A stretch of 64,000 bases of DNA, taken from NCBI GenBank assembly GCA_029785375.1, contig JAFLZV010000003.1, forward strand, positions 41,518-105,517, given 5' to 3'. Origin of the DNA: Nitrososphaerota archaeon. GTDB taxonomy: Archaea > Thermoproteota > Nitrososphaeria > Nitrososphaerales > Gagatemarchaeaceae. Below the pieces are notes generated by a model. That model saw only the letters and a program-made list of their open reading frames with translations, ran no database searches and had not been told where the DNA came from. The position numbers and the translations under genes were made by a program. The stretch's first letter is position 1. Each line of letters begins with the position of its first letter. Shown in pieces: positions 1-64,000 of the stretch.

Positions 1-1
1 C

Positions 2-289
2 TACACCGACACATACGGGCTTTCAGTGGTCTGCCTCAGGTTCGGGTGGGTCCCCCCAGGCGACAAGCCTCCGCAGCCCTCCCCTTTCTTCTTCGCTTCG
101 TGGCTGTCTCGCAGGGACTTGGTCCAGCTGGTAGAAAGGAGCATCGACGCCGGGGATTTGAAGTTCGACGTCTTCTACGGGGTGTCGAACAACAAATGGC
201 GGTTCTGGGACATCTCACACCCCAGGGAGGTGCTCGGCTACTCGCCCGTCGACGACGCCGAAAGTTTCAGGAGCAAAGGGGATGTCTGA
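2..289 (+). CDS. C-terminal part of NAD-dependent epimerase / uronate dehydrogenase-like SDR (truncated by window start)
   Basis: Open frame from base 2: YTDTYGLSVVCLRFGWV...RDLVQLVERSIDAGDLKFDVFYGVSNNKWRFWDISHPREVLGYSPVDDAE, typical of the uronate dehydrogenase-like SDR C-terminus. Confidence 0.7.
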   Translation, partial: YTDTYGLSVVCLRFGWVPPGDKPPQPSPFFFASWLSRRDLVQLVERSIDAGDLKFDVFYGVSNNKWRFWDISHPREVLGYSPVDDAESFRSKGDV

Positions 290-331
290 AGGAGCACTCG
301 TGGCCCCGGATGGGCCGGGAGCGTGCCGCTA

Positions 332-2224
332 TCAAACGTAGTCGAAGACGGGCCTCCTTTCAGGCGACCTGGTGAACTCGGGGTACACTATCTCGGGCGA
401 CCAGTCAGACTGCATCCAGCTCTTGAAGATGGCCTTCTGCTCTTCGTCGGCTTCCTTGAGAGGCACCACCTTCTCTTCGAACGCTGGCTTCTTCCCTAGC
501 CTCCCCTCGAAGCCCTTCAGGACCCCGTTCCTGGCGACGGTCAGCTTAATCGGCGTCTCAGGCGCAGTAGTCGAAATGTAGAACGACGCCCGCTCTCCCA
601 AGAGTCTGAGCCCGTCTATCCCGACTATTTCGTCCCCCGCAGCCAGGCCCATAGCCTCGGCAGGAGAGTCTTGCAGCCTCATCCTCACTATCATCCTCCC
701 CCCTTCGCTGCTCAGCTTCACCCCGAGGAAACCCTCCTCCTTCTGTGCGGCATCCTTCGGAGCGAGCTTCAACCCAGCGTAACCAAGGTATCTGTCGAAG
801 TCGATGGGTTCCCTCCCTTTGACCCTGGCGCCGAAGATGCTCCGCACGCTACTGCCGCCGACTTCCACCGCCGCTGCTTCAAACTCCTCGTCAGTGTATC
901 CCCGGCCTTCCTCAACGTATGTACGGCGGTAGACATTCCTCATGAGGTCGTCCAACGTCTTCTCGCACCCTGTGTTCTTTCGGACCTGAAGGTCAAGCAT
1001 CCACCCAACGAGCGCCCCCTGAGTGTAGTATGACATCGTGACATTCTGTTGGTTCGCTCCGAGCTTGTTGAACTTGATCCAGGTGTCGAAGCTCGCCTCC
1101 TGCGCGCTCTGCCATTTCCATCCGGGAAGGTTCTTCATCTGGCTGATGTTTCTGGCCAGCGAGTCAAGGTACTCCGCTACCGAGTAGATTCCCGCCCTCC
1201 TCAGCAGATGGTCGCCGTAGTATGTCGTAAACCCCTCAGCTATCCAGAGAGACTTGGTGTACACCTCCGAAGAATAGTCGAAGGGGCCGAGGCCCTTCGG
1301 TCTCATCCTCTTCACGTTCCATGTATGGAAGAATTCGTGGGAGAACAGGTTCATTATCGAGTCATATTCCTCCTTCGGGACAAACCTCAGCCTGGGGATG
1401 ATGCAGAGGGTGCTGTTGAGGTGCTCAAGTCCTCCCCCTCCCTCCTCGGTGAAATCGACTATGAACACATACTTCCTGTACGGGATATCGCCGAACACTT
1501 CGCTCGTCCGCTCGACTATCTTCTTGATGTCGTCGACGAGCCTCTCCCTGTCCACAGGGGCCTCCCCGAAGATGGAGACTTCGTGCGGAATCTCCGCAAC
1601 TTCGAACGTGCGTATGTCCTGGTTCCCGACCTCTACGGGGGAGTCCATGAGCAAGTCTAAGTTGTCTGCGAGGAACTCGAAGTCCGAGACCTGCTCGAGC
1701 CCCGTGGAGACTCGCTTCCACCCGTTGTAGGGGACAAGAGTCACCCTGGCCCTCTCGTTCTCCATCCCGACAGGATAGATGAAGACGCTAGCCCCGTTGA
1801 TTACCGCGTGGAACGTGTCCAAGTAGCTCTTCGTGACTTCGTAGGCGAAGGCGTAGACAGAATAGCTGATGCGGATGGTCCTCGGGTCCTCGTCCCAGCT
1901 CAGCGTCCACGTGCTCTTAGACTCCTTCTCCATTCTCCCGAGGGGGGTGCCTGTATCCCCGTCTGCAGTCTTCAGGTCGAGGACGTTCTTAGAGAAATTT
2001 TCGATATTGTAGCTCCCTGGAGTCCAGACTGGCATCGTCAGCTTCAACGACTTCCCCGCCTCTGGAGGAAGGGGTATCACGAGGTCAACATCGAAGTAGT
2101 GGGTGTTCGCCCTCTTCATCGACACCGTGTACCTGAGAAGTTCGTCGTCTCCTCCTCCTCTCTTCATCGTGGCTGCGCGGCGAGGCCGACGGTCATGCAG
2201 AAAAAAGGTATCGCCTGCAGGCAC
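332..2224 (-). CDS. M61 family (glycyl aminopeptidase-like) metallopeptidase with C-terminal PDZ domain
   Basis: HEFFHTWNVKRMRP zinc motif, WIAEGFTTYYGDHLLRRAG, and PDZ-like GFLGVKLSSEGGRMIV...AGDEIVGIDG. True start may be the internal Met (MKRGGG). Confidence 0.88.
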   Translation of the reverse strand: MPAGDTFFLHDRRPRRAATMKRGGGDDELLRYTVSMKRANTHYFDVDLVIPLPPEAGKSLKLTMPVWTPGSYNIENFSKNVLDLKTADGDTGTPLGRMEKESKSTWTLSWDEDPRTIRISYSVYAFAYEVTKSYLDTFHAVINGASVFIYPVGMENERARVTLVPYNGWKRVSTGLEQVSDFEFLADNLDLLMDSPVEVGNQDIRTFEVAEIPHEVSIFGEAPVDRERLVDDIKKIVERTSEVFGDIPYRKYVFIVDFTEEGGGGLEHLNSTLCIIPRLRFVPKEEYDSIMNLFSHEFFHTWNVKRMRPKGLGPFDYSSEVYTKSLWIAEGFTTYYGDHLLRRAGIYSVAEYLDSLARNISQMKNLPGWKWQSAQEASFDTWIKFNKLGANQQNVTMSYYTQGALVGWMLDLQVRKNTGCEKTLDDLMRNVYRRTYVEEGRGYTDEEFEAAAVEVGGSSVRSIFGARVKGREPIDFDRYLGYAGLKLAPKDAAQKEEGFLGVKLSSEGGRMIVRMRLQDSPAEAMGLAAGDEIVGIDGLRLLGERASFYISTTAPETPIKLTVARNGVLKGFEGRLGKKPAFEEKVVPLKEADEEQKAIFKSWMQSDWSPEIVYPEFTRSPERRPVFDYV

Positions 2225-2236
2225 CCCCAGCGACGG

Positions 2237-3403
2237 TCACCAGTTGGTGTACGAACCGTCTTCTCGGTGCCAGTGAGGCGGCTCCCAGGGCTTGAAGTCC
2301 TTGGACGCGGCTTCGAAGTCGAACTCAATCCCGAGGCCGGGGGAGTCAGGGATGCGGAAGCCGGTCCCTTCGAGCTTCGGCTGTTTTGGGAAGAGGGCTT
2401 TGTCAAAGCCTTCAGGATTGCCGACATAATGCCCCTGCAGCTCCAGCCAAGCGTAGTTCGGGACCGCGGCGGCGAGCTGGATGTTCGCAGCAGTGCTCAC
2501 AGGGCCGAGGGGGTTGTGGGGCATCAGGTCAACGTAGTGGGCTTCGCAGCTCCCGGCGACCTTCATCGACTCAGTGAAACCTCCAATGTTGCAGACGTCT
2601 ATCCTCGCGAAGTTCGTAATCCCTCGTTCGACGAAGGGGAGGAATGCCCACTTGCTCGATGATTCCTCCCCAATGGCGAAGGGGACGGCGACCATTGTGC
2701 GGAGGGACACGTACGCCTCGGGGCTCTCGGCCCTTATCGGCTCCTCAAGGAAGTCGAGAGTATCGCGGTTGAGTTTCCCGCAGAAGGAAGCCGCCTCTGC
2801 AACGCTCAATCTGTGGTGGTAGTCGAGCCCTAGGACGGGGGACGGTCCAACCTGCTCCCTCACCTTGTTTAACCAGTTGGCAGTCGTGGCAATCGAGTCG
2901 CGCGGTTCGAACAGCCTCCCGTCAGGGCCCTGGTTCTGCCTCGCCGGCGCGAATCTGATCACCCGCCACCCCGCCTTGACCAGTTTCTCCGCAGCACTGG
3001 GGGCTTCCGGCCCCACCGGTTCCCTGGCCGTCACAAAGCACTGGACAATCCCCCTGTGCTGCCCGCCCAGAAGCTGGAAAACCGGGACGCCGAGCTTCTT
3101 CCCCGCAAGGTCGTAGAGAGCGATGTCGATGGCAGAGATGGCACCTGTGAGCACCCGCCCCCCTTCGAAGTACTGGCTCCGATAGAGTTCCTGCCAGAGG
3201 GTGCTAATCCTCATAGGGTCCTTCCCGAGGAGGGACTGGCGGAAGTGGTCGATAGCCCCTTTGACAGCGAGCTCGCGCCCGGACACACCCGACTCGCCTA
3301 CCCCATAGGTACCATCGCTTGTCTCCACGACAACCATGAGGACATTCCGCGAACCTACCCATACTGGGTATGACCTCACGTCGCTGATTTTCATGCCGTA
3401 CAC
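2237..3403 (-). CDS. Mandelate racemase/muconate lactonizing (enolase superfamily) acid-sugar dehydratase
   Basis: GAISAIDIALYDLAGKKLGVPVFQLLGG, LDYHHR, FLEEPI, GEE, MPHNPLGPVSTAA. Confidence 0.88.
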   Translation of the reverse strand: MYGMKISDVRSYPVWVGSRNVLMVVVETSDGTYGVGESGVSGRELAVKGAIDHFRQSLLGKDPMRISTLWQELYRSQYFEGGRVLTGAISAIDIALYDLAGKKLGVPVFQLLGGQHRGIVQCFVTAREPVGPEAPSAAEKLVKAGWRVIRFAPARQNQGPDGRLFEPRDSIATTANWLNKVREQVGPSPVLGLDYHHRLSVAEAASFCGKLNRDTLDFLEEPIRAESPEAYVSLRTMVAVPFAIGEESSSKWAFLPFVERGITNFARIDVCNIGGFTESMKVAGSCEAHYVDLMPHNPLGPVSTAANIQLAAAVPNYAWLELQGHYVGNPEGFDKALFPKQPKLEGTGFRIPDSPGLGIEFDFEAASKDFKPWEPPHWHREDGSYTNW

Positions 3404-3469
3404 CCCCCTAGGAAGGTCCCAGTAAAGGAGGTAGAGGGGGAGGGCGACCGACTCCCTGGGAGTCCCAAC

Positions 3470-4378
3470 CTAGCGTTCTACCTCCCATCCGAATCTTGCC
3501 TTGAACCCTAGAGCCCGCTTCGCTCTGGCCGATGATATGGGGGAAGCACGGCCTGACATACCATCCCCTATCCGTACGGTCTCCGGGAAGACAGACTGTA
3601 TGAGCTCGACGGTAGGCTCGTCCATGAACGTGTCGTCAGCCGCGACGAACATTGCTTCGTGCCCTGAAGCCCTCCTCTCGAGGGCCAGGCGACACACCAG
3701 AGCGGCATCCCTGGGGTCTATGTAGCTCCAGAGATGGACAGCTCCCTTGGAGGGGCCGCTCCGAAGACTCGGCAGCACGCCTCGGACATCCTCCGACAGT
3801 ATGAGCGGGAACCGGAGACTCACGGCCGAACCCCCTGTCCTTCTGCTGTAAGTTCCTAGTATCTCTTCTCCCACCACCTTCGACAGCCCATAGGGGTCTT
3901 GCGGGAGGAGGGGGTGTTCCTCGTCGATGGGGAAGTAGGAAGGGGAGAAGTGGTTCTTCGCGAATGCGAAGCCGAGCGCGGAGGTGCTGCTCGCGTACAC
4001 CAACCTCCGGACGCCCATTTCAGTTGCAGCCTGGGCAACATTGAAGGCGCCGAGGACATTGTTAGTGAACACCGTTTCAGGGGGAGCCATGTCTGGCGTC
4101 GGGATGGCAGCTAGGTGGACAACGGAATCAATGCCTCGCAGAACGTCGCGCACCCTGGCTATGTCGGTGATGTCGATGTCGATGGATCCACCCTCTCCGC
4201 GAGCCCCTGAGCGGACCTTATCTGCTACCACGACCTCGTACCCATTTCCTGAAAGCTCCGATACGACATACCTCCCCAGCCTCCCCCTGCCTCCCGTCAC
4301 CAGGACCTTCAACCCAGGCGCCGCCCAGCTCTGCGGAGCTATAGGCGTTGCCCACTTCCGCAGCTTAACCGGGCCCAA
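3470..4378 (-). CDS. NAD-dependent epimerase/dehydratase (extended SDR)
   Basis: LKVLVTGGRGRLGRYVVSEL, DSVVHLAAIPTP, YGLSKVVGEE. Start probably internal (TTG before KVLVTGG). Confidence 0.85.
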   Translation of the reverse strand: MGPVKLRKWATPIAPQSWAAPGLKVLVTGGRGRLGRYVVSELSGNGYEVVVADKVRSGARGEGGSIDIDITDIARVRDVLRGIDSVVHLAAIPTPDMAPPETVFTNNVLGAFNVAQAATEMGVRRLVYASSTSALGFAFAKNHFSPSYFPIDEEHPLLPQDPYGLSKVVGEEILGTYSRRTGGSAVSLRFPLILSEDVRGVLPSLRSGPSKGAVHLWSYIDPRDAALVCRLALERRASGHEAMFVAADDTFMDEPTVELIQSVFPETVRIGDGMSGRASPISSARAKRALGFKARFGWEVER

Positions 4379-4398
4379 GGCAGGGAATGTAAGTGACT

Positions 4399-4433
4399 TG
4401 AATGGGTGGTGCAGACTACCCGTTCACTTTAAG
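4399..4433. promoter_or_regulatory. Palindromic operator TGAATGGGTGGT-gcag-ACTACCCGTTCA followed by CTTTAAG, between divergent genes
   Basis: 12-nt arms with 2 mismatches and a 4-nt spacer. The right half plus CTTTAAG recurs at 7400-7422 with 2 mismatches over 23 nt. Confidence 0.55.
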
Positions 4434-4450
4434 AACGTTATAAAATCGAA

Positions 4451-5878
4451 GTGCAGCATAAGACCTTGAACAGGAGCAACCTCATCGTACTTGTGATTGA
4501 CTCTCTGAGGCAGGATCATGTGAGCTACTACAACGGAGGAGGAAAGGCGTTCCCCGGGGTCGAGGCCTGCAAGACCCCGAACCTCGACGAGCTAGCCAAA
4601 GAATCGGTGACGTTCAGCAACGCGTATCCAGCAGGTCTGCCCACGATCCCGATTCGGACGGAGCTGATGACGGGTCATTACACCCTTCCCTACAGGTCGT
4701 GGGAGCCGCTACATCCAAGCGACATAACATTGGCGGAGATTTTGAAGAGCAACGGCTACGTCACCGGGCTGATCGCAGACAACTATCACTTGTTCAAGCC
4801 AGGGATGAACTTCCACAAGGGGTTCAACTCGTTCTCCTGGATCCGCGGTCAGGAGTATGACGCATTTCGTACAGCCCCGCCTAAGAAGAGGAACGTCGAC
4901 GACTACGTCAACAAGAACTACCGGGAGGCGACCAGCAACAACCTCTTTCTTGGAACGAAGACTCCTTGGATCAAGCTCATCGAACAGTACTTGGCGAACG
5001 TGGATGATTTCGAAGAAGAAGACGACTGGTTTGCGGCAAGGGTATTCGAAGAATCATCTTCTTGGTTGAGAGCAAACTCAAACAAAGGCAACTTCTTTCT
5101 CTGGGTGGATTGCTTCGACCCTCACGAGCCCTGGTTTCCGCCCATCGAGTTCAACACATACACAGATAGGAACCACTCCGGCCCGAAACTCATCCTACCC
5201 ATGGGGGGGATGGCATCGGAGTGGGCAACCCCCGAAGAAATCAACTACGTCAGGGGGATGTATGCGGGGGAGGCGGCCTTCGTGGACCACTCTCTTGGCA
5301 GGTTCCGCGAGACAATCGACGAGCTAGGCCTGGGTGACGATACAACGATTCTCGTCTTGGCGGACCACGGGCACCCGCTAGCGGACCACGGTAAGTTCCT
5401 GAAAGGCCCGGACAGGCTCTACAACGAACTCCTGAAGGTCCCGTTCATGATCAGGTTGCCCGGCGGGGAACACGCTCACAAGACCGAGGCGGTGGTCCAG
5501 TTCCCTGATGTTCTGCCCACCTTACTCGACCTGCTCGGTCTCGGAAATGACACCGCCTCCCTCCACGGGAAGAGTTTCCTGCCCGTACTTACGAATCAGA
5601 GCACTTCCCACCGCCGGTTCGCGATAAGCGGATACCACGGGAGCACCGACAGATGCATACGTAACGAGAGATGGACCTACATCGAAAGGCCCCCAGGACA
5701 GCAGAGCGAACTGTATGATTTGAGCAAAGACCCCCATGAGAGAAGAAATGTCGCGCGGGAAGAGGCGGAGACCGTCGAAGTCATGCGGCAGGCTTTCGGC
5801 TCATACTTCAGAAAGACCCAGGCGGGAGGGACGGGGGTCCAAGGCAAGCAGGAACTGGGCGGGACATCTTTCTGCTAG
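4451..5878 (+). CDS. Sulfatase-fold (alkaline phosphatase superfamily) hydrolase with Thr at the nucleophile position
   Basis: LIVLVIDSLRQDHVSYY, PTIPIRTELMTG (T where sulfatases have C/S in C/S-x-P-x-R), ILVLADHGHPLADHGKFLKGP, VPFMIRLPGG. GTG start. Confidence 0.85.
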   Translation: MQHKTLNRSNLIVLVIDSLRQDHVSYYNGGGKAFPGVEACKTPNLDELAKESVTFSNAYPAGLPTIPIRTELMTGHYTLPYRSWEPLHPSDITLAEILKSNGYVTGLIADNYHLFKPGMNFHKGFNSFSWIRGQEYDAFRTAPPKKRNVDDYVNKNYREATSNNLFLGTKTPWIKLIEQYLANVDDFEEEDDWFAARVFEESSSWLRANSNKGNFFLWVDCFDPHEPWFPPIEFNTYTDRNHSGPKLILPMGGMASEWATPEEINYVRGMYAGEAAFVDHSLGRFRETIDELGLGDDTTILVLADHGHPLADHGKFLKGPDRLYNELLKVPFMIRLPGGEHAHKTEAVVQFPDVLPTLLDLLGLGNDTASLHGKSFLPVLTNQSTSHRRFAISGYHGSTDRCIRNERWTYIERPPGQQSELYDLSKDPHERRNVAREEAETVEVMRQAFGSYFRKTQAGGTGVQGKQELGGTSFC

Positions 5879-6623
5879 GAGCGGGAAGCCGAAGCAGCAG
5901 CCCTCTCCTGCAGAAGGGTGAGCTCCTCGGGTCTCGAACCGCCGCAGTCAACTCTCTGGGATAGGAGCCTCTGTCTTGCATCCTCCAGGTCCTGTGCTGT
6001 TCAGCGAACTCAGTGCCGCCTGAAGAGTGAATCAAGAGCGAATCAAAATGGATGTTCCGCGTGCTATCGGCTCCCCTCGGGTGGGAGGTCGAACCGGTTC
6101 GTTTCCAGCCCCGCCTTCGCTTCATCGGCGTCGCCCTCCCCGACGGTCCCATCCCCCCGGTCCAGGAACTCCCATCGGCCGACGGGGCTCTGTTAAGCAT
6201 CCGTAATCTTGGGGGTCGCCATTAGGCCGTCAAGGGCGTCAGTTCAGAGCATCCCCCTGAAGCCTTCGAGCCTCAGACGCTCCTCGACGTACTCTTTCTT
6301 TGGCCTACATTTTGGGTCGGTGGGGGGGAGCTATTGTGTTAGCCGGGCTTGCCTCGTCGCTTACCCCCTTTTCCAGACGGCCCTGAAGTCTCTGATTCCG
6401 CTGCTCGAGACTCTCACTCCTGTCCTCTCGGACAGCGCATCGGATATCCTTGAGGAAGCGACGATGCGTCCTCCTCAAAAATCTCGAAGAGCTCGTCGCG
6501 AACCTTCCCCTTGACCCTCCATGCACCCTTGGATCCTCGCTCGGCCATAGGAGACGGTGGGGTGACGTAGTCAAACACACGCACGTCACATTCAGGCGAC
6601 AGAGGAGCAAATTATCGGCAGAT

Positions 6624-7398
6624 GGCGCTGTCAACTTAGGGCCTCCGGAAGGCTCTGAATGAACCGCTGATACTCGTTTGGTCGTCCCTCTCTCTGATGA
6701 CGTTGTGGAAGTACCTGAAGACGGAAATCCAATTCCTGACGTGCCCGTGGTCGCATTCTTCCCTGAAGCAGGGGAAGAGGTCGTCGAAGTTCTCCAGCCT
6801 GTACTTCAGGGCCTGGTTGAACCTCTCGATGAGGTTCTTCCACTCGACGGGATAGACGCGGTGCTCCAGGCGGAGGAGCCTGCGCGCCTCGGGGTATCAA
6901 ACCACCACGCCGGTCCAGATGGGCTTAAGACCGTACCTGCTCCTGACCTCCTTCAGGAAGAGGTAGGCGTCGAGGCCGCTCTGATTGTACGAGACCCGGA
7001 AGTGCAGGAAGACCCTCAGGGCGGGCTCGTAGGCGGCCCAGACCCACACCCACGCCTGGCTCCCCCTGATGCGTATCATCGTCTCGTCCACGAAGAAGGT
7101 CCTCACTCTCTTCCTGTCGACGTCGAACCTGTCGCAGACCGGAGCCAGTCGCTGGACCCACTGGCGGATGGCCTCGTGAGACCTCTCGACGAAGGGCTCA
7201 AGAATCATCGACGCCTTCCTCAAACTGTTCGAACACAGAGAGACGAACGTCCCGGAAAGAACCAGCGGGAGGGATGTCCTTTCACGTTCCATGAACTTTG
7301 GAGAGTCCATGAGGCGTGGGAGGCATCATCCCCTCAAACCCGAAGGAAGCAACGAAGCTAGAGCATCAGCTCAATTCATTCCTTAAGTTGACAGCGCC
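6624..7398 (-). mobile_element. Insertion sequence (IS6-like), inactivated, with 15-bp perfect terminal inverted repeats
   Basis: GGCGCTGTCAACTTA at 6624-6638 and TAAGTTGACAGCGCC at 7384-7398 flank a transposase reading frame on the minus strand. Confidence 0.8.
6640..7310 (-). pseudogene. IS6-like DDE transposase, disrupted
   Basis: RVRTFFVDETMIRIRGSQAWVWVWAAYEP...FLKEVRSRYGLKPIWTGVVV*YPEARRLLRLEHRVYPVEWKNLIERFNQALKYRLENFDDLFPCFREECDHGHVRNWISVFRYFHN. An in-frame TGA sits at 6897-6899 and the TDG catalytic Asp is missing. The 3' limit is approximate. Confidence 0.75.
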
Positions 7399-7399
7399 A

Positions 7400-7422
7400 G
7401 CAGACCACCCATTCACTTTAAG
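7400..7422 (+). promoter_or_regulatory. Half-operator GCAGACCACCCATTCACTTTAAG, truncated on its left by the IS end
   Basis: 23-nt near copy (2 mismatches) of 4411-4433; begins 2 nt after the IS right end. Confidence 0.5.
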
Positions 7423-7515
7423 GGACCCTGGCTGGAGGGCTCGCAATGGGGAGTGAATTGGCAGTCACAGAAACTCTTTCATACCCTCCTGGTCGCCTGA
7501 CTGTCAGGGGGGACC

Positions 7516-9174
7516 TTGCCTAATCTCCGAGGGCTGACGACCGAGGTCTCAAGAGAGCATCCGCTCTTCATACTCGGCGGGTCCGGGCCCGCGGACACGG
7601 ACCCCGAATCGGCCTACAAGCTCTGGAAGTTGATACCTGACGAACTCAAAGAGTACTCGGTCTACCCAGTCGAGCATTTCAGCGTAGAGACGATGGAGAG
7701 GTGGGCGAAGTTCGCTGATAAGAACGACTTCCCACTCCTCTGGCAGGTGAGGACGTGGGTCCCCGTCTGGCATCGCATGTGGAACAACGGGATGCAAGGC
7801 CCTGGCGTGGGAGTCGACAAGGTGGAGCGGCTCCTTTCCGAGCACGATAGCATCAAGGGGGTTCAGATCTGCGAGTTGAACTGCTTCGGTCTTTCGACAG
7901 AAGAAAGGCTCTACGTGAGCGACCTGCTAAAAGCGTGCGCCAGGCAGGGGCGCTACCTCTCTTGGAGGGAGGGGAACGACGGGTGCAATATCTGGGTCGA
8001 CGCCTTCCTTGAGAAGTGGTTCAGCGACGACGTCGAGGCTTACGGCAGGTATCTCTTCCCTCAGTGGGAGATGAACATACCGCGGAACATGTACCTCTGT
8101 CACGATTCAGTCTTCGGGCTCTGGATGGCAGGGTTCGTGGAGAACTGGGGGCTCGAGCCCCAGTCCTTCTACTGGTTAGACTGTGGGTTCACAGACCTGA
8201 ACAAGCCGGGGGAGAATAACAACAAAGGGTGGCGGGAGGGGGACAGGTCGAAGTTCCCGCGGACGATGTGGGGGCAGATGATCCTTCTGGGGATGAACTC
8301 CGGGGCCACTGTCTACAACTTCGAACCCAGACAGGACGTCCTCTTCACGGACGAGGGAGCCTACCCCCCCGCAGCCCACGAGGTCCTCTTCCCACTCCTC
8401 GAGGACATAGTCAGGGAGAGGCTCATCCCGTCCAAGGAGGAGGTTGCTGAGAAGGTGAAGGTGGCCTACGTGGCGGACTTCGAGGACAGAAGAGAAGGGG
8501 AGACCAGCGACATCGACTACTACAGGGGGTTCGCTCCGGACAACGATCTCTTTGGGCGGCACGGCAGGAGGCTGTCGGGGAGCGGGAGCATCTACAAGGG
8601 GACTTACGGGCTCGCCCACGAGTACAAGATGATCCCCGACACCGGACGGTACTACTGGATTCCTGTCCTCCCTAAATACACCAGGATGGAGGTCATGAAC
8701 AGATTCGAGAGGGTGATATGTCCCAATCAGTTCTGGGGGGAGCACGATGTCAGAAGGTTCTTCGACACCATTTACCCGCGGTCCTACGAAGGGGACGCCT
8801 ACGTCACCCAAGTAGGGAAGAAAGTCTTCCTGACGAATTCCAACGAGAACATCGACGTCATTCAGCGCTTTTCTGTGACAGTCGAAGGGGTGGAGATTAG
8901 GGGGGAGCTGGGGCCGAACAGCTACGTCATAGGGACCTTTGAAGACAGGGTCTTCCTTCACGTCAACAACTACCCGGGGAAGGTCACGGAACTGGGCATC
9001 TCAGGGGTCGAAGGGGAAGTTTCGTCAGACCCGCCTGGACATGTGAGAGCCACAAAAGGCCGGGGGGAACTGAAGTTGGAAATCAAGCACATTGGAGCCA
9101 CGAGGGTATGGATTGAGCCTCCCCGGGGAAGGGGAGGGGGGGTTAGGAGAAGGAAGGGAGGCACGAGAAGTTAG
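7516..9174 (+). CDS. Glycoside hydrolase, GH98-like catalytic module
   Basis: REHPLFILGG...LWKLIPDELKEYSVYPVEHFS, FADKNDFPLLWQV, VQICELNCFG, LLKACARQGRYLSWREG, HDSVFGLWMAGFVENWGLEPQSFYWLDCGF resemble the GH98 central domain by recall. No obvious signal peptide. Confidence 0.6.
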   Translation: MPNLRGLTTEVSREHPLFILGGSGPADTDPESAYKLWKLIPDELKEYSVYPVEHFSVETMERWAKFADKNDFPLLWQVRTWVPVWHRMWNNGMQGPGVGVDKVERLLSEHDSIKGVQICELNCFGLSTEERLYVSDLLKACARQGRYLSWREGNDGCNIWVDAFLEKWFSDDVEAYGRYLFPQWEMNIPRNMYLCHDSVFGLWMAGFVENWGLEPQSFYWLDCGFTDLNKPGENNNKGWREGDRSKFPRTMWGQMILLGMNSGATVYNFEPRQDVLFTDEGAYPPAAHEVLFPLLEDIVRERLIPSKEEVAEKVKVAYVADFEDRREGETSDIDYYRGFAPDNDLFGRHGRRLSGSGSIYKGTYGLAHEYKMIPDTGRYYWIPVLPKYTRMEVMNRFERVICPNQFWGEHDVRRFFDTIYPRSYEGDAYVTQVGKKVFLTNSNENIDVIQRFSVTVEGVEIRGELGPNSYVIGTFEDRVFLHVNNYPGKVTELGISGVEGEVSSDPPGHVRATKGRGELKLEIKHIGATRVWIEPPRGRGGGVRRRKGGTRS

Positions 9175-9258
9175 CTTCCTTTGTGGAGAGGGTACGACGA
9201 ATCGGCCCGAGTCGACATTTTCACCGGCTCTAAATAGCCCTGGGCCCCAGGACACGAC

Positions 9259-10143
9259 ATGGGGAACAGCATACCAGTCGAGCTAGCCTACGACTCCAAG
9301 GCGCAGGTTGGCGAAGGGCCGAGCTGGGACGAGAGGCGAGGGGTCCTCCACTGGGTGGACATAATCTCAGGCCTTGTGAACACCTACCACCCCTCAACCT
9401 CGGAGAACAAGTCGAGAAGAGTGGGGAGGTTCGTGAGTTCCGTGGTCCCTTCGAAGTCAGGAAGGGTCGTGATGACACTCCAGCACGAGGTCTGCGCCCT
9501 GGATCTGGAGAGCGGCAAAGTCAAGGTTCTTGCGGTGGCGGAGGCCGGCGAAGAGGAGAACAGGTTCAACGACGGGAAGTGCGACCCTGCTGGGAGGCTC
9601 TGGGCCGGGACCATGAGCCTGAAAGGGAAGAAGGGGAACGGCGCGCTCTACGTGTTGGAACGGGGCAGAAAAATTAGGAAGGTGCTTGGGGGGGTCAGCA
9701 CTTCCAACGGGCTTGGGTGGAGTCCCGACGGAGGGACAATGTACTACATCGACACCCCCACGAGGAAGGTGTCGGCCTTCGACTGCGAGATAAACACTTG
9801 GGAAATAAAGAACAGGAGGACAGTGGTCGACTTCGGGGGTCAGCCTGGGAACCCTGACGGGATGGCCGTAGACGAGGAGGGGAAGCTCTGGGTCGCCCAC
9901 TGGGGAGGATGGCGGGTGACAAGATGGAATCCCGAGACAGGGGAGAACCTCTCCCAGGTGGACTTGCCCGTACCCCTGGTGTCCTCTTGTTGCTTCGGGG
10001 GGGAGAAACTGGACAGGTTGTACATAACCACGGCGAGGACAGGGTTAGACGCTGAACAGCTCTCCGAAGTCCCCAACTCGGGGGGGCTCTTTGTCGCCCA
10101 GGTCGGCGCCAGAGGTCTACCCACCTACGCATTTGATGAGTGA
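9259..10143 (+). CDS. SMP-30/gluconolactonase/LRE family sugar lactonase
   Basis: VGEGPSWDERRGVLHWVDI, NRFNDGKCDPAGRLWAGTM, STSNGLGWSPDGGTMYYIDT, GNPDGMAVDEEGKLWVAHWGG. Confidence 0.92.
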   Translation: MGNSIPVELAYDSKAQVGEGPSWDERRGVLHWVDIISGLVNTYHPSTSENKSRRVGRFVSSVVPSKSGRVVMTLQHEVCALDLESGKVKVLAVAEAGEEENRFNDGKCDPAGRLWAGTMSLKGKKGNGALYVLERGRKIRKVLGGVSTSNGLGWSPDGGTMYYIDTPTRKVSAFDCEINTWEIKNRRTVVDFGGQPGNPDGMAVDEEGKLWVAHWGGWRVTRWNPETGENLSQVDLPVPLVSSCCFGGEKLDRLYITTARTGLDAEQLSEVPNSGGLFVAQVGARGLPTYAFDE

Positions 10144-10193
10144 CCTGTCACAGGCTCTCTTTCGGCCCAATTCCCCGTCACCGACCGAGATGG

Positions 10194-11372
10194 TCATCTT
10201 CTCTTCTTTGTGCGCCGAGTCCCCTTCATGTTCCTGTCCTCCCACCCCTCCTGGAAGATGTTGAACTCGGTGACGTCGGTGGCGAGGTGCTCCTCGACTG
10301 CTCTCATGTCGAGCTCCACCCCCAGCCCTGGTTTCGTCGGGACCTTCATCTCCCCTCCTTCAACCGTCAATGCCTCCTTCAGCAGGTCATTCCTCCATTC
10401 CACGTCGAACTCGTCAAAGCTCTCTTGAATGTCGAAGTTGGGGATGCATGCGTCAAGCTGGAGACAGGCCGCCGTCGCGACGGGCCCTTCCGCCTGGTGT
10501 GGAGCCACCGTTATGAAGTGAGGTTCTGCCAAGGCGCTTATCTTCTTCCCCTGCATTATACCTCCTGTGTTGACAAGGTCTGGCTGGACCACGTCCACGG
10601 CCCGGCTCTCAATCAGGGGAGCGAACCCATAGTTGGTGAGCACCCTCTCCCCGCTGGCTATGGGTATCGTTGTCTTGCTCTTCACCTCTCTCAGCGCCAT
10701 GATGTCCTCGGGGGGGACGGGCTCCTCGAACCATCTGGGGTTGTACTCCTCCATCAGCTTGGCGATCCTCACAGCTGTCTCGGGCTTGAACCTACCGTGC
10801 CCTTCGACCAAGATGTCTACGTAGTCCCCCACGGCCTCTCTTACCGCGCGGACTCTCTCTATGGCCCTCTCGACTTCCCCCTGAGTCGCGGACATGTATG
10901 CAGTTCCGAAGGGGTCGAACTTCAACGCGGTGTACCCCCTTGCCTTGACCTCCTTTGCCTTCTCTCCGAAGTCGTCGGCAGACCTGGCCCCCGTGTACCA
11001 GCCGTTGGCGTACACCTTCACAGTAGACGAGGCGTCCCCCCCGAAGAGGGCGTGTATGGGCGCCCCGTAGTGCTTTCCGAGCAGGTCCCAGCATGCAGTC
11101 TCTACAGCCCCCATGGCCGTTACATTGACCGCCGAAGCGTTCCTGTTGAAGGAGTCCCTGTACCATTCGTTCCAGTTCTTCTCAATCTGGAAGGGGTCAC
11201 TGTCGATGTAGTACTTCTTCCTCTCCTCTAACTCGGCCACCACGGCCGAACTTTCCCCGTAGAGGGTCGCCTCGGAGATCCCCTGTAGCCCTGTGCTCGT
11301 TTCAAGCTGGACGAACACCCACCTCTTCCACGGGTTCCCCACGATGTATGTCTCGAGCCCGGTAATCTTCAT
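10194..11372 (-). CDS. Enolase superfamily sugar-acid dehydratase (galactonate/gluconate dehydratase-like)
   Basis: ETACWDLLGKHYGAPIHALFGG, EGHGRFKPETAV, WFEEPVPPED, IASGERV, VAPHQAEGPVATAA. Confidence 0.9.
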   Translation of the reverse strand: MKITGLETYIVGNPWKRWVFVQLETSTGLQGISEATLYGESSAVVAELEERKKYYIDSDPFQIEKNWNEWYRDSFNRNASAVNVTAMGAVETACWDLLGKHYGAPIHALFGGDASSTVKVYANGWYTGARSADDFGEKAKEVKARGYTALKFDPFGTAYMSATQGEVERAIERVRAVREAVGDYVDILVEGHGRFKPETAVRIAKLMEEYNPRWFEEPVPPEDIMALREVKSKTTIPIASGERVLTNYGFAPLIESRAVDVVQPDLVNTGGIMQGKKISALAEPHFITVAPHQAEGPVATAACLQLDACIPNFDIQESFDEFDVEWRNDLLKEALTVEGGEMKVPTKPGLGVELDMRAVEEHLATDVTEFNIFQEGWEDRNMKGTRRTKKRR

Positions 11373-12397
11373 GCCAAACCCTCCCTGGCATGCCCCCTCC
11401 CGTCAAGCGAGCGGAGGCAGGGGATGACCTCCTTGTTGCAGGCATCTATGAACTTCTCTTCGGAAGGGCTTGCGCTATGGAACTGAATCTCCTCGAAACC
11501 ATAGGACATAGCATCCATTGCGCTCTTTATGATGTCTTCAGCGGAAGTTGCGATGTTCCAAGCCTTCGATAGCTCCTCGTCCGAGTGAACTCCCCCCTCA
11601 CGCTCTAGCTCCCTCGGGTCGTTCAGCCCTGAACCAAGGACGCCGGGGATCAAGCCAGGCTTCCACTTGGAGGCGGACCTCAGCGCCCTGTCGTAGTCTT
11701 CGTCGAAGGAGAGGAAGAGCTCGAGGTTCTTCCTTATGGTGGAGGGGTCCCTCCCCGCCTTGCGGGCGGATCGGGCTATGATTTCCCAGGTGTCTCGGAA
11801 CCTTCCCAGAAAGGGGCTCGAGATAGCGTATCCGTCGGCGTGGGACCCAACGAGCTCGGCGGACTTTGGTCCGAGTGCGGCCACGTAAATCGGGACCTTT
11901 CCTCTAGGCCTCGTGTATAGGTTAGCCCCCTTCAGCTTGAAGTACTTTCCTTCGTACGTCACGAAGTCCTCGGTCCAGAGTCTTCTGATTATTTCGATCG
12001 ACTCGCGGAGCCGCTGGAGCCTCTCTTCAAACCGGGGCCATCGGAGGCCGAGGGGGACTTCGTTCATCGCCTCGCCCGTCCCTAGGCCTAGGAAGAAGCG
12101 GTCGGGGAACATCTCGTCCATGGTGGCGAAGGCCTGGGCGACCAGCCCGGGATGGTACCTCCCTATCGGTGCGGTGACCATGGTTCCGAACCTCATGCGT
12201 GGGAGGACCGCGGCAGCAGAGCTCATCCAAGTCCAAGCGAAACCCCCGGCCGCCCCGGTGTGGAACCAAGGATGGAAGTGGTCGCTTATGGCAACGAACT
12301 CGAACCCAGCCGAGTCCGCTCTCTTCGCGAACTCCAGGAGCCTGCTCGGCTGGTGCCCTTCTTCTTCGGCCCTGTACCCGAACGCACTCGCGGACAA
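11369..12397 (-). CDS. F420-dependent LLM-class oxidoreductase, glucose-6-phosphate dehydrogenase (FGD)-like
   Basis: FVAISDHFHPWFH, FLGLGTGEAMNEVPLGLRWPRFEERLQRLRESIEIIRRLW, VPIYVAALGPKSAELVG closely resemble mycobacterial FGD motifs. 4-nt overlap with the next gene. Confidence 0.87.
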   Translation of the reverse strand: MSASAFGYRAEEEGHQPSRLLEFAKRADSAGFEFVAISDHFHPWFHTGAAGGFAWTWMSSAAAVLPRMRFGTMVTAPIGRYHPGLVAQAFATMDEMFPDRFFLGLGTGEAMNEVPLGLRWPRFEERLQRLRESIEIIRRLWTEDFVTYEGKYFKLKGANLYTRPRGKVPIYVAALGPKSAELVGSHADGYAISSPFLGRFRDTWEIIARSARKAGRDPSTIRKNLELFLSFDEDYDRALRSASKWKPGLIPGVLGSGLNDPRELEREGGVHSDEELSKAWNIATSAEDIIKSAMDAMSYGFEEIQFHSASPSEEKFIDACNKEVIPCLRSLDGRGHAREGLA

Positions 12398-12401
12398 GCG
12401 G

Positions 12402-13244
12402 TTATGCCTTTGCCGCAGTCCCCTTCAGGTGCTTTACGCCCCTTGTTACCCCTTCCTCAGGGGAGTAGACCGGGTCTTCGTGCTCCATGGAGAGGGCGTT
12501 GGCGTATGCTGCCTCCTTGAGCTTGTGGCCGAGCTCCGTCCAGTCGATCAGCCCCTCGCCTGGGACGCGGAACCTCCACCACCCCTTGGCGTTGACCCCG
12601 TCTCGCGACAGCCTGTCTCTGAGGATCTCCGTATCTTTCGCATGGACGTGGTAGATCCTGTCCCCGAACTTCTCTACGGGCGTCTTATAATCTATCATCT
12701 GCCAGACGAAATGGGATGGGTCGTAGTTCAGGCCGAGGGTCTTCGAAGGGACGGTCTTGAACATGCGCTCGATTCGCGGGATGTTGTAGACCGCCGAGCC
12801 CCAGTGGACCTCTACCCCGATCTTCACGTTCCTCGAAGAGGCGTGATCCACCAGGTCCCCCATCGACTCTCCGAACTCCTTGAACGTCCTGTCTTCGTCC
12901 CATTCGGGGGCCTGGGCGCCCGCGAACGTGTTCACCACGGGGACGCCGAGCGCACTTGCCAGGTCCACGGCTTTCTTGAAGTTCTCGTTTATCGTCTTCC
13001 TCTTCGCAGGGTCCACTGCGAGGTGGTTGGCGTGCCCGCTGAGGGAAGAGATGCCAAGCTTGTACTTCGACACCGCCTTCTTGGTGTCCGCGCCCCTGTT
13101 CACCAGCTCCCTGTCGAGGTTTATGTGCGGGTCACCCGGGTGGGCGGCGATCTCCACAGTCTCGCACCCGATCCCTGACACGAACTTCAGCGCTTCTTCG
13201 AACGACCTGTCGTGGAAGATTGCAGTGAAGACCCCCACTTTCAT
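12402..13244 (-). CDS. Sugar phosphate isomerase/epimerase-like TIM barrel (AP-endonuclease-2 family)
   Basis: [75 protein letters not shown]. Confidence 0.9.
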   Translation of the reverse strand: MKVGVFTAIFHDRSFEEALKFVSGIGCETVEIAAHPGDPHINLDRELVNRGADTKKAVSKYKLGISSLSGHANHLAVDPAKRKTINENFKKAVDLASALGVPVVNTFAGAQAPEWDEDRTFKEFGESMGDLVDHASSRNVKIGVEVHWGSAVYNIPRIERMFKTVPSKTLGLNYDPSHFVWQMIDYKTPVEKFGDRIYHVHAKDTEILRDRLSRDGVNAKGWWRFRVPGEGLIDWTELGHKLKEAAYANALSMEHEDPVYSPEEGVTRGVKHLKGTAAKA

Positions 13245-14278
13245 GCTCTTGCCACCACCTCATGGCTGGCGCTCTGGCGTCCCGCCGAGCCACCGTAGCT
13301 GACGGCCCGCCCCGTGGCCATAGACTCATACTCCGCCGTTATGAGCCTGACTACATCCCTCCCGTCAGATGCAGTCTGGAGAGGTTCGCGCCCGGTGTCC
13401 AAGCATTCGGCGAAGTGCTCTATCTCCGCGATGAACGTATCCTTCGCGTTCGGCCATTCGCGTCTGGCGTCGCTCATCCCAAGCGCCTTCAGCACCAGAA
13501 GGTTGTGGGTTCCGAGCAATTCACCCCTCTCCCCTGTGACAGAGAAGATATACCCTCCCGACGGGACTGGAAAGGCCCAAGACGACAGTATGTTCCCCAT
13601 TGAGCCGTCCTGGAACTTCAAGGCGACGAAGCCGGTGTCCTCTCCGTCCATCGTCACCCTGTACCTTCCACCCATCGCAAATACCTGCGCGACGGGAGCC
13701 GGGGCGAAGTAGTTCATCATGTAGTTGGGGTGGTACCCTGTGTCAATCAGCTCCCCCCCTCCCATTTCATCCCGGTTCGTCCTCCAGCCGCTGATTCCGT
13801 TGTTCCTGAAGCAGTCCTGGGTCCTGATGAAGTGGATTTTTCCGATGAGCCCTTCACCTATCAACCTTTTCGCCTCCTGGAGGGCTGGCGCGAAGAGCTG
13901 GTTGTGGGCGGGCATGAACTTCTTCCCTGACTTCCTGACAGCCTCGACTATCTCATCAGCGTCCTTCACCGTCAGGCACATTGGTTTCTCGCACATGGCG
14001 TGCTTGCCCGCCGCCAAGGCCTTCAATATGACAGGCTTGTGCAGTTTGTGCGGGAGACAGATGTCGACGAAGTCTACATCGGCGTCCCGGAGCATCTTCT
14101 CGTAGTCCGTGTACGCCTCCCCTCCGAGCGAAGCGCCGAGCTTCTCCGCTGCATCCTTCCTGACGTCCGCGACAGCTGTCACCTCGACGCGCCCCTTGAG
14201 CGCCTCGTACCCCCTGGCGTGGGCCCAAGAGATTCCTCCACAGCCGATTATCGCTGCTTTGAGCATGGCTGCGCCCAC
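13241..14278 (-). CDS. Gfo/Idh/MocA family NAD(P)-dependent oxidoreductase
   Basis: LKAAIIGCGGISWAHARGYEAL, DFVDICLPHKLHKPVILKALAAGKHAMCEKPMCLTVKDADEIV. Start overlaps the next gene by 4 nt. Confidence 0.93.
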   Translation of the reverse strand: MGAAMLKAAIIGCGGISWAHARGYEALKGRVEVTAVADVRKDAAEKLGASLGGEAYTDYEKMLRDADVDFVDICLPHKLHKPVILKALAAGKHAMCEKPMCLTVKDADEIVEAVRKSGKKFMPAHNQLFAPALQEAKRLIGEGLIGKIHFIRTQDCFRNNGISGWRTNRDEMGGGELIDTGYHPNYMMNYFAPAPVAQVFAMGGRYRVTMDGEDTGFVALKFQDGSMGNILSSWAFPVPSGGYIFSVTGERGELLGTHNLLVLKALGMSDARREWPNAKDTFIAEIEHFAECLDTGREPLQTASDGRDVVRLITAEYESMATGRAVSYGGSAGRQSASHEVVARA

Positions 14279-14331
14279 TCAGGCCGAGAAATAAAGTATT
14301 GCAAGAGCTCGCGCTGCATTCGGCCCTACGG

Positions 14332-15537
14332 CTAACTTGCTAATCCCGGCGCTTCCCATCTCTGTGAGGAGATTGACTTCTGGACCGCTTCGATGACTTC
14401 GTCTGCCCTCAGCCCGTCGTAGAAAGTGGCGCCCCATGGGGCCACCCTCCCGTCACGGGCTATCACGTCGAAGAAGTGATAGACTTCGTGCACCATTGCG
14501 TGTTCCCAGCCGATGATATGCCCCCGGGGCCACCACTTCCCGACGAAGGGGTGGTCAGCTTCAGTCACCAAAATCGTCTTGAACCCCCTCCTGTCTGACT
14601 GCTCTCTGTTCGAATAGACCTCCAGTTCGTTTAGCCTCTCGAGGTTGAATCCTATCGAGCCTTCGGTGCCATGTATCTCTATCCTCTGGAAGTTGCGCCT
14701 CCCGGCGCAGAATCTTGATGCTTCCAGGGACCCGACTGCCCCTCCCGTGAACTTGACAAGGGCGACGAAGGCGTCGTCAACGTCCACCTCTCCCTTCTTT
14801 GTGGGGTCGCCCGGGAGCGGCCTCGCGCCAGTAAACGTCTTCGCAATCCCGACAGTCGCACCTATTTCTCCTACTAGGAACCTGGAGAGATCTATTATGT
14901 GGGCGCCAAGGTCACCGAGAGCCCCGCTCCCGGCAGACTCCTTCCTGAACCTCCACGTGCGGGGGACGTCAGGGTCCATCGCCCAGTCTTGAAGATAAGC
15001 CGCCCTGAACTGGAGGACTTTTCCTATGTACCCCTCGTCGATGAACTGCTTCGCCAGCCTGACCGCGGGGACGAACCTGTAGTTGAAGGCGACCATGTGC
15101 TTGACCCCAGCTTTCTCCGCCGCCCTGAGCATCGCCTGCGACTCCCCCGGGTTCCTCCCTAGGGGCTTCTCGCACAAGATGTGCTTCCCCCGCTCAGCAG
15201 CCTCGACGCACGGCCCGAGGTGCATGTCGTTGGGGAGCCCGTTATCCACCACTTCTACCTCGGGGTCCGCCACCAGTTTGTTCCAGTCGGTGTAGTAGCG
15301 CTGGAAGCCGAATCTGACGGCGGCCTCCTTCACCTTCCCTTCGGTCCTCCCAGCTATGGCTACGAGCCGGGGACGCGCCGGGGGAGGGTAGAAGAAGACA
15401 GGCATCCTGGCGTAGGCGTTGCTGTGCGCTTTACCCATGAACGAGTAACCTAGCATACCTACCCCTAACTCAGGAATCTCCTCTTGCCGCTTCGATGCTT
15501 CCTTCACAGACGTATCAACTCTCCAGCGTCCATCCAC
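14332..15537 (-). CDS. Gfo/Idh/MocA family oxidoreductase
   Basis: VGMLGYSFMGKAHSNAYARMP, KHILCEKPLGRNPGESQAM, GALGDLGAHIIDLSRFLVG. Confidence 0.93.
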   Translation of the reverse strand: MDGRWRVDTSVKEASKRQEEIPELGVGMLGYSFMGKAHSNAYARMPVFFYPPPARPRLVAIAGRTEGKVKEAAVRFGFQRYYTDWNKLVADPEVEVVDNGLPNDMHLGPCVEAAERGKHILCEKPLGRNPGESQAMLRAAEKAGVKHMVAFNYRFVPAVRLAKQFIDEGYIGKVLQFRAAYLQDWAMDPDVPRTWRFRKESAGSGALGDLGAHIIDLSRFLVGEIGATVGIAKTFTGARPLPGDPTKKGEVDVDDAFVALVKFTGGAVGSLEASRFCAGRRNFQRIEIHGTEGSIGFNLERLNELEVYSNREQSDRRGFKTILVTEADHPFVGKWWPRGHIIGWEHAMVHEVYHFFDVIARDGRVAPWGATFYDGLRADEVIEAVQKSISSQRWEAPGLAS

Positions 15538-15626
15538 AACCCCGAGAAACGAACCCCCCTTAGAACATATAACAGTTTGCGAACAAGTGGCTTCGGGACA
15601 ATTGTGCCCAGCAGCCCCATCAAGGC

Positions 15627-16111
15627 ATGAACGTGGGGCGTGGGGAGAAGCTGCGTGACGTCTCCCCAGCCGAGGATGCGGACAAGAAATTGGTCAGCAG
15701 CTCGGTGAATGACGTCCTGCGACCCCCCGCGAAGAATGCCGACGAGCGGTCGATGCGCGTCAGGCAAAGAGCGGCTGAGTTCTGGGACGAAAACTACATC
15801 GTGCGTCACGACCCGGCCGCGAGGGCTTGATTGACAGGCTGGCGGCGCTGTCCTCCGCCTTTTCTAAGACACAAGTGGAGCTTGCCCTGCTCTTTGCGAA
15901 GGAGGACATGGCAGCAGAATGCCTGAGCACAGCCGACCATACGGGACATTTCCTAGGCGTCTCGCCCTCGGGCAAGAGGGTCTCGTGGCTCCAGAAGGAG
16001 ATATTCCGATTGAAAGGCGGCATGATCATAGAGGGATGGGTGACAAGAGACTGGCTCGGGCTCTTGCAACAACTCGGCGCCATCGGGAAGGCCAGACAGA
16101 CAGGAGGGTAG
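15627..16111 (+). pseudogene. Frameshifted SnoaL-like (ester/polyketide cyclase) protein
   Basis: FWDENYIVRHDPAARA* in one frame, then REGLIDRLAALSSAFSKTQVELALLFAKEDMAAECLSTADHTGHFLGVSPSGKRVSWLQKEIFRLKGGMIIEGWVTRDWLGLLQQLG in another. The two halves fit one SnoaL-like domain. Confidence 0.6.
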
Positions 16112-16435
16112 ACGGTCGTTCGTCTAGGACGCTTCATATCATCATCGTCCGCGCCCCTCTCACACTAGAATAACGCAGTTGTGCCAATGCCTCAGTGAGT
16201 CGGAGGGCCTGCCGATGTAAGAGCGGGTCGCGCTGGCGCTCTAGGTTCCCCCCTTCCGCCTGGCATGTGGAGAGAGGCCCTCCCACGCCACGTTGAACCT
16301 TAAGGGTCCGTGTGGCCTGAGGTTACACCCCTCTGACCCCTTACGAGGCGAGTTTCCAGGTTTGCACAGACTCTTAAGAGGGCTTCAAGGGGAAAGCACT
16401 TGTAACACGCCTCCCCCCGGTCCCAGGAGTCAACG

Positions 16436-17884
16436 ATGAACGAAGCGAGCCCCGGTCGTCTGGTGCTGAGCGAGGCGCTCGGCGTCCTCCCACCCGAGTG
16501 GCCGCACTCACTTCTGCCTAAGTTAAGGTCGAGACGGATAAAGGCCCGAGAGAAGGTCGTCGTCGTGGACGACGACCCCACAGGCGCTCAGACGGTCCAT
16601 GACGTGTCGATACTGACCCGGTGGTCGACCACCTCTCTGCGTTCTGAGCTCGCAGACGATTCACCCGCCTTCTTCTTGCTCTCCAACTCGCGAAGTCTTC
16701 CGCTCGCCGAGGCGAGAGCCCTTAACAAGGACATCGGCCTGGAACTGGCCGAAGCTAGTCGGACGCTGGAACGGAGGCTCGTAGTCATCAGTCGCAGCGA
16801 CTCCACCCTCAGGGGACACTTCCCCGGGGAGATGGAGGCGCTGGAAGAAGGGCTCGGAGGAGGCTTCGATGCGTGGTTTCTGATACCTTTCTTCCGAGAG
16901 GGCCACAGATACACAATCGGCGACATCCACTATGCAGCCGAAGACGGTTGGCTGGTGCCTGTGGGAGGGACAGACTACGCGAAGGATGCCACCTTTGGGT
17001 ACTCTTCGTCGAACCTGAAGAGCTGGGTCGAAGAGAAGACAGAGGGGCGAGTCCGAGCGGAAGACGTTACTTCTATCTCGCTGGAAGAGATACGCCTGGG
17101 CGGCCCGTCGCGTGTAGCAGAGCTTGTCCTGGGCCTCCGCCGGGGGAGCGTTTGCGTTGTGAACGCGGCGAGCCTCCGCGACCTGGAGGTCTTCACCCTC
17201 GGCGTATCAGAGGCCGAGGCGAAGGGCAGGAGGTACCTCTATCGCACCGCTGCGTCGTTCGTGCAGGTACGGATAGGCCAGGGACGGTCCCACCTGCTCA
17301 CACGGCGGGAGCTGAAGCTGTCCGGTAGTGAAGGGGGACTGGTGGTAGTCGGCTCCCACGTCCCCAAGTCTACCGCTCAGCTGGAGTCGCTTCTGAAAGA
17401 TGACACGAAGGTCGCGGCCGTAGAGGTTGATGCGGAGACTCTGCTCGATGAGAACGGCAGGGCAGACGAAATCAGCCGAGTCGTGCGCCTTACAGAGGCC
17501 CGCCTCTCTCGGGGCGAAGACGTCGTTGTCTTCACCAGTCGCAAGGTCCTCATCGGAGGCCTCCCCGACGCCAGCCTTACAGTCGCACAGAAGATATCTG
17601 ACGGCGTGGCAGCGGTGGTTCACGGCATCTCGAGGAGGCCGCGCTACGTCCTCACCAAGGGAGGCGTGACATCCGCCGACATCGCTACGAAGGCCCTCGG
17701 TGTTCGCCGGGCCTTTGTGCTAGGGCAGATTGCGGAAGGCGTCCCCGTGTGGCGTCTCGGGCCTGAGAGCCGCTTCCCAGGCCTGGCATACCTGATTTTC
17801 CCCGGGAACGTGGGGGGACTCGACGCTCTCACGGAGGTTGTGGAAGCGCTGGGGCTCAAGACCGGAACCAAGGGGAGCAGCTGA
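16436..17884 (+). CDS. Four-carbon acid sugar kinase (DUF1537 / OtnK-DtnK-LtnK-like)
   Basis: VVVVDDDPTGAQTVHDVSILTRWS, SRSDSTLRGHFPGE, and a C-terminal domain with YVLTKGGVTSADIATKALGVRRAFVLGQIAEGVPVW and FPGNVGG. Confidence 0.92.
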   Translation: MNEASPGRLVLSEALGVLPPEWPHSLLPKLRSRRIKAREKVVVVDDDPTGAQTVHDVSILTRWSTTSLRSELADDSPAFFLLSNSRSLPLAEARALNKDIGLELAEASRTLERRLVVISRSDSTLRGHFPGEMEALEEGLGGGFDAWFLIPFFREGHRYTIGDIHYAAEDGWLVPVGGTDYAKDATFGYSSSNLKSWVEEKTEGRVRAEDVTSISLEEIRLGGPSRVAELVLGLRRGSVCVVNAASLRDLEVFTLGVSEAEAKGRRYLYRTAASFVQVRIGQGRSHLLTRRELKLSGSEGGLVVVGSHVPKSTAQLESLLKDDTKVAAVEVDAETLLDENGRADEISRVVRLTEARLSRGEDVVVFTSRKVLIGGLPDASLTVAQKISDGVAAVVHGISRRPRYVLTKGGVTSADIATKALGVRRAFVLGQIAEGVPVWRLGPESRFPGLAYLIFPGNVGGLDALTEVVEALGLKTGTKGSS

Positions 17885-17885
17885 A

Positions 17886-18740
17886 ATGCTAGCGGCGATG
17901 ACGGACCTCTTGGCCGAGGCGAAGGCAGGCGGGTTCGCTGTGGGGTCGTTCAACGTCTACAATCTGGAAGGGGCGCTGGCAGTGGTGGAAGCAGCGGAGA
18001 GAACCCGAAGCCCTGCGGCGATACAGCTACATTCTCCTGCAGTCAAGAGCGGCGGACCCCCACTGGTGGCTCTGTGTCTGGCCGCCGCGAGGGGGGCCAA
18101 CGTGCCGATGGCAGTTCACTTCGACCACGGTTCTTCAGTCGGAGAAATAGAGGAGGCGCTTGCAATCGGCTTCACGTCAATCATGGCGGACGGGTCTAGG
18201 CTGCCTTACGCCGAGAACGTGGAATTCACGAAGAAGATGACTACCCTAGCTCACTCCAAGAAGGTCGCAGTCGAGGGGGAACTGGGACGGCTTGCAGGCA
18301 CAGAAGGGGACATGGTCGTTCCGGAGTCCGAAGGAAGCATGACTGATCCAGACCAAGCCGCATCTTTCGTAGAGCAGACAGGGGTGGACGCCCTTGCGGT
18401 GTGCATCGGCAACTCGCATGGGCGCTCGGGCACCAAAGACCGCCTTGATTTCGGGCTGCTGGCGCGTATCAGAAGCGCCGTGGTTGTCCCCCTCGTGCTT
18501 CACGGAGCCTCGGGAGTTTCGGAGCCATCGATTCGCCGCTGTATTGACCTCGGCGTCACAAAATTCAACGTCAACGCAGAGTTGCGCGGGGCATACGTGA
18601 GCGCCCTGAGCCAGGGGTTGCACAGCCAGCCTCCTGACCTCGCTGAGCTGATGCGGTCCGCGACCGTGGCGGTGCGAGACGTCGTCAGCAACAAACTGCG
18701 TATCTTCAGGTCAAGCGGGAGGGCCGGAGGGATGGTGTAA
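17886..18740 (+). CDS. Class II ketose-bisphosphate aldolase (FbaA/GatY-like)
   Basis: GSFNVYNLEGALAVVEAAE, VHFDHGSSVGEIEEALAIGFTSIMADGS, VEGELGRLAGTEGD, LHGASGVSEPSIRRCIDLGVTKFNVNAEL. ATG at 17886 chosen over the longer ORF. Confidence 0.92.
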   Translation: MLAAMTDLLAEAKAGGFAVGSFNVYNLEGALAVVEAAERTRSPAAIQLHSPAVKSGGPPLVALCLAAARGANVPMAVHFDHGSSVGEIEEALAIGFTSIMADGSRLPYAENVEFTKKMTTLAHSKKVAVEGELGRLAGTEGDMVVPESEGSMTDPDQAASFVEQTGVDALAVCIGNSHGRSGTKDRLDFGLLARIRSAVVVPLVLHGASGVSEPSIRRCIDLGVTKFNVNAELRGAYVSALSQGLHSQPPDLAELMRSATVAVRDVVSNKLRIFRSSGRAGGMV

Positions 18741-19072
18741 CCTGACGGGGAACTGCCGGATTCGGCGTCGCGCCTGCTGCTGGTCCCCCCTTGGAGGGAG
18801 ATGGCGTACGAGTTCGTCGAGGGATTCCAGAAGTCCAAGGAGACGTAACGCGACAGCCCCTGGAGGCCTGGTCGAACTCGGGCCAGACCGAGCTCCCCCG
18901 GAGGATCGGTGGGAAGCTGCCGAGCGGGATGGACGCGCCCTCGCTGCCGAGGGGTAAATGCGCAAGCTATTGGGACGATGGCGCTGAAGGCCTCCGGCGC
19001 TTCAACGCTCAAATAAGGCGGAGGGGCAGAAGGAGCTGCTTGAGGGAGGGTCCTTCTTTGGGGGACGGCTCC

Positions 19073-19936
19073 GTGCCGGGCCTTGTGGGAATGGTCGGGC
19101 TAGGGGTGATGGGGAGCCGGATGGCGAGGAACCTGCTCCGTGCAGGGCATATGCTCGTTGTGTATGACAAGATTCCTAGCGCGGTGGAGGAGGCTGTGGG
19201 CGCTGGTGCGGCAGCGGCGAAGACGCCAGAGGAAGTCGCGAGGAAGTGCCGGACCGTTCTCCTTTCTCTCCCGACGACGGAGGTGGTACGGGAAGTCGTA
19301 CTTGGAAAGGAGGGGCTTGTGGGCGGGCTATCTCACGGGGGAGTCGTCATAGACACAAGCACAGTAGACCCTGAGGTAGCGGTGGAGCTCTCTGAAGAGC
19401 TGTCTGCCAAGGGTTGCTACTTTCTGGACGCGCCTGTGAGCGGCGGACCTGAGGGCGCCGATAAGGCGACCCTTTCCATAATGGTTGGCGGAGATGCGTC
19501 AGCGTTCGAAAGGAGCGTAAGCCTCCTGGAGAAGGTCGGGAAGCACGTATTCCATGTCGGCCCGTCGGGGTCCGGCCAGAAGATGAAGTTGTTCAACCAA
19601 GGGCTCGTATCGGTGTACTTCGGGGTCGTATCAGAGTTGTACCCCTGGTCCAGGCGCGCGGGAATTGACGGAGATGCCATTCTGGAAGTGATACAGTCAA
19701 GTTGGGGGGATTCCCCGGTCTTCCGACACTTCATGTCAGTGGTGAGGTCAGGCGAGTTCTCCGACGGAGCGATGGTCAGGTTGTTTAAGAAGGATGTCAC
19801 CCTGCTGTTGAAGAACGCGGAGGACAACGGCAGCAGGATCCCTCTGGTCAGGCTTTCCTTGAGGCTCTTCGAGCGGGCGTCCGAGTCTGGGCACGACAAC
19901 GACGACGCGAGCGTCCTCTGCAAACAGTATGAATAA
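19073..19936 (+). CDS. 3-hydroxyisobutyrate dehydrogenase-like (L-threonate dehydrogenase LtnD-like)
   Basis: GLVGMVGLGVMGSRMARNLLRAGHMLVVYDK, FLDAPVSGGPEGADKATLSIMVGG, GQKMKLFNQ, LFKKDVTLLLKNAED. GTG start at 19073 inferred. Confidence 0.88.
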   Translation: MPGLVGMVGLGVMGSRMARNLLRAGHMLVVYDKIPSAVEEAVGAGAAAAKTPEEVARKCRTVLLSLPTTEVVREVVLGKEGLVGGLSHGGVVIDTSTVDPEVAVELSEELSAKGCYFLDAPVSGGPEGADKATLSIMVGGDASAFERSVSLLEKVGKHVFHVGPSGSGQKMKLFNQGLVSVYFGVVSELYPWSRRAGIDGDAILEVIQSSWGDSPVFRHFMSVVRSGEFSDGAMVRLFKKDVTLLLKNAEDNGSRIPLVRLSLRLFERASESGHDNDDASVLCKQYE

Positions 19937-20391
19937 GCGCCCCCCGTCTCTCTTCATGAGGAAGCTGGGCCCCCATTCGTTCTCCTCCCGCTCGCCTCCT
20001 TACCTGGCTGTTGGAGCCCACTTCCTTGAAGCGCAAGCCGAGCGCAGGGACTGAGGCTGGAGACAACGGGTCGCGCTGGGGGAAAGTTGCCCCCCGCTTA
20101 TACGCCTCCGTGGGAGGGTTCATCTGTCTTGCCGCCGACTGAGACGCTGTATGGCTGGAGTTGACCCACGAAGACGCCAAGGCGGGGAGGGTGTCGCGGT
20201 CCTTGATACCACAGCCTTACGAGGACTTCGGCTGAGACAGCCTGGGCATCAAAGGCTCCTCAGTCCCCTGTGCACTGGGAGCAGCACCGGCGGGCTCAGG
20301 GTCGGCACGTCTTTCATCCGATAAATCCGCAGCCGTGTCCTTGGAGGGGACAAGAGGGTCGCGGCTGCCGCCGTCCCCTCGACCTGGGCGG

Positions 20392-21570
20392 TCAGGGCGG
20401 GGTTGCGGCAGGCGGTTCAGGCTGGTGCTGCGGCCTCAACCAGGTAGGGAGGCCTATTCGGTGCTGACCGTGCTCTTCTGCTGACGCGTACAGGGCCGTC
20501 ATCACTGCCACGCCGTACACTCCCTGGTCCACCGTGCAGAGCGGGAAGGGCGCCTCTGTTTCCCCCTTCTGGACCGCGTCCAAGACCAGCCCGTAGAACT
20601 CCTTGTATTGGACCGAGCCGGGCTGACCGCTGAAAGCCAACTCGGTCAGGGTATTATAGTCCTCCTCGGCTCCTATCACATGGAGGGAATTCCCCTCGAC
20701 GTGGACGCCTCCCTGATCACCTTCTATGGCAATCTGCTGCGTGTCTTCCATGATGTATCCAGCCCAGCATGTCTCCAGGTAGGCGCTCAGACCCCCCTCA
20801 AACTCCACGATCCCAAAACCGACATCCTCAACCTCCACCGGTCCGGGGTAGAAGTCTGGCCTGGTGCGATACCCGTACCTCACTTCCTTCCTCGTCGAGA
20901 AAATGGAGTGGGTTCGGCCTGTAACCGAGACTGGTTTCGGAAAGCCGAGCATGAAGAGCGCGGCGTCGACGGAATGCGAACCGATGTCGAAAACTGATCC
21001 CCCATGTGCAAGTTCCTTCACAAGGAAGGTGGCGGTGGCGGGGACACCCCTCCTCCTGAGATACAAAGCGCGGGCGAAATAAGGCCTTCCCAGCTTCCCT
21101 TCTACCACCATGCGCTTCGCAGCTTGTACATTTCTCTGCAAACGCATCTCGTGCCCAACGACCACGAACTTTCCCTTGGACCGGGCTAGCTGTGCCAAAC
21201 CGATGGCATCTTCGAGCGTCGTGGCCATCGGCTTCTCGACGACCACGTTGGCTCCAGACTCCAACGCCTGCTTAGTAGCGGGCGCATGGAGAGCATGTGG
21301 TATCGCGACGAGCACTAAGTCAGGACTTTCCTTTCCAAGCATCTCTTCATAGCTCTCGTAGAACTTGGGTATGCCGAACTTCTGCTGGACTGCACGCCCT
21401 CTCGAACTGTCAGTGTCCGCACATGCGATCAAGGACGCCGATTCGTTCTGCGATATCGCGGGTAGGTGTACAGCCTGGATCCACGAACCGCACCCTATTG
21501 CTGCGACTTTGAGTTTGCGAACCAAACCATCCTGGGCTCTGGCAGGCGGGGTTTTACGCTTTGACTTCAT
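20392..21570 (-). CDS. Gfo/Idh/MocA family oxidoreductase
   Basis: LKVAAIGCGSWIQAVHLPAISQN, LVLVAIPHALHAPATKQALESGANVVVEKPMATTLEDA, HGGSVFDIGSHSVDAALFM. Confidence 0.93.
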   Translation of the reverse strand: MKSKRKTPPARAQDGLVRKLKVAAIGCGSWIQAVHLPAISQNESASLIACADTDSSRGRAVQQKFGIPKFYESYEEMLGKESPDLVLVAIPHALHAPATKQALESGANVVVEKPMATTLEDAIGLAQLARSKGKFVVVGHEMRLQRNVQAAKRMVVEGKLGRPYFARALYLRRRGVPATATFLVKELAHGGSVFDIGSHSVDAALFMLGFPKPVSVTGRTHSIFSTRKEVRYGYRTRPDFYPGPVEVEDVGFGIVEFEGGLSAYLETCWAGYIMEDTQQIAIEGDQGGVHVEGNSLHVIGAEEDYNTLTELAFSGQPGSVQYKEFYGLVLDAVQKGETEAPFPLCTVDQGVYGVAVMTALYASAEEHGQHRIGLPTWLRPQHQPEPPAATPP

Positions 21571-21735
21571 GGTATAGTACGCGGGGCGCCGTCCGCTAGA
21601 CGGGGCCGTGGCTCGCCCTTTCTGACGTGAGGAGCCCTTCGACCGAATACCAGAGGCTGGCTACATGGCCCCTGTCCCGTCCAGGATAGCCGCGAGACTA
21701 CCCTTGCCATGGCTGTCAGGGTCTGGCTGTTCGTT

Positions 21736-22746
21736 TCATGGTTGCTCGACCTTCACCACACTCCCCGTCTCAACTGACTTGAGCGCCGCCACTGACACGG
21801 CAAGGGCGCTGAAACCGTCTCGAACCGAGGCGAGGCTGTGCTCTGTCTTCCCCTTCAGAACCCACTCTTTGAACGCCGCTATCTCTCTATCGTACAGGTT
21901 CCCCTGAACCGCTTCGTACTCGTCAGCTGGTTTGCCTTGGGCTTGGAGGTGATACCCCCTCTCCAGCTCAGGGGTCCCGACTATCGAACCGAGGGGACCA
22001 TGGATGGCTTCTGAGTTCGTCCCCTTCGTTCCTCTGGGGAGCCCCCAGCTGATGTCGAGGGAGAGCCAGTTCCCCCCTTCGTACCTGACGATGGTACTCA
22101 GCGTGTCCGTTGCGAGCTCCTTGATGGGCTTGACCTCCTCCTTTCCCCTGGCGAAGACGGTCCCCATGCTGAACACTTCCTTGGGCTGGGCACCCGTGAA
22201 GAAGTGAAGGAGATCAATCAGGTGAGGAGCGTAGTCAACTATCGGCCCTCCGTTCATGTTCTTGTCATTCATGGCAAGCTTGAAGCGCACTTCGGCCCAG
22301 TTCTCGACTGAGAATACGACAGGACTCCCTAACGTTCCGGCGTGGAGAAGCCCCCTTATCTTCAGAATTGATTCGGACAGTCTCCGCTGAAGGCCAATGG
22401 CTAGTTTCAGTTCACTCCGGTCTGCCGCCCTGACCATCCTCCGCCCCTGGTCCAGTGTGAGCGCGAGCGGCTTCTCACAGAGCGTATGCACCCCTTTCTT
22501 CACGGAGAATTCGAATACGTCGGCGTGCAGGTTAGCCGGGGTGCATACTGAGACGGCATCAGGTTTGAAAGATTCTATCCCTTCTCTATAGTCAGTGAAG
22601 AAAGTGCGCGCACCTGCCTCCTTCGCGGTCCCCCTAGCCCTATCCTCGTCGACATCCGCCACTGCCGCCTCGTCCACTCCTGCTCTGAGCCAGCCGTTAA
22701 GATGGTTCCTTCCCATAGCACCGGCTCCTACGACGAGTACCTTCAT
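21736..22746 (-). CDS. Gfo/Idh/MocA family oxidoreductase
   Basis: MKVLVVGAGAMGRNHLNGWLRAGVDEAAVADVDEDRA, VHTLCEKPLALTLDQGRRMV, GPIVDYAPHLIDLLHFFTG. Confidence 0.93.
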   Translation of the reverse strand: MKVLVVGAGAMGRNHLNGWLRAGVDEAAVADVDEDRARGTAKEAGARTFFTDYREGIESFKPDAVSVCTPANLHADVFEFSVKKGVHTLCEKPLALTLDQGRRMVRAADRSELKLAIGLQRRLSESILKIRGLLHAGTLGSPVVFSVENWAEVRFKLAMNDKNMNGGPIVDYAPHLIDLLHFFTGAQPKEVFSMGTVFARGKEEVKPIKELATDTLSTIVRYEGGNWLSLDISWGLPRGTKGTNSEAIHGPLGSIVGTPELERGYHLQAQGKPADEYEAVQGNLYDREIAAFKEWVLKGKTEHSLASVRDGFSALAVSVAALKSVETGSVVKVEQP

Positions 22747-23295
22747 GGGGCCGAGGCTCTTCCAACGAAGATTTACGAGTTGCGCGCCAAGAGGGTGTGG
22801 GATAAAACTCGGTCGCCCGCGCCTCGCATGGGCTGTAAGAGTCGATTCTCGTCAAGAACACTTTGGTGCGAAAAGGTTGACAGCATTATGAAGCATAAAT
22901 CGCGATAAGAGCCATTACCTCCCGGTTCCCTTTACGTCGCTGAATCGGAAGGAGTTCCTCTCTGCCGAAGGGGAAATCTGGTCCGACCACGTCCCAGCCT
23001 GTTCGAGTGGGAGTTCAGGGAGGGCCATTCTTTCATCTGGGTCGGCCGAGCCTCGCGCGCACGAAGTACGCAGAAGAGTTTGCAGATCCATCTCACGCGG
23101 TATTGGGGTGCGTCGGCCCAGAGGGTGCTGTGCCGACCTGAATCTCCAGGATGGTCAAGCTATGTACCAGCCGTCACTGAAGGACACGACACTAGTTCTG
23201 AAGCAGATGGAGCTGCTCATGTTGGCTGCGGCGTTGACAGGATTCCCGGGCAGGGCAACTGGCCACGAGGGGAGTTTCGCGAGCATTTCTCATTT

Positions 23296-24102
23296 CTACT
23301 TCGTTCTAAGCCAGTCGTGGTAGTCCTGCTCTATCTGTTCGGTCCATTTTGTATCGATTTCACCCGGCGTGTATCGCCCTTCCAAGAGCCGCTTCTTACC
23401 GAAGACGTCCCGCATGCGGATATCCTCGGATCTTTCGACGACCTCCTGGACCAAGTGAGGAGGTACAAAGACGACACCAGTCACGGTTCCAAGAACAACA
23501 TCCCCTGGGAGGACGGTCGTCCGGCCAATCCGAATTGGTATGTTGACGCCGACCAAGGTCGTCTCGGAGATTGGCGTCGGGTCTATCCCTCGGCAAAAGA
23601 TCACGAAATCAGGTTGAACGAGAATGCCTTGAAAGTCACGGACACCTCCGTCAATCACAGCACCCGCCTTCGTATGCGCGCGTAGCGACGTTGACAGGTT
23701 GTCTCCTACGAAAGTTCCTTCCTTGATCTTCCCGAACATGTCTACAACCATCACATCTCCAGGTACAAGGGTGTCTATGACCCACGAGTTTTGTCCCCCT
23801 ATTCGCCCCTCCTTCCTTCCTGTATCTTCGACGAGGCCGTTCAGGTCGGGCCTCCTCGGGACCATCATGGCAGTGACGACCCTGCCAACGAGGATGCGCT
23901 CTGGGTGTGAACGTAACCAGTTCCCTTCGAACTGGTTGGTGAAACCATGCCCGTGGAGCACGCCCCAGGCCTGCTCAGTAGTGACATCCTTCATGCGTTC
24001 AACCAGTTCGTCTGGAACGCGCGGCCTTCCGTCAGGAAACCTGCCATACGGGTTGAGGCGGGTCAGCTCTATCACAGACTCATGCGGGTTAACTATGTGC
24101 AC
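23296..24102 (-). CDS. RraA-like family protein (HMG/CHA aldolase-like)
   Basis: LVPGDVMVVDMFGKIKEGTFVGDNLSTSLRAHTKAGAVIDGGVRDFQGI, VLPGDVVLGTVTGVVFVPPHLVQEVVE. Confidence 0.87.
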   Translation of the reverse strand: MHIVNPHESVIELTRLNPYGRFPDGRPRVPDELVERMKDVTTEQAWGVLHGHGFTNQFEGNWLRSHPERILVGRVVTAMMVPRRPDLNGLVEDTGRKEGRIGGQNSWVIDTLVPGDVMVVDMFGKIKEGTFVGDNLSTSLRAHTKAGAVIDGGVRDFQGILVQPDFVIFCRGIDPTPISETTLVGVNIPIRIGRTTVLPGDVVLGTVTGVVFVPPHLVQEVVERSEDIRMRDVFGKKRLLEGRYTPGEIDTKWTEQIEQDYHDWLRTK

Positions 24103-24269
24103 AATTTTCCCCTGTGGACAGGACGCGTTGCATCGTCGGTTCGGTTATATAAGACGAGTGACGCGCTTCGCCAGGCAGGTAGCTGGATCGCCGAGAAAGT
24201 AAGAAGGAAACGCGGGCCACGAGGGACTTAAATGTAATATAGAAACTGCCAGCAGCCGTCGGTTGAACT

Positions 24270-25463
24270 ATGGCGAAGATAACAGGGCTGAAGTGCGCGG
24301 TCATAGGCCAGAATCCTGTCGTCAGGATTGCCACTGACGAGGACGTGAGCGGCTTCGCAGAGATAGAATCCAGCAAACCATACGTCAAACCCCAGGTGTT
24401 GTACTACGAAAAGTACATCGTCGGGCAGGATCCAACCGATGTCGAAAGAGTGATGCTGAGGATAAGAAAGCTCGGAAGTTTCAAGCCGTGGGGGAGCGCG
24501 GTTAGCGCCATCGAGACCGCTCTCTGGGACTTGGCGGGAAAGATTGAGGGAGTGTCCGTGCATAAGCTTCTCGGCGGAAAGATACGCGATCGGGTTCGCG
24601 TCTATGACGGCGCTGTGCGGGCTCCGCTGAAAGGGCACTCCCCTGAGGATTACGCGGAAAGCGTTCGGGGTATGAAACAAGCGAGGGAAGGCTTCACCAT
24701 TGTGAAGGAGAAGATAGGCTTCCACTCTGCAATGAGAGAGGAAGTCCCAGATTTCTTCTATGGCGAGGTTGACAGAGGCTCTCTTTACATTAACCGCGGT
24801 TCACTGACAGAGAAGGGGTTGGCCCACATCATCGCCTGTGTAAAGGCGATGAAAGAAGTCCTCGGCGACGAGGTAGGGCTCGCCCTCGACTGTGGCCCAG
24901 GTTGGTCACTCACTTCGGCAATCCAGTTTGCGAGGGCAGTAGAGCAACTGAACATCATGTGGCTTGAAGACATGATAACAGGCGACTACACTCCGTATGT
25001 CTTGGCTGACGTCTACCGGGAGTTGACGAGCGCCACCAGCACCCCAATACACACAGGGGAGCAGATATACCTGAGACAGAATTTCATAGATCTGATAGAG
25101 AAAAGGGCCGTCAGGATAATCGGACCTGATCCCTGCGACATAGGCGGGATAGCGGAGTTGAAGTGGGCGGCAGAATACGCCGACCTGCACGGGATACAGG
25201 TCGCGCCACACGGCACCGGGAACGGGCTCATCGGGCTAGCAGCGCTCGTGCAGATGTCGGCAACCTTGCCCAAGAACTACATCGCCTTCGAGTATCCTGT
25301 TGGAAACCCGGCGTGGTGGTACGACATCGTCGACGGTCTCCCCAACCCCATCGTAGAAGATGGGTTCATCAAAGTCTGGGACAGGCCAGGAATGGGGGTG
25401 GGCCTCAACGAGAGAGCCACGAGGAAGCGTCTCTCCGAAGAAGACGAGGACTTCTTCGACTGA
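24270..25463 (+). CDS. Enolase superfamily (MR/MLE-like) acid-sugar dehydratase
   Basis: AVSAIETALWDLAGKIEGVSVHKLLGGKIRDRVRVYDG, LALDCGPGW, WLEDMITGDYTPY, HTGEQIYLRQNF, PDPCDIGGI, APHGTGN. Confidence 0.9.
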   Translation: MAKITGLKCAVIGQNPVVRIATDEDVSGFAEIESSKPYVKPQVLYYEKYIVGQDPTDVERVMLRIRKLGSFKPWGSAVSAIETALWDLAGKIEGVSVHKLLGGKIRDRVRVYDGAVRAPLKGHSPEDYAESVRGMKQAREGFTIVKEKIGFHSAMREEVPDFFYGEVDRGSLYINRGSLTEKGLAHIIACVKAMKEVLGDEVGLALDCGPGWSLTSAIQFARAVEQLNIMWLEDMITGDYTPYVLADVYRELTSATSTPIHTGEQIYLRQNFIDLIEKRAVRIIGPDPCDIGGIAELKWAAEYADLHGIQVAPHGTGNGLIGLAALVQMSATLPKNYIAFEYPVGNPAWWYDIVDGLPNPIVEDGFIKVWDRPGMGVGLNERATRKRLSEEDEDFFD

Positions 25464-26218
25464 AAGCGCATCCCAGATTCGCTCGCAGGCAGTCACTCGC
25501 ATAACACTCTGCGGATAGAAGCCGCCGACACCGAGTATCCCCGCTTCTGAATGCCCTCTTTGCTGCGCCGCTTTCTCGGGCGCAACATCAGACGGACCAC
25601 GCACCCGCCTTGTTACAGCCTAGGAAAGGGTTCGACCTCTATCACCACCGTGTACCTGACACTAGGAGGGTGATACGTGCATAGCGCGAGAGGTGTGTTT
25701 AGGTCGAAACTTGCAAGAAGCAAAGAAGTAGCTCTGCTTTGACAAATAGGCGACCTTAGAGACAGTCTAGGTGCTGCCGGTTGAGCACGCTTCCATACTT
25801 CCGGGCGCAGACTATCCTGTCCACCTTCGAGGCGACGAGCCGAGCGGGCGTATGCCGTGGTGACCATCCCCGCAGCCGCACAGGAGAGACTCTCCGCATC
25901 CCAGGGACGGGCAACGCTGTACTCGGCTCGGCTATTCGGTGCTTCGGGACCGGGAAGACCGAAAGAACTGACGGATCGGCTTCTCCTGACCTTCATACCA
26001 AAGGGATACGCGGTGCAAGCTTTGCCCACAACAAGGAGGGAGTCCCTATGTTTCGGACATTTCTGCTTACACACCTGGAATCGTGAATGCGGGCGTCCGC
26101 GACGCCTTCGGTCCAAAGGAGCCCAACTCGATGCAGACGAGGAGTTGACCCCCATCGACATAGCAACTAGTGAGGGATTAACTATAAGAGCGCCTCGGAC
26201 GTCAGTCTCGCAGCCGAA

Positions 26219-28777
26219 TTGCTCCCAGTCGAAGCGTCTGCTTTCTCGGTCCCCATGCGCACGAGGGGTGGCGAGGTAGGAGTCTTGGTGTATGTCAAGA
26301 ACCCCTACCCTTACCCAGTGCGTTTCAACATCTCAGGCAAACCGCAACGGGCGCAGCCAGGCTTCTCGCGTCACTTCTCCCAGACCAAGGATAGCAACCT
26401 GAGAGCAGATTTCGAAACCGGAGAGCACTTCGAATTCAAGTTAGGCTCTCCACCGCAACGGACCCATAGGATTCACTTGGCGCCGACTGTCCACACCGAC
26501 TGGGGATACACAGACCTTCAAGAGAGGACCGAGGCGATACACGCTGAAAACATGGAGAAGATGTCGGCCATCGCGTCGGCGGGAGGGAAGTTCGTAGTCG
26601 AGGTGCTCGAACAGTCGGGGGGGGAGGGGATGAAAGGCATGCTCCGTCACAACACAGAGGGGAGGGTGGGCGTCCAGGCGTTCCCCCTCAACGTCCTCAC
26701 TGGGCTCTGTGACCACGAAGAGCTGGTGAGGATGTTCTACCCCGTCAGAGAGCTCAGGAAGAGAGGATTCAAGATAGGCGTCGCAGCCCTCAACGACATC
26801 CCCACGGCGGTCTGGAGCCTCCCCATGGTGCTAAAGGGGGCGGGCATCGCCGCGTATATTCAGGCCTCCAACGCAGACAGAGGCCCGCTGCATTACCTCA
26901 ACCAGGAGATTGAGTCGCCGTTCTGCTGGGTCGGGCCTGACGGCTCTGGCATCGTCTCTTGGTTCTCGGGGGGCTACAGGGGCCTGTTGTCTGGCTTTTC
27001 TGGATACAATCAGGGCGCAAGCGCCGGGCTCCTGGGAGACCTGGGAGAGGCCGAGGCAGGGATCGCTGAATTCTTGCACAACTTCGTATCCCGAGGGTAT
27101 CCGCACGAGGATATGCTGATGTACGGGCTCTTCAGCGACAACGTCCCGGTCTCCGATAAGTTCGTGAAGGTCGTTGAAGAGTTCAGGGAGAAGTGGGAGA
27201 ACCCATCCCTCGTACTATCGACCACCGACGACTTCTTCCGCAAGTTCGAAGGGGCCGAACTCAAGAGCGTGAAGGGGGACTTCGGGGACTACTGGGCAGA
27301 CGGAGCCGCTTCGTCAGCCAAGGAGTTGGCCGTGAACAGGAGGGCAAAGAAGCTGCTCTACTTCCTTGAAGCACTTTTCGCGTTCGAGTATCTCAGGGGG
27401 GCTCCCTACCCCCGGTCTGAGCTCGAAACGATCCGGAGGAATGTCCTCTTCTTCGACGAACACACCTGGGGGGACCACGCTTCCATAAGCGACCCGCTCA
27501 ATCCCAGAGTCCTCGAGGAGTGGAGGGTGAAGTCGCGGTTCGCCTTGGACGCGCTTAGCGGCGCTGAACAGATGTCTTCAGGGGAGTATGTCTCCAACCC
27601 TTTCCCATTCAGTGCGGAAGGCGTTGTGGGGAATTCCCATGTCGCCCTCCCTCCCATGGGGTCGGCTCCCCTCCTGGCGAAGAGCGTGGATGAAATACCC
27701 GTCCTAGGGAACGATGGCGAGTTCGCGACCCCGTTCTACTCACTCAGAGTGGAAGGGGGGAAGATCGTCTCGCTGTCTGACTCGGAATTGGGCGAACTCC
27801 TTGGGAAGGGCTTCGGATTTGACGAGTACGTGTACCTTGCCGGGGGGAAATCGACGGGCATGGAACGCACATACTATCCGGGTCCCCGTTCCCCGGGAGG
27901 AATCACGCCCCCAGCCTACGTGACATATCGCGAATACTCATCGAAGCTTGTTTCGGCCTTCGAAAACGACGACATCCTGGGGCTCGAAGTCGAGGCGACC
28001 GGCTATCTGGCGCGAATTCGGAAGAGGGTGATTCTTCCGAAGAAGAGACGCGAGGTGATAGTAGAGAACACCGTCAGGAAGACCCCCACCTTTGAGAAGG
28101 AAGGCATCTACTTCGCGTTTCCGTTCAACCTGAAGAGCCCGTCTTTCCAAGTGGAAGAGCCTGGGGTGGTGACGGACGTGGAGCGAGAGTACGTGCGCGG
28201 AGGGTGCGTCGAGTGGTTCTCGATGAACGAGTTCGTGCTGCTGAAAGGCGATTTCGACATCGCGTTCCACAGCCAAGACGCCCCCCTAGTAACGCTTGGA
28301 GAGCCGTTCACTGGCAAGTGGAGGCCGAAGGTGGAAGGGGACGTCTCCACACTCTTTTCCTACGTCATGAACAACTACTGGCACACGAATTACAAAGCGT
28401 CGCAGGGGGGCGAACTGGCGTTCAGATACAGACTGACTTCGTCCTCGCAACTGAGGCCCAGCAAAGTCCAGAGGTTCTTCGCTGGCCCTGTGATCGGCAG
28501 GCGACTGGACGCAGATCTCAGGCTCGAGCCTCCCGATGTCGCGGTCACCACAATCAAAAAGTGGGACCTAGGAGAAGGGATGGTCATCAGGCTCCTGGAA
28601 ATGGACGGAGAAGAAAAGGTTCTGAGACTCGCTTCGAAGGCGCTCGTCGGTTTCAAGGCCTACCGCGCCAACCTTCTGGAGGAAATCATCGAACAGGTAG
28701 GTGTGGTGGAAGGGGATGGGATTGAGGTGAGGGTCCCCCCCAGGTCCTACGAGACCTTCGTCTTCGCGAGGAGCTGA
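26219..28777 (+). CDS. Glycoside hydrolase family 38-like (alpha-mannosidase-type) protein
   Basis: HRIHLAPTVHTDWGYTDLQERTEAIHAENMEKM, ALNDIPTAVWSLPMVLKGAGIAAYIQASNADRGP, FFDEHTWGDHASISDP, and a C-terminal beta-sandwich. Divergent member. Confidence 0.65.
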   Translation: MLPVEASAFSVPMRTRGGEVGVLVYVKNPYPYPVRFNISGKPQRAQPGFSRHFSQTKDSNLRADFETGEHFEFKLGSPPQRTHRIHLAPTVHTDWGYTDLQERTEAIHAENMEKMSAIASAGGKFVVEVLEQSGGEGMKGMLRHNTEGRVGVQAFPLNVLTGLCDHEELVRMFYPVRELRKRGFKIGVAALNDIPTAVWSLPMVLKGAGIAAYIQASNADRGPLHYLNQEIESPFCWVGPDGSGIVSWFSGGYRGLLSGFSGYNQGASAGLLGDLGEAEAGIAEFLHNFVSRGYPHEDMLMYGLFSDNVPVSDKFVKVVEEFREKWENPSLVLSTTDDFFRKFEGAELKSVKGDFGDYWADGAASSAKELAVNRRAKKLLYFLEALFAFEYLRGAPYPRSELETIRRNVLFFDEHTWGDHASISDPLNPRVLEEWRVKSRFALDALSGAEQMSSGEYVSNPFPFSAEGVVGNSHVALPPMGSAPLLAKSVDEIPVLGNDGEFATPFYSLRVEGGKIVSLSDSELGELLGKGFGFDEYVYLAGGKSTGMERTYYPGPRSPGGITPPAYVTYREYSSKLVSAFENDDILGLEVEATGYLARIRKRVILPKKRREVIVENTVRKTPTFEKEGIYFAFPFNLKSPSFQVEEPGVVTDVEREYVRGGCVEWFSMNEFVLLKGDFDIAFHSQDAPLVTLGEPFTGKWRPKVEGDVSTLFSYVMNNYWHTNYKASQGGELAFRYRLTSSSQLRPSKVQRFFAGPVIGRRLDADLRLEPPDVAVTTIKKWDLGEGMVIRLLEMDGEEKVLRLASKALVGFKAYRANLLEEIIEQVGVVEGDGIEVRVPPRSYETFVFARS

Positions 28778-28996
28778 CCACGGACGCACTCGAAGGCCGG
28801 CGCTCCAGCAGGGCCCGGGGGAGCTCGATTACATTGTTCGCATCGTAGCGTTCACCAGGACTGAGGACGGCTTGGTTCCGAGCACCAGCCCTAGAGAAGC
28901 ATGGGCCTAGTCAGAGACGCGCCCTTTCGGAGTCGGCTCCTCTTTCTTCCGGAGCTTCCTTCCCGGACAGGCCTCCGGACCCAGGTGTCCTGAGGA

Positions 28997-30364
28997 GTGG
29001 TTTTCGAGCAGCCACCAGCCCGCCGGAGTGCCCACTCCAGGGAAGGAAGACGCCTAGCCTTAAGCGGAGAGGGCAACCACGATGGTCGTTGCTGGGGGCT
29101 CACCCACACGACCCTGACGGTGGCTTCTGCGCCCGTCACCCTGCGCCCCCTCGCACTGGCCCCGTTTCCAATCTCCGACTCCTACACCGTGCCCTGCGTC
29201 GGAGGACGAGGGAACCCGATCCAGCGAACTTCGACTTCTTTTAAACCAGGCGTGGGACCTTTCAGGGGGAGCGCTTTGGGGAAGGGCGTCAAGGCTGGAA
29301 CGAGGAGTGGGATTGACGGGCGGTGGGATTTCATTCCCAGGGCCCGGGCTCCTGGAAGCGCGCGGTCCGGACAGGCTCGGTGGCGCATCGCAGAGATAAT
29401 ACTGGAAGAAGGTCCCACTCCTTTCTGGCGTATGCTCCCCCAGCTTGGGGTGACCGAGGTTGTCGGGGTCCTCCCGAGGGGCTACGCCGACTGGAGAAGG
29501 TCGAGTTCAGAACAGCCTTGGGACTACTTCCCCCTCCGGAAGTACAAGCAGATGGTAGAAGAAGAGGGGCTGAAGCTCGTTTCCATCGAAGACAACCCTC
29601 CTATGGATGCAATCAAATGCGGGACCGAGGGGCGCAAGGACGAACTAGAGAACGTATGCCATCTTATCGAGAACATGGGGAGGCTGAAGGTACAGACGTG
29701 GTGCTACAACTGGACGGCGCATCTCGGTTGGATCAGGACTTCAACGAACCTGCGCGGGAGGGGGGGTGCGATAGTCACCGGCTTCGACGAGGAGGTGGCA
29801 GCGGATTCTCCGCCCTTCCCCGGGAAGGCGATAACAGCAGAGACCCTCTGGCGAACCCTGGAACGGTTCCTCAAAGAGGTGGTCCCTGTCGCGGAGAACG
29901 CAGAGGTCAGGCTCGCGATGCACCCGGACGACCCCCCAGTCCCCTCGATAAGGGGGGTACCGAGGATTCTGGGCAGTGTCTCCTCCTTCGACCGCCTGCT
30001 CAGGCTCAGTCCCAGCCACGCCAACGGAATAACCCTCTGCCAGGGGAACTTCACGCTGATGACCGAGGACCTTCCGTCAGTAATCCGGCACTTCTGTAAG
30101 ACAGGGAGGGTATTCTTCGTTCACTTCAGGGACGTCCGCGGGAAAGCGCGCAGATTCGTAGAGACCTTCATCGACGAAGGTAAGACAGACACGGTGGAGT
30201 GCATGAAGGCATACAGAGATGCGGGGTTCGATGGAATCATGCGTTGCGACCACACCCCGACCCTCGAAGGCGACGCCGCGGAAGTCCCCGGCTATTCAGT
30301 CCTCGGGAGGTTGCATGCAATCGGCTACATCGTCGGACTCAGGGAAGCCGTCTTCGCGAAGTGA
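28997..30364 (+). CDS. Mannonate dehydratase (UxuA)-like
   Basis: QTWCYNWTAHLGWIRT, VRLAMHPDDPPVPSIRGVPRIL, ANGITLCQGNF, VFFVHFRDVRG, MRCDHTPTLEGDAAEVPGYSVLGRLHAIGYI. True start is probably downstream of 28997, around 29.25-29.4 kb. Confidence 0.85.
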   Translation: MVFEQPPARRSAHSREGRRLALSGEGNHDGRCWGLTHTTLTVASAPVTLRPLALAPFPISDSYTVPCVGGRGNPIQRTSTSFKPGVGPFRGSALGKGVKAGTRSGIDGRWDFIPRARAPGSARSGQARWRIAEIILEEGPTPFWRMLPQLGVTEVVGVLPRGYADWRRSSSEQPWDYFPLRKYKQMVEEEGLKLVSIEDNPPMDAIKCGTEGRKDELENVCHLIENMGRLKVQTWCYNWTAHLGWIRTSTNLRGRGGAIVTGFDEEVAADSPPFPGKAITAETLWRTLERFLKEVVPVAENAEVRLAMHPDDPPVPSIRGVPRILGSVSSFDRLLRLSPSHANGITLCQGNFTLMTEDLPSVIRHFCKTGRVFFVHFRDVRGKARRFVETFIDEGKTDTVECMKAYRDAGFDGIMRCDHTPTLEGDAAEVPGYSVLGRLHAIGYIVGLREAVFAK

Positions 30365-30435
30365 AGACCGCAGCTGGCGAGAGTTCGTGGTGGACGTCGC
30401 CGGAGAACACGCACGTGGAAGGTCGCTCGGACGGT

Positions 30436-31449
30436 TCATCTACCCTTGCGCCCAGCCCACGCTCCAATCGGAGGTAGCCCTGCCTTGGACCTTTCGAACT
30501 GGACCATGTCTCTAAGCCCTCCCCGGAGCCCTAGCTCTTCCCTGAAGCCGAGGTCCTCATAGAGCCTTCCGCACTCCACGTCGAGGCCTGAGGTGCCTGC
30601 GATCCCGGCCGAGATTCTTGTCGGTTCCCGCGTCTCCTCGAAGCCTATCACGGAATCTGGAAGGATGTTCGTCAGCCCTTCCACTACGTCGGCGGCTTTG
30701 AACGGCTCGTTGTTCCCCAGGTTATAGACGCTCCTCTTAATCGACTTCTCCTCAACTTCGATGCCGTGCACGAAGGCGCGTGCGACGTCCTTCACGTACA
30801 ACCATCTCAGCTTCGCTCCCGAATAGGCGAAATCTTCGGGGAACTTCGCACTCTTCCCCGTGGCGACGTCCCGGACGAACGAGTTGAATTGGCCTGTGTA
30901 CCCGGTGTATCTCCCCGGCCCCCAGGCAGCGGCAATTCGCAGGCAGAGTAGGTCGAGCCCGTAGGCGTCATGATAGTATTCGCCGTATTTCTCGTTCATG
31001 AACTTCGTGACGGAATACGGGTCCGCGGGGCACTGCGGGAAGTCGTCTTCGTCCACAACCATCGCAGGATACGCCTTTGGACCGCCATAGACGGTAATCG
31101 AACTGGCGAAGACAATCCTTTCGAGGTCCAGTATCCTTCCTGCCTCGAGTACGTTGACCATCCCGATGCAGTTGACCTTCGACGCCTTGGCCGGCCGCTC
31201 CTTGGATTCGATAACCACCATCGCCGCCAAATGGACCAAGTGCGTCGCTCTAGACCTTCTTATCGCCCCCATCAATTCCTCGATGTCGACCGTGTCGCCG
31301 TTCACAACTTTCACGTTACGTACCCCAACGAGATTCTGCATGTTGGGGTTGACATCGTACACCACCACTTCGTGCCCACGGTTCGCCAGCTCTCTGCAGA
31401 CGAAGCCGCCGACCTGGCCCGTGCCGCCGGTAACGAGGACCTTCGCCAT
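30436..31449 (-). CDS. NAD-dependent epimerase/dehydratase (extended SDR)
   Basis: MAKVLVTGGTGQVGGFVCRELANRGHEVVVYD, THLVHLAAMVV, YSVTKFMNEKYGEYY. Confidence 0.92.
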   Translation of the reverse strand: MAKVLVTGGTGQVGGFVCRELANRGHEVVVYDVNPNMQNLVGVRNVKVVNGDTVDIEELMGAIRRSRATHLVHLAAMVVIESKERPAKASKVNCIGMVNVLEAGRILDLERIVFASSITVYGGPKAYPAMVVDEDDFPQCPADPYSVTKFMNEKYGEYYHDAYGLDLLCLRIAAAWGPGRYTGYTGQFNSFVRDVATGKSAKFPEDFAYSGAKLRWLYVKDVARAFVHGIEVEEKSIKRSVYNLGNNEPFKAADVVEGLTNILPDSVIGFEETREPTRISAGIAGTSGLDVECGRLYEDLGFREELGLRGGLRDMVQFERSKAGLPPIGAWAGRKGR

Positions 31450-32474
31450 GTAAGCCCCTTGCCTCGAACGCGCTTAAATGGTTATGACTTTTGTGGGTCG
31501 GCTCCTGGTCTGCGCGAGTCGAGCTCGTTTGGATCGAACACGTCGCAGACGCCCACATCCACCACCCCAGACCTAAAAGGAGCGATGCGCGGGAATGCCG
31601 CTAATCAGATACCTTGCGTGGTTCGCCTCGTCGGCGCTCTGCATGCGCACCACCCTGTCCGCCTCCCCGCGCGCCGGTCGCGCTTCTACCCTCACTTGCC
31701 CCCCGAGGGTCCTCAAGTTGATGGCCTCCAGAGGCCACTTCATCGTGTCGCAGAAGCCGAGTCTGTTCCTGGGCTCCTGGCCGAAGATGTCGAACTTCCT
31801 CGACTTCGGTGCGGTGCGGTCCGACACTCCCGTCGACTTCAGCTCGCTGTTGTACCCCTTCTTGGCCGTGAGGTTCGGAGCATGCTCTCCCTTGCGCCTT
31901 CTTCCACTGCCTCCCCCCTGACTGGATGGCGCGGTTGACACGGGGGGAGTCCCGGACACAATCGTCCCCTCGGTCGAATTCGCGCTCCACCCCTCGGGAG
32001 CGACGGACGCTCCTGCCTGGAGACATCAAGGTCTCGCCTTCTCCTCCCCTTGCGTGGCGAGGCTTGTGGATTATCGGCCCTTTCCCGCTCGTCGCGAGCT
32101 GGGTCTTCGCAGCGTGCTAGCTGTTCGCTGAGGAACGCGTCTTCCTCTCCTTGGCGTCCTTCGGTCGGGGACGTCCTCGGCGGAGTCTACGAACGACCTG
32201 AGCCCCTGAAAGAACCGTCCGGGCTCCACCCTCCCTGCAGAGGGGGTCGAATTCTGCTACCTCGACGCCCTCGAACGCCCTGGACAGTTAGAGGGCCCCT
32301 AGCGAGCTAGGCGTAGCGGCGGTTCTGTCGGGCTATGCGAAAACGGGGAAATACTTCGCAAAGACAGAAGTGCAGACAAACAACCCATAGCCAGATTACG
32401 CGGAACACTCGTCTTCCGAAATGGAGCCAGAACTGTGCTTCTTGCGAGCCTCGGCCTGAACGCATGCATGGCTT

Positions 32475-33380
32475 CTATCGCCCTTCGGCGACAACAGGAT
32501 TTCGGAGCGTCCCTACACCCTCGACCGACGCTTCCACGAAGTCGCCGTGCTTTAGGAAAGGTTCCCCCGTAGCCAGAGCCACCCCGAAGGGCGTCCCGGT
32601 TGAGATGACGTCCCCCGGCTTCAGCGTCATGCCCGCGGAAAGGTATTCCACTAGGTAGTCGATGCCGAAGACCATGTCGGCGGTGGTGGACTTCTGCATC
32701 ACCTTCCCGTTCACTGACAGGGAGAGACTCAGGTTCAGAGGGTCCTTGACCTCGTCGCGGGTGACAAGCCAGGGGCCGAGTGGGAATGCGGTGTCGAGCC
32801 CTTTCCCCTTCACCCAGTTCTGTCCGTATTGGCTGCTCCCCTTCCACCACTGCGGGAACTGGAGGTCGCGGAAGCTGACGTCGTTGGAGACCGCGTACCC
32901 TGCGACGTGCTCCATCGCGTCCTCTCTGGCGATGTCCTTCCCTGCTTTCCCTATGATCACCGAGAGTTCGACCTCCCAGTCTGCCTTCTTTGACATCCGA
33001 GGGATGACGATAGGGTCTCCGTCCCCTATCAGGGCGTTCCTGAACTTTGTAAAGAAGTACGGCTCGGCGGGGGGCGCCATGTCAGACTCCTTGCCGTGCG
33101 CCCTATAGTTGACGGCGGCACATAGAATCTTTTCTGGTTCTGCGATGGGGCTCAAGAACTTGACCGATGCGATGGGACCCGCGAAGCCGAGTCCGGGCAT
33201 CTTCGGGGCGGCAGATCTAAGAGAATCCATCTTGTCCTCGAGGAGATTCTCGACGCACGTCTCCTTCGCGAGCCCTTCGAAGCCTAGAGCCTCCGCGCTC
33301 CTGTTGATGTCGAGTACCCTGTCATCCTCCACCAGGCCGAGTGAGACATTCCCGTCATGCATGTAGCGGGCTATCTTCAA
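32475..33380 (-). CDS. Fumarylacetoacetate hydrolase family protein
   Basis: KILCAAVNYRAHGKESDM, PYFFTKFRNALIGDGDPIVIPRMSKKADWEVELSVIIGKAGKDI, GYAVSNDVSFRDLQ, LKPGDVISTGTPFGV. Confidence 0.93.
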   Translation of the reverse strand: MKIARYMHDGNVSLGLVEDDRVLDINRSAEALGFEGLAKETCVENLLEDKMDSLRSAAPKMPGLGFAGPIASVKFLSPIAEPEKILCAAVNYRAHGKESDMAPPAEPYFFTKFRNALIGDGDPIVIPRMSKKADWEVELSVIIGKAGKDIAREDAMEHVAGYAVSNDVSFRDLQFPQWWKGSSQYGQNWVKGKGLDTAFPLGPWLVTRDEVKDPLNLSLSLSVNGKVMQKSTTADMVFGIDYLVEYLSAGMTLKPGDVISTGTPFGVALATGEPFLKHGDFVEASVEGVGTLRNPVVAEGR

Positions 33381-33421
33381 TCTCCCTCAACTCCATCAAG
33401 GCCACATCGCGGTAGCAGTTG

Positions 33422-34384
33422 TCACCACCAGACCTTCTTCAGCCTCTCCTTGATTAGGAGAGGCTTGAGGAAAGACATCGCCTTCTCCAGCCCGTCTTCC
33501 CTGCTCATGACAGGGTCCTCATGCTCATAGCTCATCACGTAGTCGTACCCGACCTCTGCGAACGCGGTGAACACGCGTCTCCATGGGACTTGCCCCCAAC
33601 CTGGGACCCTGAACCTGAAGCCTCTGTTGGGCCTCATCCACGCGCCGTGGGGTATGACCCCTTCGGCCCTCAGGGACTCTTCCACCAGCTCTGCGTCCTT
33701 GGCATGGCTATGGTAGATGCGGTCCCCGAACTTCTTGATGAATTGCACAGGATCAATCAGCTGCCAGACGAAGTGGCTAGGGTCGAAGTTGAACCCGAAC
33801 TCCTTCCTCTTTCCGATCGCCTTGAGGGCCAGTTCTGAGGTCTCGATGTTGTAGGCGACCTCCTGAGGGTGGACTTCGTGGGCGAACTTCACCCCCTCAG
33901 AATGGTACTTGTCCATTATTTCCCCCCACCTCTCAGCGAAGAGCTTGAAGTACCCGTCGTACTCTTTCTCGTATGCAGGGGGGAAGTTGTACCAGGCGCT
34001 CCAGTTGGGGCACCCGACGAAGCCACAGACGACGGGGACGTCGAGTTGCTTAGCGGCCTCCGCGGTCTTCTTCATCCGGGCAATCCCGTACTTCACCTTC
34101 TCTGAGGGGGCCCCTTTGTAGATGGGGTCGGTGGAGGCGTCGTGGGGGCCGAGGACCAGCTGCCCTTCCATGTGGTTGGAGAGGGCTGAGATTGTCAGCC
34201 CGTACTTTTCTGCTAGCCTTTTGACCCTTAGGTCTCCCCTGTCTACCACGGCGTCTATGTCAAGATGCCTCCCCCCCTTCCACGCCACTAGCTCGATGGC
34301 TTCGTAACCGAGCTCGGAGACCCGCTTGGCGACTTTCTCGAGTGGAAGCTCATCGTACATCACAGTGAGGACGCCTAGCTTCAT
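33422..34384 (-). CDS. Sugar phosphate isomerase/epimerase-like TIM barrel
   Basis: [83 protein letters not shown]. Start moved to internal ATG at 34384. Confidence 0.9.
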
Positions 34385-35019
34385 CCTAAACCGTGGGAGG
34401 AGAGGTCTATCGGGTGAATTTAAAGGTGAACCGACAAGCGGAGTTTTGAATGCCCGGGAGTTAAACGCGCCCTTTAGGAAGGACTCGGCTGCCGGGTACG
34501 GCCAGCCCCACGTGCCAGGCACGCCAACCTAGGCCAGCTTGAACGCATGGCGGAGGCTACACCTGGTCTAGAGCGGGACACGAGCTCCGTCCTCCATCGG
34601 TCGCGCACCCCCAGACGCTCGTGGAAGGCGAGCCCTCTCAGCGGGTTCCCCAAGCGGAAGACGGGCGTGCGGAGGCGTGGGCGTCTGCCGATGTCCGGCT
34701 TCGGCTCTCAGACCAGGCAGGCCGGAGACCTGGGGGGAGGCACGCGCCCTCCCCCTGGAATGAGGCCGAAGGACACGCACAGAATTTGTCCTTGCTCTTT
34801 CCCTAAAGTGAGCAGTCATCGCTCCGTGGAAGTTCATTCAGTGGTGGAGTCGAGCAGATTAGGTCACGGTTATCGCGTCGTGTCTTGCAAGAAGTCTCCC
34901 GGGAAGTCTGTGACCTTCCGGGCGATTTGGTGTAGATCGCACCGGTAGGCTGCTCGAGGAAGGCGCGCCATGGAGAGGAGCGCTTTCCTTATAATGCGAA
35001 AAGGTGTGGGCAGCAGGGT

Positions 35020-36123
35020 ATGGACGAAACGAGTGTAGCGATAGTTGGTTGCGGAGTCATAAGTGAAATCTACCTCAAGAACCTCACGGGGCGCCCGGGC
35101 ATCAGAGTCAAGGCGTGCGCAGACCTCATCCCGGAGAGGGCAGCTGCCAGGGCGGCGCAGTTCAATGTCCCGAAGTCGTGCAGCGTGGACGAGGTGATGG
35201 ACGACAATTCGATTGACGTCGTCCTCAACCTTACCGTCCCGAAGGCGCACGGTCAGGTCACGCTCGCTGCCATAGAGAAGGGGAAGTCAGTCTACGGCGA
35301 GAAACCCTTGGCGGCCACCCGAGAAGAGGGGCAGGCTATCTTAAGAGCGGCGAAATCGAAAGGAGTCAGGGTCGGATGCGCCCCAGACACGGTCCTCGGA
35401 GGCGGGCTTCAGACGGCCAGAAAATTTGTCGACGACGGGCGCGCGGGGTTCCCCGTCGCGGCGACGGCGTTCATGGCGTCTCATGGTCCTGAGAGCTGGC
35501 ACGGGGACCCAAGGTGGTTCTACGAACGTGGCTCAGGTCCGCTCTTCGACATGGGTCCCTATTACCTCACAGCTCTAGTGAACGTGCTCGGGCCGGTCAG
35601 GAGGGTCACAAGCTCGGCCAGGAAGTCATTCCCGGAAAGGATAATCACAAGCAGGGAGAAGTACGGGACGAAGATTAACGTGGAAGTCCCCACTCACGTG
35701 GCCGCCGTTCTAGACTTCAGGTCGGGGGTGATTTGTAGTCTCATGACCACATTCGACGTGTGGGCAGCCAACCTCCCCTGGATAGAGCTCTACTGCTCGG
35801 AAGGGACGGTGGAGTTCCCGGACCCAAACTCGTTCTCGGGGCCTGTCAGGTACAGGATGGCCCGGACAACCTGGTGGGAGAACCTCAGCGTTCCGTTCCG
35901 GAACACGACCAACATGAGGGGGCTCGGCCTGGTCGACATGGTCGAGGCAAGGCGCCGCGGACGGGAGCATAGGGCTAGCCTTGAAGTAGCGTATCACGTC
36001 CTGGATGTGATGCAGGCGATTCACGAATCCTCGGAGGCGGGGCGCCACGTCGAGATACAAAGCAGCTGTGAGAGGCCAGAACCCATGCCTGTAGGGGCGG
36101 CGGACTTCGTAGTGGACGCTTAA
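35020..36123 (+). CDS. Gfo/Idh/MocA family oxidoreductase
   Basis: SVAIVGCGVISEIYLKNLTGRPGIRVKACADLIPERA, KSVYGEKPLAATREEGQAIL, GSGPLFDMGPYYLTALVNVLGPVRRV. Confidence 0.93.
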   Translation: MDETSVAIVGCGVISEIYLKNLTGRPGIRVKACADLIPERAAARAAQFNVPKSCSVDEVMDDNSIDVVLNLTVPKAHGQVTLAAIEKGKSVYGEKPLAATREEGQAILRAAKSKGVRVGCAPDTVLGGGLQTARKFVDDGRAGFPVAATAFMASHGPESWHGDPRWFYERGSGPLFDMGPYYLTALVNVLGPVRRVTSSARKSFPERIITSREKYGTKINVEVPTHVAAVLDFRSGVICSLMTTFDVWAANLPWIELYCSEGTVEFPDPNSFSGPVRYRMARTTWWENLSVPFRNTTNMRGLGLVDMVEARRRGREHRASLEVAYHVLDVMQAIHESSEAGRHVEIQSSCERPEPMPVGAADFVVDA

Positions 36124-36233
36124 CTGGAACCCGGCCGGAAGTAAGGTCCCCCCGCATCAGCAACCTGACACAGACGAGGCATCGAGTGACGAATGCTAGA
36201 AGAAGGCGGGTCGCCTGGCTCTTCCTCGACGCC

Positions 36234-38813
36234 TCAGAGAGTCCTGTTTAGCATCTTGAGGCTCTTATGATTGACGTTCTTCGTGCTAATCTCGTACACG
36301 TTGTCGTTCACGTCGAAGAGCACAATCGACTTTTCCTGCACGATGACGTTCCTCCTCCCCCTGGTGTTCACCACCGCATCCCCTTCCTTCGTGGACACGT
36401 GCCATACTAGTTCGTCACCCTTCACTTCTATCTTCTCGACGGAGTCGACCTCGAACTTCAACCTGTTGAACCTGAGAGCCTTCACCAGCGCGTCTTGCGA
36501 CTCCGCGTCCAGGGACTCATAGTCTTCTATCACCGGGAGTGAGGGGGCCCTGTCCATCCCCTGGCTCAGGAGGACGAACCGAGGGTTCGAGATGGGGAAG
36601 GGGCTGACAGGCATCACGTTCTCGAACCTCTGGCTCCCAGAGGTTACCGTGACTCGACTCTGCCTGTTCCCACTTACGACTTTCGGAGAAGACAGTACGT
36701 ACACGCTTGACTGCTGGTGGTCTACGTCTCCGCCGTTCTTGATTGCAAGCGGTCCCAACTCGGCGTAGTCCTGGAACATCTTCCTGAACTCCCCCGGGGT
36801 GGCGAGGAGCTCCCCTGGGGCGCCGGATTGGACAACCACCCCTTCCTTCATCACCACCACGCTGTCAGCCGCCATCGCCTCGCGGGCGTTGTGCGTGACG
36901 AGAATGGTGGTCTTCCCTTCGGCGACTTTCATCATGGTCCGGAAGACTTCGTACTCGCTCAGGACATCCAGCTGCGAGGTCGCTTCGTCGAGGATCATCA
37001 CGTCAGGGTCCTCCATTATGGCCCGGGCTAGGGAGATCCTCTGCCTCTGCCCCCCCGAGAGCTGGGAGCCCTTCTCCCCCAGGCTTGTGTCGTACGCCAT
37101 CGGCAGGCGCATTATCTCGTAGTGTATGTCCGATTCGACGCACGCAGTAAGGACCTTGCCTGGACTGAAACGACGCGGATCTTGTTCCATCGAGCCGTAG
37201 CTGACGTTGTACGCCACAGACGCGTCGAAGAGGAACACATCCTGAGGAACATAGGACACCTTCTCTCTCAGGTAGGCGAGGTCCACGTCGGCGATTGGCG
37301 TCCCTCCGATTGCGATTTCTCCTCTGTCCACCTTGTAGAATCTCAACAGGAGTTTCGCGATGGAGGTCTTCCCCGAGCCGCTCCTCCCCACGACAGCGAC
37401 CTTGGTCTTCCCACGTATATTCAGGTTGAGCGCCTTGACGACCGGGTTGTACGGCTCGTAACCGAACCACACATCTTTGAAGACGAGGTCCCCGCTCAGG
37501 GACGGCCTGAGCCTCTTAGACTTGGAGTTGTCCTCCATTTCCCCTTCCATCACCTCGCGGAGCCTGTCACCAGAGGTGACAGCCTGCTGTATGAACGGCA
37601 CGATGTTGCTCAGGTTGTTTATCGGGGCATAGAACTGGGCCATATAGGCAACGAAACCCACCAGAATCGCGTAGTTGACGCCATTGAAGAACACTTGGTT
37701 TCCGCCGAACCACCAGATCCCCACGGTCGCCACCGCGGTCACGAAACCGAGAAGGGGCCAATAACTCAGGTTCATCTTCGTCGCGTCTATCTGCGACTGG
37801 TAGAGGTTGTCGAGGGCGCTCGAGAGCTTCTTTGCCTCGAAGTCCTCCTTGGCGAAGGACTTCACCACGAAGAATCCTGGGATGGTGTCTGTGACCATTG
37901 CGGTCGCGTCTGCGCTCCTCCTCCAGTTCCTGTGGTAGGTCAGATGAGACCTCGACCTGTAACTGATGAGCGCGTAGACTATGAACGGAACTGGGATGAG
38001 CACGAATAGGGCGAGGTGGGGGTCAAGGAAGAAGAGGATGACACCTATGCCGATGAGGGTGAGGCCGTTCACCAGGAGTGTAGGGGTACCCCATACCATG
38101 AGCCACTGGGCGTTCCCCACGTCCGTGGTGAGCCGCGAGAGAATCCTTCCGGTCGTCATCCTTTCGACGAAGGTAGAGCTAAGGCGGGTCACGCGTTCGT
38201 ATACGCGTAGCCTGAGGTCGTTGACGACGCGCTGTCCGAGGATGTTGAGGAAGTACCCCTGCCCGACTGTCGCCAGAGCGATGAGGGCGTAGGTGCCGAG
38301 GAGGACAAGGGTGAGGGTTTCGAAGAAGCCGAAATCGGTCGCCCCCGTCTTGAAGGAGTCGATCAGCAGGACAAGAAGGTACGGAGGGACGAGATTCAGG
38401 GCCGTGAGGATGACAGAGAATAAGACGCCTATTATCAGCCTCCTCTTGTACGGTGTGAGGAAGGTGAAGAGCCACTTCAACGTGCTTGACCGGCTCCACT
38501 TCCTCCCTTCCTCTCTGTAAGGCTCTATGATGCCTTCTCCCAGCAAGTGGTTGTTCAGAGCTACGGCGAACGACCTGAACTCGTTGGCCTTCCTCTTTGT
38601 GAAATAGGCGACCTCGAGGGGTCCTTCACCTTTCGTCTCGAGCACGAGCCTCGCAATCCCTGTCCCCTCTTCTACGTACGCCTTGGTCACTTCGGCAAGA
38701 TTGACAGAGAGGGTCCTCTTCCCGCCCGATTCCACGAGGAGGATATCCCTGTCGACGAAGACTACTTCAGGCCTCAGCCTTAGACTACTGTCCAGGTCCG
38801 TTTCCAGTCGCAA
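36234..38813 (-). CDS. ABC exporter (fused TMD-NBD) with C-terminal DUF1854-like domain
   Basis: VAVVGRSGSGKTSIAKLLLRF (Walker A), LSGGQRQRISLARAIMEDPDVMILDEATSQLD (signature, Walker B). C-terminus ENVMPVSPFPISNPRFVLLSQ...VWHVSTKEGDAVVNTRGRRNVIVQEKSIVLFDVNDNVYEISTKNVNHKS resembles DUF1854. Confidence 0.88.
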   Translation of the reverse strand: MRLETDLDSSLRLRPEVVFVDRDILLVESGGKRTLSVNLAEVTKAYVEEGTGIARLVLETKGEGPLEVAYFTKRKANEFRSFAVALNNHLLGEGIIEPYREEGRKWSRSSTLKWLFTFLTPYKRRLIIGVLFSVILTALNLVPPYLLVLLIDSFKTGATDFGFFETLTLVLLGTYALIALATVGQGYFLNILGQRVVNDLRLRVYERVTRLSSTFVERMTTGRILSRLTTDVGNAQWLMVWGTPTLLVNGLTLIGIGVILFFLDPHLALFVLIPVPFIVYALISYRSRSHLTYHRNWRRSADATAMVTDTIPGFFVVKSFAKEDFEAKKLSSALDNLYQSQIDATKMNLSYWPLLGFVTAVATVGIWWFGGNQVFFNGVNYAILVGFVAYMAQFYAPINNLSNIVPFIQQAVTSGDRLREVMEGEMEDNSKSKRLRPSLSGDLVFKDVWFGYEPYNPVVKALNLNIRGKTKVAVVGRSGSGKTSIAKLLLRFYKVDRGEIAIGGTPIADVDLAYLREKVSYVPQDVFLFDASVAYNVSYGSMEQDPRRFSPGKVLTACVESDIHYEIMRLPMAYDTSLGEKGSQLSGGQRQRISLARAIMEDPDVMILDEATSQLDVLSEYEVFRTMMKVAEGKTTILVTHNAREAMAADSVVVMKEGVVVQSGAPGELLATPGEFRKMFQDYAELGPLAIKNGGDVDHQQSSVYVLSSPKVVSGNRQSRVTVTSGSQRFENVMPVSPFPISNPRFVLLSQGMDRAPSLPVIEDYESLDAESQDALVKALRFNRLKFEVDSVEKIEVKGDELVWHVSTKEGDAVVNTRGRRNVIVQEKSIVLFDVNDNVYEISTKNVNHKSLKMLNRTL

Positions 38814-39059
38814 GTTTGCTTGTCGGCACCACTTCCACGCCCGGGTTCTGGGTCAGGATATAAGGCTTGTCCTTGGTGGTTTCACAAATCAGAACGTGAA
38901 CCGAGCCCGAACTGGACAGAATGGCGAGAATCCAACCATTCAACGAGAAAGTGCTGGGGAAGCCCCCCCTTTTTGATTTCCGAGGAGGATAGCCGCCAGC
39001 CGGGCCTGTAACCAAGTGAGGAGTCCAGCTCTTCAGTCGAGTCCAATCCGGATAGCCTA

Positions 39060-39114
39060 CCTGCCGGAATCGATTCGCCTGATGGCCACCGGCAGGACAG
39101 GATTTGTTTATCTT
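39060..39114. promoter_or_regulatory. Perfect 8-bp inverted repeat CCTGCCGG...CCGGCAGG upstream of TATA-like TGTTTATCTT
   Basis: Arms at 39060-39067 and 39089-39096; TATA-like element 39105-39114; ATG at 39138. Confidence 0.45.
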
Positions 39115-39137
39115 GCGCTCTTACGCCGCCTCGCGCC

Positions 39138-39902
39138 ATGGCTTCTAAAGTCGCCCTTCAACTGTACACCGTACGCGATCTGCTCAAGACACCGGAGCAG
39201 GCTGAGGAGACGTTGCGGAAGGTCCGCCAGATTGGGTACAATGCTGTGGAGCACTCGGGAGTGGCGTCGCTGGCGCCGCAGCGCCTCCGCGACCTCCTCC
39301 ACGAGCTCGGGCTAGAAACTGTTTCCGTACACGTGTCCTACGACGAACTCACGCCTGGGACAGGGAAGGCCGAAGAGAGGTGCGCCATGTACGGGTGCAA
39401 AGAAGTAAGCCTCTCCAGCATGCCTCACGAACGCTTCAGGAGCTACCCGGAGCTCCGGAAGGAAGCTGCGAGGTTGACGGAGATTGGAAAGAAGCTCGCT
39501 TCAAAAGGGCTCAGGTTCTCGTATCACAGCCACTGGTTCGAGTACGAAAGACTCTCCGAAGGGGTGGGCCTCGAGATCCTATACAGAGAGACTGATCCAA
39601 AGTTCGTCAAGTCCCAACTCGACATCTGCTGGGCGCAGTACGCCGGAGCGGACCCCGCCAGATGGATCAGGAATCTGAAGGGGCGGGTTCCTACGGTCCA
39701 CGCCAAGGACCTCGGCGTCAAGGATGGTAAGCAGATGACGCTCGAGGTGGGTGAAGGTAACATCAACTGGCCCAACGTCCTGGACGCGTGCAAAGAAGCG
39801 GGGGTGGAGTGGTACATCGTGGAGCAGGACAGCTGCTGGCGGTCGCCTCTCGATAGCGTGGCTGTCAGTCTGGCGAACCTGAACAAGATGGGGATACAGT
39901 AA
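39138..39902 (+). CDS. Sugar phosphate isomerase/epimerase-like TIM barrel
   Basis: MASKVALQLYTVRDLLKTPEQAEETLRKVRQIGYNAVEHSG, LDICWAQYAGADPARWIRNLKGRVPTVHAKDLG, WYIVEQD. Confidence 0.92.
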   Translation: MASKVALQLYTVRDLLKTPEQAEETLRKVRQIGYNAVEHSGVASLAPQRLRDLLHELGLETVSVHVSYDELTPGTGKAEERCAMYGCKEVSLSSMPHERFRSYPELRKEAARLTEIGKKLASKGLRFSYHSHWFEYERLSEGVGLEILYRETDPKFVKSQLDICWAQYAGADPARWIRNLKGRVPTVHAKDLGVKDGKQMTLEVGEGNINWPNVLDACKEAGVEWYIVEQDSCWRSPLDSVAVSLANLNKMGIQ

Positions 39903-40420
39903 GGCAGACACAGCGCTTTTCCTTACCACGGACAGACACATAGGCACCGAACGGGGTCGGAGGGAGACTCCCGCGAGGGGCTCTTCCCCCGGCGTCCCAC
40001 CACCTGCTCTCGATAACGGTTTCCGCTCCCCTACCTCGTCAACGACCGGAGGCCCTTAGCCCGCGGGCGTGCGCTTTGGGGACAACTCTGCTAGATCATC
40101 CCGTCCGGGCCGGTGCCCCCCGACGGGGAGCGCTCCACGCTTCGCAACATTCTCTGCCTGGGAGCGTCCCAGGGGCCGGTCTTCAGCTATCGCCGGCGGA
40201 GGAGAGCGGACGCTCCCGACCGGTCAGACCGGAGGGAACTCTATGGTCCTGCCACATTTTCAGATGCGCTGATACAAGCCCGGGTGGCAGGCTCCCCGAC
40301 CCCGAAGGAACCTCCACCCTCCCTGAGCAAGACCGGAGCGCCAGCTCTGGGAGCGGTTCGTCCCGCCGGAAGGACGGCCACCTCCTGGTCAATCGAGCGG
40401 GCCGACTCGGAGGTACCTCT

Positions 40421-42550
40421 TCAGTTTCCTTTAAGACGATACACGACGCTGTCGTTGTCTCCCCCTAGGTTGATATCGACTCCATGACGCATCAGGTAAC
40501 CCCCGCCCAGACTCACTTTGCCCGGTTCGATTCCGTAGCGCAAGGAATGGCGAAGCCCTTCCAGCCTAACCGTCGTCTTGGCCGAGGCCTTGCTCAGCAC
40601 GTGGGAAAAGGCGAAAAGGACCGCTTCCGTGGAGTCCCGACTCACGAACTCCCTGACGCAAATGCCATCCAGCGAAGGGGGAGCCAGTCTGTACAGGTCG
40701 CCATTCTGGACCACTTTCCTGATTGATTTGTAGAACTGCACCTTCCTCTTGGCGAGCTCGAACTCCTCCTTGTTCCACCCCCGAATGTCGAGGCTCATTG
40801 AGAGAGTACCCATCATGGCAAAATCGAACCTGTAGCCCAGGGAGACCTCCCTCCCTGTCAGGCCGTTCGTGGACCCGCCAACGCAGAGGAGCATCGTCTT
40901 GGGGGCGTACGCCATCGTGAACCCCTCGTGGGTGAAGAGCACCTCAGTCGGATCGGTGTTGTCGCTCCCGGCGAAGTGGTCGAACCTCTGGAGCGCGCCC
41001 AAGTCTATCCTCCCCCCGCCCCCCGAGCATCCCTCGAACAGGACCCCCGGGTGCCTGGACCTCAGGCGGTCTAGGATTTCGTAAAGCGCGTCGACATGCC
41101 TTACCCATACCTCCTGCTCTCTTCCACGGGGGGCCCTCTGCCAACCCGGCTCCGAGAAGTACCGGTTCATGTCCCACTTCACGTATTCTATGTTGTTGTC
41201 TCCGATGAGTTCGTCCATTGATTTCAGCACGTAGTCCGCGACCTCTGCGTCGCACAGATTCAGGACCAGCTGGCTTCTCATCTCAGTCCTCTTCCTGTTC
41301 GGGAAGTGATAGACCCAGTCGGGGTGGGCCTGGTAAAGCTGGCTCTTGGGGTTGACCATCTCCGGCTCCACCCAGATACCAAACTTCATCCCCATGCTGT
41401 TGACAGACTTCACCAGGGGGGTGAGCCCATGCGGAAACTTCTCCGGGTCTGGAACCCAGTCTCCCAAACCTCCTGTGCTGTCCTTCCTACCCTTGAACCA
41501 ACCGTCGTCCACCACGAAACATTCGGCCCCGAGCCTGGATGACAGCCTTGCGAGCTGCAGGGCTCTCCTTTCGTCCACATCGAAGACCGTGGCCTCCCAT
41601 GTGTTGAATATCACGGGTCTGACTGAACTTGCAAACCTCCGAGGCAACAGATTCCCGACTTCGAACCTATGCAGCTTTCTGCTGGCCTCTCCGAAGCCTC
41701 GGGAGGAGTAACCCGCAATGAAAGGAGGGGTCCTGAAGCATTCACCTGGTCGAAGTAGATACGAGAAGTCGAAGTCGTTGACTCCCCCGACCAGCGTCAG
41801 CTGCTGATACGTGTCCTGTTCGGCTACAATTTTCCAGCTCCCACTCCAAGCCAGACAGCCGAACCACACGCCTCCCTTCGCCTCATCCGCGTCCCCCCTG
41901 TCCACGAAGAAGACCGGATTCGCCTGGTGGCTTGTTGTCCCTTTCCTGCTTTCTATGACCTTCTTTCCAGGCGTGAGGATGTCCCGTTCCAACCGCATCT
42001 CCCTCCCCCACGCCCCGGCTAGGTGTGTCAGCCTCCAGTCTCTCCCCGACGGCAGATACCATGCAGCCGACAGCACGCTCTCGATACGCATTGGATGCCT
42101 GCCCACGTTGAGCACCTCCGCGTGTTTTGCCAGCAGGTCGTATCCGTCGTACAACTTGTAGTGGAGCCTCACCTTAAGGCCGTAAGCCTCGTCGCCAAGC
42201 TCTGCCACAACGTCAGATCTTGACTTCCCACAGGAAACTTCTAGGAACGCGAGGTCGCAGTCCCTTACCCTGTCGTTGTATCTCACCTTGAGGCATGCTT
42301 CCCGGTAATGTGGTCCCCCCCAGGCAGGGTACTCTTCCCTCAGCATCTTGCTCTGGAGCTCGAAGGGGTATCGCATCCCGGCCGGCCTGGCGAAGTCTGT
42401 CTCGTCGTCGATTCGAGAACCCCAGTAGATGTTAGCCAGTTGGCCGCTGTCGGAGAGGCCCATGACATACGACATGCCTTCGGAGTTGAGAGACCAGACT
42501 CTCCCCTTTCGCTCGGCATATGGCCGCGGACTCAGCCGTCGGGTGGGCAT
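40421..42550 (-). CDS. Alpha-galactosidase, GH36 family
   Basis: ECFVVDDGWFKGRKDSTGGLGDWVPDPEKFPHGL, GIWVEPEMVNPKSQLYQAHPDWV, EYVKWDMNRYFSEPG (nucleophile), EGCSGGGGRIDLGAL...FAGSDNTD (acid/base region). Confidence 0.95.
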   Translation of the reverse strand: MPTRRLSPRPYAERKGRVWSLNSEGMSYVMGLSDSGQLANIYWGSRIDDETDFARPAGMRYPFELQSKMLREEYPAWGGPHYREACLKVRYNDRVRDCDLAFLEVSCGKSRSDVVAELGDEAYGLKVRLHYKLYDGYDLLAKHAEVLNVGRHPMRIESVLSAAWYLPSGRDWRLTHLAGAWGREMRLERDILTPGKKVIESRKGTTSHQANPVFFVDRGDADEAKGGVWFGCLAWSGSWKIVAEQDTYQQLTLVGGVNDFDFSYLLRPGECFRTPPFIAGYSSRGFGEASRKLHRFEVGNLLPRRFASSVRPVIFNTWEATVFDVDERRALQLARLSSRLGAECFVVDDGWFKGRKDSTGGLGDWVPDPEKFPHGLTPLVKSVNSMGMKFGIWVEPEMVNPKSQLYQAHPDWVYHFPNRKRTEMRSQLVLNLCDAEVADYVLKSMDELIGDNNIEYVKWDMNRYFSEPGWQRAPRGREQEVWVRHVDALYEILDRLRSRHPGVLFEGCSGGGGRIDLGALQRFDHFAGSDNTDPTEVLFTHEGFTMAYAPKTMLLCVGGSTNGLTGREVSLGYRFDFAMMGTLSMSLDIRGWNKEEFELAKRKVQFYKSIRKVVQNGDLYRLAPPSLDGICVREFVSRDSTEAVLFAFSHVLSKASAKTTVRLEGLRHSLRYGIEPGKVSLGGGYLMRHGVDINLGGDNDSVVYRLKGN

Positions 42551-42935
42551 CTCGCGCCCACCGCTGAGTCACCAGTTATAAGAGGATGGCAACGGTCTGC
42601 GCATGAGACCATGGGCCGCGCCTTATGGCGACCGGGGCGAATAGGAAGCCGGCTGCGCGTAAGGCTCTCAGGGTGGCGTGTTGAGACGGGACACATGTGA
42701 AATCACGCCGTTCGAGAGCGATGAGATAATGAAAGACGGCCAGTCGCCACCAAGACTTCGGCAGAGTCTGTTTCCGGATTATCTCTCGACTCGCCCCCGA
42801 TGCCGTCCCCCTCCCGGCTCGACCTTCATCTGGCCTTTCCACAGGCGATTGCTTTCAGCTAGGCGGAGGACAGGAAGGGCTTCCTTTCATTCCGATGGAG
42901 TGGGGCGTACAAACGGAGGGCCTTGTCCTCAGGCG

Positions 42936-42945
42936 TGTTTATCTT
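42936..42945 (+). promoter_or_regulatory. TATA-like TGTTTATCTT, identical to 39105-39114
   Basis: Same 10-mer at a similar distance upstream of the start codon (ATG 42963). Confidence 0.4.
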
Positions 42946-42962
42946 CGAAGGAATGCCGGCCT

Positions 42963-44096
42963 ATGGGGTTGGGGGGCAAGCCTTTCGGGAGGACGGAGTG
43001 GATGAAAAAGAAAATCGATGGCGGGGCGTATGAGTCTTCGTCAGTCTTCGACGTGGACGGGGACGGGCGCCTGGACGTAGTCTGCGGGGCCTACTGGTAC
43101 GAGAACCCACGATGGCAGAAGCACAAGGTCTGCGATGTCAGGGCCTTCGGGGAGTACTATGACGACCTTTGCAACATACCGATGGACGTGGACGGGGACG
43201 GATACACCGATTTCGTCACAGGAGGGTGGTGGGGTAAGGAGTTAGTTTGGCGCTGTAACCCCGGGGGAGCAGAGAAGGAGTGGGAGACCCACTCCATAGA
43301 CGGTTGTGGATCCATCGAGACGGCGAGGGCCTGGGACGTTGATGGGGACGGGGGACTCGAGGTAGTCCCGAACACTCCTGATGGCGCGCTCCGCGTGTAC
43401 AAGCTCACGAGGGACGGAAATGGGAGGGGTAAAGGGACATTCAGCCGCCATCTTCTATGGGACGGCCCCTCAGGACATGGGTTGGGGTTCGGAGACATCG
43501 ACGGAGACGGGAGAGGAGAATTCGTCCTCGGGAACGGATGGCTCGAACCTCCGAAGGGACCTCTGGAAGGCAGGTGGGCCTTCACCCCGTTCGGGTTCGA
43601 TATGGGGAGGGCCAGCGTCCCGATCGTGGTGTCCGACATTGACGGGGACGACGCTGCCGAGATGGTAGTTGGGCAGGCGCACGGTTACGGGCTCGACTAT
43701 TACAAGAAGAAATCGGGTTCCTCCGGCCCCTGGGTGAAGCACTCCATTGACCCCTACCACTCCCAGTATCATGAACTGGCCCTCGCAGATGTGGACGGGG
43801 ACGGCGCGGCGGAGATCCTGACGGGAAACAGGTACAGGGCGCACTGCGGAAACGATCCAGGTGAGACGGAGGTCGTGGGGCTATATTCATTCAAGTGGAA
43901 CGGCGAGTCATTCACCAAGCAAGTGATCGACCACGGGACGGTCCCTTCGGCGTCAGGGACAGGCATCCAGATGTCTGTGTCTGACCTGGACGGGGACGGG
44001 CGCCTGGACATTGTGGCACCGGGAAAGGAAGGTCTCTACATGTTTCAGAACCTTGGAACGGAAGGCACGGGTCGGACGAAGAGCAGGGGAGGGTGA
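42963..44096 (+). CDS. FG-GAP/VCBS-repeat beta-propeller protein with about seven DxDGDG-type calcium loops
   Basis: DVDGDGRLD, DVDGDGYTD, DVDGDGGLE, DIDGDGRGE, DIDGDDAAE, DVDGDGAAE, DLDGDGRLD. No hydrophobic leader after the likely ATG 42963. Confidence 0.85.
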   Translation: MGLGGKPFGRTEWMKKKIDGGAYESSSVFDVDGDGRLDVVCGAYWYENPRWQKHKVCDVRAFGEYYDDLCNIPMDVDGDGYTDFVTGGWWGKELVWRCNPGGAEKEWETHSIDGCGSIETARAWDVDGDGGLEVVPNTPDGALRVYKLTRDGNGRGKGTFSRHLLWDGPSGHGLGFGDIDGDGRGEFVLGNGWLEPPKGPLEGRWAFTPFGFDMGRASVPIVVSDIDGDDAAEMVVGQAHGYGLDYYKKKSGSSGPWVKHSIDPYHSQYHELALADVDGDGAAEILTGNRYRAHCGNDPGETEVVGLYSFKWNGESFTKQVIDHGTVPSASGTGIQMSVSDLDGDGRLDIVAPGKEGLYMFQNLGTEGTGRTKSRGG

Positions 44097-45163
44097 TTCG
44101 CGTGCCGAGGGTGAAAGTAGGGTTCGTCGGGGTGGGGAGGATGGGTCAGAGCGCCCACTTACGGAACTATGCGGCGCTTCCCGGCTGCGAGGTGGTGGCT
44201 ATCGCTGAGCTAAGGCCAGAGCTGGCAAAGGCCGTGGCCTCGAAGTACGGCGTTCCGCGGGTCTACCGGACCCACATGGAGATGCTCGCGTCGGAAGAGC
44301 TCGATGCCATCGTTGCGCCCCAGCAATATCTTAACCACTGGGCGCTCATCCCGGAACTCCTGAAAGCAGGGCTCCCCCTGTTCGTCGAGAAGCCACTGGC
44401 AGGCTCGGTCGACGCGGCGCGGAAGCTAACCAGCGAATTGGGGCGGAGCAGGTCCTGGGTGATGGTAGGCTATCACAAACGGAGTGACCCCGCAGTAGTC
44501 CGAATGAAGGAGGAGGTGGAGAGCTGGGTGAAGAGCGCGGAAGCAGGGAGTATGACCTACGTAAGGATAACGATGCCACCAGGGGACTGGATAGCAGGGG
44601 GGTTCGATGACCTGGTCAGGACCCAAGAAGAGCCGCCTGAGTTGGAAAGGGAACCGCTACCGGCGGATATGGACGGGAAGACATACAAGGAGTTCCAGTC
44701 CTTCATCAACTACTACATCCACCAGGTCAACCTCCTTAGGCACCTCCTTGGTGAGAGCTATGACGTGGAATACGCGGACCAGTCGATGCGGCTTCTCGTC
44801 GCAAGGAGCAAAAGCGGCGTTCCAGCGACCATAGAGATGCGTCCATACTCGACTTCCCTCGGATGGCAGGAGTCGGCCTTCGTCTCTTTCGATCACGGGT
44901 GGATCAGGGCCGACCTCCCTCCCCCACTCGCGAGGGGGGTGCCCGGCTCCGTGACGATTTTCAGAGATTTCGCGGGCGTCCCTCCTTACACCCTCACCCC
45001 GGAGCTGCCCCCCATCGACGCGATGCGCAATCAGGCCGCGAACTTCATAGAGGCCGTAGATGGGAAGTCCAGGCCGCGTTGTGAAGCCTCGGAAGCGTTG
45101 GAAGACCTAGTGGTAGCGAAGGACTACTTCAGAAGGCTGAAGACGCGCAATCAGGTCGGATGA
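44093..45163 (+). CDS. Gfo/Idh/MocA family oxidoreductase
   Basis: VKVGFVGVGRMGQSAHLRNYAALPGCEVVAIAELRPELA, LPLFVEKPLAGSVDAARKL, INYYIHQVNLLRHLLGE. 4-nt overlap with the upstream gene. Confidence 0.93.
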   Translation: MIRVPRVKVGFVGVGRMGQSAHLRNYAALPGCEVVAIAELRPELAKAVASKYGVPRVYRTHMEMLASEELDAIVAPQQYLNHWALIPELLKAGLPLFVEKPLAGSVDAARKLTSELGRSRSWVMVGYHKRSDPAVVRMKEEVESWVKSAEAGSMTYVRITMPPGDWIAGGFDDLVRTQEEPPELEREPLPADMDGKTYKEFQSFINYYIHQVNLLRHLLGESYDVEYADQSMRLLVARSKSGVPATIEMRPYSTSLGWQESAFVSFDHGWIRADLPPPLARGVPGSVTIFRDFAGVPPYTLTPELPPIDAMRNQAANFIEAVDGKSRPRCEASEALEDLVVAKDYFRRLKTRNQVG

Positions 45164-45399
45164 CCGGAGAGGTGAAAACGGGCCTGAGGAGAGACCAGGT
45201 TCATCATAGACCCCCACGTCAAATCCTTTGCAGTCGAGCGGACTACACCTCTGAGAGAGGGATGCGTCACCATCTGCTCTGAGATAGGCTCCGAAGGGGA
45301 GCGCAAGAAAGGGTGGGGCGTTGTCTCCGCGGTCGTTACGCCATATGCGAGGACGCCTTGTCATCATTTATTACGGGACGTGCCGGTACCTAGCGTGGC

Positions 45400-46563
45400 A
45401 TGAAAGCAACGCCTGTTCTCCTTCCGTATGGTTCGCCGGTCCCTGACCTGAAGGGAGGGGTGGCTACCCCTAACCTCGTCTACGACCCTGTCAGGGACAA
45501 GAAATGGATGGTTTTCACAGGATGGTCCGACCCCAAGGGGCTGAAGCGAGAGTGCTACGTGGCGGCGATGGACGACGCCATGAACGTCGACCTGAAGACG
45601 TGCAAGAAGATACTCCCCATGAACTTCCCTGTTGAGACGAACTATACGAATAACACAGTCCGCTGCGCCTTCAACCAGGCTAGGGACGAATACTACGTCA
45701 CATCATCCCATGGCCCGAAGATCATACTCACCGTCTTCGACGGGAGGTGGGAGAGGAAGGGGCACAAAGAGCTCCTGGACTTCGGCAAGGTCAAAGACGC
45801 TGGGTTCCCCGTGAGGCCGTTCGGGGTCTACGGCGCCGGCTCCTCTGCCCTCGGGGTGTCGCCGAACCTCGCGTCTGACGCAGTCGATGTCTACATGGTC
45901 AGAGATTTCGATGATGTCTCGAAAGCCAAGGCGGAGAACCTCGGAGAGGTGGCCCGCTGGGGGAAAGGGAACGACGTGATAGACCTTGTGACCGTGCCTA
46001 GGTTCCAGATCTTCGTCGAGCACGACACCCCGTCGAAGTGGGCGCTGCAGACATACGTCGGACCTACGCCAGACGAAGTGACAGCCAACGACTACTCTAG
46101 CATCGCCACCCTGGGAGCGTCAATCATGCCCCTGCTCGGGCTGGACGACAGTTTCGTCCAGATAGGTCACCCCCACTACACCACCCTCCCAGACGGGCGG
46201 CCCAAGATGTTGGTAGCAGCGTTTAGGGACTCTTGGAGTACCCAGCGAGACACGTCGAAGGAGGGGTACCATCATGAAATCTGGTCGGTCGGTGTGAAGA
46301 CGAGCGTATTCGACCCTAGGTCATACCCAGAGCTGAAGGGCTCGTTCGCAGGGACCAAGAGCAAATGGTACTATGTCGCCGGGGGAAGGAAGCTTCTCGT
46401 CCATGCTAGCGCCCCCGGGACTCTGGAGTCGGTCCTGTCACTTTCAGACGACCCTGCCGCGAATGATATCACGAAGGGATTGAACGTGATAGATTCCCCT
46501 GCGACTTGGGTCAGGCTCTCGTTCTCAAGCACGGAACGCGCTACTTTGGTCGTGCGTCACTGA
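45400..46563 (+). CDS. Predicted five-bladed beta-propeller glycosidase-like protein (GH43/32/130-like fold), family unassigned
   Basis: TPNLVYDPVRDKKWMVFTGWSDPKGLKRECYVAAMDD, NQARDEYYVTSSHGPKIILTVFDG, and C-terminal KMLVAAFRDSWSTQ...HHEIWSVGV resemble beta-propeller GH blades. Confidence 0.45.
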   Translation: MKATPVLLPYGSPVPDLKGGVATPNLVYDPVRDKKWMVFTGWSDPKGLKRECYVAAMDDAMNVDLKTCKKILPMNFPVETNYTNNTVRCAFNQARDEYYVTSSHGPKIILTVFDGRWERKGHKELLDFGKVKDAGFPVRPFGVYGAGSSALGVSPNLASDAVDVYMVRDFDDVSKAKAENLGEVARWGKGNDVIDLVTVPRFQIFVEHDTPSKWALQTYVGPTPDEVTANDYSSIATLGASIMPLLGLDDSFVQIGHPHYTTLPDGRPKMLVAAFRDSWSTQRDTSKEGYHHEIWSVGVKTSVFDPRSYPELKGSFAGTKSKWYYVAGGRKLLVHASAPGTLESVLSLSDDPAANDITKGLNVIDSPATWVRLSFSSTERATLVVRH

Positions 46564-46713
46564 GTGTCCCTCTAGGTCGACAGAAGAGGAAGGAGAGCGA
46601 GGAGCAGCCGAGGAGGAAGTATTGAACGACACCATCCGTCGACGGTCCTGGGTATCGGGGCGATGATACGTTATCCGCCATTTACGTGGCCCCCTGTGCA
46701 CGCACATTAGGCG

Positions 46714-47748
46714 TCAGGACTCGAGCAGAATCTTCGAGAAGGGGGACCCCCGCACGAGCTCCGCGAAGGCTTCCCCGCCCTTGGCGAGCTCCCTGACAAC
46801 CATCCACCCTCCTGAAGTGTCAAGAAGGTTCCCGGACAACATGACGCCTCGCCGGAAGTCATCGTCCGCATAGGAGAAAGACCCCTTGACCGCTATTTCA
46901 CTTCTGACCACCACGTTCCCGGGGAGAATGGTGTCATTCTCGTGGAGGCCGATGAAGACTACGGTCCCGCCTCTTCGCACGCTCTCTATGGCGAGCCTTC
47001 TTGTCTGCCCGTGCCCTACCGCATCGATTACTCTTTCGAACCCCCCGTTGGCCAGCCTTTTCAACGAAGTGTCCGCGTCCTTCCCCGAAGTGTCTACGAC
47101 ATCGGTAGCACCCCACCATCTCTTCGCTCCGTCGAGGCGTCTCCCGTTCACGTCGGCGACCGCAACTTCAGAAGCGCCGCTGGCCGCTAGTACCCGGGCG
47201 CACATGAGCCCGATTACCCCCGCCCCCATGACCAGGGCCCTGTCCCCCACCCTGACGCCGGAGTGCCGGACCGCCCTGATGGCGCATGCCAAGGGTTCAA
47301 CGAGGGCCCCTCTAACGGGGTCGGTGACTGGATAGGACGCCGTCGCTGGGACGTTCACGTAGTCAGCGAACGACCCGGGGACCTGAATCCCTATGACCTT
47401 ACGGTCAAGGCAGAGCTGCCGGTCACCGGCGAGGCAGTAACTGCACTTTCCGCAGGAGAGTAGGGGGTTCACCGTCACCAACCTCCCGGCCATCCCGTCG
47501 GGGACACCCTTCCCCACGTCCCGCACCGTCCCGGAGAACTCATGCCCCATTACGAGCGGGGGTTTGCGCAGGTCGTTCTCTCCGAGATACCCCGACAGGT
47601 CGGAGCCGCAAATCCCTGTATGGCTCACCTCTATGGTCACCCATCCTTCAGGCGGCCCTTCCTTGACGACATCTCGGAGCTCCATCCTGCGGATGCCTAC
47701 CCACACCAAGGCCCTCAAATCGAAAGCGCCAAGGGGCAGTCGGTACAT
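46714..47748 (-). CDS. Zinc-dependent medium-chain alcohol/sugar dehydrogenase
   Basis: HTGICGSDLSGYLG, VMGHEFSGTVRDVGKGVPDGMAG, NPLLSCGKCSYCLAGDRQLC. Start probably internal (MELRDVV region). Confidence 0.9.
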   Translation of the reverse strand: MYRLPLGAFDLRALVWVGIRRMELRDVVKEGPPEGWVTIEVSHTGICGSDLSGYLGENDLRKPPLVMGHEFSGTVRDVGKGVPDGMAGRLVTVNPLLSCGKCSYCLAGDRQLCLDRKVIGIQVPGSFADYVNVPATASYPVTDPVRGALVEPLACAIRAVRHSGVRVGDRALVMGAGVIGLMCARVLAASGASEVAVADVNGRRLDGAKRWWGATDVVDTSGKDADTSLKRLANGGFERVIDAVGHGQTRRLAIESVRRGGTVVFIGLHENDTILPGNVVVRSEIAVKGSFSYADDDFRRGVMLSGNLLDTSGGWMVVRELAKGGEAFAELVRGSPFSKILLES

Positions 47749-47790
47749 CCTTTAATCCTTCACCCCTCCACGGGGGCAGCGAGAGGTTCG

Positions 47791-48999
47791 ATAGTCACGA
47801 GGAAGATAACTGAAGTGCGGGCGTATTACTCTAGTGGAGGGGGAGGGGACTATCACGACCAAGACAACAGGCACTGGATAGTCGGTAAGATTTCGACCCC
47901 CATGTCGAGGTATCCCGAGTACAGGGCGACCAGGAAGTCGTGGGGGATCGACGTCCTCGGAACCCTTGTCGTCGAGGTCGAATCGGACGACGGGACCACC
48001 GGGTTAGGGGTGAGTACGGGTGGATTCCCCGCTGCCTGGATTGTCGAGAACCACCTATCTCGGTTCCTGCTGGGCAAGCGCCCTGACCAGACAGAACTGA
48101 TATGGAACCAGATGTTCCTCTCGACGGCATACTACGGGCGGAAGGGGCTCGTGATGAATGCGATATCTGCGGTTGACCTGGCCCTCTGGGACCTCCTCGG
48201 CAAGCAGCGAAGCGAACCGGTCTGTGAGATGATTGGAGGAACGGTCAGGGAGGAGATGCCCATGTACGCGACGGGGCCCCGCCCTGACCTAGCTAAGAAG
48301 ATGGGATTCGTGGGGGGAAAGCTTCCGCTGATACACTCTCCCGCAGAAGGGGAGGAGGGTTTCAAGAAGAACGTATCAGCCTTCCAGGAGATGAGAAACC
48401 GAGTGGGGGAGGAATTCATGTTGATGTACGACTGCTGGATGAGCCTCGACCTGCCATACGCCAAGAAGCTTTCCCACAGGCTGGCCCCCGAAGGACTGAA
48501 GTGGATAGAGGAGTGCTTCCTCCCAGATTACTACTCCGATTACGCAGAGCTGAGGCGCTCCGTCCCTCCGGGGGTTCTTGTTGCGACCGGGGAACACGAA
48601 TACACGAGATATGGTTTCGCGCAGTTGCTCGAGACGGGAGGGGCGGACGTCATCCAGCCGGACGTGACCTGGTGCGGTGGCCTCACCGAGCTCCTCAAGA
48701 TCGCTTCCCTGGCCGACTCCAGGAGGGTCTTGACCATCCCTCACGGGTCAAGCGTGTACAGCTACCACTTCGTGATGACGAGGGAGAACACCCCTTTCGC
48801 TGAGTTTCTCATGATGGCCCCGGATGCGGCTTCTGTCGTACCGATGTTCCACCCCCTGCTCTTAGACGAACCCGTCCCGCAGGGGGGGAAGGTCAGACTC
48901 ACCCGAAAGCCAGGGTTCGGAGTCAGGCTGAACAAGGCCATCGAACTTGAAAGGATGAAGATGGACACCAGCAAGAGGGGGACTGAGCGTCGCCGTTGA
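47791..48999 (+). CDS. rhmD: L-rhamnonate dehydratase (RhmD-like, enolase superfamily)
   Basis: GGGGDYHDQDNRHWIVGKISTPMSRYPEYRATRKSWGIDVLGTLVVEVESDDGTTGLGVST, YATGPRPDLAKKMGFVGGKLP, DCWMSLDLPYAKKLSH, WIEECFLPD, GEHEYTRYGF, PHGSSVYSYHFVMT align along their length with E. coli RhmD as recalled. Start uncertain. Confidence 0.88.
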   Translation: MVTRKITEVRAYYSSGGGGDYHDQDNRHWIVGKISTPMSRYPEYRATRKSWGIDVLGTLVVEVESDDGTTGLGVSTGGFPAAWIVENHLSRFLLGKRPDQTELIWNQMFLSTAYYGRKGLVMNAISAVDLALWDLLGKQRSEPVCEMIGGTVREEMPMYATGPRPDLAKKMGFVGGKLPLIHSPAEGEEGFKKNVSAFQEMRNRVGEEFMLMYDCWMSLDLPYAKKLSHRLAPEGLKWIEECFLPDYYSDYAELRRSVPPGVLVATGEHEYTRYGFAQLLETGGADVIQPDVTWCGGLTELLKIASLADSRRVLTIPHGSSVYSYHFVMTRENTPFAEFLMMAPDAASVVPMFHPLLLDEPVPQGGKVRLTRKPGFGVRLNKAIELERMKMDTSKRGTERRR

Positions 49000-50039
49000 C
49001 GGTCAAGTCTAAATCGATGGCTGTGGTGGAAGCCGGGAAGCCGCTCATGCCCATGGAAATCGAGGTCACAGAGCCCGGAGAGGGTGACCGGGGGGTCGTA
49101 TTGAAGATGGGCGGGGCTGGGATGTGCAGGACAGACCTCAGACTCTGGCGGGGAAAGGAGCCAAGACCTGGATACGTCCTGCCTTTCGTCCTCGGCCATG
49201 AAAACGCAGGCGTGGTATACGAAACGGGGGGTGGAGTCGAGGCATTCAAGAGAGGGGACAAGGTCGTGGTCTATGCTGTCTGGGGGGACCTGACCTGCAG
49301 GTACTGCAGACAGGGTTATGTGATGCTGTGCAAGAACCAGAAAATCCCGGGGCAGTCATACTACTACGGTGGGTATGCCGAATACATGTATGTCCCAGAC
49401 TCATCCTTCCTGGTCGGTGCGGGTGACATCGACCTCGCTGAAGCGGCGCCGTTAGCCGACGCCGGGGTGACCTCCTATTCGGCGGTGAAGAAGGCATTGA
49501 GCAAGACGGAACCAGGTTCTCTCCTGATACTCTACGGCGTCGGGGGGTTGGCTGGCTACGCCATCCAGCTTGTTAAGGCGCTCGCCCCGGCTTCGAAGAT
49601 CGTTGCAGTATCAAGACGGAAGGAAAAACTGGAATGGGCCATGGAGCTCGGGGCTGACGAAGGAATCACCCCCGAGAAGCTGAGGGAGACCGTGGATAGG
49701 GAAACGCATGGAGAGGGGGCGGGGGCAGCGGTCGACTTCGTCGGGACCGCGGAGTCGACAATGAACATAGAGAAGATTCTGGAAGGGGGAGGATGCATAA
49801 TAGAGGTCGGCATGGAAGGCGAGAACCTGGTGATGCCTACTTTCGGGACCACTGTCTGGGAGCACGAGCTCATCGGCAGCAACTACGGCACCATCGAAGA
49901 GCTCGCCGCTGTCACAAAGATGGCAGCCGACGGGAAGATAAACTCCTACATCGTCAAGAAACGGCTATCTGACGTCAACGAAGCAATTGAAGGCCTCGAC
50001 CGGGGGGAGGTCCTTGGTCGTTACGTGCTTGTTCCTTAG
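48996..50039 (+). CDS. Zinc-dependent alcohol dehydrogenase (MDR family)
   Basis: GGAGMCRTDLRLWRG, FVLGHENAGVVYETG, CRYCRQGYVMLCKNQKIPG, LILYGVGGLAGYAIQLVK. 4-nt overlap with rhmD. Confidence 0.9.
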   Translation: MTVKSKSMAVVEAGKPLMPMEIEVTEPGEGDRGVVLKMGGAGMCRTDLRLWRGKEPRPGYVLPFVLGHENAGVVYETGGGVEAFKRGDKVVVYAVWGDLTCRYCRQGYVMLCKNQKIPGQSYYYGGYAEYMYVPDSSFLVGAGDIDLAEAAPLADAGVTSYSAVKKALSKTEPGSLLILYGVGGLAGYAIQLVKALAPASKIVAVSRRKEKLEWAMELGADEGITPEKLRETVDRETHGEGAGAAVDFVGTAESTMNIEKILEGGGCIIEVGMEGENLVMPTFGTTVWEHELIGSNYGTIEELAAVTKMAADGKINSYIVKKRLSDVNEAIEGLDRGEVLGRYVLVP

Positions 50040-50041
50040 AG

Positions 50042-50830
50042 GTGCGGGAGCCGTTGATCAAAAATCTCTGGATGTTCAAGGTCGGTGAGCATGGCGATGT
50101 TCCAGCCCCGGAAGTGTATTGGATGCAGGGGTTCGGGGCCTGGGTGAGACTGTCCTTCTACTCCTTCCTCGTAGATACCGCGGACGGGTATCTTCTGGTA
50201 AACACAGGGCTCCCCAAAGACCTCACGGACCGGAACAACTTCCTCAAGAAGTGGGCGAATGACGACAGATGCAAATTCACTGTCTCCGAGGATCAGAAGA
50301 TTGAGAACGCCCTGAAGAAGGCAGGCGTAGGGCCGGCGGACGTGGCTCATGTGGTAGTGACCCCGGTGCAAGACTACACAGTCGGGCGACTGGACCTCTT
50401 CCGGAACGCCCAGCTTTACTTCTCGATGCGTGGTTGGTTCGAGGACGTTGTGACCCCAGGCAAGTCGGCATTCATCTCTCGGGACGTGTTTCTTCCCAAA
50501 TACGTCCGCCAATTCCTCTTCGAAGATGCCTGGGACAGGATAAGGCTAGTCGAGGACCAGGAGATAGTCGAAGGGGTCTCGGTCAGATGGACCGGAGGAC
50601 ACCACAGGAGTTCTATGTCGGTCCTCCTGCAGACCAAGGACGGCATCATCAGCATCACCGACTCAGCCTTCACCTGGAAGAACCTGGAGGAGAACATCCC
50701 CATAGGTATCGCGGAGGACGTTGGCGAATGTCTTGGCGCCTACTCTTATCTCAAGATGGTGAGCAAGAGCATCATACCTGCATACGATCCTGACAACGTC
50801 GTGAGGTACAATAGATACTTGCTTCGTTAG
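50042..50830 (+). CDS. Metallo-beta-lactamase-fold protein lacking the HxHxDH metal motif
   Basis: VVVTPVQDYTVGRLDLF where VvlTHxHxDHxGG is expected. Later strands retain GGHHRSSMSV and GIISITDSAFTW. Confidence 0.75.
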   Translation: MREPLIKNLWMFKVGEHGDVPAPEVYWMQGFGAWVRLSFYSFLVDTADGYLLVNTGLPKDLTDRNNFLKKWANDDRCKFTVSEDQKIENALKKAGVGPADVAHVVVTPVQDYTVGRLDLFRNAQLYFSMRGWFEDVVTPGKSAFISRDVFLPKYVRQFLFEDAWDRIRLVEDQEIVEGVSVRWTGGHHRSSMSVLLQTKDGIISITDSAFTWKNLEENIPIGIAEDVGECLGAYSYLKMVSKSIIPAYDPDNVVRYNRYLLR

Positions 50831-50867
50831 CCTTGTCGCTCATACAGACGCCGCTCTTATCTTCCAG

Positions 50868-50904
50868 GACCGCTAAGGTTAATCTAGACTCCTTCTAGGC
50901 GGTC
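50868..50904. promoter_or_regulatory. Imperfect inverted repeat GACCGC...GCGGTC spanning an archaeal TATA-like element
   Basis: gaccgctaaggttaatctagactccttctaggcggtc immediately upstream of the ATG at 50916. Confidence 0.35.
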
Positions 50905-50915
50905 ACTGTTCAAAA

Positions 50916-52175
50916 ATGAAGCTAAGAATCTCAGACGTCAAGGCGGCGTCAGTAGAGGGCAACTACCAGTGGACGTTCGTCAAAGTATACGCGGGGGACT
51001 CGTTCGGCATCGGCGAGGGTTTCCCGGCGCCCCAGCTAGAATCGGTAGTGAAAGAGTATTCCCCGCTCATCATAGGTGAGGACGCCTCTGACCTGAGGAG
51101 GATTATGGACAAGCTAAGGTGGGCCGCCATCCCCCACGGCCCCTGGGGGGTGAGCTCCCATGCTTTCTCAGCCATCGAACTCGCCATCCTGGACCTCCTC
51201 GGGAAGAACCTCAACGTGCCAGTCTACGACCTGCTAGGGGGGAAGTTCGGGGACAGGGTGCGCGTTTATGTCGACACTCACGCGGGGAAGTCCCTCGAAT
51301 CCCTGAGCAGGATAGTAGTCCCTATCACTCCCAAGTGGGCGAAGGAAGCGGGTGCGAAGGAGGCCAAGGGAGAGGAGAACGTCCCGCACCACGGACGCCT
51401 CGCGCCCATGGACTATTCTGACGAGTACAGCCCGGCCGCGTATGGGGCGAGAGCGAAGGAGATGAAGAAGGAAGGTTACACCGCGATAAAGTTCGACCTC
51501 GATGTCCCCACTCCTTACACTACCGTCCACTCACAGGAGATCGGCTCGCTGAGCAACAGAGAGGTCGGGTACCTGGCCGACCTTGTCTCGGCTGTTAGAA
51601 AGGGAGCGGGCGATGACACGGACATCCTTTTCGACCTTCACTGGAAATACGACGTGAAGAGTTCAATCGCTCTGGCCAAGGCTATCGAAAAGCACGGGGT
51701 CATGTGGTTGGAGGACCCTGTCCCGCCTGAGAACGTGGCACTACTGAGGGAGGTCACTTCGGCTACTAGCGTCCCAATAGCGACGGGTGAGAACCACTAC
51801 GGGAGATATCAGTTCGCCGAAGTGCTCAAGACAGGGATACGGGTTGTCACCCCGGACGCGGCCAAAGCAGGGGGCCTCCTCGAATGCATGCTGATCTCGC
51901 AGATGGCTGCTATGGGGGAAGTGACAGTCTCTCTGCACAACATAAGCAGCCCCATCGGGACAATGGCACAAGCGCATCTCATGGCCGCCATCCCCAACTC
52001 AGGGGTTCTCGAATTTCATGGTCACGACGTCCCCATCTGGGGGAAGATTGTAAAGCGAGGGGACAGGTTGATCCAGAACGGGTACATCACCCTTGGGGAC
52101 GAGCCTGGGTTTGGCGTCGACCTAGACGAGAAGGTAGCATCCAGATACGCTCTCGGCGGCAAGTTCGACCTCTGA
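50916..52175 (+). CDS. Enolase superfamily (MR/MLE-like) acid-sugar dehydratase
   Basis: HAFSAIELAILDLLGKNLNVPVYDLLGGKFGDRVRVYVDTH, ILFDLHWKYD, WLEDPVPPENVALLRE, IATGENHYGRYQFAE, TVSLHNISSPIGTMA. Confidence 0.9.
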   Translation: MKLRISDVKAASVEGNYQWTFVKVYAGDSFGIGEGFPAPQLESVVKEYSPLIIGEDASDLRRIMDKLRWAAIPHGPWGVSSHAFSAIELAILDLLGKNLNVPVYDLLGGKFGDRVRVYVDTHAGKSLESLSRIVVPITPKWAKEAGAKEAKGEENVPHHGRLAPMDYSDEYSPAAYGARAKEMKKEGYTAIKFDLDVPTPYTTVHSQEIGSLSNREVGYLADLVSAVRKGAGDDTDILFDLHWKYDVKSSIALAKAIEKHGVMWLEDPVPPENVALLREVTSATSVPIATGENHYGRYQFAEVLKTGIRVVTPDAAKAGGLLECMLISQMAAMGEVTVSLHNISSPIGTMAQAHLMAAIPNSGVLEFHGHDVPIWGKIVKRGDRLIQNGYITLGDEPGFGVDLDEKVASRYALGGKFDL

Positions 52176-52532
52176 GTGGCGCGGTCCCGCAAGCGTGGCG
52201 AGAGACGCAGAGTGGTCACTTCGCCATCGCTGTCGCCATCCTTCCTGCGTTCCGCGTTTCTTCAGCTTCGGTGGACGAAAGTCGCTCTACACGACGGCGC
52301 GACATGTGGTCCGAACACGCCGTGGGAGGTTCGTCCCGACGCTCGCCCCGCTCGTACTCTAGGTCCCTTTCCCTGTCCCTAACGAGCCGCTGGGCGCTGA
52401 CGCCACTGGGGCTGGGAGGCTCTTGGTCGCGCTGGGGGTCTCCTTATCCACCGCAGTTTTGGTTGGGACGGGATTCCGGGATTTCTAGCGCCGTCTTGCA
52501 CGCTCTGAAAACAAAGGAGCGAGGGTCCCCGT

Positions 52533-53186
52533 CTAGTACGAGGCACCCTCGGTGGAAGCAGATTCGGCAGACGGGAGAGACGAGGGGATGTCCGGGAACT
52601 TCTCGCGCATGCGCGTCTCCGCCACGGCCGAGGCCTCGGCCAAGATCTTCTCGGCGTCCTCGTTGGCGGCTTCGAAGTTGAGGGAGTACCCACCTACGGT
52701 CCCTGCGTCCACCAGGATGCTGCTGAGCAGACCAGAGATCTCGCCGATCTCGTTCTCGGCCTCTGGCAACACGCCCACCAAGCCTTGCTTGACGTTGCGT
52801 ATCACAGACATGGCCGGTGTCAGGGTGACGACGATGTCACCCAGCTCTGTGATGGTGTTGAGTCTGAGCACTATCTGCTCCAGAGCGAGCTTTGCCTGGG
52901 TGACCATCTTGTTCATCTTTCTGATCTCGGCAAGCTCGTTCGCGAAGACGGACGCGTGCTGTGTGTCGTGCTTCTGTAGAGAGCTAACGACCTTTGTGAA
53001 GATCGAGTTGTCTCTCTCTCTGAGTTTGGTGGATGTGGAGTCGAGTTTGGCGACCTGGACTTGGATTTGGCGGACTGCGAGGTCTAGCCTCGGCTTCAGG
53101 GGCCCGGGGTTCCTCACGGAATCCCTCACCCGAGTTCCGAAACTCTGGCTGTTTTGCTTTTCCCATTTACCTGCGAACGTGGACAT
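52533..53186 (-). CDS. CdvB-like ESCRT-III (Snf7 family) protein
   Basis: PRLDLAVRQIQVQVAKLDSTSTKLRERDNSIFTKVVSSLQKHDTQHASVFANELAEIRKMNKMVTQAKLALEQIVLRLNTITELGDIVVTLTPAMSVIRNVKQGL is typical of archaeal Snf7-like core helices. Confidence 0.85.
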   Translation of the reverse strand: MSTFAGKWEKQNSQSFGTRVRDSVRNPGPLKPRLDLAVRQIQVQVAKLDSTSTKLRERDNSIFTKVVSSLQKHDTQHASVFANELAEIRKMNKMVTQAKLALEQIVLRLNTITELGDIVVTLTPAMSVIRNVKQGLVGVLPEAENEIGEISGLLSSILVDAGTVGGYSLNFEAANEDAEKILAEASAVAETRMREKFPDIPSSLPSAESASTEGASY

Positions 53187-53276
53187 AGGTAGCTTCGAGC
53201 ATCAACGGTCCCAAATTCTCTAAGTGGGGAGTAGTATAATCTGGTTCACCAACTCATTAACTATTGTTCTTTTTTC

Positions 53277-54017
53277 TTGACACGCGGTCAGAGGCCGAGG
53301 TTTTTCTCCCCCCCTGGCCGGCGTGGTGGCGTGAAGGTCGCGATACTGTCGGACGTCCACGGGAACCTTGAGGCCCTGAGCGCCGTCCTCCGCGAGGCGG
53401 GGGGGCTCGAGGTGTACTGCCTCGGGGACTACGTCGACTACGGGGCCCAACCCAACGAAGTCATCGAGGCGCTGAAGGACGCGGGGGCCAGGGGCGTGGC
53501 AGGGAACCACGACGTGGCCGCGCTGACAGGTGACAGGTCAGGGTTCAACGCGAGGGCGGCCATGGGCTCGGTCTGGACGGCGGACCACATCACAGAGGAG
53601 AGCAGGCGGTACCTCGAGGGGCTTCCCCTGGAACTGAAGGAGGAGATGGGCGGGGCGCAGGTGTACTTCGCCCACGGGAGCCCGGACGACAGGCTGTGGG
53701 AGTACGTGGACCCGAGGACGCATCAGGACCTCTTCGGCCACTACCTGGATAAGGTCGGGGCCAAGTCCATCGGGCTGGGGCACACCCACGTCCCCTACGT
53801 CTGGGAGGACGGGGGGCGCACCGTGTTCAACCCAGGCTCGGTGGGGCAGCCCAGGGACGGCGACTGGAGGGCGGCGTTCGCTGTCGTCACCTTCGACGGC
53901 GGCCGTGTGGAGGTGGAGGAGAGGAGGGTCGAGTACGACGTCGAGGGGGCGGCGAAGAAGATACTCGACGCCGGGCTCCCCGAGTCCTTCTCTCAGAGGC
54001 TGCGCGCCGGGACATGA
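53277..54017 (+). CDS. Calcineurin-like metallophosphoesterase (YfcE/MJ0936-like)
   Basis: VKVAILSDVHGNLEALSAVL, YCLGDYVDYGAQPNEVIE, GVAGNHDVAAL, IGLGHTHVPYV, FNPGSVGQPRDGD. Start likely GTG before KVAILSD. Confidence 0.93.
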   Translation: MTRGQRPRFFSPPGRRGGVKVAILSDVHGNLEALSAVLREAGGLEVYCLGDYVDYGAQPNEVIEALKDAGARGVAGNHDVAALTGDRSGFNARAAMGSVWTADHITEESRRYLEGLPLELKEEMGGAQVYFAHGSPDDRLWEYVDPRTHQDLFGHYLDKVGAKSIGLGHTHVPYVWEDGGRTVFNPGSVGQPRDGDWRAAFAVVTFDGGRVEVEERRVEYDVEGAAKKILDAGLPESFSQRLRAGT

Positions 54018-54131
54018 ACCCTCGTGGGGGACTCGGCCGGCCCCGAGGCGCAGGACTGGCCCCCTGGGCGAGGTTATGCTTAAGACCCCCGCCGGGCGGA
54101 CTTTAGGCGGGAGTCTTGGGGAACAGAGCCG

Positions 54132-57100
54132 GTGGTTACAAAATTATCCCGACGCGCTAGTAAGCGGACCACGCTCAGCCAAGACTACGACTGGAAGAAG
54201 ATCGAAGCGAAGGTCAGGCGATTTTATGCGTCCCCGCGGACGAAGGCCAAGACGGCCAAGGCGGTGTCCAAGAGCAAGCCTCTAGGCTACATCGAAGGGC
54301 CCCCGACCCTGAACAACCAGCCCCACGTCGGCCACGTGAGGGGGCGGATGATGAAGGACCTCTGGTACAGGTACCGGACCATGAAGGGGGACAACATAGT
54401 CTTCCGCGGCGGGTGGGACACCCAGGGGCTCCCGGTGGAGCTGCAGGCGGAGAAGGAGCTGGGGCTCTCGGGGAACAAGTGGGAAGACCTGGATAAGATA
54501 GGGGTCGACAGGCTGGTCGCCGAATGCAAGCGGATCATAGGGAGGTACAGGGCCGACTGGGACGAGGCAGACGCCCTCCTGGGGCTGATGCTTGACCGCG
54601 AGCGGGCCTACATGACCTACCGGGACGACTACATAGAGCGGGAGTGGTCCTACCTTGAGAAGGCGTGGAAGAGCGGGCTCCTCGGGGAGGGGTTCAAGGT
54701 GGTCCCTTACTGCCCAAGGTGCCAGACCGCCCTCAGCGCGGGGGAGGTGAGCCTCGGAGGGTACGAGAAGCTGGAGGACCCGAGCCTCTACTACAAGGTG
54801 AAGGCCGGGGACGGGGCATACCTGATCGTCTGGACCACGATGCCGTTCACGGTCGTCACCGACGAGCTGGTGGGGGTGAAGCCGGGGTCTGAGTACGAGT
54901 ACGTGGCGGCGGGGGACGAGGTCTGGGTGGTCAACGCACAGAGGAAGGAGGCGCTGGCCAAGGAGCTCGGGGTCGAGTTCGGCGAGACCAAGAAGCGGGT
55001 GAGGGGCGAGGAGCTCGAAGGGCTGAGCTACGAGCACCCCCTGCTCGACGTCATACCCGGGCTGACGGAGCTGAAGCTGAGCGGGGGGGTGCACAAGGTG
55101 GTGGCCGAGGAGTATGTGGACGTGACCACGGGGACAGGCTTGGTGCACATGTCCCCGGCCAACGGCGAGGAGGACTTCGCCGTGGCGCAGAAGAGGGGGG
55201 TGCCTGTCTTCGCCCCCTTCGACGACAGGGTGAGGTTCACCCAGGAGGCCGGGAGGTTCGCCGGGCTCTTCGCCAGGGACGCGGACCAGGCGGTGATAGA
55301 CGAGCTGAAGGCGAGGGGGGCGGTCGTGCGGTCCGGGAGGATAGTCCACGACTACCCCGTCTGCTGGAGGTCGGACGACAGGCTCGTTTGGCTCGCCCGG
55401 CGCGAGTACTTCTACTGGGTGGACAGGATCAGGGCGGACGTGGTGGAGGCTGCCGAGAAGGTGGAGTACTTCTTTGACGGGCCAAGGAACAGGTTCCTCG
55501 CGGGGCTGGCCGAGTCCCCCGCGTGGTGCGTGACCAGGGAGAGGGTCTGGGGGACCCCGCTCCCCATATGGGTCTGCGAAGCGTGCGGAGAGAAGACCGG
55601 GGCGTTCACGAGGAGGGCGGTCGTCGCCCAGGCACTGGAGCTCCCCGACGGGCCAAAGTTCGAGCTCCATCGGCCCTGGATGGACAGGGTCGTCCTCCGG
55701 TGCCCGAAGTGCGGCGGGAGGGCGAAGCGCGAGCCTTACGTCCTGGACACCTGGCACAACAGCGGGGCAGCACCCTACTCCTCGCTCACCGACAGGGAGT
55801 TCGCCGAGCTCGTCCCCGTCGAGTTCCTCACCGAGGCCATAGACCAGACCAGGGGCTGGGCGTACACGCTGCTCCTCCTGAACGTGATCCGGACAGGGAA
55901 GCCCGAAGCCCCCTACAAGGCGTTCCTCTTCCAGGGGCACGTCCTGGACGAGAACGGCCAGAAGATGAGCAAGAGGCTTGGGAACGTGGTGCAGGGGCTG
56001 GACCTGCTCCGCAACAACTCGGTGGACGTCGCCAGGTTCTACGTGCTCGCCAAGGCGTCCCCCGAGGACTCGGTCAACTTCGACCTGAAGGAGATGTCCG
56101 GGAGGGCGTACCAGGTGATGAACACCCTCTACCACCTGCACCTGTACCTTCAGCAGAACGGGGCCCTGGACGGCTACGCCCCGGAGAAGCACCACCTGGC
56201 CTGGGCCGCCAAGCGGAGGGCCCTCACCTTGGTGGACAGGTGGATGCTGCAGAAGCTGGAACAGGCGCAGCGTGGCGTGGAGAGATGTTATTCCGCAGGG
56301 AGGTACAACGAGGCGGCGAAGAGCATAGAAGAGCTGGTGATCACCCGCCTCAGCCAGACCTACGTCAGGCTGGTGAGGAGCGAGCTCTGGGACGACGACC
56401 CCGGGGGGATGGGAAGGCGCCTGGCGATCTACGCGGTCCTGGGACACGCGCTCAGGAGGGCCGACGAGCTGCTGCACCCCATAGCCCCCTTCGCGACGGA
56501 GTACCTCTGCCAAGAGGTGTTCGAGGGGGGGGAGTGGTCGACCCCTATCCTGGCGACGGGGATGGAGGAGTCGGCCGGGCGTGGCTCGAAGAAAGCCGAG
56601 GAGGTCGTCGACTTCTCCCTCACGGTGGAGGAGGCGTGCAACTCTGCCAGGGCCAGGGCGAAGCTCAAGCGGCGGTGGCCGCTCAGGGTGGCGGAGCTGC
56701 TTGTGCAACGGGCGGCTGAAAGGGTAGCCAGGAGGGCGAGAGGGACGGTGGCCCTTCTATGCAACGTCAGTGACGTCGCCGTGAAGACCGAACCGGAGGG
56801 GTTCCCGGCGTCCTTCGTCCTCAGGGCGAACACCTCCAGGGTAGGGGCCCTGTTCAAGGAGAGGACGAAAGAGGTGCTCCCCGTGCTCAGACCGATGGAG
56901 GGGAGGGAGGCACTCGCCGCCTACTTCTCCGGGAGGCCGGTCAGGGCCGGGTCCTTCGACGTCCCTCTTTCGGCCTACGACCTGTCGGTCACCCCCAGGG
57001 GGGGGTTCGAGGTGGCGGAGAAGGGAGGGGTGTTCGTCGCCATCCCCATGGAGAGGGACAGGAAGCTGGTGGCCGAGGGGCTTGTGAGGGACCTGGCCAG

Positions 57101-57329
57101 GAGGCTGCAGGCCATGAGGAAGGAGAAGGGCTTCGTCCCGGCTGCGATGCTCAGGTCTGCGTCGGTCGCTGGGCTTGACCCCGAGGACCTGGAGCTGGTC
57201 GACCCCCTGAGGGAGAAGCTCGCCTACCTGGTGAGGGCGAAGAGGGTGAGCGTGGCCGCTGAGAGGGCGGGGGGAGGGTGGTCGGAGGCGGAGCTGGACG
57301 GGAGGCCGGTCTACTTCAAGATAGACTAG
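54132..57329 (+). CDS. ileS: Isoleucyl-tRNA synthetase
   Basis: GPPTLNNQPHVGHVRGRMMKDLWYRYRTMKG (HIGH-like), DVTTGTGLVHMSPANGEEDF, ETRGWAYT-type DQTRGWAYTLL, GQKMSKRLGN (KMSKS). Confidence 0.95.
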   Translation: MVTKLSRRASKRTTLSQDYDWKKIEAKVRRFYASPRTKAKTAKAVSKSKPLGYIEGPPTLNNQPHVGHVRGRMMKDLWYRYRTMKGDNIVFRGGWDTQGLPVELQAEKELGLSGNKWEDLDKIGVDRLVAECKRIIGRYRADWDEADALLGLMLDRERAYMTYRDDYIEREWSYLEKAWKSGLLGEGFKVVPYCPRCQTALSAGEVSLGGYEKLEDPSLYYKVKAGDGAYLIVWTTMPFTVVTDELVGVKPGSEYEYVAAGDEVWVVNAQRKEALAKELGVEFGETKKRVRGEELEGLSYEHPLLDVIPGLTELKLSGGVHKVVAEEYVDVTTGTGLVHMSPANGEEDFAVAQKRGVPVFAPFDDRVRFTQEAGRFAGLFARDADQAVIDELKARGAVVRSGRIVHDYPVCWRSDDRLVWLARREYFYWVDRIRADVVEAAEKVEYFFDGPRNRFLAGLAESPAWCVTRERVWGTPLPIWVCEACGEKTGAFTRRAVVAQALELPDGPKFELHRPWMDRVVLRCPKCGGRAKREPYVLDTWHNSGAAPYSSLTDREFAELVPVEFLTEAIDQTRGWAYTLLLLNVIRTGKPEAPYKAFLFQGHVLDENGQKMSKRLGNVVQGLDLLRNNSVDVARFYVLAKASPEDSVNFDLKEMSGRAYQVMNTLYHLHLYLQQNGALDGYAPEKHHLAWAAKRRALTLVDRWMLQKLEQAQRGVERCYSAGRYNEAAKSIEELVITRLSQTYVRLVRSELWDDDPGGMGRRLAIYAVLGHALRRADELLHPIAPFATEYLCQEVFEGGEWSTPILATGMEESAGRGSKKAEEVVDFSLTVEEACNSARARAKLKRRWPLRVAELLVQRAAERVARRARGTVALLCNVSDVAVKTEPEGFPASFVLRANTSRVGALFKERTKEVLPVLRPMEGREALAAYFSGRPVRAGSFDVPLSAYDLSVTPRGGFEVAEKGGVFVAIPMERDRKLVAEGLVRDLARRLQAMRKEKGFVPAAMLRSASVAGLDPEDLELVDPLREKLAYLVRAKRVSVAAERAGGGWSEAELDGRPVYFKID

Positions 57330-57757
57330 GCCGGAGAAGTCGACGCCTCTTCCTTCTTTATCCAAGTGAACCTGACGCTCAGCCAGTAGCGGAGCAGGAA
57401 GGCGACCGCTATGCCGAAGAGGTTCGAGACGGCGTAGTTGACCCCCAGGTAGGCGGTCAACGCGTAGAGGATCACCAGGTTGACGACCAGCCCCACGACC
57501 ATCAGGGCGTTGAACTTCAGCAGGCGGACAATGATGTGCCCGTGGCGCCTGTCCCTGAAGGTCCAGTAGTCGTTGAGGAAGAAGTTAGAGAGGATGGCCG
57601 CCTCGATGGCCACGGCGTCGGCGCGCAGGTAGTACACCCCCTCGTAGACCAGCGCGAGGAGGAGCCCCTCGTTGACCAGTACGCCAGAGAGCCCCACCAC
57701 GTTGAACTTGATGAACTTCAGCCAGTAGCTCAGCTTCAGAATCTTCTTGAGGCCCAT
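57326..57757 (-). CDS. GtrA family membrane protein
   Basis: LKFIKFNVVGLSGVLVNEGLLLAL...EAAILSNFFLNDYWTFRDRR...LLKFNALMVVGLVVNLVILYAL...NLFGIAVAFLLRYWLSVRFTW. Confidence 0.92.
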   Translation of the reverse strand: MGLKKILKLSYWLKFIKFNVVGLSGVLVNEGLLLALVYEGVYYLRADAVAIEAAILSNFFLNDYWTFRDRRHGHIIVRLLKFNALMVVGLVVNLVILYALTAYLGVNYAVSNLFGIAVAFLLRYWLSVRFTWIKKEEASTSPA

Positions 57758-57819
57758 TTTGTCAACATGCTCCGCCGCGGGGCGGTGCGGAGGCCGGGTT
57801 TGCAGATTATTTAACAGGC

Positions 57820-58944
57820 TCAGACGTCGAAGTCAGGGAGGGACGACTGGTATGCCGCAAGGGGCCTCGCCGAGAAGCCGAGGCGCTTTAGGTCCTGGGC
57901 GAACTCGGCGGCGAACCCGTGCACCGTATAGACCATCTCCGGGGATACGGCTTTGACGAGACTGACCAGCTCCTGGTAGTCGCAGTGGTCGCTCAGCGGG
58001 AAGGAGTAGTCGGCCCCCATGGTGAACCTGTATCCCTTGCCCAACGCCCAGCCGCTGAATGCGACGACGACGGCGCCGTACTTCTTCTTCAGGTGGGACA
58101 TGATCTTCCCCCTGCCGCTCGCCATGGGGCTGATCATCAGCCAGGGGCCTCGGGGGAGGCTGTCCATGTCCTTGGACGGGTCGAAGGCCGCCCCCCGCTT
58201 CAGCGGGACGCCGTGGTCGATGTGGACGCGGTTCATCGCAGCCACCTTTTCGTGGTAGAACAGCGGCTCCCAGCTGGAGAAGAAGTAGGAGAGGAGCTGA
58301 GCCTTCCCCAGCGGGTAGCCCATCAGGATCACGGGGTTACCCCTGTCGTAGGCGGAAGCGATCAGCGAATTGACCTCCTTCACCAGCTTCGCCGTGGGGG
58401 GGAAGACGTACTCCGGCGCCCCGTAGGTGGTCTCCATCACCAGGACCCGCGCCTGGCGCGTCCTGCACTTGCCGAGGAAGGCCCTAGTCCTCCCTGAGGC
58501 GTCCCCGGTGTAGTACACCTCGTCTGCTATCCTTATCGCCCTAGACCCCAGTATGTGCCCGGAGTCCAGCAGCTCGACCCCCTCTACGGCCTCGGTGGTC
58601 TCCCCCAGGTCATACCCCCTCGCCCTGGCCAGCTCCCCGGTGACTGACGACGCGATGACCCTCTCGTTCTTCGACGGTGGGTGCATGTGGTCGATGTGGG
58701 CGTGGGAGACGAAGGTGTAGTCTGCCCTGACGTGCGAGTGTGGGTCGAGGACGTAGCGCTTCCCCTCCAGGTCGACCTGGATCCCGCCGTTGGCGGTGAC
58801 TGATGCGCCCCCCAAGATGCGGAGACCGACCGTTCGGTCTGGATTTAAGGTGTAGAGACACGGTATGCCTTCCAACCCGCGGGCCCGAGGGAGGCCTCGA
58901 AGCCCATCGCGGCCGAGACCCTTACGGTACCTATCTTCGTCCAT
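57820..58944 (-). CDS. MBL-fold exonuclease/mRNA 3'-processing factor-like protein
   Basis: YTFVSHAHIDHMHPPSKN, LLDSGHILGSRAIRI, VYYTGDASGRTRAFL, MISPMASGRGK, FPLSDHCDYQELVSLV. True start probably about 58.8 kb because the ORF overlaps the upstream gene. Confidence 0.85.
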   Translation of the reverse strand: MDEDRYRKGLGRDGLRGLPRARGLEGIPCLYTLNPDRTVGLRILGGASVTANGGIQVDLEGKRYVLDPHSHVRADYTFVSHAHIDHMHPPSKNERVIASSVTGELARARGYDLGETTEAVEGVELLDSGHILGSRAIRIADEVYYTGDASGRTRAFLGKCRTRQARVLVMETTYGAPEYVFPPTAKLVKEVNSLIASAYDRGNPVILMGYPLGKAQLLSYFFSSWEPLFYHEKVAAMNRVHIDHGVPLKRGAAFDPSKDMDSLPRGPWLMISPMASGRGKIMSHLKKKYGAVVVAFSGWALGKGYRFTMGADYSFPLSDHCDYQELVSLVKAVSPEMVYTVHGFAAEFAQDLKRLGFSARPLAAYQSSLPDFDV

Positions 58945-61247
58945 GAGCCCCTGACCGGGTCGAACTCCTCCAACGGGGTGCTGAGCCGCCTCGCCAGCTC
59001 CGCGGCTCTGGGCCGGACTGTGACGGACGCCTTCGCCGGCACGGAAGAAACGTTCCCCAGGCAGACCACCTGCCCGGGGGTGTGGAAGGAGACGCCTCTG
59101 ACCGACTTGGTCCCCGACTCGACCCTCTCCCAGCCCGAGAAGGACCAGCCCCCCTTCGATTCGAGCTTCCCGCCGCTGAAGAACAGGTGCCCCCTCCCGC
59201 CCCCCCTCCCTACGAAGGCGGCAGAGTCCCGTACGGCCCAGAAGCCTGCGGCCATGACCCAGTCGAAGACCGAAGAGGGGGGCGGGGCGATAGCGCCCTT
59301 CTCAGCGCCCTGAGGAAGGCCCAGCTCCCCTTCGACCAGGCACTGGAGGAACCTGGCGGCGGCTACGGGGTCAGGACCCTCGCCGTGGGCCTCCTTGGTG
59401 TCGGCGTCTACCCAGGAGGGGAAGAAGCCTGGAGGGGCGCCGAGCTTCAACGAGTCGTCGACGACCGTCCTCGCCACCTTCGCCACCGCGAGCCCCCCGA
59501 CCCCCGCCAGGCCTGTCCGGTAGCAGAGGAGTGCGTGTGCCAGGGTGGCCCTGGTCCAGACGCCGCCGAGCTGGCCGTCGCCGTAGGAGCCGTTGAAATA
59601 CATCACGTTCGAGGTTGGGACGGTCCTGGGGCCGTAGGGCGTGTCGAAGTCCCTTTCAGTCAGCCTGTGGGCCGCAGCCTGCTCCGCGGAGCCCATGAAC
59701 GCCTGGCGATAGGCGGCGACCGCCATGTCAGCCGTCTCGTCTGACCTCAGCCGCCCGGAGGAGTCCCTGCAGAGGGAGATGAACCCCCTCTCGTCCAGGA
59801 GCCGCCTTCGTACGCGGTCAGCGATCAGCTTCGAGCGCTCGAGGAACTTCGCCGCGTCCCCCGGCTTCGACGTCGCCCGGGCTACGAGGGAGACACCTTC
59901 GAGCGCCCCGGCCGCGGCGAGGGACACCTCCGTGAGCTCGTTGGTGGGGTACCCCCGCCCGAGTCGCCTCCGCCACCCCTGGGGGAGGGCAGGGTCGGTG
60001 GTCACCGCCGCATCCTTCGAATCCGCCATGAGGAAGGCGGCGAGCTTCCTGAGGAAAGGGTACGACGACCTCGACGCCCTCCTGTCTTGGCCCAGCAGCA
60101 GCGAGTAGGAAGCCGCCTGGAGGAAGACGGCGCTCTCGAGGACCCCTGGCCGGGATCTGTCCAGGGAGTGGGGGAGGGACCCGTCCCTGCGCGCCAGGGA
60201 CCTGGCCTCTGAAATGACGGCGGAGGCGAGCTTCGGCTCGAAATAGTGCAGAGCCCTCAGCGACTCGTACCTGTCGAGCAGGTCGTCGGCCCAGGGGGCC
60301 GCCCTGAGGGCCTCCAGGGCCCAGGACGCAGCCTCGGAGACCGAAAGATCCGAGCAGGAGAGCTCGACGGGGCGTGGGCGCGCCACGCCCTCTGCTGAGC
60401 GGAGCCGTCCGAACTCCGCGAGGGCCTCCTCGAGCTTCCCCGGGGTGTAGATGGACCCGAACTCGACCTCCCTGACCTCGCCGGGGGCGAGGTCCAACTC
60501 GTGGACGGAGAGGGCGAGGACCTGTCCGGACATCCCGGCGGTCCCCTCGGGGACCTCGCCTGAGGCGACGGCGTCAAGGGCGCGCGGCTTGCTGGTCGTC
60601 ATGAAGTACCTCGACGGGGAGGGGTGTGCCCCGATGACCCTGGCCGCCGGCGGTTCAGAGACCTCGTCCATGGCGACGTGGCTCTCCCTGTTGAAGGCGT
60701 TGACCCCCAGGGAGCCCCAGCGTGACGGCGTCTCGAAGTGGGCCGCCGCCACGTCGCTGACCCGTATGACCCTGAGCCTCACCTGGGAGCGGCCGGAGTT
60801 CCTCAGGGTCACCCGCCTGACGAAGCCGGAAGAAGGGCCGGGGAAGAACTCCATGGACTGGAGGAAGTCGACTTCGAACATCCTCCCTGCCAGGCTCGCA
60901 GTCTTCGGAGCGAGCCTCACCAGCCAGTCGGGCCTCTGGGCCGGGACGACCACCCCCGCCTGGACCTTGTAGACCCAGACCTGCTCGAGGCCGAAGAGCG
61001 CCCTCTTCTCTGGGAGCGACTCCAACGACCTGACCGCTCCGTCCGGGTCAACCAGCAGCCTGCAACCACCCGAGTGGAGGATCAGTGGGCGCTTCAAGGC
61101 CGAGGACCTGAAGCCGGCGGAGGCCGAGACCGACTCTGCTGTCGCAGCCACGCCTGGGACTGCGCCTCGGGCGGGATAATATCGGGAGGATTTATTGGAG
61201 TTGAGCTGATGGAGACGTTCCGTTAACCACCCCGGACCCTCTTCCAC
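58845..61247 (-). CDS. Six-hairpin (alpha/alpha)6 glycosidase-like protein
   Basis: N-terminal beta-sandwich followed by helical repeats: SEAASWALEALRAAPWADDLLDRYESLRALHYFEPKLASAVISEARSLARRDGSLPHSLDRSRPG, SNVMYFNGSYGDGQLGGVWTRATLAHALLCY. Confidence 0.5.
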   Translation of the reverse strand: MEEGPGWLTERLHQLNSNKSSRYYPARGAVPGVAATAESVSASAGFRSSALKRPLILHSGGCRLLVDPDGAVRSLESLPEKRALFGLEQVWVYKVQAGVVVPAQRPDWLVRLAPKTASLAGRMFEVDFLQSMEFFPGPSSGFVRRVTLRNSGRSQVRLRVIRVSDVAAAHFETPSRWGSLGVNAFNRESHVAMDEVSEPPAARVIGAHPSPSRYFMTTSKPRALDAVASGEVPEGTAGMSGQVLALSVHELDLAPGEVREVEFGSIYTPGKLEEALAEFGRLRSAEGVARPRPVELSCSDLSVSEAASWALEALRAAPWADDLLDRYESLRALHYFEPKLASAVISEARSLARRDGSLPHSLDRSRPGVLESAVFLQAASYSLLLGQDRRASRSSYPFLRKLAAFLMADSKDAAVTTDPALPQGWRRRLGRGYPTNELTEVSLAAAGALEGVSLVARATSKPGDAAKFLERSKLIADRVRRRLLDERGFISLCRDSSGRLRSDETADMAVAAYRQAFMGSAEQAAAHRLTERDFDTPYGPRTVPTSNVMYFNGSYGDGQLGGVWTRATLAHALLCYRTGLAGVGGLAVAKVARTVVDDSLKLGAPPGFFPSWVDADTKEAHGEGPDPVAAARFLQCLVEGELGLPQGAEKGAIAPPPSSVFDWVMAAGFWAVRDSAAFVGRGGGRGHLFFSGGKLESKGGWSFSGWERVESGTKSVRGVSFHTPGQVVCLGNVSSVPAKASVTVRPRAAELARRLSTPLEEFDPVRGSWTKIGTVRVSAAMGFEASLGPAGWKAYRVSTP

Positions 61248-62623
61248 CTGGTCCCTTCCGGGGTGTCCTCCACGACGACCCCGGCAGCTAAGAGCTCCGC
61301 CCTCAGCCTGTCAGACTCGGCGAAGTCTCTCCTCTTCCTGGCGGCCTCCCTCTCCCTGACCAGCTCCGCGAGCTCCGGTTCCAGGTCATCCTCCCCGAAC
61401 TCGAGGATCCCGAGGACCGAGTCCGCCCTCGCGAGGGCTTGTATCGCTGCTTGGGCGCCTGTCCCCCCGATCTCTCCGCAGTCTATCATGGCGTTCGCTT
61501 CCTTGGTGAAGGTCAGCATGGTTGCGAGAGCCCGGGGGGTGTCTAGGTCGTCGTCCATGGCCGCCTCGAACCCTGCGAGGAACTCTCCGACGGCGCCCGG
61601 GACCTCCCCCGTCCCCCCCTTGACCCCCCGCAGCCTCGCCAGCAGATCCTGGAGCCGTCCCCTCTGCGCCTTCGCCTGTGACAGTGCCGCGTCGGTGAGG
61701 TCGACCTGGTCCCTGTATCTCCCCGAGACGAGGAACGCGCGTACAGTCAGCGGGTCCCACCCCCGCGTCAAGAGCTCCCGGAGGGTGACGAGGTTGCCAC
61801 TGGACTTGTGCATCTCTCTTCCTCGGACGTTGAGGAACTCGGAGTGGAGCCAGTAGTTGACGAACTTCTTCCCGGTGGCCGCCTCAGATTGGGCGATCTC
61901 GTTCTCGTGGTGGGGGAACTTCAGGTCCGCCCCCCCGGTGTGGATGTCGAAGGTCTCTCCGAGGTAGTTCATCGACATCGCGGAGCACTCGACGCTCCAG
62001 CCGGGTCGCCCCCTGCCGAACTCGGACTCCCAGAAGACGTCCCCGTCGCCAGGCTCCCAGGCCTTCCAGAGGGCGAAGTCAGCCGCCTCCTTCTTCTCTT
62101 CGTAGTGGTCGCTGGACACCCTCCCGGCCGGCCTGAGTGAGTCGAGTCTGACCCCCGAGAGGGCGCCGTAGCGCTTGAACTTGGACACGTCGAAGTAGAC
62201 CGAACCGTCGGCGGCCCTGTAGGCGTACCCTTTCTCGACCAGGGTACGGACGAGGCCGAGTATCTCAGGGAGGTGCTCCGTCGCCCTAGGCATCGCCTCC
62301 ATCCTCTCGATTTTGAGGGAAGCGAGGTCCTCCATGAATGCGGCGATGTAGAACTCCGTGAGCTCCCTCAGGGGCTTCCCGGTCTGTCCCACCGCCCTGA
62401 TTATCTTGTCCTCCACGTCTGTGATGTTCATAACTGAAGTGACTTTGTACCCCTTGAACTTCAGGTGCCGCCTCAGCACGTCGTAGAAGACGAAGGCCCT
62501 GAAGTTCCCGACGTGGGCGTAGTTCCACACGGTCGGGCCGCAGTTGTATATCCTGACCTCGCCGTCCCTGATGGGCCTGAACTCCTGCATCTCGCGCCCA
62601 AGGCTGTTGAAGAGCCGGAGCAA
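61223..62623 (-). CDS. cysS: Cysteinyl-tRNA synthetase
   Basis: [105 protein letters not shown]. Confidence 0.95.
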
Positions 62624-62786
62624 GGTCTGCGGAGCCTCCCCCCGTTCAGATAAAAGTTAGAGGATGTCCGAGACGGGGTGAGTCGCCGCGAGCGACGAGT
62701 GGACGACCGGGGAGCACAGCGCAAGTCGGCGTTGATGTAGAACGCACGCGGGGGACAGCGAAATAAAAGGAACGGGAGATTAGGAA

Positions 62787-62957
62787 CTACTTCAGCTTGC
62801 CAATCCTGAAGATGGCCTTGCCGCACGAGGCGCAGGTCCCCTTGATGGCGGGGCGGCCGTTCTTCAGTTTGATTTGCTTGGGATTCTTGATCTCCCGATT
62901 TTTCTTCTTCTCGTAGACGCAGTATCCAGTTACCACTGCGATTGCCTCGGCAGCCAA
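62787..62957 (-). CDS. Small zinc-ribbon protein (DUF5679-like)
   Basis: Read from sequence (not in ORF track): LAAEAIAVVTGYCVYEKKKNREIKNPKQIKLKNGRPAIKGTCASCGKAIFRIGKLK*. TATA-like CTATATAAAC in reverse orientation at 62971-62980. Confidence 0.7.
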   Translation of the reverse strand: MAAEAIAVVTGYCVYEKKKNREIKNPKQIKLKNGRPAIKGTCASCGKAIFRIGKLK

Positions 62958-63311
62958 TCCGGGCAGTTTGCTATATAAACCTGAGCCAACGGGGCCTGAA
63001 TTGAGGTTTTTTCGGGCCTGGGGCTGTTTTGGAGGCGTTTTGGGATTCCAACGGCTAGGCGCCGAAGCGGGACAGTCCCAGATTCTTCGAGATTCGGCGG
63101 CTAGGGGAGCGCCCTACCGTCACTCATTTCTGATTTCGGCAAACGCGGCCGGGCTCGCAGGTTGGAGCCGTCGGGATTGTCCTTGGGTTCGGTGCGATTT
63201 GGAACAGATGAACGAGATTCATGCCTCGCAGCCCTGGGAGGGGCAGATTCCAAACGCGGCGATTCGGTTTTAGGAGCGTCATGGCGGAGCGTGCCGCAGT
63301 TGACCAGCACC

Positions 63312-64000
63312 ATGCAGAGTCGGCGGGCCTTCGGGTCGCTGGTCACCGCGAGGCTAGTCTACGCAATCAACTGGGTCAACGTCGGGGCGATATTCTACCT
63401 GATGGGGCCGGACCTGCGCGCCGGTGTCTCCGGGCTCGGGCTCATCACGTCGACGTTCTATCTGGGGCTCGGGGTGTTCCAGGTCCCCGGCGGGGTCCTC
63501 GCCGCCAGGTGGGGACCGAAGAGGGTCGTAGTCCTCGGGATCTTCATCTCTTCCGCTTCGGCCCTCGCCACCGCATCCGCGGCTGGCGTAGCCGAGGTGG
63601 CCGTCCTCAGGTTCGTCGTGGGATGCGGGATGGCGTTCGTCTTCGCGCCTGCGACGATAATCGTAGCTCGCCTGCTCCGCGGAGGGAAGTCTGGGATGGG
63701 GGTCGGGGTGATGAACTCGACGTTCGACCTTGGGGGGATCGTCGGTATCTTCGGGTGGGTGGTGGTGGCGTCGGTGACCGGCTGGAGGCCCAGCCTCGTG
63801 CTTTCAGGGGTGTTCGGCCTGGTGACTGGGGTGATGGTGGCGCTCTTCGTCCCCGAGGGCGGCGCGGCCAAGGCCCCCAAGGTGGACAGGAAGGCGCTGG
63901 CTGCGGTGATAGGGGACAGGCAGCTCATCCTCCTGGGGCTCGGGACGGTGGGGTTCGGGATAGCGTCGACCGTCATAGCCGGGTTCATGACACTCTACGG
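63312..64000 (+). CDS. MFS transporter, truncated at window end
   Basis: Not in ORF track because the frame stays open: MQSRRAFGSLVTARLVYAINWVNVGAIFYLMGPDLRAGVSGLGLITSTFYLGLGVFQVPGGVLAARWGPKRVVVLGIFISSASALATA. Confidence 0.85.
   Translation, partial: MQSRRAFGSLVTARLVYAINWVNVGAIFYLMGPDLRAGVSGLGLITSTFYLGLGVFQVPGGVLAARWGPKRVVVLGIFISSASALATASAAGVAEVAVLRFVVGCGMAFVFAPATIIVARLLRGGKSGMGVGVMNSTFDLGGIVGIFGWVVVASVTGWRPSLVLSGVFGLVTGVMVALFVPEGGAAKAPKVDRKALAAVIGDRQLILLGLGTVGFGIASTVIAGFMTLY

Follow-up and report, generated by a model that had tools for sequence, protein, structure and literature searches.

Gene content of the locus

The window is a stretch of 64,000 nucleotides from a Nitrososphaerota archaeon, and its ORF listing contains five consecutive ORFs, all on the minus strand, between positions 10194 and 15537 (Table 1). 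Two pairs of neighbours overlap by 4 nt (13241-13244 and 11369-11372), while the remaining gaps in the run measure 4 and 53 nt; an earlier note on this DNA had described the same arrangement of five co-directional genes with two short overlaps, and the ORF coordinates bear it out. In operon order, the genes encode an LgdA-like dehydrogenase, a second Gfo/Idh/MocA enzyme (Gfo2), a TIM barrel, an F420-type oxidoreductase and a dehydratase. The five products match the Pfam families GFO_IDH_MocA (twice), AP_endonuc_2, Bac_luciferase and MR_MLE, with E-values from 1e-15 to 1e-70. The SGL gene is convergent with the operon and lies 50 nt from its end. This gene, the likeness to levoglucosan dehydrogenase, the paralogue TIM2 at 33422-34522 and the island setting described below were absent from the earlier note.

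Table 1. Features of the locus and of its surroundings, in positions of the window
Feature	Position	Strand	Basis
LgdA-like Gfo/Idh/MocA dehydrogenase, 401 aa; proposed C3 oxidation	14332..15537	-	NCBIfam, PDB match, residues, tree
Gfo2, second Gfo/Idh/MocA oxidoreductase, 345 aa; proposed C3-keto reductase, role uncertain	13241..14278	-	Pfam
TIM barrel, 280 aa; predicted 2-hydroxy-3-keto-glucal hydratase class	12402..13244	-	AF2 fold, tree, motifs
F420-dependent luciferase-like oxidoreductase, 342 aa; proposed aldose 1-dehydrogenase	11369..12397	-	TIGR03557, residues
Enolase-superfamily sugar-acid dehydratase, 392 aa; gluconate/galactonate dehydratase-like	10194..11372	-	NCBIfam
Putative TATA-like hexamer TTATAT, about 32 nt ahead of the operon's first start codon	15567..15572	-	Sequence reading, inference, without statistic
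SMP-30/gluconolactonase-like protein (SGL); possible lactonase step	9259..10143	+	PF08450, 287.9 bits
TIM2, paralogue of the operon TIM	33422..34522	-	2zds, 211.8 bits; orthologues beside LgdA-like gene elsewhere
TIM3, distant LgdB1-like TIM barrel, HxH motif	39138..39902	+	48 bits to Arthrobacter LgdB1
Window portion of a genomic island of about 79 kb (contig C5, about 14990-94020)	1..52503		Comparison with relatives, GC

The LgdA-like dehydrogenase

The first gene is predicted to encode a levoglucosan-dehydrogenase-like Gfo/Idh/MocA enzyme of a separate archaeal clade. Its product scores 408.7 bits against the levoglucosan dehydrogenase model NF052479, below the cut-off of 650, and its best PDB match is the levoglucosan dehydrogenase LGDH (6a3f, 357.7 bits). 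All four catalytic residues of LGDH (E103, K104, D189 and H193) are kept in the alignment, as E123, K124, D209 and H213, and a YLQDW..DP..P..WR stretch is common to both proteins. In the tree, the protein falls outside the LGDH clade, and the true sister of LGDH is an archaeal clade other than its own.

The levoglucosan pathway proper would have the LgdA-like enzyme act on levoglucosan, the single barrel perform the LgdB1 and LgdB2 steps and Gfo2 serve as LgdC, the glucose passing by F420 oxidation to gluconate and KDG. That LGDH tops both the NCBIfam and the PDB matches, and shares the catalytic residues and the sequence stretch, agrees with this, as do the LgdB3-type barrels of the genuine Arthrobacter lgd operon and the report that bacterial LgdB2 performs both elimination and hydration (PMC7676230). 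The position outside the LGDH clade, the sister relation of LGDH to another archaeal clade and the score under the equivalog cut-off speak against it, as does an operon with neither LgdB1 nor a dedicated sugar ABC transporter. The levoglucosan pathway is thus rather unlikely here, and it was rejected as a filing for the operon on the tree and the cut-off.

The TIM barrel

The AF2 model of the operon barrel has a pLDDT of 90.2, and the top folds retrieved with it are 2zds and 8ro4 (AtHYD), with E-values of 1e-18 to 1e-21, compared with 1e-11 to 1e-14 for ketose 3-epimerase and hydroxypyruvate isomerase. In the tree it groups with AtHYD, LgdB3 and 2zds (clade support 100/99). It carries the motifs ExH, DPSH, HxKD and ExED, with every ligand and base position of the AtHYD/LgdB3 class present; the putative metal site (E145/H147, D175, H201/K203, E254) was read by the pattern Glu-x-His, Asp, His-x-Lys, Glu, taken from PMC8563793. 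The barrel is accordingly placed, by model and sequence, in the predicted 2-hydroxy-3-keto-glucal hydratase class of AtHYD, LgdB3 and SCO6571. Clustering with simple ketose isomerases, which the earlier note had named as an outcome that would refute its reading, was not found, and its proposed chemistry, C3 oxidation by a Gfo enzyme and elimination/hydration in a metal-dependent barrel, gains support from fold and tree.

No blastp match was obtained between the operon barrel and Agrobacterium LgdB1, and the barrel has ExH in place of the LgdB1-type HxH. It is classed neither as an LgdB1/OGE eliminase nor as a C-glycosidase subunit. None of the operon's five genes encodes an LgdB1-type eliminase; TIM3, which has the HxH motif, lies 23.6 kb from the operon and is only distantly similar to LgdB1.

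Catabolism of a free sugar or inositol would be the operon's role if both Gfo enzymes belonged to the usual dehydrogenases of sugars or inositols, with the barrel an inosose dehydratase or ketose 3-epimerase. All three proteins have some match of this kind: the barrel, weakly, to IolE (TIGR04379, 67.4 bits, cut-off 290), Gfo2 to IolG (TIGR04380, 139 bits, cut-off 355) and to aldose-aldose oxidoreductase, its best PDB match (123 bits), and the LgdA-like protein to the scyllo-inositol/L-glucose dehydrogenase 5ya8 (202 bits). The IolE, IolG and epimerase cut-offs are, however, far from reached, IolE has HxH where the barrel has ExH, AtHYD is ahead of the epimerases and IolE by about five orders of magnitude in fold E-value, and the conserved partner of the dehydrogenase is of the hydratase class. 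Such a role is quite improbable; IolG/IolE and ketose epimerases were discarded as assignments on cut-offs, motif and fold.

Gfo2, the F420-type enzyme and the dehydratase

Gfo2 shows 23-27% identity to candidate LgdCs, over part of the length only; it is remotely LgdC-like and stands no nearer to LgdC than to other Gfo enzymes.

The F420-type protein scores 220 bits against TIGR03557, above the cut-off of 210.4. In the alignment it retains E13, H40, W44 and E109 of FGD1, whereas K259 and R283, residues of the phosphate pocket, are replaced by G and A; the position of K198 is matched by L or by R, according to which alignment method is used. The loss of K259 and R283 suggests an unphosphorylated substrate. 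The last gene encodes a protein classed by sequence as gluconate/galactonate-dehydratase-like, scoring 402 bits against NF040790 (cut-off 750) and 309.9 bits against NF010624 (cut-off 311). CofE, of F420 biosynthesis, is present in five relatives, including G059, and was not found in the host genome, which is 61% complete; a KDG-aldolase-superfamily gene is present in the host.

Linkage of the genes in other genomes

Among 45 further genomes of the phylum with this dehydrogenase, 28 have an orthologue of TIM2 directly beside the LgdA-like gene. The same two types of gene are also neighbours in a Bathyarchaeota genome (L030) and, on the bacterial side, in Rhodococcus and several phyla. The pair appears, by sequence similarity, to be a core unit widespread in archaea. 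There it often stands amid apparently unrelated genes, with no sugar genes nearby, so that its role may be non-catabolic. The complete genome G572, of the same phylum, holds the dehydrogenase, the barrel, Gfo2 (47%) and a GH78 rhamnosidase together, the latter 52% identical to the GH78 of the island. With the TIM barrel as bait, the identical five-gene set was not found among 300 genomes of the order or 398 of the phylum.

The pair occurs in other archaea without the F420-type enzyme or the dehydratase, and the G572 trio lacks both, as would be expected if two independent units were joined here: LgdA-like, Gfo2 and barrel for glycosides or the repair of damaged sugars, and the F420-dehydrogenase/dehydratase pair for an unrelated aldose. 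This is unlikely, given an unbroken minus-strand run with 4-nt gaps or overlaps and the existence of similar sets elsewhere. In two relatives (G133 and G008) a different LgdA-like gene clusters with Gfo, barrel and dehydratase, to which G133 adds the F420-type enzyme. On Rhodococcus pWB1 an SDR and then an enolase-superfamily gene come after the LgdA-TIM pair, and an SMP-30 gene lies some 7 kb away.

The genomic island and its host

The operon lies within a lower-GC catabolic island of about 79 kb (GC 0.58-0.62 versus 0.64-0.66), which is absent from two near relatives, G059 and G154. The island flanks are 96-98% identical to G059, where they meet within about 1.6 kb; a binning artefact was excluded on this match of both flanks to one relative. 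When the island edges were compared by blastn, no direct repeat stood out clearly, and the junction holds no tRNA. The archaeal origin of the contig is confirmed: a second genome of the genus has an IleRS 97% identical to the one encoded here, a CdvB-like gene was read from the sequence on the host flank, and the deposited records of close relatives carry the name Thaumarchaeota/Nitrososphaerales.

Proposed pathway

From the observed families, catalytic residues, predicted barrel fold, phylogenetic position, linkage and island context, we infer the reactions, the in vivo cofactors, the substrate and the order of steps. The reading that we favour, with slightly better than even confidence, is an archaeal version of oxidoreductive (3-keto) sugar cleavage that leads into an F420-linked route through sugar acids. 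The LgdA-like enzyme would oxidise, with NAD+, the C3 of an O-linked sugar (a glycoside or anhydrosugar), and the barrel would carry out elimination/hydration. Gfo2 would then reduce C3 and regenerate NAD+, in the manner of the LgdA-LgdC redox loop described in bacteria (PMC7676230). The free aldose would be oxidised at C1 with F420 by the luciferase-like enzyme, the lactone opened, perhaps by the neighbouring SGL protein, and the aldonate dehydrated by the enolase-superfamily enzyme; aldol cleavage would then act on the resulting 2-keto-3-deoxy acid. The earlier proposal that the sugar is fed into F420-dependent oxidation and acid-sugar dehydration is supported. A plant-type glycoside is the best-hinted substrate class, given two cases of linkage between GH78 and these genes.

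Several findings count against this pathway: the clade and sub-cut-off score of the LgdA-like protein, a Gfo2 that resembles LgdC no more than it does other Gfo enzymes and has an aldose-aldose oxidoreductase as its best PDB match, the restriction of the five-gene set to this one among the genomes sampled, an operon with no LgdB1-type eliminase, the frequent setting of the archaeal pair away from sugar genes, and the failure to find CofE in the 61%-complete host genome. More tentatively, and on balance doubtfully, the archaea of the phylum may widely hold their own unit of LgdA-like dehydrogenase and hydratase-class barrel for an O-linked sugar, which the acquired island would wire to an F420-dependent aldose dehydrogenase, sending sugar electrons to the F420 pool.

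Sugar cleavage of the 3-keto, hydrolysis-free type is described in bacteria, the sole hosts reported in PMC7676230 and PMC10066097, and a literature search found no archaeal case of the levoglucosan-type MocA pathway. Should the assignment hold, it would give testable chemistry to a conserved two-gene unit of many archaea, and a concrete candidate for an F420-dependent dehydrogenase of an unphosphorylated sugar.

Comparison with known systems

The bacterial LGDH pathway, lgdA-lgdB1-lgdB2/B3-lgdC (PMC7676230, PMC10066097), is reported from bacterial phyla only (PMC10066097). The operon resembles it in an LgdA-like enzyme with the same catalytic residues, a barrel of the LgdB2/B3 class and a second Gfo enzyme; it differs in being archaeal, in the clade of its dehydrogenase, in having no LgdB1, no ABC transporter and a Gfo2 not recognisable as LgdC, and in including the F420-type dehydrogenase and the dehydratase.

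With the Agrobacterium O-glycoside pathway AtOGE/AtHYD (PMC10628242; PDB 8ro4) the operon shares the AtHYD class of its barrel, by fold, tree and motif. There, a flavin glycoside dehydrogenase (GlycDH) performs the first step and elimination falls to a separate enzyme, OGE (PMC10628242); the archaeal operon has neither.

The C-glycoside deglycosidases DgpA/DgpB-C and CGE/CGD (PMC8563793) have in common with it the oxidise-then-eliminate logic and the Glu-x-His metal/base motif with Asp, His-x-Lys and Glu. The sequence and fold of the operon barrel are, in contrast, nearer to the hydratase class, and ORFs and Pfam revealed no DUF6379-type beta subunit among the five genes. A DgpA/DfgA-type C-glycoside system, proposed in the earlier note, was rejected on the missing subunit and on best matches that fall on the levoglucosan-pathway branch; the note had the class of chemistry right and the closest family wrong.

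The F420-type enzyme is like FGD1, the F420-dependent G6P dehydrogenase, in reaching the TIGR03557 cut-off and in the four retained residues, and unlike it in the lost phosphate pocket (K259 and R283, with K198 uncertain). Finally, the PDB entries 2zds (SCO6571) and 4h3v (Kribbella), whose titles assign no function, represent the same two protein classes as the operon barrel and dehydrogenase, and the two classes are adjacent in many actinobacteria; this linkage hints that both act on 3-keto sugars, which, if the assignment holds, would become the likely role of these two orphan structures.

Operon layout and neighbouring genes

Five genes, all on the minus strand, were read as ORFs between positions 10194 and 15537. 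Two neighbouring pairs overlap by 4 nt (13241-13244 and 11369-11372), and the remaining gaps measure 4 and 53 nt; coordinates and Pfam assignments bear out the arrangement described in the earlier note. Pfam assigns two products to Gfo/Idh/MocA and one each to AP_endonuc_2 TIM barrels, luciferase-like proteins and the enolase superfamily. A TATA-like TTATAT, read from the sequence with no statistic, lies about 32 nt 5' of the first start codon. Genes for a four-carbon acid-sugar kinase, a class II aldolase and a hydroxyisobutyrate-dehydrogenase-like protein follow one another nearby, and read as an acid-sugar phosphate aldol pathway.

Features of the window discussed in the text
Feature	Position	Strand	Remark
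DDE transposase-like fragment	6897-7310		within island
Gluconolactonase-like gene	9259-10143	+	end of gene 50 nt from operon end
Dehydratase	10194-11372	-	operon
Luciferase-like gene	11369-12397	-	operon
TIM barrel	12402-13244	-	operon
Gfo2	13241-14278	-	operon
LgdA-like dehydrogenase	14332-15537	-	operon
Acid-sugar genes	16436-19936		divergent from operon
TIM2	33422-34522	-	paralogue of operon TIM
DUF1854-domain ABC protein	36234-38813		within island

Genomic context

The source genome is a bin of 728 kb, 61% complete. The IleRS gene inside the window shares 97% identity with its counterpart in the congeneric genome G059, and 1-15 kb of the contig (C5), as well as window positions 52504-64000, align to neighbouring G059 stretches at 96-98% identity. 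The approximately 79 kb between these flanks (C5 about 14990-94020; window 1-52503), operon included, are absent from G059 and from a second relative, G154. GC content is 0.58-0.62 within this island versus 0.64-0.66 beyond it. Among its other genes are those for glycoside hydrolases (GH78, GH36, GH38, GH98-like), sulfatases, several acid-sugar dehydratases and an SBP_5-type ABC transporter. Its edges showed neither a tRNA nor a clear repeat; one internal stretch reads like a transposase fragment (see table). Elsewhere in G059 (L161, 4016-4999), a CdvC/Vps4-like ATPase is apparently interrupted by an intein directly after its GPPG motif.

Oxidoreductases and dehydratase

The dehydrogenase matches best the levoglucosan dehydrogenase family NF052479 (408.7 bits, below the cut-off of 650) and, in the PDB, levoglucosan dehydrogenase (LGDH, 6a3f; 357.7 bits). 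By alignment, its E123, K124, D209 and H213 correspond to catalytic E103, K104, D189 and H193 of LGDH, in a numbering deduced from the chain; PMC10066097 names E103 and H193. In the tree, it falls in an archaeal clade (support 100/99), sister to KSB1, Chloroflexota and Acidobacteriota proteins, while LGDH groups (99/99) with different proteins from the same archaeal order. Conserved residues and top matches make a chemistry shared with LGDH likely, but, given the separate clade, levoglucosan seems an unlikely specific substrate of the operon. Dehydrogenases sister to true LGDH occur in other archaea of this order (L116, L115, L117, L119, L121, L124), at several loci in a cluster that also encodes Gfo, an HxH (LgdB1-like) TIM, a luciferase-like protein and an enolase-superfamily protein; these loci would be better archaeal levoglucosan-pathway candidates than the present operon.

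The luciferase-like protein clears TIGR03557 (220 bits, cut-off 210.4) and retains E13, H40, W44 and E109 of FGD1. Of the FGD1 phosphate ligands K198, K259 and R283 (PMC5352752), the latter two are replaced by G and A, and K198 falls opposite L or R depending on alignment method; the sugar substrate is thus likely non-phosphorylated. CofE occurs in five relatives, G059 among them; in the 61% complete source genome it was not found. By family profile search, the dehydratase is closest to gluconate/galactonate dehydratases; the genome also holds a KDG-aldolase-superfamily gene.

Gene linkage in other genomes

The dehydrogenase is present in 46 of 398 genomes of the phylum, source genome counted (E up to 1e-100), and a TIM match lies within about 450 nt of it in 28 of the other 45. 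TIM2-class genes adjoin LgdA-like genes in many bacteria, and many such archaeal pairs are stand-alone two-gene units amid apparently unrelated genes; in the source genome TIM2 is 18 kb away, and the operon holds its paralogue instead. We regard a division of the operon into two separate units, which such lone pairs would favour but the compact gene layout opposes, as doubtful. In one genus, the pair stands beside genes that resemble those of branched-chain-type ABC transporters.

G572, a complete genome, places four genes side by side: GH78 (52% identical to the island enzyme), a homologue of Gfo2 (47%), the dehydrogenase (49%) and a barrel with the ExH motif. A zinc alcohol dehydrogenase lies close by, and a DUF1854 ABC protein (L199 15850-18468; 47%) is common to this cluster and the island. 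The relative G133 clusters an LGDH-sister dehydrogenase, Gfo, an HxH barrel, and luciferase-like and enolase-superfamily genes. Rhodococcus pWB1 carries a run of barrel, dehydrogenase, SDR and enolase-superfamily gene (just 26% identical to the operon dehydratase); an SMP-30 gene lies some 7 kb upstream of them.

TIM barrels and proposed pathway

The operon TIM model (pLDDT 90.2) retrieved 2zds (SCO6571; E 2e-21) and the 2-hydroxy-3-keto-glucal hydratase AtHYD (8ro4; 5e-19) as best folds, followed by Art22, IolE and epimerases at 1e-14 or weaker; with IolE among these lower matches, a role in free-sugar or inositol catabolism appears quite improbable. From families, residues, fold, phylogeny and linkage, we infer a scheme towards which we lean slightly: C3 oxidation would be followed by elimination and/or hydration and C3 reduction, then by F420-linked C1 oxidation, lactone opening and dehydration. 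This scheme and the three rival readings overlap in part.

On Novosphingobium pSA2 (L165), a 2zds-type TIM accompanies a GMC oxidoreductase, a DUF6379 protein, a xylose-isomerase-like protein, a lactonase and Gfo, a gene company that supports a hydratase role for 2zds.

Reference lgd operons were taken from Agrobacterium, Klebsiella and Arthrobacter plasmids, where LgdA is 67-87% identical to 6a3f; the labels LgdB1, LgdB3 and LgdC were assigned here from position and similarity. The second TIM barrel of these operons shares 74% or 69% identity with AtHYD, or 71% with 2zds. Operon TIM and TIM2 (37-42% identical, depending on alignment) fall inside the AtHYD/2zds class (support 100/99) and carry ExH, DPSH, HxKD and ExED motifs, whereas LgdB1 proteins carry HPH and DTAH. 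The earlier proposal of DgpA/DfgA-type glycoside cleavage for the operon is supported in part: residues, fold and linkage agree with its oxidoreductive chemistry class, but not with its closest family, since tree and fold place the barrel in the AtHYD/2zds class.
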